Assembly (NCBI GenBank): GCA_947034885.2
Contig: OX344752.2
Coordinates: forward strand, 20,173,386 to 20,237,385
Direction: 5' to 3'
DNA length: 64,000 nucleotides
Source: Thuidium tamariscinum
Lineage: Eukaryota; Streptophyta; Bryopsida; Hypnales; Thuidiaceae
The notes beneath the pieces are model-generated. The model saw only the letters and a list, made by a program, of their open reading frames with translations. It had not been told where the DNA came from and searched no databases. Positions 1 through 64,000 of the stretch are shown here, in pieces; position 1 is the first letter of the stretch; each line of letters begins with the position of its first letter. Made by a program: the position numbers and the translations under genes.

Positions 1-14
1 AACATCAGACATAC

Positions 15-286
15 CTTCATAAAGCCGCTTGAACAACTGCGACCTGTGCGAGATTGGCTGGGAATCCCAATTGCACGTGGGATCTAGACTTTTTGCATAC
101 TTCTTGATGTCGTCTGCCAAACACTCCTTCATGTTGCCCCATGGCAACCCGTTCAAATCCAACGTCACCGGTTTCTTCAAAATCTTCTCACGCTTCACTC
201 GACGCGGATTAAACTCATCGGAATGCATCGAAGTGTCTTTGCTGTCTACATCTTGGACTTCCTCTTCCGCCATCCCATCACCAACA
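15..286 (-). pseudogene. Exon of the leftward second ORF of the CACTA element
   Basis: Read leftward, an open exon runs from an acceptor (GGTCAG) at about 287 to a donor (GTATGT) at 11-14. It contains an ATG at 273-271. The peptide starts MAEEEVQDVDSK and includes KPVTLDLNGLPWGNMKECL and KRLYEG. The phrase 'LDLNGLPWGNMK... LFKRLYEG' resembles the plant transposase-associated segment (a short pattern ending in K..L...F) often found in the companion ORF of CACTA elements. That assignment is from memory of the pattern and is tentative. The exon continues into an intron that leaves the window. Confidence 0.4.
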
Positions 287-1223
287 CTGACCATGCAAAC
301 TACAGTTGTTAATAAAATGGACAAACTTCCAAAGCTGTGACACAACAATATTACTGCGTGAGTCTTGATTTCGATTCACAAACTTCCTTCGTCATCGACA
401 AGCATAGAACCAAGCGATGAACATGTTTTGAGCACGCGTTTTATGCAGCAGGAGCACAAACCTTTTTTGAAGAACGTTCAGGAAGGGACTTTCATAACTC
501 ACTTAGTTCATAGAACTTTGCCCATTGAAAACAACAGCATGCACTCACGAAAGCGGAATTCAGCATTACAGGCCCACTTCATTTAGCGAATGCACAACGG
601 ACCAAATGTTTACACTACCGATGTATGTCACTCTTCAAATGAAAAACGCATTTGGAAGTGCTTCAAAGAGCACACCAACGTCAGACACTGGATAATATGC
701 GGTGTCGCTAGCTCTGGGATGTTTTCAATGACGCTTCCGAGGTCGGGAGCGTTCCTTAGAGTAGGCGGTTGCCTTTTTGCCCTTCCAAATACAAGTCCCG
801 TTCATGCCTAATCGATGAATCCCACTTAAATCCATGGTCTCATACTACCTCTGAAGCATCGCATGTACTGCATGTGATGCCTACCGCTTCAGTACATGCA
901 TCGCGAATCTGGCATGACGAATTCCTTAGAGGGGGTGTTCGTGTCCACAGACATCTGCTATTCGAGGTCTCATGAACACGGAAAAAAGGAAATGCTGATT
1001 TGTACACTTGAATAACATTACATGACAGCGTCATTCATTCCAAACCTAGCAATTCAGCAATTCAACTGCAGACCATGTGCGCGCTCGATGTGCACGCACT
1101 ACGTCAAATTCAACACACAAAAACAGTCGATCGGCACTTATCTGGACTGACCCAAAGACAATACCGGTTCAAGGATTCCAAACAATGACACACAGTTCGG
1201 CCTGAACTGACATCAACGCACGT
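287..1223. other. Non-coding stretch between relic exons
   Basis: No open frame here is convincing on either strand. It is presumably intron of the leftward second ORF. The short palindromic ACATGCA-type repeats around 865-905 are the only local structure I see. Confidence 0.3.
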
Positions 1224-1643
1224 TCAAGTGACCTCTTCATGTATACTAAGTACATGCAGCTGTACCGTAGCAGACTGGTAAATTAAACGACCTCCCTGAT
1301 TATAAAAATGCTTCTGTAAGACTGCAAAAGAAAAATTTCTGTAAAAATCGAACCTCCAGTTGTCGTTGGGTTCGCCTCCTTCCCGTTCGCTGGAATCAGA
1401 GTCTTCAAGATCAACGACCTTCCTTTTGTTTGGTGTGGGGGTCCGTTGATGTGATCTCCCTTTGCCTTTCGGCGTACTCGGAGAAGGGCGATCGAAACTA
1501 CGCTTACTCCGCCTCTCCGAATCCAGACGCGCGTGCATCTACTCCAAACGACGTGCTTCTTTGTCGAGTACCAGCGGCACACGCACTGGTGAAGTCCTGC
1601 GCCTCTTTGGCTTCGCACATGACATCGGCATTCTCAGACGCGG
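1224..1643 (-). pseudogene. Exon of the leftward second ORF, basic and Ser/Pro-rich, one stop
   Basis: Read leftward, an acceptor (GGTCGCAG) at about 1644 opens a frame rich in Lys/Arg and Ser/Pro, including AKPKRRRTSPVRVP and, further on, TPNKRKVVDLEDSDSSERE. These look like nuclear-localisation and acidic stretches. One TAG interrupts the frame just before MHARLDSERRSKR; a CAG to TAG change would explain it. The frame stays open to 1224, though a donor may lie near TGGAG|GTTCGA. It is separated from the exon at 15641-15955 by the 13-kb insertion. I do not recognise the family. Confidence 0.35.
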
Positions 1644-1764
1644 CTGCGACCAAAATACAAAAGGCTCACTAGCTGCCTGCGCCACAGAAAGGGTCCACTT
1701 TCAGTCCTAGATTCAGCAACAATTCATCGCCAATTCACTTGGTGTGACATGCAACCCCGAACTG

Positions 1765-1835
1765 GGCTGAACGCATGGTTATCATACCGGGCGGACGTCC
1801 GGTTCACCCGTCCGTCCGTCCGGGACGTCCGGTAG
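1765..1835 (+). repeat. Left terminus of the 13-kb element with target duplication
   Basis: GGCTGAACG at 1765-1773 is followed by the TIR and a GTCCGTCCGTCCGG run with two GGACGTCCGGT copies. The right end at 14720-14760 carries the inverse-related series CGTCCGTCCGG and GAGACGTCCGGTG. Confidence 0.65.
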
Positions 1836-1915
1836 AGCTCTCGCCCATCCGGTAGAGTCAACACATAGTTGACTTTTTGATAATGGAAAAATAGGCCATG
1901 TGGATTTCAGAACAT

Positions 1916-1990
1916 GCAGGGTGCGGACGCGATCGTCAGGGCGGGGACACGATCGTCAGGGCGCGGACGAGATTTAGGCAGGGGTGTGGA
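1916..1990 (-). repeat. Left copy of the GC-rich motif array
   Basis: Three degenerate copies of GTCAGGGCGCGGAC-type units lie here. This is the reverse complement of the GTCCGCGCCCTGAC units that fill 6.5-8.0, 10.2-11.1 and 13.7-14.65 kb. Confidence 0.6.
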
Positions 1991-2040
1991 CCACCTTAAA
2001 ATTAATTAATATGCTTCTACATATTTCCATTTTATATTCC

Positions 2041-2420
2041 ATATTCCCACTTTCCTAGTCACTCCAACACTTTATATTTTTTTTAATGTTAGATCATATC
2101 ACTCTAATTAGTCTAATACCCAAACCATTTTCATATCCAAATTACTCCACCATTCCATTTTTTTTAGGTGTTAAATTACATCACTCTAACAACCAAACCA
2201 TTTCCATATCCAAATCACTCCACCATTTTATATTTTTAGGAGGTATTAAATTACATCACTGTAACATCCAAACCATTTCCATATCCAAATCACTCCACCA
2301 TTCCATATATTTTTTGGGTGTTAGATCATATCACTCTAACACCTAAGCCATTTCTATATTCCAAAGCACTCCACCATCCCTTATTTCTTTTAATGTTAGA
2401 TCATATTACTCCTTAAAAAT
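2041..2420 (+). repeat. ~73-bp tandem repeat, T-rich
   Basis: About four to five copies of a unit containing TCACTCYAACACC, CCATTTCCATATCC and CACTCCACCATTCCAT, ending in a poly-T stretch and GTGTTAGATCATA. One more diverged copy lies at about 2985-3080. Frames across it are repeat artefacts. Confidence 0.6.
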
Positions 2421-5400
2421 AATTGGCCACCCTAAAATAAATTGGTACGCTTTTCAAAAGCTTGGGTCACTTTACCTCCCCTTTTGGACATTGACTTTTG
2501 AAGCACACTTCCATTCCAAGTCACTACGATTATTTTTATTGGTGGAATCATTCCCTTTCCTATTTTTTTCCATCATTACCAAAACTCTTCCATTTTAATT
2601 CAATGCCATTTGTCTAGGGTAGAATGATTTCTTTTCCCTATTATATTTCATGTGATTACCAAAATTGTTCCATTCCAACCAAAGGCCATTTATTTTTGGT
2701 TGATCATTCCCTTCCCTTTCATTTTTTGATTCATTAGCAAAACTCTTTCATCCCAACTCAATTCCATTTATTTTTTGTGGCATCCCAACTCTGTCCCAAC
2801 TCAATGGTAATTTGTGTTGGGTGTTAGATGAAATAACTTTGACTCCTTATTTTTTGTGGACTTATCCCTCTTTCATTTTGTTTGCTTTTATCAGCAACAT
2901 TTTGTTAACATAAAGCTTAAACGGATTTTCAAAACCCAACAACATTTTATTTCCTTCCTTATTTTTCTTTATCATTCATATTACTTTAACATCCAAACCA
3001 TTCCAAGTTTTTTTAATGTTAGGTCACATCACTGTAGCACCCAAACCATTTCCATATCCCTAGTCACTCTACCATTCCAAAAATTGTTAAATTGTTAAAT
3101 CATTTCACTCTAACACCCAAACAACTTTAATTTATTATTCCATCATTTCCTTCCAATTTCTTTTGCATCATAAGCAAAACTCTCCCATCCCAACTCAATG
3201 CCATTTGTTTTTTGTTAAATCATTCCCTTTTCTATTTTTCTCGCCTCATTAATTAACAAAGCTTTTCTATTTTTTTCCTTGAATCCTATAACTCTTTCAT
3301 TCCAAATCATTGTCATTTATTTATTTATTGTTTGACTTCATTCCTAGAACTCTCCCATCCGAACTGAATGCCATTTTGTATTTGTTCCATCATTTCGTTT
3401 CCTATGTTTTTTATTAATTAGCAAAGCTCTTCTTATCCCAACTCCATGCCATTCTTTTTGGTTTCGGTCATTCTCTCTCTTATTTTTTTGGCTTCATTCC
3501 TAAAACTCTCCCATCCCAACTCATAGTTATTCTATTAGTTTTTCTTGAATAATTCCTTCTTCGATTTTGTTTTGCTTCATTAATTAGCAAGACTATCCCA
3601 TCCTAATTCAAAGCCATTTTTTTGTAATTCCATCATTCTCTTTCCTTTTGGGGGGCTTCCTTTCTAAAATCCTTCCATCCCAATTGAAAGCCAAATGTTC
3701 ATTTTTTGTTCCATATTTTCTTTCCCTATTTTTTTGGCTTCATTCCTACAATTTTCCCATACCAACTCATAGTTCTTGTTCTCTTTTTTGTTGAATCATT
3801 CCTTTTTCTTTTTTGTTTAGCGTCATTAATTAGCAGGACTATTTTATTCCAACTCATAGTTTCTCTTTATTTGTTGAATCATTCCCTTCCCTATTTTATT
3901 TTTGTAATATTTCCTAAAGTTCTTCCATCCCAATTCAAAGCCATTATTTTTTTGTTCCATCTTTCCTTTTCCTTTTTTTGTTTTCTCTTCATTCCTAAAA
4001 TTCTTCCATTCTACTTCAATGTCATTCATTTTTTTGTTGGATCATTCATTTTCCCTTCTTTGGGGGGGCTTCATTAACTCCTAAAACATAGGCATAGTGA
4101 AAAAAATTAAGTGTATGTATTTTTATACCAAACTATTGCATCCATAGTTTTCATTTATGTTTTATCATCAATTCATAGAAGTCATAAAAAAATGCCATGA
4201 GGAAAGAACAATGAAATGGCATATTAATATATTTTGGGATTTTGAGTATAGTACACAATTACACATCCAAAAAAATGGAATTCAATTGGGACAAAATAAT
4301 CTTCCAAATCAATAAAATAAAACTATAAAGGGTTTAGGAAATAAAGCGTCTTTTGTTGGGATGGAACATTTGGCTAATGAATTTCGAAGAATTAGGAAGG
4401 TAATGATCAATGAAAAATGAATGGCATTCGGTTGGAAAAACTTAGGAAGACAAGAGTAATGCCATTTACTTTTTGTATAACTTGGGATGGAACAATTTTG
4501 CTAATTAAGGCAAAAAAAACAAAAAAAAAATGAATCCAACAAAAGAAAAGGCATTGACTTGGAATGTAAGTGCTTTCAAAATAAATGCCCCCAAAAGAGG
4601 GGTGGAGAGACCCAAGCTTTCGTAAATTTTATTTGGGAATGATTCTAAACTTCACTTACAAGTTAAAGTGATTGACCATAAATCCCAAACACTCATCCTT
4701 TAATTTGCTATCAGGTGATTGCCAGAACTAGAATGGAAGTGTATTGTTACCCAAAGCCCAAAAAAATGGGAAAAGTAAATAGGGATGATTCAGTTCGCAT
4801 GGAAATAGGTACATATTTAATAAAAAATGGTTACCAAATATTAAAAAATTTAGTGGCGAAAAAATAAAATTGATTGACTTGAAATTGATGAAGTAAAATG
4901 TCATTGAGTTGGAATAGGATTCAATCATAAAAACATGTACAGAATGAAATGAAAAGTCATTGAATTGGAGTGGGATTCATTTCCAGTCTATGAAAAAAAT
5001 TAGGGAAGGAAAAAAAACGTCATTTAGTTGGAGTAAAAGTGCATTTTAGATGTTCTTAATAAAAGCAAACAAATGTGAAAGAGATATGAAACAAACATTG
5101 TGTTTGATTACCTATTTTAATAAACGAGAAATGGAAAGCCAATGGAAAGACTTCAATTTCTTACCATACAAAACATTTATTATTGAGTTGGGATGGAAGA
5201 GTTTTTCTAATGAATAAAAAAAATAGGAAAGGGATTGACGGGAAAAAAAATGACAATTTGTTAAGACGGAAAAGATTTCGGTTTAGGATTAAAAAAAAAG
5301 GAACAAGAATGAGGGCCAAAAAAAATTGGTATTGAGTTACATGGACAAGTTTTGCTAAAGAATAAAGTAAAAAACATGGTAAAAAATAGTAAAGGGGTTG

Positions 5401-6030
5401 GTCAGTTGGTGGTACAAAAAAAGAATCCCATTGACATTGGATGAAAGAGCTTTGGTAATCAATGAAGCCAAATAAATTTAGGAAAGGCAATGGAATGATT
5501 CAACTAATAAATATTGTTATTGCTAATTAGGATAAAAGAGTTCTAGAAATTAATGAAGACCAATAAAAATGAAAATCTGAAAAGGAAATGGTGGCAAAAA
5601 AAGATAGAATGATGCAACAAAAAAAGGATGGCATAGAGTTCAGGAATAAGAGCTTTGCTAATTAATGGGAAATACATAGGAAAAGGAATGACGTAAAAAA
5701 AAATTGGCATTCAATTTGAATGCAAGAGTTTTAGGAATGAAGTCCAAAAAAAAGGAGATAAAATGATTCAATAAAAAAGGAATGAAGCCAAAAAACAAAG
5801 AGACTAAATAATTCAACAAAAAAGGAATGACAATGACTTGGCATAAAAGAATTTTTGCATTGGAGGCAAAAAATATAAGAGTCCTGCTAATTAATGAAGC
5901 AAGAAAAACGGAAAAGGAACTGAATTAAGAAATAAAAAGATGGCATTGACTTCGGATAAGATAGTTTTGTTTTTGATGCAAAAAAAATTGGAAAGGGGAT
6001 GATGAGATGAAAAATTGAAGTGGCGTATTG
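2421..6030. repeat. Degenerate satellite in two opposed orientations
   Basis: From about 2.5 to 4.08 kb the top strand repeats CCCATCCCAACTCAATGCC, poly-T and TTCATTCCTAAAACTC every 60-75 bp. From about 4.3 to 6.03 kb the same words appear as reverse complements, for example GGCATTGAGTTGGGATGG and GAATGAAGCCAAAAAA. A unique-looking marker, AAGCTTGGGTC with a following TGACTT/CATTCCAAGTCA, occurs at about 2450-2520 and inverted at about 4550-4625. The block is therefore a large imperfect head-to-head structure, strand-biased T-rich then A-rich. Confidence 0.55.
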
Positions 6031-6099
6031 GAGGTCTAGAATTTTTTTTTTAAATCTCAACTATTTCTTTCATTTTAAACAAATTAAGTTTTACTCTTG

Positions 6100-6480
6100 T
6101 ATCTAGTACACTACATTTCTTCTATATTCCCTAAATATTTCTTCAAAATATCCGGAACATTTCCTAAATAGAAGAATTTAGACTTCTTTTTTTAAATCAT
6201 AAAATTCTTTTTAGTTCAAAGTACTAGTTTCTTTTTTGGGACACAAATAAGGTTCAAAGTAGTTCGGAGTATTAGAAGATGTAAGGAACGACATGTTCCA
6301 CCACAACAAAGGGGATATGCTCTTCCACGAAGTTTCTTCCAAATCTTAGTCCATTGAGCTTTTTTATTTGGCATCTTGCTTTCATGGTCTTGTCGGAATG
6401 TAGAACAAGTTGTTCTTCCTAAAATTAAAGGTTTCCCCGCTCCAAGAAAAGGAAGGATTGAAGGATCTCATGCCCAAGTG
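6100..6480 (+). repeat. Copy 1 of a segment repeated at 9.86-10.17 kb
   Basis: This segment shares phrases with 9860-10170, including CTTCCAAATCTTAGTCC, TTGAGCT, GGCATCTTGCTTTCATGG and GAACAAGTTGT, followed by CGCTCCAAGAAAA-type sequence and CTCATGCCCAAGTGCA. A third weak version lies near 9655-9790. Confidence 0.55.
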
Positions 6481-7975
6481 CATTTCAAAGTCCTCCCTCA
6501 TGTGCTATACGACCACGTCCGCGCCCTGACCTCAAGTCCGCACCCTGACATGAAGTTCGCGCCATGTGTGATTCAGATGCACACTCACAAGTTCCCCAAC
6601 CTCTGTGAATTTTCCGCCCTCAAGTCCACGCCCTACGTCCACGCCTTGACATTGCCAATGTAACAAAAACATTGGTGAGAGAAAGCTCTCTTGTCTCTCC
6701 ATCACTACAAGGAATCTAAAAGAAGGCATGATTGAATTTAATGGTTCCCGGTAGGAGGGACACCATCTTCCAAGAGTAATAAATAGGAGCAAGGAGGGAT
6801 CCCGTGCGGGAAGTCAACCTCCTTTTTAGTGCATGCACGTTTGCGCACCAAGAATGGTACGTGCCTTGGAGTCCGCGCCCTCACTTGACGTCTTCGCCCT
6901 GAATAGCGCCAACGTAGTGAAGTTCAAGCTTCCAACTCCTTGGCTTCTCTGGTTCTCATGCCCAAGCGCATTTCAAAGTCCTCCCTCTTGTGTTGTATGC
7001 CCTGGCGTCTGCGCCCTGACTTCAAGTCCGCGCCATGTGTGATTCAGATGCACACTCACAAGTTCCCCAACCTCTGTGAATTGTCCGCCCTCAAGTCCGC
7101 GCCCTGCGTCCGCGCCTTGACATTGCCAATATAACAAAAACATTGGTGAGAGAAAGCTTTTTTGTCTCTCCATCACCACAAGGAATCTAAAAGAAGGCAT
7201 GACTGAATTTAATGGTTCCCGATAGGAGGGACACCATCTTCCAAGAGCAATAAATAGGAGCAAGGAGGGATCCCGTGCGGGAAGTCAACCTCCTTTTCAG
7301 TGCATGCACGTTTGCGCACCAAGAATGGTCCGCGCCCTGCACTGGAGTCCGCGCCTTCACTTGATGTCCCCGCCCTGAGTAGCGCCAACGTAGTGAAGTT
7401 CAAGCTTCCAACTCCTTGGCTTCTCTGGTTCTCATGCCAAGCGCATTTCAAAGTCCTCCCTCTTGTGCTGTATGCCTTAGTGTCCGTGCCCTGACTTCAA
7501 GTCCGCGCCCTAATCTCAAGTCCGCACCCTAACATGAAGTCTGCGCCATGTATGATTTAGATGCACACTCACAAGTTCCCCAACCTCTGTGAATTGTCCG
7601 CCCTCAAGTCCGCGCCCTGACATTGCCAATGTAACAAAAATATTGGTGAGAGAAAGCTTTCTTGTCTCTCCATCACTACAAGGAATCTAAAAGAAGGCAT
7701 GACTAAATTTAATGGTTCCCGATTTCCATGAAAAGGAGGGACACCATCTTCCAAGAGTAATAAATAGGAGCAAGGAGGGATCCCATGTGGGAGGTCAACC
7801 TCCTTTTCAGTGCATGCACGTTTGTGCACCAAGAATGGTCCGCGCCCTAGAGTCTGTGCCCTAGAGTCTGCGCCCTACATTGGAGTCCCCGCCTTGAAGT
7901 CCGCGCCCTCACCTGACGTCCCCGCCCTGAGTAGCGCCAGCGTAGTGAAGTTCAAACCTCCAACTCCTTGGCTTC
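6467..7975 (+). repeat. Three tandem copies of a ~480-bp unit
   Basis: Copies start at about 6467, 6955 and 7432, each with CTCATGCC(C)AAG followed by GCATTTCAAAGTCCTCCCTC. Shared landmarks in order are a GTCCGCGCCCTGA motif array, CAGATGCACACTCACAAGTT, CATTGGTGAGAGAAAGCT, GGGACACCATCTTCCAAGAG and GTGCATGCACGTTTG. The peptides of 60-100 aa predicted across it repeat in register with the DNA unit, so I treat none of them as genes. Confidence 0.75.
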
Positions 7976-7984
7976 TTGGGTTAA

Positions 7985-8561
7985 AAGGTTTTAGGAATGT
8001 AGGGTTTAGGGTTTGAGTTTGGATTGTTTGACTTTCTTTCAGATGGGTTTAGGGTTGAATTAAAAAACAAATCGATGTACTCTAAGCCTTCGGAAAAGAA
8101 CCCGTGTCATGCATCTGGAAAATATATCTTGTAAGTTCATGTGAAAAAGATTTTGTTGTAGCAATTATTTCTAATAGTGGATTCCATTCACAACCTTTCT
8201 ACTTTTATTTAAGTTGTACGTTTCATTAAGGAAGAATCCATTGTAACAAGTATTTATAAAAATGGATCTTTTCACATTATGAACAAAATATAACTTGTAA
8301 TTTTTCATTTCCCCAAAAAATTCCTTGTAGTTATTATGCAAAAAAAAGAATCCTTGCTTATGAATAATGGATTTGAAGAAATGAAACTCATTTGTTCATT
8401 TAAAAAATGCATTCTATCAATTATTCAAGAAAGTGAATCTTTTCATGTGAATCCAAAATAATGTAAAGTTCTCATTCAAAAGAATGATCTCTTGTACCTT
8501 TTATTTAGAAATGACTCCCTTCTACGTGAATCTAAGAAACAAAACTTGGAAGTTTTTAAAA
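7985..8561. other. Repeat-flanked spacer with telomere-like words
   Basis: GTAGGGTTTAGGGTTT and a nearby GGGTTTAGGGTTG lie at 7998-8060. The rest is AT-rich with repeated AATCC(C)TT and GTGAATCCAAAA words that foreshadow the next tandem repeat. No gene is visible. Confidence 0.4.
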
Positions 8562-9175
8562 AATTATTTGTAACAAGCATCCACAAAAACAATTTACTTC
8601 ACGTGAATCCAAAAGAATGGAAGATCTAAGTTCTCGTTCAAAAAGAATCCCTTGTAGTTAGAATGGTCAAAAATGAATCCCTTTATAGGAATAGTGAATT
8701 CAAGAATATGATACTCATAGCTTAGGCTACACAAATTATTTGTAACAAGCATCCACAAAAACAATTCCCTTCACGTGAATCCAAAAGAATGGAAGATCTA
8801 AGTTCTCGTTCAAAAAGAATCCCTTGTAGTTAGAATGGTCAAAAATGAATCCCTTTATAGGAATAGTGAATTCAAGAATATGATACTCATAGCTTAGTCT
8901 ACACAAATTATTTGTAACAAGCATCCACAAAAACAATTCCCTTCACGTGAATCCAAAAGAATGGAAGATCTAAATTCTCGTTCAAAAAGAATCCCTTGTA
9001 GTGAGAATGGTCAAAAATGAATCCCTTTATAGGAATAGTGAATTCAAAAATATGATACTCATAGCTTAGGCTACACAAATTATTTGTAACAAGCATCCAC
9101 AAAAACAATTCCCTTCACGTGAATCCAAAAGAATGGAAGATCTAAGTTCTTGTTCAAAAAGAATCCCTTGTAGTT
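8561..9175 (+). repeat. 172-bp tandem repeat, about 3.6 copies
   Basis: Copies begin at 8561, 8733, 8905 and 9077 with AAATTATTTGTAACAAGCAT, a spacing of exactly 172 bp each time. The last copy breaks off near 9175. Copies differ by only a few bases, so the duplication is fairly recent. Two near-identical 66-aa frames on the other strand are shadows of the unit. Confidence 0.9.
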
Positions 9176-10160
9176 ATTTTTGTAGAAATGGATCCTTTCC
9201 ACGTGATTGAAATAAAACAAAATAGTATTCTCTTAATGCAATGGTTTGCCATTTCTTATAAAACCAAAAACCAAAAACCAAACAAAACAATAGTAATTCA
9301 TTAAAAGAAATCCCTTGTACGAAATATGAACCAAAAAATGAATTTGTTCACGTAAATCCAAAAGAATGTAAGATTTAGTAAATCGTAAACCAGAATTGAT
9401 CCCCTATAGCAATTGTTTAAAGAATTGAATGTGGTGAACATCAGTCTACAAGAATTGAACAACAACTTTCATTTCATAAATAATCCCTTTCAGCCAAACA
9501 ATAATACTTTAAACATTCAGCAAAATTGAACATAATTTATGAAACGTAGCCTTCACGCCAAAAAAGAATTTGCTTGAGGTAATGTTGAAAATGAACAACA
9601 AAATATTTTGACTTATTTGTTTTCATTAGTACATATATTTTCCTTCAAAGTTGTTCTCAAGTGATACACAAAGTAAACAATGACATCTTCTAAATCAAAT
9701 AAGGGTACATGGTCTTCCAAGAAGTTCCTTTGCAATCTTTTTTTGTTGATCTCTTTATTTTGGCATCTTCTTTTTTTAAAAGAAAACAACATGAAAAAAC
9801 CATTGCATTTATTAAACAACAAGGCCAAAGGTTTTGTATAAATGATATGGTTTAAGTATGTCCTATACATTTATTAAGTATTTCCTAAACATTCCTAAAT
9901 CAAAGAATTTGTATTTTGTTTTTTGGAAATAAAATATTTCTTGCTTCAAAGTGGTAGAATGGTTAGGAGAACTAAAGAATGACATCTTGCAACACAAGAA
10001 ACGGGACATGCACTTCCATAAATACCTTCCAAATCTTAGTCCGTTGAGCTCTTTATGGTGGCATCTTGCTTTCATGGTCTTCTCTGAATTTAGAACAAGT
10101 TGTAATTGGGTACATTAATGGTTCTCCCGCTCCAAGAAAAAGATGAATTCAAAGATCTCA
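9176..10160. other. AT-rich interior of the 13-kb element
   Basis: No gene is visible. Frames on the minus strand at 9613-10075 lie across diverged copies of the 6.1-6.48 kb segment. Confidence 0.3.
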
Positions 10161-10199
10161 TGCCCAAGTGCACTGCAAATACCCTCCTCAAGTGCTGGA

Positions 10200-11110
10200 C
10201 GAGGACGTCCGTGCCCTGAAGTCCGTGCCCTGACTTGAAGTCCGCGCCCTGGCGTCCCCGCCCTGAAGTCGCATCCGCGCCGTCATCTCAGTCCCCGCCT
10301 ACAAGTCCGCGCCCTTCAGTCCTTCATTGTGAAGTTCCTCAGCCTTTGGCAATTGCCAAACCATGCGACCGCCTCCTACATCCGCGCCCTCTCCCCCATT
10401 CAACACAAGCATTAATGGAACAAAGCGGTCGTGTCTTTCGAGACATATGAGGAATGTAAAAAAAGGTCGTCGCTGCAATTAATGGTTCCCTCTTCCCATG
10501 AAAAGAAGGGATACCATCTTCCAAGAGCGGAAAAGAGGAAAAAAGTAGGATACCATGTTCAAGAAAATTAAGAAGGCCATGCGCTTCAACCACTTCTTGG
10601 CCCTTTGGTCCACTCTGTGGAGTCCGCGCCCTGACTTCCCGTCCCCGCCCTGAAGTCCCCGCCTTGACCTCTCCTCCCCGCCCTGACGCTAGGGATTCAG
10701 GTGTGTATTTTGAACGTTGTCAAAGTTCACAAATTCTCCGCCCTGAAGTCCGCGCCCTGACTTCCCATCCCCGCCCTAACGCCAAGGATTCAGGTGTGCA
10801 TTTTGAACGTTGTCAAAGTTCACAAATTCTCCGCCCTGAAGTCCGTGCCCTGACTTCCCGTCCCCGCCCTAACGCCAAGGATTCAGGTGTGCATTTTGAA
10901 CGTTGTCAAAGTTCACAAATTCTCTGCCCTCAAGTCCGCGCCCTGACTTCCCATCCCCGCCCTGACTTCCCGTCCCCGCCCTGATGCCAAGGATTCAGGT
11001 GTGCATTGTGGTCGTCAAAACTCACAAATTCTTAGACCCGCGCCATAGACTTTGGGACTGAAGACGTCCGCACCCTGTTGACAAGGACAACGGTGAAGTC
11101 CGCGCCTCTA
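10200..11110 (+). repeat. GC-rich motif array with ~90-110-bp higher-order repeat
   Basis: Many GTCCGCGCCCTGA and GTCCCCGCCCTGA units. From about 10673 to 11015 a longer unit repeats four times. It contains AGGATTCAGGTGTG (at about 10693, 10787, 10877 and 10990), and the first three copies share GAACGTTGTCAAAGTTCACA. Spacing is 90-113 bp. Confidence 0.7.
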
Positions 11111-11121
11111 CCTTCCCCAAG

Positions 11122-11131
11122 TATATAAAGA
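11122..11131 (+). promoter_or_regulatory. Possible TATA box
   Basis: GTATATAAAG directly follows the GC-rich array. About 250 bp downstream an ATG (11383) opens a 40-aa frame starting MASQRKQTNEWEPWLNF that runs into the inverted repeat at 11443. This could be the promoter of a transcript of the 13-kb element, or a captured gene 5' end. It is inferred from the motif only. Confidence 0.25.
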
Positions 11132-11442
11132 AAACCGTGAACCCTACATTCCCTACATTTGTCACTTTGGCATCTCTCTCTTGGACTTCAATTCATTTTG
11201 AGCTCCTTGTGAGTCTACTTGGGTGGCAGATTGCCCTGGTTTGCTATTGAGGTGATGTCAAAATCAATTCAAGCAGTGGATTAGCGCTAACTGATGTTAC
11301 TGATACTTTGTCCGTTAGATCTTCTATCTTCTTAAATTCAGCACAGAGAAGGGGAAGGCATTTCAAATTATCTGTGAATACAATGGCAAGTCAAAGGAAG
11401 CAGACCAACGAATGGGAACCGTGGCTGAACTTCACGGAGAAT

Positions 11443-12034
11443 GGGACAACAAAGTGCGTGAGTGTTTCAAATGGCCTTGGCCTTGGGATTCCTCCTCTTC
11501 ACTAAACCCGCCCCCCCAAAAGGCCACATTTAATTACTGGCAGCTCATTTGTGCAAGGTTGATTAGATCTCCAAGTACATGGAGGTCAAATGGGCACATT
11601 AAGAACTCCACCTACCAACTACAACTTGCACAAGGGTGGAGGCCTTTGAGAGCTAAGTGCATTTCTCTCTCTTGTGGCCTAACTCCTCAAATCTTCTTTC
11701 TCACAAGACCTTGGATTCTTCATTCTTGAATTGAATCTTTGGGAGCTTGAAGGATAAAATAGTTCTTTTGTTTGTATTTTTCTTCTTCAATTTGATTGTT
11801 GAAGGCTTTGGATGGGGTTATTAGAGGGTGACGTAGCCCTTTCTATTTATTTATACCAAAGCTTGGATATGTAGGTTATTTTTTTACTTTCTCTTATAGT
11901 AGTTTTACTTAATTATTTATTGTGTAAAATCTAAAGAAGGGATTTAGTGAAGGGCACATCTTTTTCCATTGCTTTTTTAAGTAATTTGGATGAATGATTT
12001 TTTTTCCCTTACCATTTCTTTATTTTACTTTAGA
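11443..12034 (+). repeat. Left arm of a 592-nt inverted repeat
   Basis: Starts GGGACAACAAAGTGCGTG and ends CTTTATTTTACTTTAGA. The reverse complement of 13149-13740 matches it from end to end with very few differences in the parts I compared; the first changed base seen is A/G at about position 19. Predicted peptides from the two arms are identical over 80 residues. Confidence 0.85.
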
Positions 12035-13148
12035 AAGTGTGAAGAATGAATTAATAATAGTGGAGGCCCTTGTTCTTCATTTATTTTAGGGCGGTATACA
12101 ATTATGTTCCCCTAGGGATTGTTCATTTAGTTATTGAATGCATGAAGGAGGGATTTGGAAGAGAGGAGGAGGTGACTTTGTTGTATTTCTTAAAATCTTG
12201 AAATAGAATTTTTATTTCTTGAGGAATTTTTTTTTGGATGAATGTCTTAAAAAATGATACAATGGGGACCAAGGGCACTCTCTCCCCATTTTTCTTTCCA
12301 TGTAGCATTTATATTGTTGAAGGGAATTTAGAATTTAATTTTTTAATGATTGAATAAAGAATTAATCAAACAATTTTATTATCTCAATCCTTGTGGGTCA
12401 AAGTGGATATTATTTCTTTTTCAAATTTTCAAAGGAAAGTCTTAGATACTCTAAAATAAAATTCAATACTTCAATTCTTTCTTCTCAATAGAATTCAATT
12501 AAAAGTTGAACCTATCTTGAACAAAACACAACCTTTCTCACAATTGCAATAAAGAAGACAAAACTTAAATAAATCTAATATTTTCCATTTAACCTATTTA
12601 CACAACTAATTGTATAAATATCTAGAACATGAAATAACATTGATTTCTATTATACACAAAAATAAATTTGAATGAATAAAATGCCTCTACTTTAGTTCCA
12701 TTCTTTTTATACTCACAATTAGATGTTGAACCAAGTTTAGGCAACATATAACCTTTCTTTCCATTCAAAAAAAATTTAAATGAATTCAATCCGTCCACTT
12801 CTTTTCCATTCCTACTTTTAATTGTTAAACCAAACTTTAGCAAGAACAACCTTGACTTCTATTGTAGATAAATAAAATAAAATAATTCAAGTACCTCTTG
12901 TCTTGTTCCTTCTTTCCTAATCCACCAATAACTTGAATTAAGCAAAGCTAAGTAACCTTCACCACCAATGGATAAAAATATAGAAGAAACCTTCATGGGC
13001 CTTTTCAATGGACATGGGGCAATGAGATTCTTCTTCTCCCTGAAATTAAGAAATTACTTTCATGTTGTGAAGGCATATTTGTACTAGAGACCAAATCTAG
13101 AAGTACATGATGCTCAAATGGCCACAATAAATACTTCACCTACCTCAA
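12035..13148. other. 1114-nt spacer between the inverted-repeat arms
   Basis: AT-rich, no convincing frame. It contains several GAATTCAATT/CAACCTTTCT-type words in loose repetition, for example around 12530, 12750 and 12850. Confidence 0.4.
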
Positions 13149-13740
13149 TCTAAAGTAAAATAAAGAAATGGTAAGGGAAAAAAAATCATTCATCCAAATT
13201 ACTTAAAAAAGCAATGGAAAAAGATGTGCCCTTCACTAAATCCCTTCTTTAGATTTTACACAATAAATAATTAAGTAAAACTACTATAAGAGAAAGTAAA
13301 AAAATAACCTACATATCCAAGCTTTGGTATAAATAAATAGAAAGGGCTACGTCACCCTCTAATAACCCCATCCAAAGCCTTCAACAATCAAATTGAAGAA
13401 GAAAAATACAAACAAAAGAACTATTTTATCCTTCAAGCTCCCAAAGATTCAATTCAAGAATGAAGAATCCAAGGTCTTGTGAGAAAGAAGATTTGAGGAG
13501 TTAGGCCACAAGAGAGAGAAATGCACTTAGCTCTCAAAGGCCTCCACCCTTGTGCAAGTTGTAGTTGGTAGGTGGAGTTCTTAATGTGCCCATTTGACCT
13601 CCATGTACTTGGAGATCTAATCAACCTTGCACAAATGAGCTGCCAGTAATTAAATGTGGCCTTTTGGGGGGGCGGGTTTAGTGAAGAGGAGGAATCCCAA
13701 GGCCAAGGCCATTTGAAACACCCACGCACTTTGTTGTCCC
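13149..13740 (-). repeat. Right arm of the 592-nt inverted repeat
   Basis: Reverse complement of 11443-12034. Both arms have the same length by my boundaries. No target duplication is obvious outside the pair. A transcript across both arms would fold into a long double-stranded stem. Confidence 0.85.
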
Positions 13741-14650
13741 GCCAGCACCCTCGCGTCTGCGCCCTGCGTCAGATTTACTGCGTTGTGGATGTTGGCAGCA
13801 GATTTGTTTTTCAATTTGCGATTGGAGTTTTGAGAATCTGGGGGCGTGTAATATACCATTGGAAAGGTATTTTGAATACCTTTCCAATGGTATATTACAC
13901 GCTCCCAGATTCCCAAAACTCCAATCGAAAAAGCAGAAAGAAGTTGACGTCTGTGCCCTAGCGTGCACGCCTGTCGTTGCGTCCCCGCCCAGGCTTGCGT
14001 CCCCGCCCTGATGTCCCGGCCCGGCCTTGCATCCACGCCTGCTCGTGGACTCTCTACATAGTGAATTTTGGTAGTAGATTTGTTTTCCAATTTGCGATTG
14101 GAGTTTTGAGAGTTTAGAGGTGTGTAATATACCATTGGAAAGGTATATTGAATACCTTTCCAATGGTATATTGCATGCCTCCAAATTCTCAAAACTTCAA
14201 TTGTAAAAGCAGAAAGAAGTTGACGTCCGCGCCCTGTCATTTTTCGCGCCTTGACGTCCCTGCCTTGCTTGGCGTCCGCACCCTGCCTCGCGTCCGCGCC
14301 CTACCTCGGATTTACTGCGTTGTGGATTTTGGCAGTAGATTTGTTTTCCAATTTGCGATTGGAGTTTTAGGAGTTTAAAAGCGTGTAATATACCATTGGA
14401 AAGGTATTCAAAATACCTTTCCAATGGTATATTTCATGCCTCCAAATTCTCAAAACTCTAATTGCAAAAGCAGAAAGAAGTTGATGTCCGCACCTTGTCA
14501 TTTTTGGCGTCCCCGCCTTGTCTCGCGTCCGCGCCCTGACGCTGATTGTGGAGTCTGCACCCTACTTGTATGCGTCCGCGCCTTGTCGTTTACATGGTGA
14601 AGTCCGCACCCTACCTGTATGCGTCCGCGCCCTGACGGAGACGTCCGTGC
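13741..14650 (+). repeat. Three ~270-bp units, each with a near-perfect hairpin
   Basis: Each unit has GC-rich GTCCGCGCCCTG motifs, then GATTTACTGCGTTGTGGA or a variant, then an inverted repeat centred on GGAAAGGTATT...AATACCTTTCC. Hairpins span about 13817-13930, 14090-14207 and 14351-14470. Arms are about 55 nt, for example TTGCGATTGGAGTTTTG at the outer left. The loops are only 1-4 nt, so they are close to perfect palindromes. Confidence 0.85.
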
Positions 14651-14719
14651 TCTGGATTTCGCGTTGTGAGGTGATGTGTCAACCCTAAAAAATTCCACTA
14701 CTTACTAAAATAAAGCCGT

Positions 14720-14796
14720 CTGTCCGTCCGGATCGTCCATCCGTCCGAGACGTCCGGTGACCCTAACTCGTCCGTTATGACAACTATGGCTGAACG
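14720..14796 (-). repeat. Right terminus of the 13-kb element with target duplication
   Basis: Contains GTCCGTCCGG and GACGTCCGGTG motifs, then the right TIR ending at 14787, then GGCTGAACG at 14788-14796. The sequence outside joins the left flank to restore a continuous host sequence. Confidence 0.65.
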
Positions 14797-15640
14797 TGGC
14801 ATGCCTTGCTAGGGCGCACAAAAAATAGAAGCTTCACCTCATGCACGATTCATACAAATGCTACGACAGTGACTGCTGATCTTTTCTCATGAAAACAGTA
14901 GGATCCCATTTCACAGTGCACTTGTTTTGCTTGAACTAAGCACACTTCTCTCTGTACCCACTACACGACGTTCACAAATTTTACTATGCAACGTTTTACA
15001 CACGGATTGGACTATCGTTACTGCACTTTGTACTACAATGAGATCGCAACACAGAAGTGTTGTGAATGAGTATCTCATTGTTCCTTGTAGGACAGGCGCC
15101 TCTACTGTTGCCTTCCTATTCACAGTCCACAACGTCTTTCAACACTAGTGCCGGACAAATACAGCTCGGGCTTCCCTAACAATACATACATGTTCAAAAT
15201 GCAAGCCGCTTCTTCCGCAATCTAAACTACAGCAAACGTTCTAACAACGACTTGAACTACTTTTACCTGCTCCAAGCAATGTCCAATTAAACGCTTCCTA
15301 CAAACTGGAAATGCTATCCATCCTCCACTACGACTCGTCAAGCCAAACACAAAATACAAATGCTGCAAAAGGACAAGAGACTACTACGTCCAGCGTGCTA
15401 CTAATACTTGACGACTCATCCCTTTGCCGTGGACAATCACCCTATGATCGAGTACAGTCTGCTCATGTTCACCCTTGCCCGCGTCGCCATGCTATGGTCA
15501 CTTGCAGTAGACTACCACGTACACAAAATAGACACTTCTATAAATGCGCAGTGGAGTGTGCAGTCACTGAGGCTACTACATTGGAGATGTGCAAGGTGGA
15601 GATCAAATTCAGTGGTAGACCTAGAAAGCTCGGGACATAC
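14797..15640. other. Host CACTA sequence right of the insertion
   Basis: Probably intron of the leftward second ORF. Short frames on both strands have no recognisable content. Confidence 0.3.
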
Positions 15641-15955
15641 CAAATTCCTGTGCCCTAATGTTGCAGCCAACGCTTCCTTCGGAATCGGACACGACAATGG
15701 AGGGACCTGTACATCTTCAAAGCGTTTCCTATTGCACTGCAATCTGAGACTACGCCTTCGTGCAGCACCTCTATCTCCAGTGCACTCTGCAACGGAGCGA
15801 TCAGGTGCACCTCCGCTCGCCATTCTCGAGAGAAAGTGGCAAAAAACTCTAATAGCTTCGTCACTCACTTCGGCATCACCGATCTTCTGCGTACACGAAG
15901 TAACAGTACGTGCTATACTCGTGCAGTCATTGCGTAATCGTCGTTGGAACTCCAT
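15641..15955 (-). pseudogene. First exon of the leftward second ORF
   Basis: An ATG at 15955-15953 opens 105 codons without a stop to a good donor (AATTTG|GTATGT) at 15641. The peptide starts MEFQRRLRNDCTSIARTV and contains CTGDRGAARRRSLRLQ. It is basic. I do not recognise a domain. It runs away from the TNP2 relic, giving a divergent arrangement, and would be the 5' exon of the gene now split by the 13-kb insertion. Confidence 0.4.
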
Positions 15956-17209
15956 TTCAGAGTATTTTCTAATGTCTTGCTACACGAATGACGACCTCAT
16001 TAGGGTTTTCTGGTGAAGCCCTCGAAAAACGCCCTGGCTTCCTACAGTTGTTCTCTCTCCGACACGTGGCGAGGGAGTGACGTCAGCGACCCCGTTGCGG
16101 CACTGAACGTTCTCACGACAAGTTTTTGCTCAGAAAACACATTTTTGAACGTACTGGGACGCTTGTAACTAGCATTTCAAACTTGTCAACCCATTCCAGG
16201 TTACTTCTATGACCAAACCTAATATGATTGTCCCTTTTTTTTTTAGATCAATTACAGTTACTCTGTCCGTTCTGCCATCCATTGCATTGCAGTGGAAGTT
16301 CTCTTAGAAAGTGACATGCCACTTCTATCCTTGCTGGAGGTCATGCATACCTGACTTCAGTGAAGGCCATCCGGTGATGAAACATTCTTGCAGTTGACAT
16401 GAATGAGGTTCACAGTGGGGTAACATTCCTCTTGGTCAACCTTCTTAGAGTGTTCGCTGCTTCCCTCATTGACGCTATAGCTATAGTTTCTTGCAATACT
16501 CATAGTATATGGTGCTTCTTTTGCAGACGGTGCATATGAAGTAACACGTCCTTGCAAATTTTAAGACACGTACCGAGTGGAAAGCAGCACTTCCGAGAAC
16601 CAGGCGCCACTCCCTACTTTCTAGTGCACGCAACTACATTACATTTCTAAAGGTATTTGTGGATACTCCAGCACCATTTTAAAAGAAGTAAGACATTGGT
16701 TAGCGGTAAGCTACAATGAGGAAGCCTTGCTTGTAAGGATAACTGATATGGCTTGCTGAATGTTTTTGACTTTGCACGGTCAAGTTCAAGTTGTTTGAAA
16801 TTAACATCAGTGTTCCGAGAATCATTACTGAGCACAAGTCACTGTGTAGGAACTTCACATCGCTGCAACACACAACGATAGCAGTACCGCTTCACTGTGA
16901 CTCGTGAGCTGCTAGAACTGTTCGCGATTGCAATCTGCGTTCTGGGTCGGTAAAGAATTCCGATGATACCATTCCGAAGTGACGAGGTGAGTGTCTGCAA
17001 ACACAAAGCAACTGAATGAGACTTGCGTTACATAGTACTGTGTATTCCATGAAAGACCGAATCATAAGTGTTGTACATGCCATGCCCTATAGTGGTAAGG
17101 ACATGATTACAGTGTTTTCCCACTGTCAGAGAAAAAAATAATTCTAGCTTCATAGAGAAGAAAGACTCCTCACATTCTGAAGAGTCGTCTCAAATTGAAG
17201 CGGAGGGAA
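15956..17209. other. Spacer between divergent transcription units of the CACTA relic
   Basis: It would hold promoters for the leftward and rightward genes. I see no clear TATA box. GC content is moderate and frames are short. Confidence 0.3.
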
Positions 17210-17581
17210 ATGGGTGACACCGAAATCATGGACGTAGAATCACCTGGGTGCATTAATCAGATAGATTCATCAGAGCAATTCGAAGCAGATTCGTCATACG
17301 ATCCCTTAGAGCAATATGGGAGAGATCTGCAAGCCTATTTGGAAGATCTCGTATTCCATTACATAGAGCACAAATCGTGGCTCGAACTAGGCTTTGTTCG
17401 AACTAAAGACTTCATGCCTGAAAATACAAACGATGTGTATAGCAATCACCTTTATTGTATGAGCTGGTTCTACCAAGGACTATTCCCATTCGATAGTTGG
17501 GAAATCGAATATGACAATTGGCTTTGTGAACAAGTGTTCGCAGCTCAAGCAGCACTCTGTAGTGACGACAACTTCGGTTAG
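17210..17581 (+). CDS. Acidic 123-aa protein of unknown function, within the CACTA relic
   Basis: From the ATG at 17210 the frame is open to TAG at 17579. The protein begins MGDTEIMDVESPG and is rich in Asp/Glu and aromatic residues (FHYIEHKSWLELGF, MSWFYQGLFPFDSWEIEYD). An in-frame stop lies at 17153, so this ATG or an upstream splice is needed. The phrase GDTEIMD recurs as GDTEVMD in the start region of the TNP2 relic at about 19560, which hints at a shared leader or an old duplication. No known domain is recognised. It may be an exon of a longer transposon gene. Confidence 0.35.
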   Translation: MGDTEIMDVESPGCINQIDSSEQFEADSSYDPLEQYGRDLQAYLEDLVFHYIEHKSWLELGFVRTKDFMPENTNDVYSNHLYCMSWFYQGLFPFDSWEIEYDNWLCEQVFAAQAALCSDDNFG

Positions 17582-19574
17582 TCCACAATAGTGATGTAAC
17601 ACTTCATTATGCCAGGATATGGTCGACATAACTCAGTTCTACATCTTCATGAAGTGAGTACTTGTGTTGAATAAACTTCTTTTTCATAACAGCAGCAGCT
17701 GCGCATGGTATAAGTGCGGTAGTTCTAGAAGTCCGCTTTCACTGTCAGACCACGCTCAGTGAATCTGAGTTCTGAAAATTCAGTAACTTACCAGGAACAA
17801 TGCACTTCACTTCCAAACACACTTGGCTGCTTACCTATTGACAAGCATTGCTCATATTCCAAACTCTACATAGTGAGTTCATTTTAGCGTTCAAACTGGT
17901 GTAACAAAGCGGTCCTTGGCATTCCACTGATGCCATATATAGATGGTCCTTCATTATATGAGAGGGTTGCCTTCAATGAATATGGGTCATCCAATAGGTA
18001 CATGTCACACGAGGACAAGATCATGTGAGGAAGTACATGTAAACGACACAGAGAACTATGTGTTTTCGTGTAATTGTCCTCCAAGAGTTTCCCTATACAC
18101 TTTTTTCAGAATTTGCAGTACATGCTTATTTGCTACAGACTGTATGCTTCTTTGTGCATAACGGAAGTGGTGCTTCAAGCAGAACATGGATAACGACTTC
18201 CTTTCATGTAGCCAAGCAGATTATGTAATGCATGTACCGCCTGTGAAGGCCTTGTTGACACAATTCTGAACATGTGAAAAGTGTGATGTGGAGTAGGAGT
18301 TATAAGAGATTGTAGTTCATCAACAGTTGAGACAGTAAAAGCTCTGAGGCTCTCCAAGCGCTTATGTAAGCACAGAGGTGTAATTTCCAGATACCTTCTG
18401 TGTTCATAACATTATCTGTCCATGTTTCAGTCAACGAGAAAGACATGAAAACTGTAAGACTATAAGTGTCATATTGATTTACACATTCTAGAGTTGCTAG
18501 AGGATTTTCATACAATAGTCTGAATTGAAGCCTTTTAGTGATGGTAGGCCCTTAAGAACCCATCCGACCCAAATTTGAAGTGCAACCGGGGCTGAGGTAG
18601 TTGTCTCTGTAATGGACCATTAAGGGCTGCTCCCCCTTTTTCATGTATTTAATTGAATGGAAATTTTTTTTGTCCATTTCCTAGAGGCAGATAAAATGAC
18701 CAGGGATGTAACAAAATTCGTTTTATCATATTTTACGCTTCATTGAATTAGTTATGAATTTCCTAAGGAGGTGTGTCGTAGGCCCCTACTTTCTGTCTGC
18801 AAGTCTTCCATGAATGGTTCACTTGCAATTTCTAAAGAAATATGGAATACCTTAGAGCATGATTCGCTCCCACAGTTCCCAATGCACCTTCACTCGATTA
18901 ATTTAATGAATGTGGAGGTTAAATTAAGAATCACAAATAGTCTATTTTACAGTCTTGAATAGGGTCCATTCCTAATGCCCGTTCCATTTTACAGCGACAT
19001 ACCTTAATTTAGAAAGTGGCTACGAAACTTGTAAGAATCAGTAGAAGTGCTTCAGAGATTTGGCATTTTCTTTAGAAAACTGAAAATGCATCCATGCAAT
19101 CACTATTAATTAAAGGTTTTCTGTTGTTTGACAACTTGCAGCTCATGAATGTTAACTATTTTTGATCGGAATGAGGGAACACGTATGCACACATATTAAA
19201 ATCATTCGAGTGTGACATTAGAAGCATTCATTTCAAAAGTGTGAATAAATCTTATAATGGTTTCTTACTATCTATAGTTCTATAATCTACATTCTGAGTC
19301 CGAATTGGAGAACCCCTAAAAGACAACCTAAAATAGCTATGTTGCGAAGCCCTTTTTTGTACCCAAAAAAAATTGTCTAAAAATTGATCTTTGTTTTCAA
19401 GACACGCGTGTCATATAAGTGACTAGAGAAAGTGTTGCAATAAACAACTTCCTTTAGTGCTTGGAGCAATTCTAATGGAAGTGTTGTACAGTATTCTACA
19501 GTGTGAATTGCGGAATATCGGATCCTGCAACGTCGACTGAATGTAGCATTACTAAAGTTGGAGACACAGAAGTC
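17582..19574. other. AT-rich spacer upstream of the TNP2 relic
   Basis: No gene is seen. Frames of 60-70 aa on both strands have no recognisable content. Confidence 0.3.
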
Positions 19575-22500
19575 ATGGATCCCTTACAAAATCGTAATCG
19601 TGCAAGAATTCGCGTCACACCGAATGGTCAAGCTTTGCGACACATTCCTCTTGGTGACTTAATACTGCAAACTGAGTTGCGTGTCGCGACTGAGCAAGAC
19701 GTACGTTCCTTTCGTTGTCCGTGCAGAGACTGTCATGGTGGTCGACGAAAATCAATTGAGGTTATCAGAAGACACCATGTGAGTGTGGGCAAGGATCCTT
19801 TCTTAATGAAATCCAAGATAGGTGGTGACCCTCTAGAAGGCTATCCAAGTCGCGGATTGTGGGTGGAAGATGTAGCGTACGACGACGATGTTGTAGAAGA
19901 TGTTCCAACAGTGGATGAGGATGTTGTTTGTGATGCGCCCGATGTGACTAATGCGCAGACAGAGGAGCCTGAAGGTGATATAGATCCTCCGCTAGATGAG
20001 TACCATGAAGTGCAGCGTTAGGTTATGGAAGCCTTAAATCGAGGAGATGCACTACATTTGGAAGTGGGGGATGACGTGAATGAAGAAGAAAATGACGATG
20101 TTCAGGATGATACAATCGACGGGTTGGAAGAATTGTACGACCAAGCGACGACACCTTTGTATCATGGAGCGAAGTGCAGTGTTGTGTCAGCAATCATCGT
20201 CATCATGAACATGTGCACCGTGTTTCGAGTGAGCAATAGATTCACTGATGAGTTGTTGCGTTATTTATCGACGGATTTATTGCCCGTGAACAATATTTTA
20301 CCAGGTTCTCACTACCAAGCGTGACAGAATATTAGGAAATTGGGCTTGGACTATACAAACATCCATGCTTGTCCTAATGGATGTATGCTTTATGAAGAGG
20401 AGAAGGCCAACTTGGACTGTTGTCCGTAGTGTCGCTCATCAAGATGGATTGAGAACAGCCGCACTATTCCGGCGAAGGTGATTCGTCACTTCCCACTCAT
20501 ACCCAGGTTGAAGCGCATGTCGAGATCAACTGAGATAGCTAGCATGTTAACAGGGTATACAAAGCATGTCAGTACTGACGACATTATGCGTTCTGTAGTT
20601 GACAGTCCTGCATGGAAGCACGTTGACAATGACCCAGTTTTTGGCAACTTCGGAGCAAAGAAGCGAAACTTGCGTTTGGCATTATCGTTGGATGGAGTGA
20701 ATCCATTCAAATTGAGTAATACAAATTGGTCGACGTGGCCAATCTTGATTTTGATATACAATTTCGAGCCCTGGTTTGTGACAAAGAAATTTTTCATTTC
20801 ACTATGCATTATAATATCTGGAAAGCAATCACCGACGTCCAGAAATTTAGATGTGTTCATGCGACCTCTGTTGAGGGAGTTCTTACAGCTTTGGGTAGGT
20901 GTGCTAGCGATGGATTTCTTGCGTCCTGAGGGAATGCGTGGATTTAAATTACGAGCTCTAGTGATGTGGACCATATCAGATTTCCCAGCGTACGGTTTAA
21001 TTTCAGGTCTCTGTTGTAAGGGATATAAAGGTTGTCCCCCTTGTGGACCTGAAACGGATGCACGTATGGCAAGAACAGGCGATGTTCTTGCTAATCGTTC
21101 CACACGCGGTTCGAAACTTGTATATGAGGGCATACGTCGATATTTACCCCGACATCATCCGTATCGACGCAATAAGAGGTTCAATGGAACAACTGAAAAT
21201 CGAGAGAGACCGCCAGAAGTATCAGGAGTGGATGTCATTAGGTACGCAGCGTGGCGTCAAGCGTATTTGGATCTTGGTGGAAAAGAAAATGGTCCAGATG
21301 ATCCCGTGCACATGACGGGTGTGAAGCGCTTGAGTGCATTGTTTGAACTACCATATTAGCAGGTATTATTCACCTGAACCAAAACAACTTGATTGCCTTT
21401 TCCATCAATTTTGTGATTTCAGTTATGCTTTTCAATACAGAATCTCCAATTTCAAAAGCACCAAATGCCATAGGAAGCCGAGGAATAAGCAACTGTGAAG
21501 GAACTGAATTACAAGCAGTACATAACAACGCTTGTGTTCATGTTTGCTATGGCAGTATTTATTGATCCAACATCTACTGGATGTCATACATTGCGAGAAG
21601 AATCTGTGCGAAAACATAGTAAAGACGTTGTTGGCTATGAATGACAGTCCGGGAAGTCGGCAAGATGCTAAGAATTTAGGAATCCGGGAGGAGATTTGGC
21701 TGCAACCATCGACACGTGCAAATACAGATTACTACATGCCACACGCGCCGTATGTGTTGAGTGCAGCGGAATGGAAAGAGTTTGTTCAAATTATAGCAAA
21801 CATCTGCACACCTACGAATTATGTGGGATCAATCCATAAGCGTCTTCGAGATGGCAAGTTGCAATATATGAAAACACATGACTATCATGTACTCATGCAA
21901 CAGGTACAATTCAACTTTTAGAAGAAGATTTTGTTATAGATTATTCTGGTGAGATAAAATGATCCAATATATAAAGAATAGTATCGTCATCTTCAAATGA
22001 AGAGTGGAGCAATACTTTTCACTTATTACTACATAGGTCACTTGAACATAGCGGAAGCTCTAACTGCCATTTTCATTGAGGTTTTGCTAAATGCTATGCA
22101 AGTTCAATATTGTATTTGTGAACCCCGTTTTTCTACACAACGATTTCGGAGTGCTGTTATGGGGTCTAACATAGAAAATGCAAACAGGTACTTCCAGTTG
22201 CTGTACGAAATGTACTTGATGTTGGTGTGCATACAGCGATCATCAAAATGTGTAGGGTCTTCCAAAGACTTTGTCGCAAAGAAGTACCGGAAACTGACGA
22301 ATAGAGTATGATGGAAGATGTGGTCTTGGCCACATGCATGTTTGAGAAGGAATTCCCCCCAACGTTTTTAAATGTCATGACACATCTTCCAGTGCATCTA
22401 GTGCAACAGTTATTTATGTGCAGTCCAGTGCATTGCCGTTGGATGTATCCAATTGAAAGGTACATGAAAACATTGAAAGATTATGTGCGAACTTACGCAC

Positions 22501-23887
22501 ATCCGGAAGGTAGTATCGCTGAAGGATATCGAATGGATGACACTCTAGGTTTCTGTACAGAGTACATGAAGCAGTACCGAGGGACAACGCACCGTATGTG
22601 GGATGCCATAGAAGATGTCATTATGAATGATGAAGTGCTCTCTTCACATGATGCGAAGAAAAGGAAAATGTCATCAGAGTTTCGCAACTATGCGCATGCA
22701 TTTGTTCTGGACAATGCAGTCACTTTGGAACCATGGTGCAAGTAAGTCTATAGAAAAGAACAGAACGCATACCCAATAATTTGGCATGTTTAGATTGATA
22801 GATGTGGGTGACAAATGAAGAAGATAGTTAAATGTAGCTCAAGTTCAGTTCAGGGCTAAAATCAATTCTGATTGAATGGTGAACAATGTAAGCAACTGTA
22901 GGAAGTGTACAAGTTCAACGAATGGTCCAACGTACAAGAGGAGGAAGTACGTTTAAAAAAGCATAGTAAATTGGCCTTCACAAGTGTAGGGAAAAAGATG
23001 TATCAATAGAAGTTGACTGAGAGTCTGCTTTTTCTTTTGCAGAGAATATGCTATCCAATGAACTCGACGATGGGAAGAGCGTGAAGCATTTCGAGTGGAG
23101 AATCGACGACGTCATACTTCTGCCGGACTGAGATATCCAAATGAATTGAGTGAGTTACCGTGCTTTGTAGATTGGTTTAAATCACGCGTTCGAGAAGCTC
23201 GTCATGTTGGAGAGGAATTGGCACCAGATGTGATACAGTACAGCGAGCCGCCGGAAAGGTATGCAACGTCGCATCGTCAAATGCATTGTTTCGGAATGCA
23301 TTTTCGAGTTAGAAGTTCGGAAACATCACATGTGACAAGGGATTCATGTATTGTTGCAACGTTTACACGTCAACATCGGTGGGGCTTATTGAACGGAAGG
23401 CCACGAGAAAGTACTGAAGATTACGTGGGTTATATCGAAGAAATCCTGGAATTGGACTATCGCAATCATTGCACGACGATATTGGTATGCGACTGGGTAC
23501 GTGCAATGCGTGATGCAAGATCACGAAACATCGAGCACGATGAGTTCGGATTCACTATAGCGAACTTCAATCACATGGATGGAGCAGTGCACGCTGATTC
23601 GTTTGCTTTTCCATTACACTGCCAACAGGTGTTCTTTTCCGACGACATCCATCGACGAGGATGGAAGGTTGTGTATCGAACAGAAGTTAGAGGGCAACGG
23701 GGGGGGTCCACACGTCGCGCCTGGTAGTACACACATTTTGCATATAGGTAATGATGTGGACTACGGAGGCTTGCAGGTACCGATGTTGGAGTCAGATCCA
23801 GTGCGTGTTCCCTCAAACGTTGGAGGCATGTACATTAGAGTAACTGAGAGAGCACCTTTACGGCAACGGGTAGTGGATGAACAATAG
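19575..23887 (+). pseudogene. TNP2-like CACTA transposase, multi-exon, with nonsense mutations and a frameshift
   Basis: The ATG at 19575 opens an N-terminal part with a Cys-rich transposase-associated motif (FRCPCRDCHGG). The central transposase block follows in the same frame: IHACPNGCMLYEEE, RHFPLIPRLKRM, LSLDGVNPFKLSN, CCKGYKGCPPCG. Three stops interrupt that frame (TAG 20019, TGA 20322, TAG 20427) and a fourth, TAG at 21357, stands where LPYWQ is expected. An intron fits at 21363-21555, after which YLLIQHLLDVIHCEKN continues. A further donor lies at 21904. 22308-22745 encodes the DUF4218-like part (FPPTFLNVMTHLPVHLV, RWMYPIERYMKTLK, HPEGSIAEGY). 23095-23727 encodes a DUF4216-like C-terminus, which continues in another frame to 23887 after a G run near 23698-23706. 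TNP2 cuts and joins DNA at CACTA termini; this copy is dead. Confidence 0.85.
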
Positions 23888-24484
23888 CGCCAACGATAGC
23901 GCTGTACGTTATTGAATGTGCGAATAAAGATCATTTGTAAAGTGTAGCACTAAGTGTTTACCAATATTTGGAAAAGTGTTTACAGTGTTTTGTTGAAAAG
24001 CGATGTGAAGATTACTGTCTACATTCTAACATGGAGCATCACATGAAGTAAAAATCTTGGTTTAAACAACAATTAGAACTAGCATTTCTAAAACCATGAA
24101 GCAATACATTTGTCAGTATTCTTTGTAATGTTTCAGCTCCCGCTGAAACTAGTTTGAACCATTGTAACATTCTAAAAAAATATAGTGTAGGCAAAATAGA
24201 AATTCGATTCAAAGCATGGAAGTTTTCCGAAAGGGCAATGGTCCACAATGTGGTGAAGGGGAAGAAACCCCGTTTCTGGAGCTATAGAAAAGTCTTTATT
24301 TTAGAATCTTGAAGAAAAATTCCATTTCCCTAGAAAGTGAGAAACATCATAAGCATCCCAATTCGGTCTTTTCGACGTTTAGTGTAGACGCGTTTTTCCA
24401 ATGAAATGTCATTTCAGTCTTGAAATTCCACTACACACATCAAGGACTTTGAAGGCATCTGAACACTAGAAGCAATCCCTTTTG
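23888..24484. other. 3' non-coding part of the CACTA relic
   Basis: Probable 3' UTR and subterminal sequence, with AATAAAG at about 23922. No frame of interest. Confidence 0.35.
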
Positions 24485-24702
24485 ATTTCAACAGAACACA
24501 TCCGGAAAATTGTGTTGAGACAACGTTGCTGAGAACGCGGGAGGAACGCAAGTAAACACATTAGGGACCCGCGTTTTGTGTTTTCCTGTGTTTTTCCAGC
24601 GTTTCCTACGGTCTTTGGTGTTTTCAACAACGCAGTCTCACCACAATCTTCCGGATGTGTTTTGGTAGAAAAAACAAGACGTTTTGCGTTTTCCTTGTAG
24701 TA
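24485..24702 (+). repeat. CACTA subterminal inverted repeat and right end
   Basis: AACAGAACACATCCGGA with TTGTGTTGAGAC near 24490-24525 pairs with GTCTCACCACAATCTTCCGG and ATGTGTTTTGGT near 24632-24667. Short GCGTTTT/AAAACGC words lie between. The terminus reads TTTTGCGTTTTCC then TTGTAGTA. Confidence 0.55.
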
Positions 24703-25541
24703 GAACTACAACGACAAGCAGCTACTCTTTTAAAAGGTGTTCTGTCAATTTTGTACAAGTACGTCCTAAGGTGGGCCCCACATTTGTTTACACTATAGCA
24801 CTAGCATACAAGTAAAAAGTTGTTAAATCAGTTCAGTGATCTTTTCACTACATTGAAAAGAGGACCATGCTAACCCTAAAAACTTAAAAAATATAAATAT
24901 ATAAATATAATTTTTTTTATATGTATATAAAAAAATCTGAAAATTTTATATGGAACACGTGCAAGGGAGGTATGCATATTTGAAGTGAACAACTAGTTCA
25001 CATGTTCATGAATGAGTTAGAAACAATAAAATAAAATAATGCAATGTCATGTTCTTTAATTAATTAAATATTTCATAATTTCCGGACAACAACCCAAACC
25101 ACGTTTGAAAATTAAATTACAATCATTTCTTTAAAGAGTTCCAATAAATGTACCAGTGTGCGGCTGTGCACACATGAGTGCTTCACGAGAAGTGAGATAA
25201 AAGTTAAATGCACGGTACTACCTAAATATGCACAAGTCACATGGTGGATACGTAAATTGCTCAAAGACTGAACATCCATGTAGCATTAATGACAAAATTG
25301 AAGTTCTGGCCTACCGACCATCACTTCCACACATTCAGGAATGTCTCAAAAATGTCTAGTGAAACGACTTCATTGTTTGAAACATCCTCTTGTTTTGGCC
25401 CTACCATCTATACGTTCAACGAAACGTCTTCCATTATTCTACCTCCAAACGCCCTTGAGTTTGAAACACTGTTACGCTATAAAAAAACATCCTCTGTTTT
25501 GGCTTGACACCACCTAAAACAATGGTTTCTTATAGTTAGGG
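24703..25541. other. AT-rich spacer
   Basis: No gene is visible. An A/T microsatellite-like patch lies at 24888-24935. Confidence 0.35.
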
Positions 25542-26277
25542 TTAACCCCTTTAGGATGTTGTACGTAGGAATGGCCTTTTGAACCAATATTTGTCAATTT
25601 GAGTCCTTACATATGAGATTTTTTTTCTAGCACAATCTTTTTGCTGAAAATCCTACCAAAATCTCAAAGCAACAATGCATTCCTAGGCTATCTTAGAAGA
25701 AAGTGGATGTTGAACAATCATTTTTTACCATTGCAAGTGTATTTAGAAGTTGCAACTGAATACTTCTATTGTATGAGCAATGCTAATATCCTTTAGGGGT
25801 TACTTTTGTGCAAGTGTAGCGTTGCAATCTTGACTTTCTATAGTATTGAGAGCTCTTGAAAATGAGCCTCAAATACACTAGATCTTGGAAAAAAAATCAT
25901 AGTTAAAATTCACTTACAAAAATTGTAGAATAGATTTTGAGAAGCCATAATTTGATTAGGGTTGTGCATGTTAGACCCTTTCACCTCATATTTTTTTGGT
26001 CACCAACTTTTCAGATTTGACTTGTGAAAAGAGGATAGAAAGACTTCACATTATTTTTGCAGTTTTAACACCTTCATGGTCAAACATTATAATCTTTCAC
26101 TCTACAAGTGATATTGTTGTATTTTCTTTTCCTTTACAATCTCTAACATGTCTAGTTTGAATTTGTACGGTTACAATTCAAAAAAAATTGATACAACTAA
26201 TTGAAATGTTGGCATTTTGTTCAACTTAGAGCAAATTCTAAGAAGCTCAAAACAGGCCTTGGACATTTAGGGGTTAA
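25542..26277. mobile_element. TTAA-bounded element, 736 bp (copy F)
   Basis: The left end reads TTAACCCCTTTAGGATG and the reverse complement of the right end reads TTAACCCCTAAATGTCC. Both ends then share a GGCCT-TTTTGA word. TTAA is present at both extremities. A related internal end (CCTTTAGGGGTTAC) sits at about 25789-25802. No transposase is seen. Confidence 0.5.
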
Positions 26278-28156
26278 TTAAGCCCTAGACTTGTAGAGTT
26301 GAGACTTGGGACGTCATGTGAAGCGACCCTTCTTATTACTCTCATCAAGAGTTCTTAACCCTTAAATACTGAACCTATAACCATTGTTTTCAGCTCATGT
26401 GCCAACACATAGTTTGCTTCCATTTTGGGATTGAATATGTACAAAAATATTTTGTATTTATCTTTCAAAGATGATGTTACATCTTTTCTGTACTTCCCAA
26501 AAAATTTAGATTTTTTGGAGGAAAAATTATTTTTTTGAGAATTTTTGAAGAAAAAGTGAAGAAAAATCATATCAAATAAAAAAGTATCTCATAAAAACTA
26601 ATAATTTCACTATGTGTGTACATTTTAGTGGCAAACATCATGATATAAACTGAATTTCCGTTTCATTCTATAATTACAATCTAGACGCCATTAAAAATAC
26701 ATCCAAAGTTCAAATAACAATAAATTATTAAAAAATGAGATTTTTTCCAAAATTCCAATTGGAGAAGAAACTTGATTAGATGACCTTCATTTTGTTAGCT
26801 GGGCTCAAACTCAAAAAATATTGTTTTTTGGAGAAATATTAGATTTAGAGCAAGGAGCAACAACTTTCCAATATACACTGAAAATAGCATTTTTTGCGAT
26901 CCCTTTCTTTTACTAATTTCTCATTCACAAGAAGACAAACACTAGAAAGACTACAAACTCAATTGAGTACTCTTCATAACCCTCCATAAAAGGTCAACAA
27001 AGCAAAAATGGATGAAAAAACGCTTTCAGTCGCTCTCCACATGACCTTCTGTTCATGCAAAACCACGAAATGGCGTTGCCGCAGTTCAGAGCTAATCGCA
27101 GTCCGTTTCCATGCGAATTGAAGGCCGGAAAGCCGGACGCATTCCCCATTTTTGTGATTTGTAGCTCCGAATCTGTTTCGTTACAGTGGCCTCATTCTTT
27201 CCTAGAGTCCCTGTCTACAAACTTCAAATTCCTCACCGATTTTGATAGAGGGAACTTCTGTAGTTTGAATTGCTCTGTTTTGCAGTGTCTTGGCACATTG
27301 GAAGAAATACTTCCATTGACGAATATGAAAGCGTCCGTTGAATCGAAGTTGTTCTCCGATTCCTTGCTTCGTCGAAGAGAAAGTGGTCTTGTATTGTCAG
27401 ACCAAGTTTCACAGCTTGCATGAATTTGGCCGAAGGTGCTCTTGGCTCGGGTTTCGGCTTGAACCTCCTCGGCAAGGGAGCGTTGAACAAGGGAGTTTCG
27501 AGGCGCGAGACGATCCTCAGACTTGGTGTCATTGCGGGTTAGGCAGCATTCTGAGAAAGGAACTGGATTCGTCAGACCGTAGAGTTTAGGACTTCCACTT
27601 CTGTTGCCACTCGAGAGATTTTTGGAGTCTGAAGATCGACTAATCAGCCTCTATCATCAACAAGTATCTTGCACGTGACTCCGGAACCAGTTTTATCAAA
27701 ACCCTAGAACGTCGTTGCAAAGTGCAAGTGCTCGGAGTTTAGGAATCGGGTCCTGAGGCAGGCTGGACCATGTGGACTCCTCTTGCTGCACCAAATGTGC
27801 TTGCCCGTTCGTTCCCTCTCCAGCTTCGGCAGGGAGCTTCCAACTTTCAGAAAGCTGCGGATGTTGGAGTTGATCGTGAGGAGGTGTCGTGGTCTAGGAT
27901 TTCTTGCTCGTCTTAAGTTCCAATTTTCAGTGGAATTTTGTATCTGCACAAGTTTTGGTACCTTCTGCAGCCTCCTCACTGGCTATTGAAGTGTGTAACG
28001 GACAAGAAGAATCTTGGAGAGAGATGCTTCACATTTGAGACTTTCCCGGGGCTGTAGTCAAGTTCTAGTCCAGTTTATGGAAGCTGAATGCATTACAAGC
28101 TGTTCATGTCGATGTCGAGTTGCACTTGTTCCTACGTCCCTACTTGGAGGACCGGG
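26278..28156. other. Spacer passing into GC-richer gene-proximal DNA
   Basis: 26.3-27.0 kb is AT-rich, with a lone TTAACCCTTAAATAC end at 26355. From 27.0 kb the base composition rises and three overlapping frames appear (27055-27589). None has a recognisable domain or good splice logic. It may be upstream exon or UTR sequence of the gene pair that follows. Confidence 0.3.
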
Positions 28157-28178
28157 AGGGCTTAGGGTTTAGGGTTTT
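28157..28178 (+). promoter_or_regulatory. Telo-box-like element
   Basis: GCTTAGGGTTTAGGGTTTTA contains two TTTAGGG telomere words. In plants, AAACCCTAA telo-boxes lie upstream of many housekeeping and translation genes. It sits about 0.9 kb before the PDF-motif gene start. Confidence 0.35.
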
Positions 28179-29078
28179 AGAGATGGATTCAACCATAGAA
28201 TTCGTGTCTGGTCTGAAGCGAAATTCTAGTCAATTTTTGGAAGCCGAATACGTGGGAAGTTATTCTTGCTCAAGAAAGGAAGGAGCTATCGAAACGAACA
28301 AAGAACGGACACAATTGAACAGACTTGAAGATGTTGACAATCATGCTTGATTCTTTGTGTCCATGCTCAAGTCGAGTTTTTGGAGCTTGCTGTGGTGTTG
28401 AGGTTGGTGTTGGTCAACCAACAAGAAAGGTCTCTGTTCCTGCCCGGAGGTGTAGCAATTTGGACAAGACAACAAACTCAGCTGAATGGAGCAGATTGGT
28501 ACTTGTATACCGGTTTCTCGACTTGTACTCAAGGTTGCAGACACTGCATGCATTTGGAGAAGGAGCTTCACTAAACGGGCTGAGAACATGCACTTGAAGC
28601 GGAGCCGAACCTTTGAAGAGAGTCATTCGTATGGTTTCTCTAGGTTTCTGTTTGTGACGTTACTTTGTCGCAGGAGAGGAATCTTTAGACGTTTGTAGAC
28701 TCCGAGCCACAGAATGTCTGCAATCATGCAGTTGTTGTTGCGTCATAGGGGACAAGGGAGAAGCTATTTGGTGGTTGGAGCTGGTGCACGGGTAAGCAGC
28801 ATATGTGTCCAATTTTTTTAGATTTCTGCCCAGCAGTCATTGATAAAGAATGTATTTCGTTGTCCTCCGAATCGGCAGGGCGTGAACTTGGTTCGTTGAA
28901 TGCGAAATATAAAACACTAATACTGACGAGAATCTTGTGCTCACATTACTAGCACAGTGTGTCTTGACGCGCTGTCGTGGATTTGTGTGACCAGGATGGC
29001 CGTGTGATCGCACTCTTGAAATCTCCATGGCTTGTACACCCTGTCTCGTCGTCCCATGGAGGAAGAAGCAGCGGATTA
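28179..29078. other. Upstream region of the PDF-motif gene
   Basis: Moderate GC and several short frames, none extending far. A donor-like GGTAAGCA lies at about 28790. It could be a 5' UTR with an intron. Confidence 0.3.
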
Positions 29079-29769
29079 ATGAGGCGTTCATCGTCGTCAG
29101 TTTGGAGAACAGCTGTGAGTGCCGATTCTTCAGGTATGTATCGGATGATAGTCCGCACGCGAAGAAGTTGTTGATGTTTGTGGCTCTTTGACAGAGAATG
29201 AGGCTGAAATATCTGTAGCATGTTCCAGTTGAATCAGGCGAAGGACAGAAAATCGAGGCAGTTTGGAAGGAGTATTTTGCTGATCCTTCCTTGTGGTGGG
29301 ACAACAGACTTTACAAGGTATCACTGGAACTATCACCAGGACCACGAGCTTGTTGATCTTAGAAAGTTGCGAAAAAACAACGTTGAGGTCATTTATTGCT
29401 TGGTCAAGGTCATGGGCGCTCTGGGAATAAACAAGCCTATTGCATCCTCAACGTGTTTTGGAGTGCAGTCAACTTTTCGTACGTCACTCCCATGTTCACT
29501 ATATGTTCCTGGATTGTTTTTCCATATTGGATCCCGGGTTTTGGTGCCTGCAGAGGGATCCCAAATCACCTGACTTCAAACACAAGGCGACAAAGAAAGC
29601 TCTTTGGGTAGATGTCTGGACAACTCCTCCATGGGTGAAAGCGATGCTCAAACTGGCGACTCGAAGCAAATTACCATCTGGTGTTGGTTATTACACCGGT
29701 GCTTATCAAGAGATTGTACAACCCAACAGGTATTGGCGTGAGCATGAGTTGTCTCCTTCTCTGATATAA
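29079..29769 (+). CDS. PDF-motif protein, OSB-like, three exons
   Basis: Proposed exons are 29079-29133, 29229-29317 and 29554-29769, joined at GT-AG introns with matching phase. The start MRRSSSSVWRTAV is basic and Ser-rich, like an organelle targeting peptide. It is followed by YFADPSLWWDNR and RDPKSPDFKHKATKKALW with TPPWVKAML, and ends HELSPSLI. The WWDNR...PDFKHK...LW...P.WV pattern matches the PDF motif of plant organellar single-stranded-DNA-binding (OSB) proteins. OSB proteins normally also have an N-terminal OB-fold, which I do not find, so this is either a short PDF-only protein or the first exons are missed. An organellar DNA role is inferred from the motif. The gene ends 413 nt before the PPR start codon, on the same strand. 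Confidence 0.55.
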
Positions 29770-30181
29770 ATTAGGTTCAAATTATTTGCCATAGATGAAT
29801 ATTACATATTGAAGGTGGATGTCAAACCCTCACTTTGGAACTTATTCGGTTAGGTACAGCGTGAGGGTTGTGATTTGGGTCCGTAACTGGATTTAGTTTG
29901 TACAGCATTCTTCTGTTTGTTTGCTTTGTCGTATTCACTGTGTCCTTGTCTATTCGGTGCATTTGAAGTGCAGCATTGTCTGTTCGACAAATGGTCTGCA
30001 CGCATAGGTGCATCCAAGTATGTGTAAAGTTGATTCAGCATAGACTTCCACGTTATGAGGTCTGGTCTCACGAAGAATGTATTGACGAGTCAGGTCGGCG
30101 AAGGGCAATTTGGGAAGAAGAAACACTTTTTTCGCTAATGTAGGAGAGTCAAAGCAAACTGTTGGAGGTAGCGGTGGCAGT

Positions 30182-33100
30182 ATGCTCATGCGAACCGCAG
30201 AAACCACGACTGAAGCTATTGGTGCTTTGAAGAACCGTCTACGACAAGGCTCTGCTACAGACTCGCGCATGTATGTTGAAGTTCTGAAGCGGTGCTTGAA
30301 GCAGAAAGACCTTACGGCTGTCAAACAAGTTCATGAGTGCGTCATTGACAATGGAATGCAGCAGAATATATATGTGGCTAACAACCTACTCAGTGCCTAC
30401 ATCGGATGTGGGAGACTGGAGGCTGCGTGCCGAGTGTTTGATGAGCTTGTTGAGAAGGACGTCATTAGTTGGAACATCGTTCTAGGCGGTTACGCTCGGC
30501 ACGGTCGCGCCAAGGATGCAATGGAAGTTTTCAGTCGAATGCACCGAGAAGGTGTGCAGCCTGACGCAGTTACCTACTTGAGCATCCTGAAGGCGTGTGG
30601 CAGCCCATCAGCTTTGAAATGGGGCGAAGAAGTCCATGCCTGTATCCGACATGGTGGGTTCGACTCAGACGTGCGTGTAGGGACTGCGCTGCTGAGAATG
30701 TATGCGAAGTGCGGGAACATAACGGAAGCAAGGAAAACTTTTGATGAGTTGTCCAGTCGCAATGTCATATCCTGGAATGTGATGATTGGAGCGTATGCAG
30801 AGAGCGGTTTTGGTGAGGAAGCCTATGGCCTCCTTCTCCAAATGCGACGGGAAGGCTTTGAACCGGATGCCGTCACTTATACGAGCATTTTGAATGCATG
30901 CGCCAGTGCAGGGTCTTTGGATTGGGTGAAGGAGGTTCACGGGCATGTCCTCGAAGCAGGACTTGAGTCGGATTTGCGGTTGGCCAACTCGCTGGTTCAC
31001 ATGTACGCAACGTGTGGCAGTATGGACGACGCGCGACTAGTATTTGACAGAATGGAGGAACGGAACGTCGTTACATGGAACGTGATAATCGGCGCATATG
31101 CAGAAAATGGGCGTGGTGAGGAAGCATATCGATTGTTTCTCCGAATGGTTCGGGAAGGCTTTATGCCAGATGCAATCACTTATCTGAACATTTTGAACGC
31201 ATGTGCACACTCAGATTCTTTTGAGTGGGTAAAGGAGGTGCATATTCATGCACGTGAAGCCGGATTTGAGTTGGATTTGCGTGTGGGAAGTGCTCTCGTT
31301 AACATGTACGCAAAGAGTGGAAGCTTTGATGATGCCCGGGAAGTATTTGACAGAATGAAGGATCGGGATGTGGTGACCTGGACTGTGATGATCGGTGGAC
31401 TTGCGCAACATGGGTGTGGACGCGAAGCATATGAACTGTTTCTCCGTATGCAAAAGGAAGGCTTTGCCCCAACTGTCGCTACATATATGAGCATCCTGAA
31501 TGCTTCTGCAAGTGCAGGGGCTCTGGAGTGGGTCAAGGAGGTTCATAGAAATGCCCGTGAACGGGGTTTTGAGTTTGATATGCGTGTGTGCAATTCGCTG
31601 GTCCACATGTATGCAAAGTGTGGTAGTATCGATGATGCGCGACTTGTTTTTGACAGAATGGATGATCGCAATGCAGTTACCTGGAATATGATAATCAGCG
31701 CATATGCTGAAAGCGCTTGTGGTGAGAAAGCATATCGGCTGTATCTGCAAATGATACGTGAAGGCTTTAAACCAGATGCAATCACTTATATGAGCATCCT
31801 GAATGCTTCTGCAGGCGCTGGGTCTTTGAATTGGGTGAAGGATGTTCACAACCGTGCCCGTGAAGCGGGATTTGAGGCCGATGTACGTGTGGCCAATGCA
31901 CTGGTCCACATGTATGCAAAGTGTGGCAGTATGGATGATGCGCGATTAGTATTTGACAGAATAAAGGAACGGGATGTAGTTACATGGAACGTGATAATCG
32001 GTGCATATGCAGAGAGTGATTTTGGTGAGGAAGCTTATCAATTGTTTCTCCAATCGATACGGGATGGCTTGAAACCAGATGCTGTCTCTTATGTTTGCGC
32101 CCTGAACGCCTGTGCTGGCGATGGGGCTTTGGAGAGGGTGAAAGAGGTTCACAGCCATGCCCGTGAAGCGGGATTTGCGTTAGATGTGCGTGTGGGCAAT
32201 GCACTCGTCCACACGTATGCGAAGTGTGGCAGTATCGATGATGCGCGACTTGTTTTCGACGAAATGGAGGAACGGGATATAGTCACGTGGACTGTGATGA
32301 TTGGTGGATTCGCGCAACATGGATATGGATCTGAAGCTCTAGAAGCCTTCAGGAACATGAATGCAGCCGGTGTGAAACCTGATGGGTATTCGTTTGTGGC
32401 AGTGTTATCGGCCTGTAGTCATGCAGGACTTGTTGATGAAGGCCGCCGACTCTTCCTGGATATGTCGCTGGATTATGGCATCGTTCCTAGTGTTCTGCAT
32501 TGGAACTGCATGGCGGATATTCTTGGGCGGGCAGGTCTCCTGGAGGAAGCAAAGCTCTTGATTGATAACATGCCAGTGGAACCGGATGGAGCAACTTGGA
32601 GAGCCGTACTCAGTGCTTGTAGATCTTATGGTAATGTGGAGTTGGGCGAACTTGCGGCTAAAGAGCGTTTCAAGTTGGAACCCGAGGATGCCTCTACGTA
32701 TGTGCTGCTCTCCAACATTTATGCTGCAGCCGAGAAGTGGGAGGAGGCATCATTGGTGCGCACCATGATGCAGGAGAGGGGGATACGCAAGGAACCGGGC
32801 CGTAGCTGGATCGAAGTTGATCACAAGATTCATGCCTTTGTCGGAGGGGATACATCCCACCCACAATCGAAGGAGATATATGCGGAGCTGAGCAGATTGA
32901 CCGAGAAAATCAAGGCTGAAGGCTACCTTCCCGACACCCGTCTTGTGTTGCATGACATTGCCGAGAAGGATAAAGAGTTTTCTCTGTGCTCTCATAGTGA
33001 GAAGTTGGCTATTGCATATGGACTTATTTGCTCACCTAGCAGTAAATCGATTCGTGTTTACAAGAACCTTCGTGTGTGTTCAGATTGTCATACAGCAACG

Positions 33101-33202
33101 AAGTTGATCTCCAAAGTGACTAGAAAAGAAATTGTGGTTAGGGATGCAAATCGCTTTCATCACTTCAAAGATGGCTTGTGTTCTTGTAAAGATTATTGGT
33201 GA
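30182..33202 (+). CDS. PLS-class PPR protein with E1, E2 and DYW domains (RNA-editing factor)
   Basis: A single 1006-aa frame runs from the ATG at 30182; the open frame starts earlier but only with TTG, and a stop lies at 30083. It has 23 PPR motifs: seven L-S-P triplets, then L2 and S2, followed by E1, E2 and a DYW domain at about residues 872-1006. That domain has the PG box, the HSE zinc/catalytic motif at 938-940, CSDCH at 966-970, a CSC near the end and the terminal DYW. The deaminase therefore looks complete. Such proteins bind organelle RNA and convert a specific C to U. Triplets are very similar to each other (AYAESG.GEEAY.LFLQM), pointing to recent module duplication. A targeting peptide is weak from this start, so a 5' exon may exist. 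Confidence 0.93.
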   Translation: MLMRTAETTTEAIGALKNRLRQGSATDSRMYVEVLKRCLKQKDLTAVKQVHECVIDNGMQQNIYVANNLLSAYIGCGRLEAACRVFDELVEKDVISWNIVLGGYARHGRAKDAMEVFSRMHREGVQPDAVTYLSILKACGSPSALKWGEEVHACIRHGGFDSDVRVGTALLRMYAKCGNITEARKTFDELSSRNVISWNVMIGAYAESGFGEEAYGLLLQMRREGFEPDAVTYTSILNACASAGSLDWVKEVHGHVLEAGLESDLRLANSLVHMYATCGSMDDARLVFDRMEERNVVTWNVIIGAYAENGRGEEAYRLFLRMVREGFMPDAITYLNILNACAHSDSFEWVKEVHIHAREAGFELDLRVGSALVNMYAKSGSFDDAREVFDRMKDRDVVTWTVMIGGLAQHGCGREAYELFLRMQKEGFAPTVATYMSILNASASAGALEWVKEVHRNARERGFEFDMRVCNSLVHMYAKCGSIDDARLVFDRMDDRNAVTWNMIISAYAESACGEKAYRLYLQMIREGFKPDAITYMSILNASAGAGSLNWVKDVHNRAREAGFEADVRVANALVHMYAKCGSMDDARLVFDRIKERDVVTWNVIIGAYAESDFGEEAYQLFLQSIRDGLKPDAVSYVCALNACAGDGALERVKEVHSHAREAGFALDVRVGNALVHTYAKCGSIDDARLVFDEMEERDIVTWTVMIGGFAQHGYGSEALEAFRNMNAAGVKPDGYSFVAVLSACSHAGLVDEGRRLFLDMSLDYGIVPSVLHWNCMADILGRAGLLEEAKLLIDNMPVEPDGATWRAVLSACRSYGNVELGELAAKERFKLEPEDASTYVLLSNIYAAAEKWEEASLVRTMMQERGIRKEPGRSWIEVDHKIHAFVGGDTSHPQSKEIYAELSRLTEKIKAEGYLPDTRLVLHDIAEKDKEFSLCSHSEKLAIAYGLICSPSSKSIRVYKNLRVCSDCHTATKLISKVTRKEIVVRDANRFHHFKDGLCSCKDYW

Positions 33203-36152
33203 TCGATTTGGCATTCCCGTTGAAGTTTGGCAATCCCGATTTATTGTGACAGTATATGAAGAGCACAGGTGAATTTCTTAAGTCTTTGATTTTTTGACAG
33301 TGTTTGATGATTTTTGATGTATACAAGGATGGACCATGTCATTTGTTACTACCTTCTCATTCATTTGTGCTGTGAAGTTATTGTAGAAGATACTGATAAG
33401 TTGCTACTGAGTTATCGTTATTGTATCCTCGAGCTAGTCCAACATATTCATATTGATCATCTCTCACTTGTGTGTGATCGCAGATTGCATCCATTTTAGT
33501 CAGGGTAGAGCATCATCAATCGATGGTCGGTATAAGAGCTCAGTTTATTGAGGGTTCTGTGCCTGCTTGATAGTCCATGGATTTGGAGATTCGTCTGACG
33601 GCCCTTGCGCTTCTATGTTGCAACGGCAAGAGGAACTGTATATCAGGGAGGTCAGATGATCCTCTCTACTCTAGCACTCCATTACTGTAAATTTGGCTCT
33701 GGCAGAAGAGTACTTCGACTCTTCACTGGCTTGGAATCCGTGGATGTCTTGGGTCTTCGCCATCGTGACATTGACCAATCCTTACGGTGACAGAGTGCAA
33801 GGCATGCTTGTTGCCGTGTCTACATTGGATCTAGGTGAAATGCAAGTAAGTTGTCTCCACCTTCCGTTGGTACTCCTTTTGCAGAGTTGAACCGATGATG
33901 CTCGGAGTCAATTGCCAATCTCAGTCAGTCAGCACGGCATGTTACCCAACGAACTTGTGCAGACATTCATTATGAGCCAAAATAATCGCCTGAATTTAAT
34001 AGTCCTCTCTTCATGCTCACGAAACTGCCGTACATGATTGCTTCTCGCTTTTTGTGATTGCACCAATGATTTAGTGTGCCAGGGGTACTGAAAGAGCTTC
34101 TCTACATTGTCTTGGAAGGCTTCTGCTTCAGATGGAGATTTCAGATACAGCAATCTGGAATAATGACAAAGGGGTGAGTTGGTGGCCATTGACATGTATG
34201 TCAGTAAGATAAACAAAGCTTTACCCATGAGGTCTGGATCCAAGCACTTGTGTGTTCATGTCATTCATGGCAATTTTAAGATCTCATCAAGGCAATTGTC
34301 AGCTATGGACTAGTAGTCTGAGTGAGCTCATCTTGAAATGGCAACCCTTGATTTGTTTCGAGGGGCATGTAAGCTCCTAAAGTAAAAGCGCATTGGTCCC
34401 TTATTTTGACCATCAGGAAAACCGATTCAAGTAGTTCAAGGATTTGAGTCTGTCGTTTTGCACATATTTAAAAATGATTATTATTATTATTGTTATTATC
34501 CACTGAACATTGTTGAGGCTTCGTGAACTCCCTGGAAGTGGCCATGGCTATTTGAATCTTGGAAATTGATGATGTCCATAACCCTGTTCATAACCTAATG
34601 ATACAATGAGGAAGTTGAAGGATATGATTAAGCCTAGGTTTGCAGAGAATGTTATGAATTTGAAATTCAGTTTTGTTGGATCAGTTGTTAATTGATTGAA
34701 ATTGCTTTGATGAATTTATAAACCTCAATTAGCATTGCCTGCACTTGTACACGGAAATATATAACCAATTACTTGAATAGTTGATGTCTTGTAGCAAAAA
34801 TGAACCGCACGTGATTCAATTGAATGTCTTGAAATACTAGTGTGCTGTGCCGTTGCCAGTCAAAATCAAAGTAAAAGTGATTTTTAAAATTTTTAATGCA
34901 TAAATAAAAACTTTGAAATTTAATAACTTTCACACTATAGGTCCAAATGTCACAATTCCAAGCCCATGCACCCCTCCTTGCCAAGGGCTTTCTAATGGTA
35001 CTAAGATTGTGACCAATATCCAAGTAAAAGTAATTCTTTAATTTTAAATTATAGAAAATAACTCAAAAATCCATAACTTTCTCAATGTAGGGTGGAATGC
35101 TACACAACAAAGCTTGTGCACCTTTCCCCACCAAAAGCTTTCCAACAATACCAAGCACTCAATTGAGGGACATGTAGATGCCTATGTAGACATATGTCTT
35201 TGAGTTTAAGAGTCTCAAAGTGATAACAATGTGTATGGTTGCTTGGATTTAAATCACACAAAAGAAAATTATAATTTTTGAATTTATTTAACTACAAAGT
35301 GCTCAAATGAAAATTGCATGAGTTTTAAATGGGCTACTATTGAGACTACACTATTTGCTACCTCCAAACACATAGATGTATATTTTGATACTTATTGTTC
35401 CTTATTAATCTCTAAATTGCTAAGGTCTATCTTACACAACCATACTTTTAAGTCATCATTATTCATTAGTGCATTCAGCCAACTTCTAAAAAAATGTTAG
35501 ATTCTTGAATCCAATCATAAGATTCATTCCTAATTCATATATAATATAGTGCTCATACATTTTGATACAAAACAAACATGTGGATTGCAACATAAATTTT
35601 ATTTTTTGAAAGAGTAGTGATTCTTGAACAAGATAAGAGTGAAAAACAAAATCATTATAAATAGTTGAACAACTTCAATAGGATGAGACACAACCCCTTC
35701 CCATGCCAAGAAACAACAAACCAAAGATATGACAAGCATCATACATTCCCTAGCATGCAAGCCTTCAAGCATGCAAAAGAACCAGGGAAGGAAATGGAAG
35801 TGACTAAGGCTACTCCAAATAAGATTGGGTAAAGCATTTCTCAATAAAAATTTAGCTTACAAACCACTCCACATGGATAAGTGCCACAATTTCACAATAT
35901 CTTGACACTGGAAGATGCATCGAGCCTAGCTCTGGGATAGAGATGAAAAATTCAATCCAAAAAGTTGGCAACAGGCAGTAATAAAGATGCATCTTTTTGC
36001 AAATGCAGCACTAATGCTAGGTGTCATCATGAAGTCCAAATGAAGGCATGCATACCTTAAGAATGGAGGAAACAGCCCAACTATCCTTATGAGACTGACC
36101 TCAGATCATAAATTATGCTAACAAGGCATGAAGTTTCTCTTCATTTCCACAG
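33203..36152. other. Intergenic: 3' UTR of the PPR gene, then AT-rich spacer
   Basis: 33.2-34.4 kb has moderate GC without a credible frame. An ATT microsatellite lies at 34474-34498. From 34.7 kb it is AT-rich. Nothing else is supported. Confidence 0.35.
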
Positions 36153-37675
36153 CTACACAGATGAAATATGCACGTTCCCATCCTGTGTGCAAACAGGACC
36201 TTTTAATTTCACCGGTCTTGTATGTCTTACTGCTTCAAAGCATGGTGGCGTAGTTGCCTTGAGGTCCTGGGCCTCAGGAACAACTTCCCTCAAAAATTCT
36301 TGTGCCACATCACCATCATCGTCTGCACGCAGCTCCTTTGCATACCATGACAATCCCTGCAACTCACAAAAATGTCTAATTAGAAGCATTCAATGACACC
36401 ATAACAACCTCACAATGATCTCCAAACACCTTGGGCACAATTGCTTATTCAAGACACAATCACAAAATTCAAGATGATCCAATTCTCAAACATTTCTTTC
36501 TTTAGTATATACCCACACATTTGAGTTCAGGATTGATAGCAAAATAACTCCGCCAACTACTGAAGGCAACTGTCTAAGCACAACGCAGCTACAATAAAAT
36601 GAGTAGGTGGTCAGCACCACCCTAGAAATATTATGCATCTGGGTGTTTCGCTCATAATCAAACGAAAGAAAAAAAGGTAAGTGACCAAGCAAAACTAAGT
36701 AAATTTCTTCACATAAGCTGAAAAGAACTGAAAATCAATGAATTTCCAGATGCCATCTGCTATGTTACTTCTAGTCAATCGTTTGCTATAGAGGACAACG
36801 GCAGCTCTACAACATTTATACTTGTCAAATGACCTATTCACCCACGTGGATGTATACGTCAAGTTGAAGTGCCGACTTGACTTGATTTTAGCCCTTACGA
36901 TGTCTGGTATGAATTGGCAACACGAACCACTATCACACAACGACAATTCGCCCCAAGATATCATGTGCATCGAGTAGGTCCAAACAAATCATGATCTTCA
37001 GCTTTGACAATCCATCCACACGGCTCAAAGGCCGTTCAAGTGAAAATTCGCAGAGCCCTAACTACACCGATCACTCTATTTGGTGTAAACCATGATTTAA
37101 CGGAACACCATAGTAGCTTCTTATAAATTGTGTCTCCATCAAGGAGCTTTTGAGTGGATAGTCACACAATTAGCAAGTAGTCAACCCGAGATCCAAAGCT
37201 AACTACATGGTGTTCATCAATAAGCATATAAAAATATAATGTTTGAATTGGCGTTAAAACCAGTACACCGATGAAATCGTGCATCCTACACCAAATAGAA
37301 GAAACGGAGTAGCAAGTCTACCAGATTGCCTTCCAAAACCATAAAACCTCTTAAACACGAAACCATAAGTAAATACATACACACATGTTGCAGCTTAGAA
37401 TTGCACATCCTCCGCAAAAATAAACACCTACGGGAAAACAGCTTCGAGATACTCACCTGCACTCCGCCGTTCCCATTACATTCCGTGACAACAGGAGCGT
37501 AAACAACAGGGTCCGTCGGTACTGCGACCTTCACACTGAACCCTCCTGCCGGTTTCTGTTGCGTAGTACTCAAGGGCGTCTTCTGCTGCTGCCCCGGCGC
37601 TTGCTTTTCCCTCTCGTCCTTCTTATTGTGACCATGCGAGAATCCACCAAAAATCTTCCGAAAGATCCCCGCCAT
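36153..37675 (-). CDS. 140-aa protein of unknown function, two exons
   Basis: Exon 1 (37675-37457) encodes 73 residues beginning MAGIFRKIFGGFSHGHNKK with a Gln/Lys-rich stretch, then FSVKVAVPTDPVVYAPVV and GNGGVQ. The donor is CAG|GTGAGT. Exon 2 (36356-36153), after TTGCAG, encodes GLSWYAKELRADDDGDVAQE, FLREVVPEA and a C-terminus ending HISSV. Phase is 0 at both ends and the intron is 1.1 kb. The second exon has a conserved-looking character (Trp-Tyr, then an Asp-rich DDDGDVAQEFL block). I do not know a function. A telo-box AAACCCTAA lies upstream at about 37883. The two open frames on the opposite strand (36115-36396 and 37559-38302) are shadows. Confidence 0.7.
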
Positions 37676-38400
37676 CGTTCTCTCCCTAATCTACCGAACT
37701 CACTCTCAAACGGAACTCCTTCCCAAATCTCTACTTTCCAAACCTCTAAATTCAAACTAAAAACAGCAAATCCAGTAATAAATTCAATACCCAACAATCG
37801 AAACGCCCAAAAAGCAAACGACCGCCAACCCTACACCATAGTCGACGAGCAAATATCCACCAAAAATCTCAGATTCAAACCTCGAAACCCTAATTCTCTG
37901 AACTTGCACGAATCCCCGATCTACAACGCGAGAGCATCCCAAAACCCTTCGACGGAATTCACGACCACGGACCACACAAAGCTGTCGAAGGGATTGTTTG
38001 TTGTAAACAACTGTTCTGCTGAGAAACGAGCGAGCGAGCGAGAGCGACAGAAAGAGAGAGAGGGGTTGCGAATATCGAGAATTGTGAAGAATGAAGCGGG
38101 AAAAGCGACTAGGGTTGTGTTCGAAACAAAAAGGAGGATCGTCACACAGGATGAAACAACAAAGCGTACGTTACAAGGGATGGAAATCAGCGAGAGCGCA
38201 GGCAGACCATGGGAAAAGCTCACTGAGGAAAAGAATAGTACTGGCGATGGCGATGGAGACTACTGGCATGGGGTGGTGTGCCTCTGGCAGGTCGAAGATT
38301 GATAAGAGAGATGACTCGATAATATTCCGTTTCACACGGGCGGTGATCATTGGGTACACGACTGAATAATATTCGGGTTCACACGGGTGGCATGATTCGC
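37676..38400 (-). promoter_or_regulatory. Probable 5' UTR and promoter of the 140-aa gene
   Basis: GC-richer than the flanks. It contains AAACCCTAA at about 37883 and, on the top strand, a purine-rich GAGCGAGCGAGAG / AGAGAGAGAGGGG tract at 38028-38065, which on the gene strand is a CT-rich tract typical of plant 5' UTRs. The 247-aa frame opposite it is low-complexity and is not accepted as a gene. Confidence 0.45.
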
Positions 38401-41400
38401 TGGGTATTGTACTCTATGCTGGCAGGACCCAATGATACCGCCACGTGGGAGGCGATGGGGCTTCCTGTAGCCGCCTCCTTTTGAACGTTCCAGCATCAAA
38501 TGAACTGGCCGGGCACACGAGGTTTGAATTTCGGATTAGTACATCTCCAAAATCAACATGTACACTCGTTGAAGAACGGATTTTAGAACATCTACCAAAA
38601 AAACCTTGCAACTTTTACTTGCAGTATCCAAATGACATGTTCATTGGACCTCCTTTTACTTGCAAACAATGAGAAAACATAAAATTTGACCAATTTAATA
38701 TTAATAAATAGGCATAGTAGCAATAAGTGGTGGTTTGGAGATATCTATTTTAGATATTTTTTACAGGTGAATCACAAAAGTCTCTTTTATATTGTTTTAA
38801 GAACTATATAGTTGAAACATGTGTCTGAGCTCTTTTCTTTTAATTTATAGGTGAATTACTTTTATGACTTTTATATTTGAATGTAAGAAAGTTGGTGTTT
38901 TTAAATATGGCTTTTAGGTACCAAATTACTGAAAACCATTGTGTCTCATTGAAAAGTTGTAGGTAATGGGGGAAATTAGTAAAGTAGAAGTGTCTTTTGC
39001 TAATCAATTGATGTTGATTTGAAAAGCATATCTTTTTTTATATGTACAATATACTAGTCTCTTCTAAACTTTTTTTTGGATTTTTAGGGGTTTTTTTAAG
39101 AAAAATTCATATGTTGAGAAAAACTTAATTTCTTTCTTAGATGGAAGTATTCAAAAACTATGGAGTGTGAGTATGGTAAAATTATTTTTGGAATAAGAAT
39201 CATGATCTTATAGGGTTCATTGCATTAACATGCTTAAGTATCCATGCTATACTAGGGATGGTGTGTTCACATTGTTTGAAAGGGCCTTAAGAATTTTTTT
39301 CCTGAATAAATGTACATTTTTGTCTTTTTTCCCTTCTTAGTAGGTGAACAATCATATTAGCCTTAAAAAAAAGGGAATACATATGATATTTAAAGCTTAT
39401 AATATTGATATTCAACACTTTTTTTCCTATGTTGTTGGAACCTTCGGAATTATGTCATCAAGGTATGTCTATAACTAAAATTGAATTCATCCCTATATAA
39501 GAAGAGAAGTACCTAGAGTGAGAATATAGTTGGAGGTAAGAAACAATGGTAAAGTCTTCACTTCGTAGCTCTGCCTACCTATTTCATGTACCTTCCAAAA
39601 ACTTTCAAAAATATGATGTTTGAAGTCAATTACAATTTTTAGTACCTGAGCACCAATATTTTGGGTATGGGATAAATTATTGAAGATTTCTAATTTGGAA
39701 TGTACATACAAGTATAAGGATGTGGAATAATTACTTCAATTATATTTTTGTTGTATGAATGCAATATTTAATCTTGACTTACATTATATTACACCCAATT
39801 ATATTGAAGTACTTAGAAATTTTTTTAAATCTTCTAATCTAATAGAATAATTAAATACTACAATTGCTTGTACTATGTATACCTTGGTATTTTGAACTAT
39901 TAATGTATTTTATAACAAAACTTAACCCCTAAAGCCTTGAGGTGCGTTTTTTGGTATTATAAATTTTTTGGGCAACTCACTACGAATGGAGTTTTTATTT
40001 TTTTTCACTGAAATTTTTACACAAGATATGCCCAAGGAGTAGCTTTAAGGCCCAACAATTTTCGTAACTTTTGACTTTGTGGTTAAGAAGTTATGGCATG
40101 ATGTGTTGTTTTCTTTACTCGGAGGGCAGCCCGGGCAGCTCAAAAAACTTCTTAAATTTTTTTTTCAAAAGTGAAATTTCAAATTGATTCTTTAGGTTTT
40201 TACAAACATGGGAAGCTTTGTTTCATCCCATTTGGATTAAGGAGTCAAAAGTTATGAGCAATTTTAGTTTGCGGGTAGGTATGTTTATAGTTGTCAAATA
40301 ATTCTAGTTTGTACAAACCAATTACTTCATAAGTACGCCAACAATGTAATAGCATGTAGGAATGCAAAAGCATGTTACTTGTCATCTGATATTGTAATAT
40401 TGTACTAGTAGTGCATATATCAAAAAAAAAAAGTGTACATATAAGACAATCATTTGTTTTATAGTGTGAATTGTATATGGATATGAAAAAATTAGACATG
40501 TAAGTTTTATATAGAAGATAGCACAACTATAAAATCCACATGAATGAATTTATAAAAAATCATATGATATTAATTGATATCTTTATATGTAGATATATGA
40601 TCATCCTAAATACTATAATGAAGGTAAATAGCCCCACATCAAATTCCCTCTTAACTAAGGTATATACTTTACATTACAAGGACTCAAGGAGTGATCTCCT
40701 TAGAATTTAGACCAATCCATCCAATGCCCTATCCATTGGAAAAAAAATTCAACCATTGGACGAGGTATCATGTAGATGGTCGGGTGGACTTAGACTAATT
40801 TGTCTGATGCCTCATCCACTAGCCAAAGAAATTTTTTTCAGCCAACAAATGTGGCATTGGGTAGAGGAGTGAACAAATAAGTGGATGGTCGAACAGTAGG
40901 TGGACAAATGAGAAGATGAGTGGGTAGATGGGCCGCCCACCCACCCTTCAAATGCCGTCTGCTATTTCCACTGCATCAAAACATCCAAATTTTGGACATG
41001 ATTTTGCTGGAGTAGTTTGAATTTGTCAATCCTGATGCATGTTGTTGTGATTATTCTTTGCCTTTCATAATTGAACTAAATTCATGTTTGAACAAAAAAA
41101 TGTTATATACTATGCTAATGCTTTATAAAGAGGGTTGTTGCAAAGGATACTAGTATGGCATCTTGAAATTTTCTTGTTGTTTTAGATATTTGAAAGTATT
41201 TTTTTAGAAGACTAAAGTGACCAACACATTCATTAGGTAAGCATTTGATAAACTTCCATAATTGTGAACATTATAATTAATGCATATGAAACTATATAGC
41301 AGTGCCATGTTTCTACAATGACAATGACAATGACTTGTAGATACAACATGCCATGCATAAGGATTTCATGGAAATCACCCTTCAATTCTCTTTAGAAAAG

Positions 41401-44400
41401 GGAATTCTATCCATAGTCCACAAAAGTTTGTTGGAATGTATGTTGAGATGTATGGTATTGTATGTAGCCATGCGGGAACATGGCAATTGAATAAAGAGGT
41501 AATGTTTTTTGGACTTGCAGTGTTTAATGTTTCTATTAGTGTTGTCAATTGTAGAGGCTATAAAAAAATGTGGTGCCCCTTCCTTTCCCTATGTAGAAGG
41601 AATTAGGTAAGTCTTTGTGTATGATAGAAAAAATGAAGGACAAGTGACAGAGGTGGACCCTTCATAAGGAAGAAGCCAAAATAGTTTGTCAACAAGCCTT
41701 TATAGTGCAAGAGGTACATCATTATGGGAACAAGTTCTTCATGAGAATATGAATGAGGTATGCAATGAATTTTATTTTTTAATTAGGTAATTGAAAAAAA
41801 ATTAAAATGAAGTAGGAAAAAGTGCAATTGAAATGTCTAAATTTCCATCTTCTCTATTGTGGCTCTCAGAAATCAAGTGCCATTTTTTTAGAATTCATAG
41901 AAGTTGCATTGCATGTATTATATTTGTCTTTGAAGAAATTAGGTACAACAATTACAAACGCCACATTGGAATAAAACCATGCAACTAATGAGTGCAAGAT
42001 TTCATGAATTGGGGAGGGGGGAACAGATGGAATGCGGCGATGTCATATCCATGGCTACTATGATACAAGGTAATTAAGAAGATATTGGAAAGGGGGTCCA
42101 ATTGGACTAAGCGGATTCAAAATTTGTACAAAAAGTAATTCTTGAAGAGTGGTGCACTATTAAAATGACGTCCAATACTACAAATGGAGGTTCCAAAGCT
42201 TGCCCCATTTTCTTCAACTTAGAAAGATTAAGTGTAATAGACAATTGTAAAAGATGTAGAGGGTAACATTATCTTATAACCCTATAGTCTTGTCCACTTG
42301 TGATGACAATGAAGGATTGGTATCTTCAATAGTTGTGTGTTAGGCAAATGAAGTGCATAGATAATGAAGAAAAGGTAACGACAATTTGAATAGGAAGAGT
42401 GCATTGGTATAGACAGACTAATGCGCTAAAAAGATGGCACCACATCCTTGTTAGTTCCCTCTCCCCCTCCCCTAAAAATTACAGGCTCTTGATTTTTTCT
42501 TAAAATACTCTCCCTCCAAAATGTTGCTAATTTCTCAAAAATCACAAGTCATTATGGTATGAATACTAAATAGTGAATACAAATACGCAAGTGGATATGG
42601 GATACAAGATTGTCCCATATTGATTGTCAAAATTAAGTGGTTCTCAAAATTACAAATAGAGGGTGGGAGGAGAAGGGAGGGGGGAGGTAATTTATTTTAA
42701 CTAATTAATTATTTTTAAACCCGGGGGGAATTTAAAAAAATTTGAATTTCTTTTGGTACAATTTGTGTTTTGGGTGGACCTCACACTATCCAACCAAAAG
42801 ACACGTCACACTTCTACAAACTATGTGTCAAAAATATTTACTACTTACTAATTGAGTGGTTGATATGATGTGTATTTTCAAAGTAGCAATGAATGAAGTG
42901 CAAACATGCAAACATGTAGTTGGTTGAAGTAGATAAGCATTTTCCAATTGGGCCAATCTACAAGCCATTATTATTAAGCAATGATGCAATGAATAATGGC
43001 CATCTTAGTGGATTAAGAAGATCTATAGAAGACACAAAGTTAGTCATATGTTTTTTCTAAATCTTCACATTGTACATTGTTCTTTTGAATAAAGTTTTTG
43101 TGCTTTTTCTTAGTATTGTATAATGGAGTATTGCACAAAAATGTCCTCAGAATGAAATACATATTTCTAAAAAGAATTGCAAAAGAACATGCCATTTGAT
43201 GAATTTATGTCAATTGCTTCATGTTCTTCAATTTGTCATTATTCTAAAAAATTACTACCACATATTGTAGTGAAAAAAAATCCCTATAGGAAAAAATTAT
43301 AGCTGACAACACGAGAAGACCAATAGTCTACGCAATTGATATAATTGGACAAATGTCAAGTTGTCTACACATTGAACAATATAAAAATGGAAGAAAATTG
43401 TTTCAAGAATATCTTTCAAAAGTGTGAATTTTAAGAGATGTGGTCAATTGTCTTCAAAAGTCATTTTCAAGACATTTAGTAATGTCTTTTAAGGCACATC
43501 CTAGACACGACACAATATTTCAAGTAAAAAATACTGAAAAATTGTGCATTGTCAATGTGCATTTTTTGACTAAAATTCTATCTTAAAACACGCCTTTTTC
43601 TAGGAGCATTCACTCCTATAAACTTCTATATTTTTTTAACTACTTCAAGGTCAAAGTTTGCATTCCTTGCAAAATAATTAATGAAAGTTAAATCTATTAT
43701 TTGATAGATCCTTAGTAATAGAAATATATATATTTTTCTATATAAATGAATTTATTTTGAAAAAATTATACCTCCATTAAATCAAATTAAAATAAATAAA
43801 TTGGCCCACTTAGATTTTGAAGTGTTACATTATATTTTTTAGAAAATCAAAGCATCTTAATTGATTCATTGCTTTGAGTAAGCCTTCAATAAATAAAAAT
43901 GTAATGGTTTTGTCTAGGCTAACATAATTACCACATATCAAAAGTATACTACACAATCATATGAAATTCATACAAGAGAAAGATTAGACCCAACATGCCA
44001 TTGTTATTTTTCAAACATATTTTAGTTCCATTGTAGATTTCTACCATTGTTTAGTCTCTTCCAAAGAAGTACAACAATAAATCATTCAAACATTTTCTTT
44101 CTTTGTAACTTTTGTATGTTTGACAAACTTTGTAATTCTACTTACAGTTACTACATCCAATGATTTATCATGGTTTCCTATCAAAGGTAATGCAATAAAG
44201 TCTTGTCTATAGAAAAGGTAACCTGAGGGTATTTTGAAGAAACAAAAAGGTCTTTGAGATCAATTTTATAGGAACCACTCCACACAAAACATTTTTAAAC
44301 TTCAAGGTAGTGAAACCAATGTTGTCTTGGTATAAATCAAGACTCCATTGCCTTTGAAAAATCTTAAATGCAAGTTTCTTTGTAAATTGTAGGATCAATT

Positions 44401-44640
44401 TACAAGGATTTATTATTAATAAAGTGACATCATAGAATGATTCTTTGACTCCTACTCTAGATAATAACATAGGATTTGTGACTTATGAAGGTCTTCATAA
44501 AGTTCAATGAAACAATGATTAAGGGTCTTTTCAATGCTAGAGGGCCTTAAAAGCACTAAAATTGATTTCACAATATGCTAAATTTCAAGTCTCCAATAGC
44601 ATTATTTTCCACAAAATCAACACATGTAAGATAGATTGCT
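38401..44640. other. Long AT-rich spacer
   Basis: I see no gene. A lone end of the TTAA family (TTAACCCCTAAAGCC) is at 39922-39936. A few GC islands, for example AGCCCGGGCAGCT near 40130 and GGGAGGGGGGAG near 42675, are not part of frames. Confidence 0.4.
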
Positions 44641-45497
44641 TTAACCCCTTAAGGACTAACATGGTTTTGACAATGAAGGTTTTCAATGAACTCTAGCACT
44701 TTGATATTTTTTTGCACATAGATGTGAATAAATATTTTAATTTTAACCATACAAAAGTAAATATTAATTTATCTAGTACGCATGGAATTAATTTTAGGAA
44801 ATTTGGACTGTTAGATCTTTAGATTATAACAATCTTGGATGATTAACTTCATAGGCCTAAACTGCAAGTTTTGGAGAAAAAAATTAATAAAAAGATGAAT
44901 AAATATTTTTTAAACACACCCCCTCCAAAAAACAATTTGGAATCTAAAGCAAATTTTATATTTTTTTATTTGAAAATTTGAAGAGAAAAAAATTCTCAAA
45001 TTTGTACACATGTTCAAATATAAAGACTAGAAAGTCAATTCCAAGCAAATTGGGTCCTACAAAATTCTTAAAAAATTTGAAATCATTTTAATTATTTTGT
45101 GTCATTAATTACACTTGATTGAACCTTTTATTAAAAAAAATTGTAAAAAACAAGAATTTCAAATTCTTTTTCAAATTCTTTTTTTTTTATGGATTATAGA
45201 ATATAATTGTGTAAAAAAATGTTTTTTTTTCCATCTCTACTCTTCTTTTCATGAAAAAACATTATACTTGCTCTCTTTTCCGACTAGACTACATTCTCAA
45301 CTACATTTCGTAAATGAATTTTTAACTACTTCTGAGATTCAAAATTAGAGAATTAGAAAATGAAAAAAGTATGTAAGCTTCTTTTTGTACAAGATCTTAG
45401 TTCCTAAAATATTGAGATTTGTTTCACCCTTCCAAGAAATTGCCATTGAAAACTTTAGAGAGCACACATTGGGTCCTCTTAGTCCTTGAGGGGTTAA
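44641..45497. mobile_element. TTAA-bounded element, 857 bp (copy A)
   Basis: Left TTAACCCCTTAAGGACTAA; reverse complement of the right end TTAACCCCTCAAGGACTAA, 18 of 19 identical. TTAA is the outermost shared 4-mer on both sides and flanks outside it differ. The interior is AT-rich with no transposase frame. Confidence 0.65.
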
Positions 45498-45751
45498 GAG
45501 CAACAATCTTCTTCATATTGAGTCTATAATTAGCTTTGAAATGAATAATTATGAGATGGTCCTTAAATTGACCTCTATAGCCATTGAGTGAATTGAGGAT
45601 AAAGTGTTATTTATTGCAAATCTAATCATTTTTGTTAGTTTTCTCATATCTCTTCATGATTTGCAAGGGAACAAAATTTGGAAGACAAATAGGTGTCCAC
45701 AATTTAAATCTTTGAAAACTCATAAGTAATTCAATAATGCTTCAAAAAATA

Positions 45752-45907
45752 CACTAGAAGAAAATTGTATTAGAAATCTGTGAAACACGTGGGCTGAAAT
45801 TCGTTGAGTTCCACGTTTCCAATGCAGATTTTTGCGCTGGAAACGTGGAACTCAATGAATTTCAGCCCAAGCGTTTCGCAGATTTCTAACGCAGTTTTCT
45901 TTTAGTG
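45752..45907. mobile_element. CACTA-type hairpin MITE, 156 bp
   Basis: Begins CACTAGAAGAAAAT and ends ATTTTCTT-like TTTTCTTTTAGTG, with ATA duplicated at both flanks (45749-45751 and 45908-45910), the 3-bp duplication expected for CACTA elements. Almost the whole length folds back, with arms containing GAAATCTG, GGGCTGAAATTC and TTCCACGTTTCCA. Confidence 0.75.
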
Positions 45908-45918
45908 ATATGAAATTA

Positions 45919-46030
45919 CACTACAAGAGAAAGGGATGTTTTGAAAACCTCCTAAAAGGTCATTACTTATAATCTTATGTTTAGAACTATACTTAAAAAC
46001 TCACTCAAAACACCCCTTTCTCTTGTAGTG
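45919..46030. mobile_element. CACTA-type MITE, 112 bp
   Basis: Starts CACTACAAGAGAAAGGG and ends CCCTTTCTCTTGTAGTG, with TGTTTTGA/TCAAAACA continuing the inverted repeat. No clear 3-bp target duplication. It lies 11 bp from the neighbouring hairpin MITE. Confidence 0.7.
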
Positions 46031-46128
46031 ATCACTTGTATTACATGTATGTTGTATCTACTTTCCTTTGTTTGAAAAATGTGATAAAAATCTTTCCATC
46101 CATAGTAGCCTATAAAAATGGCATACTA

Positions 46129-47847
46129 ACCCTTCATCTGTCAAGGCCTACAGCCTTTTTGGGTGTAAAAACATCCTTGCTTTTCAAGCATTATAAGTAC
46201 ATATCACTAAGATATAAAAATCTCAATTCTACAATCTTGTAGTGTACATGCTGTAGATGATGTGGATCAAATTTGGAGTCATTTGGCTCTATAGATGGCA
46301 TGATCAGAATGTTTTAGTCTTGAAAAAAGATGCTAAATTTTTTCTAAAAACACATTTGAAGGTGAAATTTGATTTCTAAACCTATTCAAATGAAAAAACT
46401 TTAAACCAATAAATGCTTTGAACTTAACATACAAATACATTGGTGAAAAAAAACGTCATTCAATTGACTCATTGTGTCTGCAAAATGACCTTGAAATAGC
46501 AAAAAATAACAATAGAGGGAGTGAAAAATACATCTATGATTGTACTTCCTTCTAATGAAATGATTCTTAGTCACTCACAACTTCTTGGATTGATCTAAAT
46601 TTTAGCCATACAAACTAGATTCAAATGTTCAACTTTTTCAAGAAAAAAATTAGAGACGGACAATGTATGAAGAAGAAGCAAGCTACCAAAGTTCATTGTA
46701 ATCCAAAAATGTCTAGTTTTTTTAACTTTGAATTGCTCCCAAACATTCAAAACAACTTGGATTGCCATAAAATTTTGACCACAATAACTAGACTTTTAGA
46801 AGAACACAAGCCAACAATTTTTTTTTATATTGAAAACAAACATTGGATGAAGGAGATACAAGCCCCTAAAGCTATGGCCATCAACTACAATTTGGTGAAG
46901 GGTCGTTGCAAGAAACACTTACCGGTTTTGGCTCAAAATGGCTCAAAATCAATGAGTCCTGTGAGTCCTATGACCCTTTGAAATAAATTTTTTTCAAATT
47001 GAAAAAAATATGGATAATTTGAAGAGCAATGAGAATATTATGTCTCTTGAAATTCAGACCTAAGAATTTTTTTCTCTAAATGTTATAGACAATGGAAAAT
47101 ACAATGAAAATAGCTCTTTTTTCACTAATTTGGTAAAAATAGTAAAAAAATTCAAAAAATGAAAATGAAAAATACTTTTTTTCTTCAAGTAAAGGTCTTT
47201 CTTTTACAACAAATTTCATCTTTGGAAAAAATAAATTCTATTCTCTACACTTGCGCAAAGTCAGCCACTTTGACGACATGTGGAGGTTGAACAGTATAGT
47301 ATTTTCAAAAAATCTCTTCGTGGTATTGTGTAACTTTAGGTGAGGTCCTTGCATGCCAATTTTCAGCTCAAAATTTGCATTTTTGGGTCAAAAATAGGAC
47401 TAAAAACCCCCAAAATGGCCAAGGTAGACAGCCAATCGGGGGCAGTTTAAAAATAGTAAAGTAATTTTGAAAAAATTGAAAAAATTACACAACATATAAA
47501 ACTTTTGTGTGCATCTTCATGCCAAATTTCAAGTTGATGGAAAAAACTATGCAAAAGTTATGAGCAAAAAACTACCTGTTGGAGGTCAAGGGGACAAAAA
47601 ATAGGACAAGTGTTTCTTGCAATCACCCTGAACCCAAATTGAACCTATAAACTTCAATTGGCTTCCAAAAAATTTGTATTGCTTAGATTAATTTGAAATT
47701 TTTTCCATACAAACTAGACTAGTATATGCAACTTTACCAACAAGTTTTATTGAATTTGGACATTGAATGCAAAAGTTATAGCACTTTGAATTGGACTTCT
47801 AGACTATGTAAGGCTACTTTTGAGCCCCTTGGGTGTTGAGGGGTTAA
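46129..47847. mobile_element. Possible diverged member of the TTAA family
   Basis: The right end is clear: GTTGAGGGGTTAA at 47835-47847. A weak left partner, CTAACCCTTCATCTG, is at 46130. The interior shares the phrase AAGTTATGAGCA with DNA near 40250, which follows the lone TTAA end at 39922. A 118-aa frame at 46625-46981 is low-complexity and not recognised. Confidence 0.25.
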
Positions 47848-49147
47848 AGTGTCACTTTAGAGTAGATTACCTTAATGAAGAGCACACTCATGGGTCTAAC
47901 TTCACATTAAAAAAGAATTGAACCCGTCATAGGACTTTGAGTTTCCTTATTGATGTTAGTACTAAAATTGAAGTGAGTATAAGGTTGCCCACATCCTCAT
48001 TCCTACCACCATGAAGAATCACAAAAGTTGATAGTGGACACATGGCACATGGAAATTTGTGGGAAGCATGTGCTAGCCATCTTCCATGACTAAACCAAGA
48101 AACTATGAGGGTGGATTGAATAATGGAGATGGATTGAGTAACCACGACAAGTTTTTGAGCTCATCATGCAAATCTTGGCCCAATTGTGAGTCGAGAAGGC
48201 TCTCTCCCAAGGAAAATTTTTGCACTCCGAAGCGGCCCTTTCTTGAGTTCAATTTCTTCCTAACGGCTTGTTGATAAGACCCTTCATCTGTTTCTATGGC
48301 TGTTTTTCCTGGTTAGTTCCGAGTTGGTTCCATCTTCCGACTTTTTGGTACAAGCCTGCAAGCCATCTATCACCGATTACCGGTACACAGGATCTGGGCT
48401 CGATCATTGCGTTCTTCCGGAAAAACTCCTTCAGCCATACAAAAAAAATTGGAAAATGAGAAACAATAAATACATTGCAAATGAATGCAATGAAGATCCC
48501 TCCTCACAAGCAAAGAACTAAAGGTGATGGTGAAATCTGTAACGAAAATCGAAAGAGGAACTCCCAAGCAGTGTGCCAAGAGGATACGAAGGTTGTGCCT
48601 GTACCTATTGACTGAGCCCTGTTACAAACAGCAACTCATCTCTTCTAATGCACTTAATTGGACTCCAATTTGCAAGTTGGGTGTAAGCATGACTTGACTC
48701 TATGGCTGTCGCTACTGAAGTTCGAAGGGATATGGCATTGTCTACTATCCCTTCCACAGTGGTCTAAAATCTTCGTCTACAACATTTGAGTGATAGAAAT
48801 TGAATCCCAAGAGAGTTTGGTTCTTGTACCCAAAGTGATCTTTCCATGACATCTGTACTGATCCTTCAGTGAAAGTACTATCGGATGAAATGCTAAAATT
48901 GACGGAAAGACTATCCGTATTATCTTCTCCCATAAAAACACAGTACCATGCATGCATGCATGCATTCCTGACAAGGGGTAACTACTGAAACTACAATCTC
49001 CTCAGATTGAAACTGTGCAAATAATAGCAGCCACGTTCAAGAGGGGAAAAACAAAACGACACCAGAGAGAAGCAGAATCATGGTTAAGGGCTTAAGACTT
49101 AAAACTTAAGCAGAGTCTCTTCCCAATATTACGCAGTGCAGCAGGAG
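47848..49147. other. Spacer, partly gene-like composition
   Basis: GC rises from about 48.0 kb. A 62-aa rightward frame (48086-48274, beginning MTKPRNYEGG) has no recognisable domain. A (ATGC)n microsatellite lies at about 48946-48965. It may be the 3' UTR of the small leftward gene that follows. Confidence 0.3.
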
Positions 49148-49525
49148 TTAAAAAGGCTGTCGATTGATCCTTCTCGAATGCTCCATAGTCAACTGCTTCC
49201 CAGTCGACATCAAATTGTGTAACGTCCCGAAACGTGCTTTATCAAACTCTTTCTGTATACTCCAACTGCAAACAAACCAGAGAGTACCAGATATGGACGA
49301 CCACTACGAAATCAGAGTAAAATTTTATGCACATTTACTGTACCGGTTGGATCAGATTCAACACTTTGTTGTCAAAATTCGATTTCCACACCACATTTCA
49401 AGAGGTTACAACCAACCACAAGAACCACAAAAAGATGACAGTTAATTAACATCACGTTAAGCCCGACAAGAGTGTACTCACCAACTCACATTCCTAAAGA
49501 GAATTGGCCCATTCAATGTCACCAT
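49148..49525 (-). CDS. Possible 53-aa protein, two exons, unknown function
   Basis: Exon 1 (49525-49482) starts ATGGTG in a GCGATGG context and encodes MVTLNGPILFRNVSC. Its donor is GAGTTG|GTGAGT. Exon 2 (49265-49148) follows GTTTGCAG and encodes WSIQKEFDKARFGTLHNLM, then STGKQLTMEHSRRINRQPF and TAA. Phase agrees across the 216-nt intron. The peptide reads like a real protein (charged, well mixed) but I do not recognise it. It was found by eye, so chance joining of two short frames remains possible. It is divergent from the nuclease gene. Confidence 0.35.
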
Positions 49526-50702
49526 CGCTCATATTTCCCTGCTCTTCCTCCTCCTATGGCTTCGTCACCTGCGCAGGGATCATTTCATCTACTAAGCCTG
49601 TCGTCTCTACCACTCTTTCCATGCACCATTTCAGCACAACAAGACTCGATTCAGTCTCTAAAATCGCCATGAAGAACGTTTACAAGAGAAAAAATCTCCC
49701 AGGACCTAAAACCTAAGTCGTGATAATCGAGGATTAAGCCCTAACAGCTGAAAATTTGAAAAATTCAATGCTGTGTTCTTTCCGAGCAGTAAAAGGACGG
49801 AAACCGACTTGCAGAGATCAGATTAAACCCGGAAACAATGAACAAAACTGTAGCTAATTAGCGTAAACCCTATTTCTCTGAAACGCCTAAAATCCATGGC
49901 AGCGCAAAGCATTAGTATTTGGACATTCAGAGCTGACAATGTAGCGCTTCGATTGACTTAAGACCACATTTCCAGCATGCTCCAAATTGCCTTAAACAAG
50001 ATTATGAAAAAAAACCCAGAGAGTTGTAACCTCCCATCACCAACAAAATTACGTTGCCACACGTTCACGGCAAAACCTCACAATTCACATGATTGTGCTA
50101 CACAGGCTGTCTAATGCTGATAATCTCTCGAGAACACGCAACTTCTGAATACGAAATTTAGCAGTCATCACTAAACGAGGGCGTGTTAAGAGAAAACTAA
50201 TCAGATTTCCATCGCATTCCATAACTGTGGTCCTTTCCAGACCCAATGATCCTCGCAGAGACAATTCGATCAGTAGGCTTGTCCTTCAGACCAGATGCTA
50301 CGAAACATCAAACAGAGGGCATAGACCACACCCTAATTGAAAACCCAAACACGTCCTTGAATTAATGTCCAAACAACGGCACCTCACCTGTTTTCCAACT
50401 GCACCCCACCAAAAGTTCTACTGCCTTGCACGTGACTCCCAGAGTGTACTGCAGTACCCGTTTTCTAGAAGACCCCCTCAAGATTGTACGTCAGAGGAAT
50501 GATTGGAACGACGTGTGCCAGTTTTCTTGGGTGGGAAATCCCAACTGCCACAGTTGCAGGTACCACCTACAAGCAGGTTGACCAGATACAGTCGTGGTAC
50601 TATATGTTTCTCTCCAGGCCAGGTTTCTCCGTCAGAATACTCACCGTTGTATTTGTTTTTGGTACACAGCAAAATTTGTAAAGGAGGAAGAAGATAGAAA
50701 CA
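49526..50702. promoter_or_regulatory. Divergent upstream region of the nuclease gene
   Basis: About 1.2 kb of moderate GC with no convincing frame. A telo-box-like TAAACCCTAT is at 49863. It should hold promoters for the rightward nuclease gene and for any leftward gene. Confidence 0.4.
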
Positions 50703-53700
50703 ATGGCGACTGCTGCCGCATGGGGAGTGGCGCTTTTGCTGCTCCGATTTTCTGTCAAACAAGCTGTGGCTTGGGGAGCTGAAGGCCACCAGATCACCTG
50801 TTTGATAGCTGAGGTGAATTCTTATGAACTATGTGGCCGTTGTAAGGTGGATACACCCAAAAGCGCCCTGTTCCTAAAAGCGCCATCTACTGTGCACATA
50901 CATTTTCGAAATCAGTCATGTACCCAGACTGTAGATGGCGCTTTCAGAAACAGACTTTGACTGTTAATAACTTTTGCATACGGTATCCAAATCCTACGTT
51001 CTTTGGTGCGTTGGAACATGCTTTCACTTGCCAACAAGACTACATAAAAATTTGAACTAATTCGTAGCAGGAACTAGGCTCAGTATGAATAAGTGGCGCT
51101 TTTGGGTGTACCTACCTTACTTACTTTGGCTATTCACGAAATGGAATGCCCTCACTGACTCATTATTCATGATGGCCTTGAAGTCATTCACTAGAAGAGA
51201 GCAATGACGTCATTGGAAATCGGATTTTTTTATCATGGTTTTGTTGGTGTTTTATGTGTGATTTGGTAAAAGATAGAGTCTGTACTTCCTTGCTATTCAT
51301 AGCATACTCAAAGAGCTGATTCTTGAGACTTGGAAAAGGAGTCTTGAATCTTTTTGTGCACAATCTCAAGGACATTCGGTGTAGGACCAAAAGTTGCAGG
51401 AAGAAGAGTATTGGTCTTTCAATGAGCAATATGCATGCTCTCTGCAATGAATTTCAAAATTTTGAGTCTTTTTCGGGGGGTGGAAGGCCATCTATATCTT
51501 AAAATCTTGAATTTTCAAAGTTTGGTTGAGGACATTTATATGTTGTAATGTAGACTTTGGTTTGGGCTCTCAATTAAACAAACTCTCAAGTCATGCATGT
51601 ATTTCAAACAATATTTGGAGTTCTTTCTAATGATGGGACTTGGTGGTATAGCCTTTGTTGTTTGAGCCCGCAGAACAAGCAGTGCGCTCTTTGCTTCCGA
51701 AATCCTCTAATGGCAATCTAGCCAACTTGTGCAATTGGCCCGATGAGGTGCGTTGGATGTCCAAGTACAAATGGACACGGCCACTTCATTGGGTTAATAC
51801 TCCAAACGAAGAATGCAGCTATGACTACAATCGTAAGACTCTAATAAACCATCTTTTGGACAATCAGTTTGTTTGCTTATCTACTAGAAATAATGAAATC
51901 ACATTCAACAAGCTATTGAGTTCTATTTTGCAATTGACCACTCTCAATGTTTACCTATTTGTGTTGTAATGCAGGGGATTGCCATGATTCTTTGGGAAGA
52001 AAGGACATATGTGTTGCCGGAGCTATTAACAAGTTTGCACAACAATTATTAGACTACAGCAAACCCCACAATGCTAAAAATCGTATGTGCCATCTTCTTA
52101 CCACAAATGAGTTCTCAATCACAACCAAATGTATTTGCAACATATACAAGAAAATGGAGAGAATTTTGCAATATCTTTAGAATTTAGGTCAATTATGTAT
52201 ATATTATGCAATCACTTAACCCATTAAGGACCATGGTTGATTTCAGGGGTGGACAGTGTAGTCTTTGGTCAAATTGGCTGAATGTTCACGTTTGAAGCAT
52301 AACAAAGGTTTAGCAGGATCTGACCGTACAGATGAATGCAATTTGAATACAATATACTAAAGTTGTTTTATTTGGGGCAAGCAATGTTGCCTTCTAAATT
52401 ATTATAACACATCTTTGTTTCATTTTCAGCCCCCCAATCCTCACAAATTTCAAGTCTAAGACCACATGATTGGTCAGATTGGCTTGATTTCTGTTCCATT
52501 GGATTGAGCTTAGAATTCTTCTCATCCATCTTGACCAAACCACAACACAATTCATAACCAATCTTCCCCTACCAATAGGAATGGGGCATAATCAACCCAA
52601 AAGTGGTCGACCAGTCCTTAATGGGTTAAATACCACATGGATTCATGTTTTGGGGATGGCAGAAAACATGACTGAGGCTCTCCTATTTCTTGCCCATTTC
52701 ATAGGTGACATCCACCAGGTACATGATTGATTTTGAAACAAAATCACGAGCATATAATTTTAGAATATCAATTCTCAGCTTTTTCAAAGTAGCCCCAAGT
52801 TATGGACATTGCTTTTAATAACATAAGATGATAGTTACACTTGTAGCAAAGTAGTAACAAGGCCCAAGTATTCCTTACTACAAAGTATCAAATATGTAGT
52901 AAGGTAGGTACACCCAAAAGTGCCATGTTCCTAAAAGTGCCATCCACAACAGATATACATTTCCAAAATCAATCATGTTCACAAATTGTAGATGGTACTT
53001 TTAGAAATAGACTTTGACCATTAATAACTTTTGTATATGGTATCCAAATCCTACATTTTTTAGTTGTTGGAACATGCTTTTACTTTCCAAGAAGACTACA
53101 TGAAAATTTGAACAAGCTAATAATAGTAACTAGGCACAATATGAATAAGTGGCTTTTTTGGGTGTACCCACCTTAAACAACATTTGGGTGAATGATTCAT
53201 GATGTAAGCTTTCAACACATATAGGTATTAAGGCATTAATTAATTATTGTTAGAAGAAGGTATATAAAGAGACATTTGCCATTCATTTTCTCTCTTTCAT
53301 TTAGAAAGAATACTTGTTTGATTTCTTTACCCAAACCCACAATTATAAGTGTTGTAAATATTCTAGAGCATTGCATTGTCATGCAACAAGTAACACACCT
53401 CTCCTACCTTCAACACACTCAAGGTTAATTAACTACTATACCAATCTAAGTACAAAAAAACTGCAATATTGGTAGGATAGACATCAAATGATTGCCATGA
53501 GAATAATCATGACACCAATTTTACTAATCAGAATTCCAATTCATTTATTGAGTGTTAACTCATTAAGAACAAGGTCGATAACTGCAAATGAATATTTGGC
53601 TGAAAAATGACATGTTTTCATCAACAGCTAAAGTGACCACTAAGAAAACCTATCATTTTCAGCCAGAGTCATCAACTAGTCATCGACCTAATTCTTAATA

Positions 53701-56700
53701 GGTTAAATACAACCCATTCTAACTTTCATTAGATTCATTATGTTCATGGCTTTGTGATTGGCAGCCATTGCATATTGGATTCACATCTGATGCAGGGGGC
53801 AACAATGTGCCGGTACAATGATACAAAAGAAAAAGTGACCTGCACCATGTATGTCCTTTGCCAAACCATCTGTCAAAATTTTAATACCCGAAACAAAAAG
53901 TAATAAATTATTTGAATTGCTTGTTGCCTCAAAATGAGATATAAAAAGACGTTGTAAATGGCTTTGGCTTTTCTTCAGTACTAAATTTCAGCACAAAAAA
54001 TTGAGTGATAAAATGTTCCAAAGTTGAAAGAAAGAATAAGAGCTCACTGGCAATTGATCTTCATTTGATAGCTGATGGTGTATAGTACATTGTGTGCTTC
54101 AGGTGTGGGATGTAGAGTTTGTAGCAAAAGCATTGAAAGAAAACTACAACTCAAATCCAACAGCCATGGCTGATAGCATCCTCAACAACATTACCGTAAG
54201 AAAACTCACTTACATATTTGTACTATCAAATGTCTCAGCCTTCATGGCTAAAATAGTAGAACCATGGTAGGTACACCCAAAAGCGCCACTTATTCAAACT
54301 GAACCTAGTTCTTGCTATTAATTAGTTCAAATTTTGATGTAGTCTTGTTGGCAAGTGAAAGCATGTTCCAAAGAACGCAAGATTTGGATACCGTATGCAA
54401 AAGTTATTAACAGTCAAAGTCTGTTTCTGAAAGCACCATCTACAGTCTGTGAACATGACTGATTTCGGAAATGTATGTACACTGTAGATGGCGCTTTTAG
54501 GAATAGGGCACTTTTGGGTGTACCTACCTTATGTCCAATAGATTCTTCATTCACATTGATCACACTGAGTTATTCTTCTACTCTTGTAAGGTAGGACCAA
54601 GGTTCTAAAAGCATTCACTATCTAAAATGGACCACCTTTTCAAGTGTACACTATTTGTACATTTTGTGTGTTTGTAGCCTTCAACAATGTGCACATAGTG
54701 TATATTTTAGGAGGTAGGCAATTTTAGAGTCCTATTCCATTTCAACTTCAAGATTTCATAACTAATTTACAAAACTTCAAAAAAAATGAAACAATCTGCA
54801 TTAGATGCTAATTTTACTTGTCTTTCAAGGGAAATTTATTGAAAGATATTTCAAGAAGTTTTTCCTCCCAAAAATTTAGTCTCAACTTTTATATGAGCTA
54901 TTTATAGACCTCCTACCTTACTATCAATTTGACACATCCTATTTAGAATTCATTAGAAGAAAATTAGAGTCTAGAGATGCCTAATTTAAAATTGGCTAAT
55001 ATCACAAAAGATATTCTAGAATTTAGAGAAACTATGTGAAGCATTAGGTGATGACATCTGATTTTGGAGATGTTGGCACAAGTCCTTGAAAATTAAACAA
55101 TAAAAAACAATGGCATCATTTGTGTGTCCCATAGGTCTTATTAAATAAGCATTGTTGCCAAATGGTTGTACTGCTTGACAAGACTTTTCAAATGGTAATA
55201 GTCATCCCAATATTAGTTATAATAGACTATTTTATTCAACATCTTCATTACTTGAAGTAGCAAGGTACAAACATGAGTTCTATTTGTATGTGATAGGAAC
55301 ACACATTTGTTGCAACATAGGTTAGGCATGAGTGCATTGTTGCCAACTTGGCTTGTACCACAAACATAGTACTAGGCAAGTTAAAACCCCAACTCTTTTC
55401 TAATGTGTATGAATGTATGTTTTGCCTTAAAGGTAGGATCACTCAAAACATAGTAGACTTCATTTGAAACCAACATTATGTATCTTTAGTTTATTTACAT
55501 TAAGAAAAAATTTCATTGAATTTTCTATATTTGTATCCTTATGGAAAGTGAAAATAGACTTCTTATTCAAGAATCCACTTTGCACTTGCAGGACAATTGG
55601 GCAAGAGAGGTTGATGGTTGGGGTCTTTGCCGCAATCACAAATTTGCTTGTCCTAATACGTAAGTTACACTCTACAAGAATCTACAAGGTCAATATTTTT
55701 AATTCTATAATTTAGTTGAGGAATGTTTGTCATAAAATAGTATATTTATGATATTGTACTTCAAAAAGATTCAAAGTAGTACATACAACCAATTTTTAAA
55801 AGAATGATTTATCCACAAAAGAATTTTCACATCGTAAATGTCCATGTACAAAACTTTCATTAGAAATTGTCAAAACACAATTTTATTAACTATACATAGA
55901 GGGTTGTTATTATATGAGCTTAGAAGTGTGAGCCCATGAGCCTAACATACTGTACACCTATGATATAAGTATTTATATTATAGTAATTTTTTATGATAAT
56001 AGTACATATATGCTATAAATACCTATATTATAAATATTGAAGTTATAAACACCTTCAATGTTTACATGATTTCTACTTATATATATGCTCAAGGCTCACA
56101 TGCTTACACTTTTGTACTCACATACTAAGACCATTGCTATATATAAAAGAAAACAATAAGACAAATCAAAATAAAACAAGAGACAAAAAAATCTATCATT
56201 AATTTTTCTAAAGTAATGTGCATGGCACTCAATAAAAGGCCAATGCCTATTGTCCTCCTATAGTTTCAATACCTACTACCTATTATGACCTCAAAACTAT
56301 GCATAGAAAGAATTTGGATATGATTTCTAAGTGTTTAGGTAACACATTAAAAATGTTATGACAATGACTTGGAAATATGTATAGATATGCCTCAGAGGGT
56401 GTTGGCTTAGCTTGTGCATGGGCATACAAGGGTGCTACCGCTGGAAGTGCACTTGGAGGTGAGGTTGAGAAAATGGGTTCTTTTTAAATTCACATTTTCA
56501 ATATATTCATAGAGTTTGTCATGTTGCATGTTTGTTTGATTGGACAACTTTTAAGTTGTTGAGTTATGAAAACATGTTTTCAAAAAGAGTCTATTTTTCT
56601 TCTCAAATATTACAATTATAGAGTTTTGAGTGCACTCTTCACATTGTACTAAGTACTACTTAAGAAAAGTCAATCCATACATTCTTGCAAATATCTTGGA

Positions 56701-56965
56701 AAAATCTAATCCATATTATTCCACAACTAAATTATTAAACTTAACAAATAGTAATTCTACACACTTTTGAGATCATCTTCAAAACCTAATGTTGTTGTTT
56801 TTGGTTGTAGATGCCTACTATATCTCAAGGTTGCCAATAGTTGAAAGAAGATTAGCACAAGGAGGTGTGAGACTTGCAGCAATTCTCAATAGCATCTTTG
56901 ATTCCAATGCCTCGCAATACAAAAATCTAGATGGTCTTTATACAAGTCTCATAGATGCACCTTAG
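50703..56965 (+). CDS. S1/P1-type nuclease (ENDO/BFN1 family), nine exons, one in-frame TGA
   Basis: Exons: 50703-50813, 51652-51832, 51975-52082, 52663-52718, 53765-53848, 54103-54195, 55592-55659, 56385-56458, 56811-56965. They sum to 930 nt (309 codons plus stop), near the ~300 aa of plant S1/P1 nucleases, and every phase matches at GT-AG introns. A signal peptide (residues 1-23) precedes the mature Trp of WGAEGH. The family's zinc ligands are visible: W1 and H6 there, D in CNWPDEVR (mature 45), H in RPLHWVN (mature 60), HFIGDIHQPLH, and LHHVWD. The end is RLPIVERRLAQGGVRLAAIL. These secreted or vacuolar zinc enzymes degrade RNA and single-stranded DNA in senescence and cell death. Codon 171 (53819-53821) is TGA where relatives have Trp, before the last zinc ligands, so the product as read is truncated. 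Confidence 0.88.
50843..51119 (+). mobile_element. 277-bp TIR element in nuclease intron 1 (M1)
   Basis: Left TAAGGTGGATACACCCAAAA; reverse complement of the right end TAAGGTAGGTACACCCAAAA. An inner inverted repeat (AAAAGCGCCATCTAC with GTAGATGGCGCTTT) lies near the left third. A TA dinucleotide ends each side, compatible with a Tc1/mariner-type target duplication. No coding capacity. Confidence 0.8.
52216..52629. mobile_element. TTAA-bounded element, 414 bp, in nuclease intron 3 (copy B)
   Basis: Left TTAACCCATTAAGGACC; reverse complement of the right end TTAACCCATTAAGGACTGG followed by TCGACCAC. TTAA is at both extremities. It lies wholly within the intron 52083-52662 and ends 33 nt before exon 4. 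Confidence 0.65.
52900..53175 (+). mobile_element. 276-bp TIR element in nuclease intron 4 (M2)
   Basis: Same family and orientation as M1, with matching ends (TAAGGTAGGTACACCC and GGGTGTACCCACCTTA). Positions that are CG in M1 are largely TG or CA here (for example AAAAGTGCC for AAAAGCGCC), so it looks older. Confidence 0.8.
53555..53706. mobile_element. TTAA-bounded element, 152 bp, in nuclease intron 4 (copy C)
   Basis: Left TTAACTCATTAAGAACAAGG; reverse complement of the right end TTAACCTATTAAGAATTAGG. Both then read TCGAT. TTAA is at both ends. The GGTCGA word is shared with copy B. Confidence 0.6.
54263..54531 (-). mobile_element. ~269-bp TIR element in nuclease intron 6 (M3)
   Basis: Reverse orientation of the M1 interior (GTAGTCTTGTTGGCAAGTG against CACTTGCCAACAAGACTAC in M1). 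Ends GGTAGGTACACCCAAAAG and CTTTTGGGTGTACCTACC. CG dinucleotides are largely kept, so it is close in age to M1. Confidence 0.8.
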
Positions 56966-58226
56966 TTGTGATGAATGTCTAATATCTAGCCAATCTAGCA
57001 ATTTAATTAGCCTTGAAAAGTAGAGCTAGGACAAATTTGATTGACAAATCATCAACTCTTTATAAAAAAAAAGACTAAGATCACATATTAGTTATGTGAT
57101 CTATCCAACCAACAAGACTATTTGAATAATATACATTATATGCATTCATTAAAGGTATTTTTTTCAATAGAATGAATCAATAAATTTCTTACTCTAACTT
57201 AAGCTTGGTATTGTATTTTATTAGAAATTTTGGCAAAAAATATTATTATTTTTAGGATATTGTTAAGTATCAACTTTTAATAAGTTGGAACCTCCAAAGA
57301 AACATATGCAAACCAATGTAAATAAATATTAGACGATTTACATGCTTAAGATGCTTGCAACCTATAATATTTATTGACATGGTGTCAACAATTGTATATA
57401 CTATTCTACTCCAACACTAATTCACTCATTTTATTATTTATAAATCTGAGTATTTTTTTGATATTTGAAGAAAAATATCTAGTATAAACCAAAAGATTTT
57501 GGTCACTATTGTTTACTTCTTAGACACTTGAGAAAAAATGAAAAAAATTCTTTTGTGATAATGTAGAAAAGTGAAGATGAAAGAGTAGAAAAAACTTAAG
57601 CTCATTTGACTACGTAAATTGAAAGATGATAACATCCAAAGTTTTGCAAAATATTTTTTTGGCCTTAGACAACGAGGCCAATAGATTTTTAGCTTTCTTA
57701 TCTTGAGTTTTATGAACTACACACAAATGTTGTTTTAATGATAGCATACTATAACATGTAGCATACATGTGTGCCAGTTTTCAATGGAAAAAATTAGACC
57801 TATAATACATTCAAAAAAATCCTACATTGAAAATGAAAACCAAAAATTGACAATGTGCTAACAATTAGTCAAATGCTTTGATCTTGCTTAGCAATATATT
57901 TATAGCAACATTTTATAAGAAGCATGTTATAGCTACATTAGAAATTCTTAACTTCATATTGTAAATTATAAAAATAATAAAATGGATTCCTTTCACGAAG
58001 GCATTCTATACAAGTAAAAAAAATTCACATTCTACTCTCAATTATCGATGTGCAAGATACAAAACAACACAAGACAAGTTTTGGATAACAAGACTTAATA
58101 TTAAAGTTAAGAAGTACAAAATTGAAATTGGATTCAAGAGCTAAGATCAAAGAGATGTATTAACAAGACTCAAGAATACTTCAGCCTTAACCTCTATATA
58201 TACAACTATTTAAGAGGTTCTCTCAA
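56966..58226. other. AT-rich spacer after the nuclease gene
   Basis: Contains the nuclease 3' UTR; no further gene is visible. Confidence 0.4.
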
Positions 58227-58386
58227 AACTCTATGGAAGCTTCTAAAACTCCATGGAAGCTTTCTAAACACTATAGAAGCTCTTAGAATACTGTAGAAAT
58301 TTTTTGAATACTATGGAAGCTATTGGAACACTTTAGAAGCTTTTAGAACACTCTAGAAGCTTTTGGAACACTTTGGAAGCTTAAGC
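58227..58386 (+). repeat. 20-bp minisatellite, eight copies
   Basis: Units begin at 58227, 58247, 58267, 58287, 58307, 58327, 58347 and 58367, exactly 20 bp apart, with consensus AACACTWTAGAAGCTTTTRG. Copies differ by one to several bases. Confidence 0.9.
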
Positions 58387-59873
58387 AAGATGCTTGAAAA
58401 CTATTGAGATATCTAGAAGGTTCTACAATGTCCATGATACTCTCATATAGATATAAAAAATTTAGCATTCAATATTTATGTAATTTTGAAAATGTTGCAT
58501 CACATTAAATTTCAAGTCCTACAAATATTTAAGTAACTCTTCACAACCTTTTTACTAAGTCCACCTACAAACTTTCAAAATAAAAGTCATAAAGGTCCTT
58601 CTAAGAGCTTCCACCTCTCAACACTCTATACAACTTTCTAAGGGTTTTTTAATATATCTACAAAGATCCTCTAATTGGGCCTCTAGTATCCACAAAGATC
58701 CTCTCAAATTCATTGAAACTCTTTGATTCAAGACCCTCACTAAAGCCTTGATGAAGATTCTATATAAGATTTTCACTTATTCTTATAAAATAAATTATTT
58801 TTTGGTGTTTGTTTCCATCCTTTATCCATAGGCAACTATTGCAATTCAAATCTCTAATTTTAGAGGACCCACAATATTTGATTTGAACACCCAATTGGAA
58901 TGAACAATTTATTGCACCAAGACTGAGCAAGTGCACATATTGTGTAGAAGATTCATTTATGCAAAATTGACTTTAAAGATACCTATCTAAGGAACCACTT
59001 GGGCCTTTAAGGAACCACTTGGGCCTTTTATATTAAACTCAAACTATACATTATAATGCTAAAGAGAAACCACCATTAAAATATTTGTTGTAACAATCAT
59101 CAAGGTATTGCAACAAATAGAAAAATAAATTTTATAGACAAAGATTCTGAAATAACATGCTAAATTTGGCCTACTATACTAATCATATATTTAAAAAAAT
59201 GTAGTAAGCAAAACTCTTTCCTATGTTTAACTTCTTTCAAATTTCTTCCGTATGCGATGGTATGAAATCAATCATAATACCTAACATTGTGACCTTGGTG
59301 ACAAGTCTAAGACCTATGTTACCATGTATTTAAATCACTATGCTGACACATGGCACAATATTTGAATATAGAAATCTTTGACCCAAGTTTTTAATGCCTT
59401 GATGCCTAAAGCCTTATTTGAATTTTATTGAATTTAATTAAAATCAGACTAAAAATTGAGGTTTTGAAATATATTATTTATTTATATTAAATTAAAAACA
59501 TATTAGTTTAAATTAGAGGTGCTACGGATCACATACTATTAGCAAGAAATCATTTATGAATCAAAAGGTAATAATATTTGGTATTAAAATTGGAAAAAGT
59601 GATTTGAATTTTTTCAATCCATTTTTTATGTGTCAAATATAAAATTGAGCTCATAAAAAATATAACGCTAAAAGATATAACAAGCATATCTATAATCAAT
59701 CACGGTTTTTCAAAATATACTCTAAAATTAACTTCTAGTGTGATTTTTCTCTCAAGATCTAATGTATTTGTATGTCATCTTCAATAATGAAAAAATAAAT
59801 AAAGATTTGCAATAAATATCCTTACACAAAAGCTTTTATAGAAAAATCATGAACAATTTTTTAGGGGTCGATT
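58387..59873. other. AT-rich spacer
   Basis: No gene seen. A 20-bp direct duplication (TAAGGAACCACTTGGGCCTT) lies at 58988-59027. Confidence 0.4.
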
Positions 59874-62460
59874 TTAACCCCTAAAGGACCAATGTGTTTA
59901 TAGGCCCAAAACAACTTCAAAATACTCTCCTAAAGCAAGGTCAAAGTCTTTCATAATATTTATTTATTTAATACTTTCAACCATTAGTAGTAGGGCTTTT
60001 TTTGGCTTTCTAGTGCCAAATTGCATCAAAAAAATAATTTGGCTAAAAAACACTACAAAAATTGTCAAAAAACTTGACTGAAATCACCCGACAACTTTGA
60101 AATATAAAAAAAATATTACATGAAATTGCCTAATTGTGGATGAAAACCTTACTATACATCCAATAAGTGGATGAATGTTGTACTTTGGAGCACCACTATA
60201 ACACTTTATATCACCACTTCTTCAAATATGAAAAAACAACTAGTTAACTGTAGAATCTTTTGGTTAATATGCTCAAGTACATTGTCCAAAAATTTAGAAT
60301 GAATATCTTCACCAATCACAAGTTTGATGTGCCTAAACTTCAAAGTGCCAAATGTAGTTTTAAAATAGAAATATGATCTAAACAATTATCTTTTAAAATA
60401 GTTTTGCTCTTCTTTTTCCAAGAATGAACTATCTATAAGTAGGTATAGTGTGGAAAGTACTCACAAATACTATTAGAATCAAGGCAATTTTATCAACCAA
60501 CATATTATCATCATAAGATCAAAAATTGACAACAAACTCATATGTCTTCAAAGATCCTTAATTTTTGCAATTTGAAAATCTATCAAGAAGATTCTTACAA
60601 AATAAAAACTTGAGCAATACAATATGAGGAGAAGAAGATTGAAGCAAGAAAGGAAATAAAGAGCAAGAGGAAGTGTTGGATGAACACTCCTAGTTGGGCT
60701 TGTCATTAACAAAGAACTTTATGAATTAAGATGGATGAAAATAACTTAGTATTATCTTATAGCAATTACTTAAAAGTAATTATTAGTTTGTCATACCAAT
60801 AGTAAGGGATATTATTTGATAGATTAGGAAACTAATATCCTATAGTAGGAATCCAACACATAATTAGGAAATTTTTGGAACTCTTTTAAATTCAAGAACA
60901 TAACTTATTTACAAAAAAACTTCAAATCTATTATATTTCACAATATATCTAAATTGTAGTTAAGAGATCTCTTTTTGTTCTTTTCACTTATTTTATAGGC
61001 ACTTCATCTGGTAGTCATCTCTACTTAGAAATTTTCAAATTTGGTACTCAATGACTACTTCAAATATACACATCTATAAGAAGATTGTCACTAGGCCATT
61101 TCTTCTTTATTTTGCAATTGAGTAAGAATTGTTGTTGATGAATTGCTAGGATTTGGTAACTCTTGCAAGTTGTATACTTCTAATGTTGAACCAATTGTTG
61201 AAGAAGTCAAATGTGATATAGAATGGTTTAAATACACCACCTTTTCTAGCCTTTAAATGAAGGGCAAAGAGTCTTAGCTTTCTGTTCAAGTTTCAACTTA
61301 TTCTTTCCAATCTTTGGCTCCAAATTGTAGATCCTAGTCATTCTGAGTTCTCTACTTACTTCAAGTTTATACACTTCTACATCTTTTGAATCATTTGACT
61401 CTTTGCAAGAAGAATTTGGGAAGCTTCTAGTGAAACAAAGAGAATAATAATTTTTCCACATTCACTTTGTGCCAATATCAATATAGTACTAATGACTATA
61501 GAGGGAATCCCTCAAAAACTTTATGTGGCTTCATTGTGAATTCCACTAAAATTTCTTGTGACTTCATTGGGAATCTTGCCAAAATTTAACTAAGAGCATC
61601 CTCAATCTTCCCTCTAAAGGGCCACGGCAACGGTAACTTTTGCAAGGTTCCTAGAATGGCATCACGAACTTGCCCCAATGCTAACAACACTTCTCCTGTT
61701 ACCTTCCCACACATGTCATTTTTTGACTCTTACATGGCAAGAATAGTTCCTTTGTTGTGCCCTTCAAGCTCGTCTGCATTTCTTGATCAATGAAATCATG
61801 GTGACACCATAGTCTCAAAGGGCACAAAAGGGAAAGAACTTTTCCAATGACAAAGAACTTCAACTTTGTCAGAGCTACACCTTCTGCCACCATGTGAAGA
61901 ACCTCCTGCCACCACATTGTTGCAGAGCCGTTTAGGGATGCAAATAATGTGCTTGCATTGAGGTGCTTGAAACATAAAGAGACTCGGTGAAAAAAGGGGA
62001 CGTCATAAGAGTCTGTACATACCGTTGCAATGTCTCTATATTGAGTGGAAGATTGAGGATGCTCTTATATCTTCATTGAAAATTCCACCAAAACTTTGCA
62101 TATGTCTCATAATTACTACCATAAGGATTCATTTGTTTTCTCTAAGCCAGTAAGTCTTGCCCAACATGCACATCCACTAGTTGATATAAAAAACAAATAA
62201 CAATAATCTTTGTTTCCCTAAAAAATAGTTTTTACACTTCAAAAAAAAATTTGGTGCCAAATTTGACATTGAAGTTGAAAAAAACATTCTAATTTTTGCA
62301 ATATTTGTTGAAATGACACAAAGCAATGCTTTACACGTAGATTATAATGATTAGCATCCATCCTAAAAAATTCATACAAAAATTCCAAATATTAAGTCAA
62401 ATTAGCCTTCTCAAGTTCTCAAAGAGCCCAAAGTGGGTTCTTTGGTCCTTTAGGGGTTAA
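59874..62460. mobile_element. TTAA-bounded element, 2587 bp (copy D)
   Basis: Left end TTAACCCCTAAAGGACCAA and reverse complement of the right end TTAACCCCTAAAGGACCAA are identical over 19 bases including TTAA. The length is in the range of a full piggyBac-type transposon, but I find no long frame; leftward frames at 61246-61461 and 61699-61917 are short and unrecognised. It contains a nested TIR element at 61592-62066. Confidence 0.7.
61592..62066. mobile_element. 475-bp element with 20-bp perfect TIRs, nested in copy D
   Basis: Left AAGAGCATCCTCAATCTTCC; the right end is its exact reverse complement. TA sits just outside/at both ends. GC is higher than the surrounding DNA. The 72-aa leftward frame at 61699-61917 lies inside and has no known domain. 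Confidence 0.75.
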
Positions 62461-64000
62461 ATGATATTCAATTGAAATAAAAAGTATCCAAAATAGTTTT
62501 ATTAAATAAAATTATATTTGATTTGGAAGTTTAATGACTTTAATCAATAACAAAATATAATGCCTTGTACATTTAGGGAATGATGCCCAAAATATACATA
62601 TGGAAAACTAACAATTTCACATGTGTATACATACATATAATATAACTAAAAATATTAAATTGCTTTAATGACTTAGGAATCTACTTAGATGATTACATCT
62701 CTTTCAAAAGTTCTTTTTAATAAGCAATAATGCTAATGCTTGAGCACAATGCTAATTGCCAATATGTACTTACAACCATTTGAAGGTGTTTATATAATAT
62801 TGATATAGATATACTTTTGAGTATATAATATAGGTACCTATTATATAAATACTTATGACATAGGAGGGTGCCTATAATATAGGATCTTGAATTCATATAC
62901 TAGCACTCCCCTTCAATAAGGTAGGAGGTTCATAGACTGTCTCTCCAAGCCTACCTACTTCATCAATGACAACAATAGATATTTGAAGGCTATGACTATG
63001 AATATCTAAATCGTTATAAGTAGATATTAACAAATCTAAGTTCAAAGAAATAAAAACATATGTTTTTTTTTTGTTATGAAGGTATAAACAAGAAGGATGG
63101 AAACTTCTACTGCAAAATTTTGTTTACCATTTTCTTGCCTAAGAAAACCAATACCATAATTGTCTTGTATGTAGAAAAACCTCAAAAAAAAATCTTGTAC
63201 ACAAAGGATTGCATGAAAGAATTAGCTCCACCTACAACTTTAGGAACAAGTTAGAACTTTTTTATGCTAATCTAGAAGAAAGGTCATAGACTGAGGCAAA
63301 TAAATACAAATCGCGTGATTGTTGGGTTTTGTCTTAAGTGACCACATTGTAACTAGAAGCAGTAATTCCTATTTTGAGACCATTGCCCATTGTGTCACAC
63401 AAGGGCTCTAAAATTTTAAAATTTGATTTCATTGTAAAAATTTTAATATTAAAATTTTATTTTATTTATATACACATACTAGTACCCCATCCCTCTTATA
63501 ATTTTGAGAGGGTGGGATTCCATACAATCAATATGGGATAATGAAAATGTCATCTAAATCTATATGTCGTATCCATATGTCATATCTATATCTATATATA
63601 GTATTCAAGTATTTGTATCTATATGTGGTACTATATTCTGAATTTGTATTTGGACAACTCAGATTAAATGTCATAAAGATCAAACAGCTTGTGATTTTTT
63701 GAAAAATGGATAGCATTTTGGAAGGGAAGCATTTTTTTTTGAATCAATGGCTCATGATTTTTTTGAAAAAAGAGGACAGAACTAATGCAAATCAGGAGGT
63801 GATAGCTTCTTTTGAATTCATTGTACAGTGTGAATGCCATGTAAATAGGATGTTGAAACTTAGATTTAGAAATCATAGTTTATACAAGGGTCAATTCCCT
63901 AGTTTCAATATAAAGAATGGAGTTAATAAATCAAAATGTAATGAATTTTAAAAATAGAACTATATATTGTTGTACCATAAACCAACATAATTATTGGTTG
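62461..64000. other. AT-rich spacer to the window end
   Basis: Low-complexity ATCTATATG/ATATCTAT repeats at about 63555-63630. No gene is supported. Confidence 0.4.

Follow-up and report, generated by a model that had tools for sequence, protein, structure and literature searches.

piggyBac, a main genome engineering tool, is usually described from animals. The closest described system is piggyBac of Trichoplusia ni together with its superfamily (6x67/6x68 and 9c0f), with which the moss elements reported here share a PF13843 domain, three catalytic aspartates (DDD) and a Cys/His-rich C-terminus, as well as a TTAA target, a 4-bp duplication and a short terminal inverted repeat (TIR) starting CCC. 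They differ from it in their host, which is a land plant, in the long N-terminal extensions of some transposase frames and in length, the three moss elements measured being ~5.1 kb each.

As a tool, piggyBac has been introduced into plants (PMC10797517, PMC10794571). Plants are also already on record for it, either under the superfamily name or through fragments: a 2023 review lists seven MITE superfamilies for angiosperms, PiggyBac being one of them (PMC10004981), and a table for the genome of the fern Ceratopteris gives 1,230 PiggyBac fragments, 122 kb in total (PMC6890710). An earlier note on this DNA, made from the letters alone, had held that piggyBac is not standard in plant repeat catalogues, which in view of these entries is only partly right. 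The angiosperm MITEs, as listed in the review, are likewise short non-coding TIR elements placed by TIR and target duplication, whereas one moss MITE family is tied to a transposase element of the same genome by homology at both ends. The fern likewise carries the PiggyBac label in a seedless plant, and against its fragments the moss has stop-free frames and near-identical copies. Within the searchable portion of the open-access literature, we found no account of land-plant piggyBac elements that carry a transposase and have been active recently. Stop-free frames and near-identical copies in a lineage native to plants would mean that the superfamily works unaided in plant nuclei. Such a lineage would also supply plant-adapted transposases, and in it MITE cross-mobilisation and the question of vertical or horizontal origin could be studied.

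The window analysed here is a stretch of 64,000 nucleotides from the moss Thuidium tamariscinum (contig OX344752.2, positions 20,173,386 to 20,237,385). The sequence data themselves, through a plastid PsaB and a DYW-type PPR gene, point to a land plant and most likely to a moss. The window's elements are as follows (basis in brackets):

25542..26277, unstranded: two-ended TTAA/CCCC element of 736 bp with diverged TIRs (sequence and ends read)
39922..40283, unstranded: one-ended (truncated) copy, assigned to the CCCCTAAAGGACC non-autonomous piggyBac group (identity to complete genomic elements)
44641..45497, unstranded: two-ended element of 857 bp with TIR TTAACCCCT(T/C)AAGGACTAA (sequence, TIR scan, end comparison)
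52216..52629, unstranded: two-ended element of 414 bp, of the subfamily with TIR TTAACCCATTAAGGAC (sequence, TIR scan, end comparison)
53555..53706, unstranded: short two-ended element of 152 bp, a diverged relative of the CCCATTAAGGACC group (sequence and ends)
59874..62460, unstranded: two-ended element of 2587 bp, without a transposase frame (sequence, TIR scan, end comparison)
61591..62067, unstranded: repeat of ~480 bp that lies within the 59874 element and is bounded by inverted ends of its own, TAAGAGCATCCTCAATCTTCC (ends read, repeat matches)

All five two-ended TTAA copies named in the earlier note were read in the sequence and their ends compared. TTAAC opens all ten ends, nine of which read TTAACC and the tenth TTAACT. 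How well the two TIRs of an element agree varies: with TTAA counted, the ends of 59874–62460 agree in 19 terminal bases, those of 52216–52629 in 16, and those of 44641–45497 match at 18 of 19 positions. The agreement is weaker in 25542–26277, with only 9 consecutive identical terminal bases (TTAA counted), and the ends of 53555–53706 form a diverged pair, CTCATTAAGAACAAGGTCGAT and CCTATTAAGAATTAGGTCGAT after TTAA. Four of the five elements carry TTAA and a CCC-type TIR at both ends; 53555–53706 starts CTC and CCT and therefore fits piggyBac only as a diverged copy. Beyond TTAA the sequence differs between flanks, as the note had also observed. After CCC, the TIR of moth piggyBac continues differently from the moss TIR. 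At ≤3 mismatches, the window contains 8 matches to TTAACCCCTAAAGGACC where 0.21 would be expected, and none of 100 shuffles reached 8.

A complete genomic element of 633 bp matches the right part of 25542–26277 at 77.7% identity over 332 bp, and the right end of 59874–62460 is 75.6% identical over 86 bp to a 927-bp member. Among three lone ends put forward earlier, the one at 39922 held up: over ~340–365 bp it is 72–79% identical to several complete elements of the genome (three start exactly at the TTAA end), and is by this comparison identified as a genuine one-ended copy. The other two, at 26355 and 47847, are TTAACCC-like ends for which partner ends were sought and not found; nothing further supports either. 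Spans of 414 bp (one listed genomic pair of the 52216–52629 TIR type) and 150–152 bp (among the genomic matches listed, compare 53555–53706) recur, as matches in length only. The 61591..62067 repeat is present elsewhere at 79–83% identity and is probably a separate element nested in 59874–62460. In agreement with the earlier note, the window contains no transposase frame, a tblastn search with 26 transposase-bearing frames giving a best E of 0.66. A transposase remnant inside 59874–62460 was considered and dropped after similarity searches with transposases gave nothing, and locus L015, seemingly a longer relative of the 44641 element, proved to be without transposase similarity.

Genome-wide, the copy search by terminus that the note had proposed recovered thousands of ends. 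The commonest TIR has 4772+4725 ends at ≤1 mismatch in the 363-Mb genome, compared with 0 and 2 matches for the reversed-pattern control; the second type, that of the 52216–52629 subfamily, has 476+454 ends at the same tolerance, with 1 and 1 in the control. A chance origin of the TIR matches is ruled out by these controls and the shuffles. The exact inner TIR directly follows TTAA in 84 of the first 100 matches listed and lacks a preceding TTAA in the other 16. Partner ends of such non-TTAA copies were sought for 9 of the 14 not already paired and found for 4 and not for 5; flanks differ in 3 of the 5 non-TTAA elements whose other end was read, which we read as later mutation.

The target duplication is 4 bp. 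The empty site of the autonomous copy C2:31544938-31550033, GAAGC[TTAA]GCAGG, aligns without gaps, over the 69 bp shown, with a repeat unit reading GAAGCCTAAGCAGG. Empty sites of a 931-bp non-coding family, examined at a nested insertion, give a gap-free junction in 18 of 20 alignments; one weak flank alignment (69%) is gapped at the junction and is uninformative. For the C2 copy and the nested insertion alike, the relatives serving as empty sites are diverged at the site. In addition, two elements of this family have TTAT on both sides, so that the base adjoining CCCC lies outside the element. Because of the empty sites and these two elements, the duplication that the note had proposed to define comprises four bases and the element starts CCCC. 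This bears on whether the copies are instead PIF/Harbinger (Tourist-like) MITEs whose 3-bp TTA/TAA duplication mimics TTAA. TTA/TAA does sit within TTAA, and Tourist MITEs with that duplication are a named plant group in the angiosperm review (PMC10004981), but TTAT on both sides means that four bases, not three, are duplicated, and for the 931-bp family this origin is refuted by the homology of both ends to a PF13843-encoding element described below. We regard it as very improbable, and caution that TTAA MITEs of seedless plants should not be classed as Tourist by default.

Transposase genes are present in the same genome. The piggyBac transposase domain PF13843 (DDE_Tnp_1_7) was scored in 116 of 659 candidates and exceeded the cut-off in all 116 (best E 5.7e-80), and hmmscan returned it for each of the four proteins given (E 2e-63 to 2e-78). 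Two transposase proteins match the solved piggyBac 6x67 (E 9e-25 and 2e-33), to which they align over all three catalytic sites, and also piggyBat 9c0f. Among the 26 frames read, 21 have all three DDD motifs, a tally that includes nine copies of one element and the 99.7% identical loci L034 and L036; in the other five, one or two motifs are missing from the frame as read, because it stops short of them in four cases, while the fifth (L033) lacks the second only. Frames that reach the C-terminus have, by eye, Cys/His-rich tails of CxxC pairs and further Cys/His, with variant spacing in L038. Open frames extend up to 1,214 aa, some with a long N-terminal extension (in one, the domain lies at 381–776 of 875 aa). 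Elements of the Tc1/mariner type (TA duplication) or the Sola type have these proteins against them, since the transposases belong to PF13843, the family searched genome-wide, and match piggyBac in the PDB. TA is the centre of TTAA, and Sola elements make 4-bp duplications, which counts for a Sola-like origin; yet a TA duplication would put an A beside CCCC inside the element, where the TTAT-flanked copies have T, and the C7 element homologous to the MITEs encodes PF13843. Such an origin is scarcely credible.

The link between transposase genes and MITEs is provided by C7:1354927-1360069, a 5,143-bp element encoding a PF13843 transposase. Its 3′ end matches one end of the 931-bp consensus at 71.5% identity over 309 bp (E 6e-40), and its 5′ end matches the other at 73% over 142 bp (E 3e-18); ungapped, end A gives 130/180 matches, compared with a mean of 52 and a maximum of 71 in 1000 shuffles. 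This shows homology of one MITE family to an autonomous element at both ends. Between the window elements and the C7 element all matches are short; the link of the former therefore lies in the TIR, the duplication and further members elsewhere in the genome. A TTAACCC end in the correct orientation lies 1.2–1.6 kb downstream of the transposase in 16 of 20 loci, and in none of the 20 is it in the wrong orientation; the stretches fetched for the remaining 4 contain no TTAACCC end, one reading TTAATCC. The DDE_Tnp_1_7 search advised in the earlier note thus yielded full-length relatives whose ends are of the same kind, and none with the exact 13-bp TIR: an autonomous element with CCCCTAAAGGACCA was looked for and not found, the closest autonomous TIRs departing from it at a few positions (CCCCTAAATGCCCA, CCCCTAAGTTCCCA, CCCCTAAACGTCCA). 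At ≤4 mismatches, the MITE TIR has five matches in the 20 loci, none at the element's own end.

Together, these results indicate that the window elements are almost certainly non-autonomous (MITE-like) piggyBac members in a moss, probably spread by transposases of its own genome; the piggyBac identity first suggested from the window is supported by the genome-wide ends, the 4-bp duplication and the PF13843-encoding relatives. Autonomous elements encode a DDD transposase that, we suggest, recognises ends beginning CCC and excises the element, presumably seamlessly. The excised element would then be joined into a TTAA (occasionally TTAT) site, with 4 bp duplicated. Internally deleted or diverged copies keeping both ends could be moved in trans, whether by that enzyme or by a relative of it, and non-autonomous copies may thereby have spread to thousands of ends.

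Nine copies of one autonomous element differ by 0–2 bases over 3,984 bp and all nine have different flanks; this element therefore moved very recently. These copies end in CCCTGAAACGCC / CCCCTAAACGCC, not CCCCTAAAGGACC, which would suit a fossil family in which the window elements are piggyBac MITEs with dead sources and present activity is confined to piggyBac families whose ends are of the CGCC type. The mean identity of 78% among 17 aligned copies of the 931-bp family and the missing exact-TIR partner point the same way, whereas the best MITE pair at different places is 98.1% identical and the autonomous elements closest to the MITEs have stop-free frames. Extinct sources are a real possibility, if short of probable. 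A second MITE pair (L064/L065) is 99.5% identical with flanks in common and is probably one duplicated insertion.

It is about as likely as not that mosses harbour a diverse, currently transposing autonomous piggyBac radiation, the first active native one in a land plant, in which transposases with only ~55% identity and the MITEs they cross-mobilise have a fixed subterminal site in common (AACCGTnGGATCTTGTA, at 107 bp from the 3′ terminus) and TTAT is an alternative target. A TTAACC[CA] end is missing from nine of 15 stretches examined. The subterminal motif, at ≤2 mismatches, is present in six of the nine, although L112 has it at an unrelated distance, and absent from the other three. Apart from those of the C5 and C7 families, most autonomous 3′ ends bear no subterminal resemblance to the MITE.

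Separately, two transposase loci (L030 and L037) carry a TTAACCCTAATACGC sequence on the 5′ side of the domain, ~435 bp away from it.

The five two-ended, TTAA-bounded elements claimed for the window in the earlier note (25542–26277, 44641–45497, 52216–52629, 53555–53706 and 59874–62460) were all present when read in the sequence. The terminal inverted repeat (TIR) pattern TTAACCCCTAAAGGACC occurred eight times in the window with up to three mismatches, against 0.21 expected, and a sixth copy, at 39922, has one end only. Across the assembly searched (363 Mb, 19 contigs), in which the window occupies C4:20173386–20237385, TTAACCCCTAAAGGACC with at most one mismatch yielded 4,772 forward and 4,725 reverse matches (reversed control pattern, 0 and 2), and the inner TIR CCCCTAAAGGACCA yielded 2,564 and 2,464 exact matches (control, 0 and 1). 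For TTAACCCATTAAGGACC, the other TIR type seen in the window, there were 476 and 454 matches with at most one mismatch (control, 1 and 1); among the matches listed (100 places), its facing pairs recurred at 583 bp and 150–152 bp and appeared once at 414 bp. Twenty stretches were then sampled from the first genomic TIR listing, 18 of them chosen as facing pairs. Seventeen of these 18 contained an element of 915–934 bp with TTAA at either end and the remaining one (L058) a nested pair; the other two stretches (L067 and L068) held complete elements too. Pairwise identity among the 17 copies of this short non-autonomous element (MITE) averaged 78% (range 56–99.5%). The 99.5% pair, L064 and L065, has flanks in common and is probably a single duplicated insertion, and the closest pair with differing flanks is 98.1% identical. 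The window family is real, abundant and well classified, as non-autonomous piggyBac in a probable moss.

TTAA directly preceded 51 of 52 inner TIRs in the loci fetched early, most of which had been TTAA-selected. In a less biased test, on the first 100 exact inner TIRs listed, picked without regard to TTAA, exact TTAA preceded 84. The preceding four bases of the other 16 were TTAT (five), ATAA and TCAA (two each) and GTAA, TTAG, TTTA, TGAA, ATAT and TAAA (one each), with one TTAA shifted by one C. A partner end, sought for nine non-TTAA copies, was found in four and not in five. Among five non-TTAA elements readable at both ends, two carry TTAT at both sides (C1:183574 with C1:184358, facing ends treated as one element, and C1:3299038) and three have one altered flank and TTAA at the opposite one. 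Because TTAT flanks both sides, the duplication is four bases and the element proper starts with CCCC. Two empty sites are consistent with the 4-bp duplication expected in the earlier note. At L058, an 849-bp element is nested in another copy, and its joined flanks aligned gap-free across the junction in 18 of 20 comparisons with relatives whose own sequence differs at the junction. The autonomous copy C2:31544938–31550033 is inserted at GAAGC[TTAA]GCAGG, where a neighbouring repeat unit (77.8% identity overall) has GAAGCCTAAGCAGG; the 69 bp displayed align without a gap.

Transposases of the DDE_Tnp_1_7 type proposed as a search target are present: Pfam PF13843 produced 659 first-look candidates, and all 116 that were scored exceeded the cut-off, giving at least 116 matches (best E 5.7e-80), many of them stop-free. 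A genome search with one transposase protein returned at least 108 matches (105 scored of 789 candidates), and a PDB search with two such proteins had piggyBac 6x67 and piggyBat 9c0f as its only matches below E 0.01. Of the 26 frames read, 21 contain the full set of three catalytic aspartate motifs, and frames extending to the C terminus have Cys/His-rich tails. Nine copies of one autonomous element (L040–L048) differ by 0–2 substitutions and no indels over 3,984 compared bases and have different flanks; the two measured at full length span 5,096 bp when the TTAA on each side is included, and their ends read TTAACCCTGAAACGCC and TTAACCCCTAAACGCC. The same genome therefore also contains recently mobile autonomous piggyBac. 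PF13843 matches lie on every contig from C1 to C10, which rules out a stray contaminating contig as the source of the transposases. Contig C19 carries psaA and psaB next to trnG and trnfM, as well as an rps14-like ORF recognised by eye; the best PDB matches of its PsaB were the Physcomitrium patens entries 7ksq, 6l35 and 8htu (1665 bits), then 9lut (1630 bits) and a large group at about 1600. Together with the DYW-type PPR gene of the window, this points to a land plant as host, most likely a moss. Five transposase elements (L042, at C2:19453329–19457528, L031, L033, L039 and L114) lie within about 10 bp of another piggyBac-type end, which they adjoin or whose TTAA they use (L042 reads agtcctttaggg|TTAACCCT), as if resident ends of this type were favoured as targets.

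Of 20 transposase loci, two of which were already in an earlier set of 20 such loci, 16 have a TTAACCC terminus, oriented as expected, 1.2–1.6 kb downstream of the domain, and none of the 20 has one in the opposite orientation; one of the four loci without it reads TTAATCC. The element at C7:1354927–1360069 is 5,143 bp long and has a 774-aa frame free of stops; it starts TTAACCCCTAAATGCCCAAAGTCCCCTCGGGGGAC and ends, reading inward, TTAACCCCTAAGTTCCCAAGGC. Over 309 bp its 3′ end is 71.5% identical to end A of the 931-bp MITE consensus (E 6e-40), and over 142 bp its 5′ end is 73% identical to end B (E 3e-18). Compared ungapped with the MITE, positions 21–200 of the C7 3′ end gave 130 matches (1,000 shuffles: mean 52, maximum 71), and a second family, C5, with an 875-aa frame, gave 96, exceeding every shuffle. 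All five C5-family 3′ ends tested (L094/L092, L100 and L102–L104) scored higher with end A than any of 1,000 shuffles, and with end B no 3′ end did so; a further member, L105, has 64 of 180 matches as a raw count outside the shuffle set. No readable terminus was found in nine C5-family members. The controls, 18 other autonomous 3′ ends and the L040 5′ end, gave 38–61 matches (L081, 50), and 13 of 1,000 shuffles reached the score of the highest, L088. The motif AACCGTnGGATC or a near variant stands at position 104–107 in the MITE, the C7 and C5 families, L081, L088 and L090, is absent from most other autonomous ends examined, and is read here as a likely transposase contact. A short near-perfect palindrome adjoins the TIR at MITE end B (consensus TTGTCCCCTCGGGGGACAA), and another, GTCCCCTCGGGGGAC, lies beside the TIR at the C7:1354927 5′ end.

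The mechanism is that of ordinary piggyBac, and the interest lies in host and scale rather than mechanism. Published studies list PiggyBac among seven angiosperm MITE superfamilies (PMC10004981), 1,230 PiggyBac fragments in a fern (PMC6890710), a single 75-bp match in a grass (PMC8319324) and autonomous families in a haptophyte alga (PMC5963040). Others state that piggyBac-like elements exist in plants (PMC8086355, after Bouallegue 2017; PMC10813416) or concern piggyBac as a tool in plants (PMC10797517, PMC10794571). Titles and abstract openings among the open-licence matches listed mention no transposase-bearing, recently active land-plant piggyBac; reports elsewhere may exist.

Further features of the window are as follows.

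8561–9176: tandem array, 172-bp unit, 97% matches
10645–10963: tandem array, 93-bp unit, 93% matches
19503–23727: CACTA-type transposase remnant, with Transposase_21 (tnp2), DUF4218 and DUF4216 in separate ORFs
30110–33202: intronless PPR-PLS-DYW gene (PF14432), 1030 aa
50842–51120 and 52889–53186: two copies of an inverted-repeat element of about 280–300 bp, ends like GTAAGGTGGATACACCCAAAAGCGCC

The elements of about 280–300 bp are apparently another MITE family, and locus L069 opens with an end similar to theirs. A repeat of about 480 bp with inverted ends TAAGAGCATCCTCAATCTTCC lies within the 59874 element (61591–62067) and has further genomic copies. A large imperfect hairpin occupies 45752–45907 (75-nt arms, 87% complementary; 6-nt loop). 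Five 303-bp units in the PPR-PLS-DYW gene (30757–32268), 72–77% identical to the reference unit, suggest internal unit duplication.
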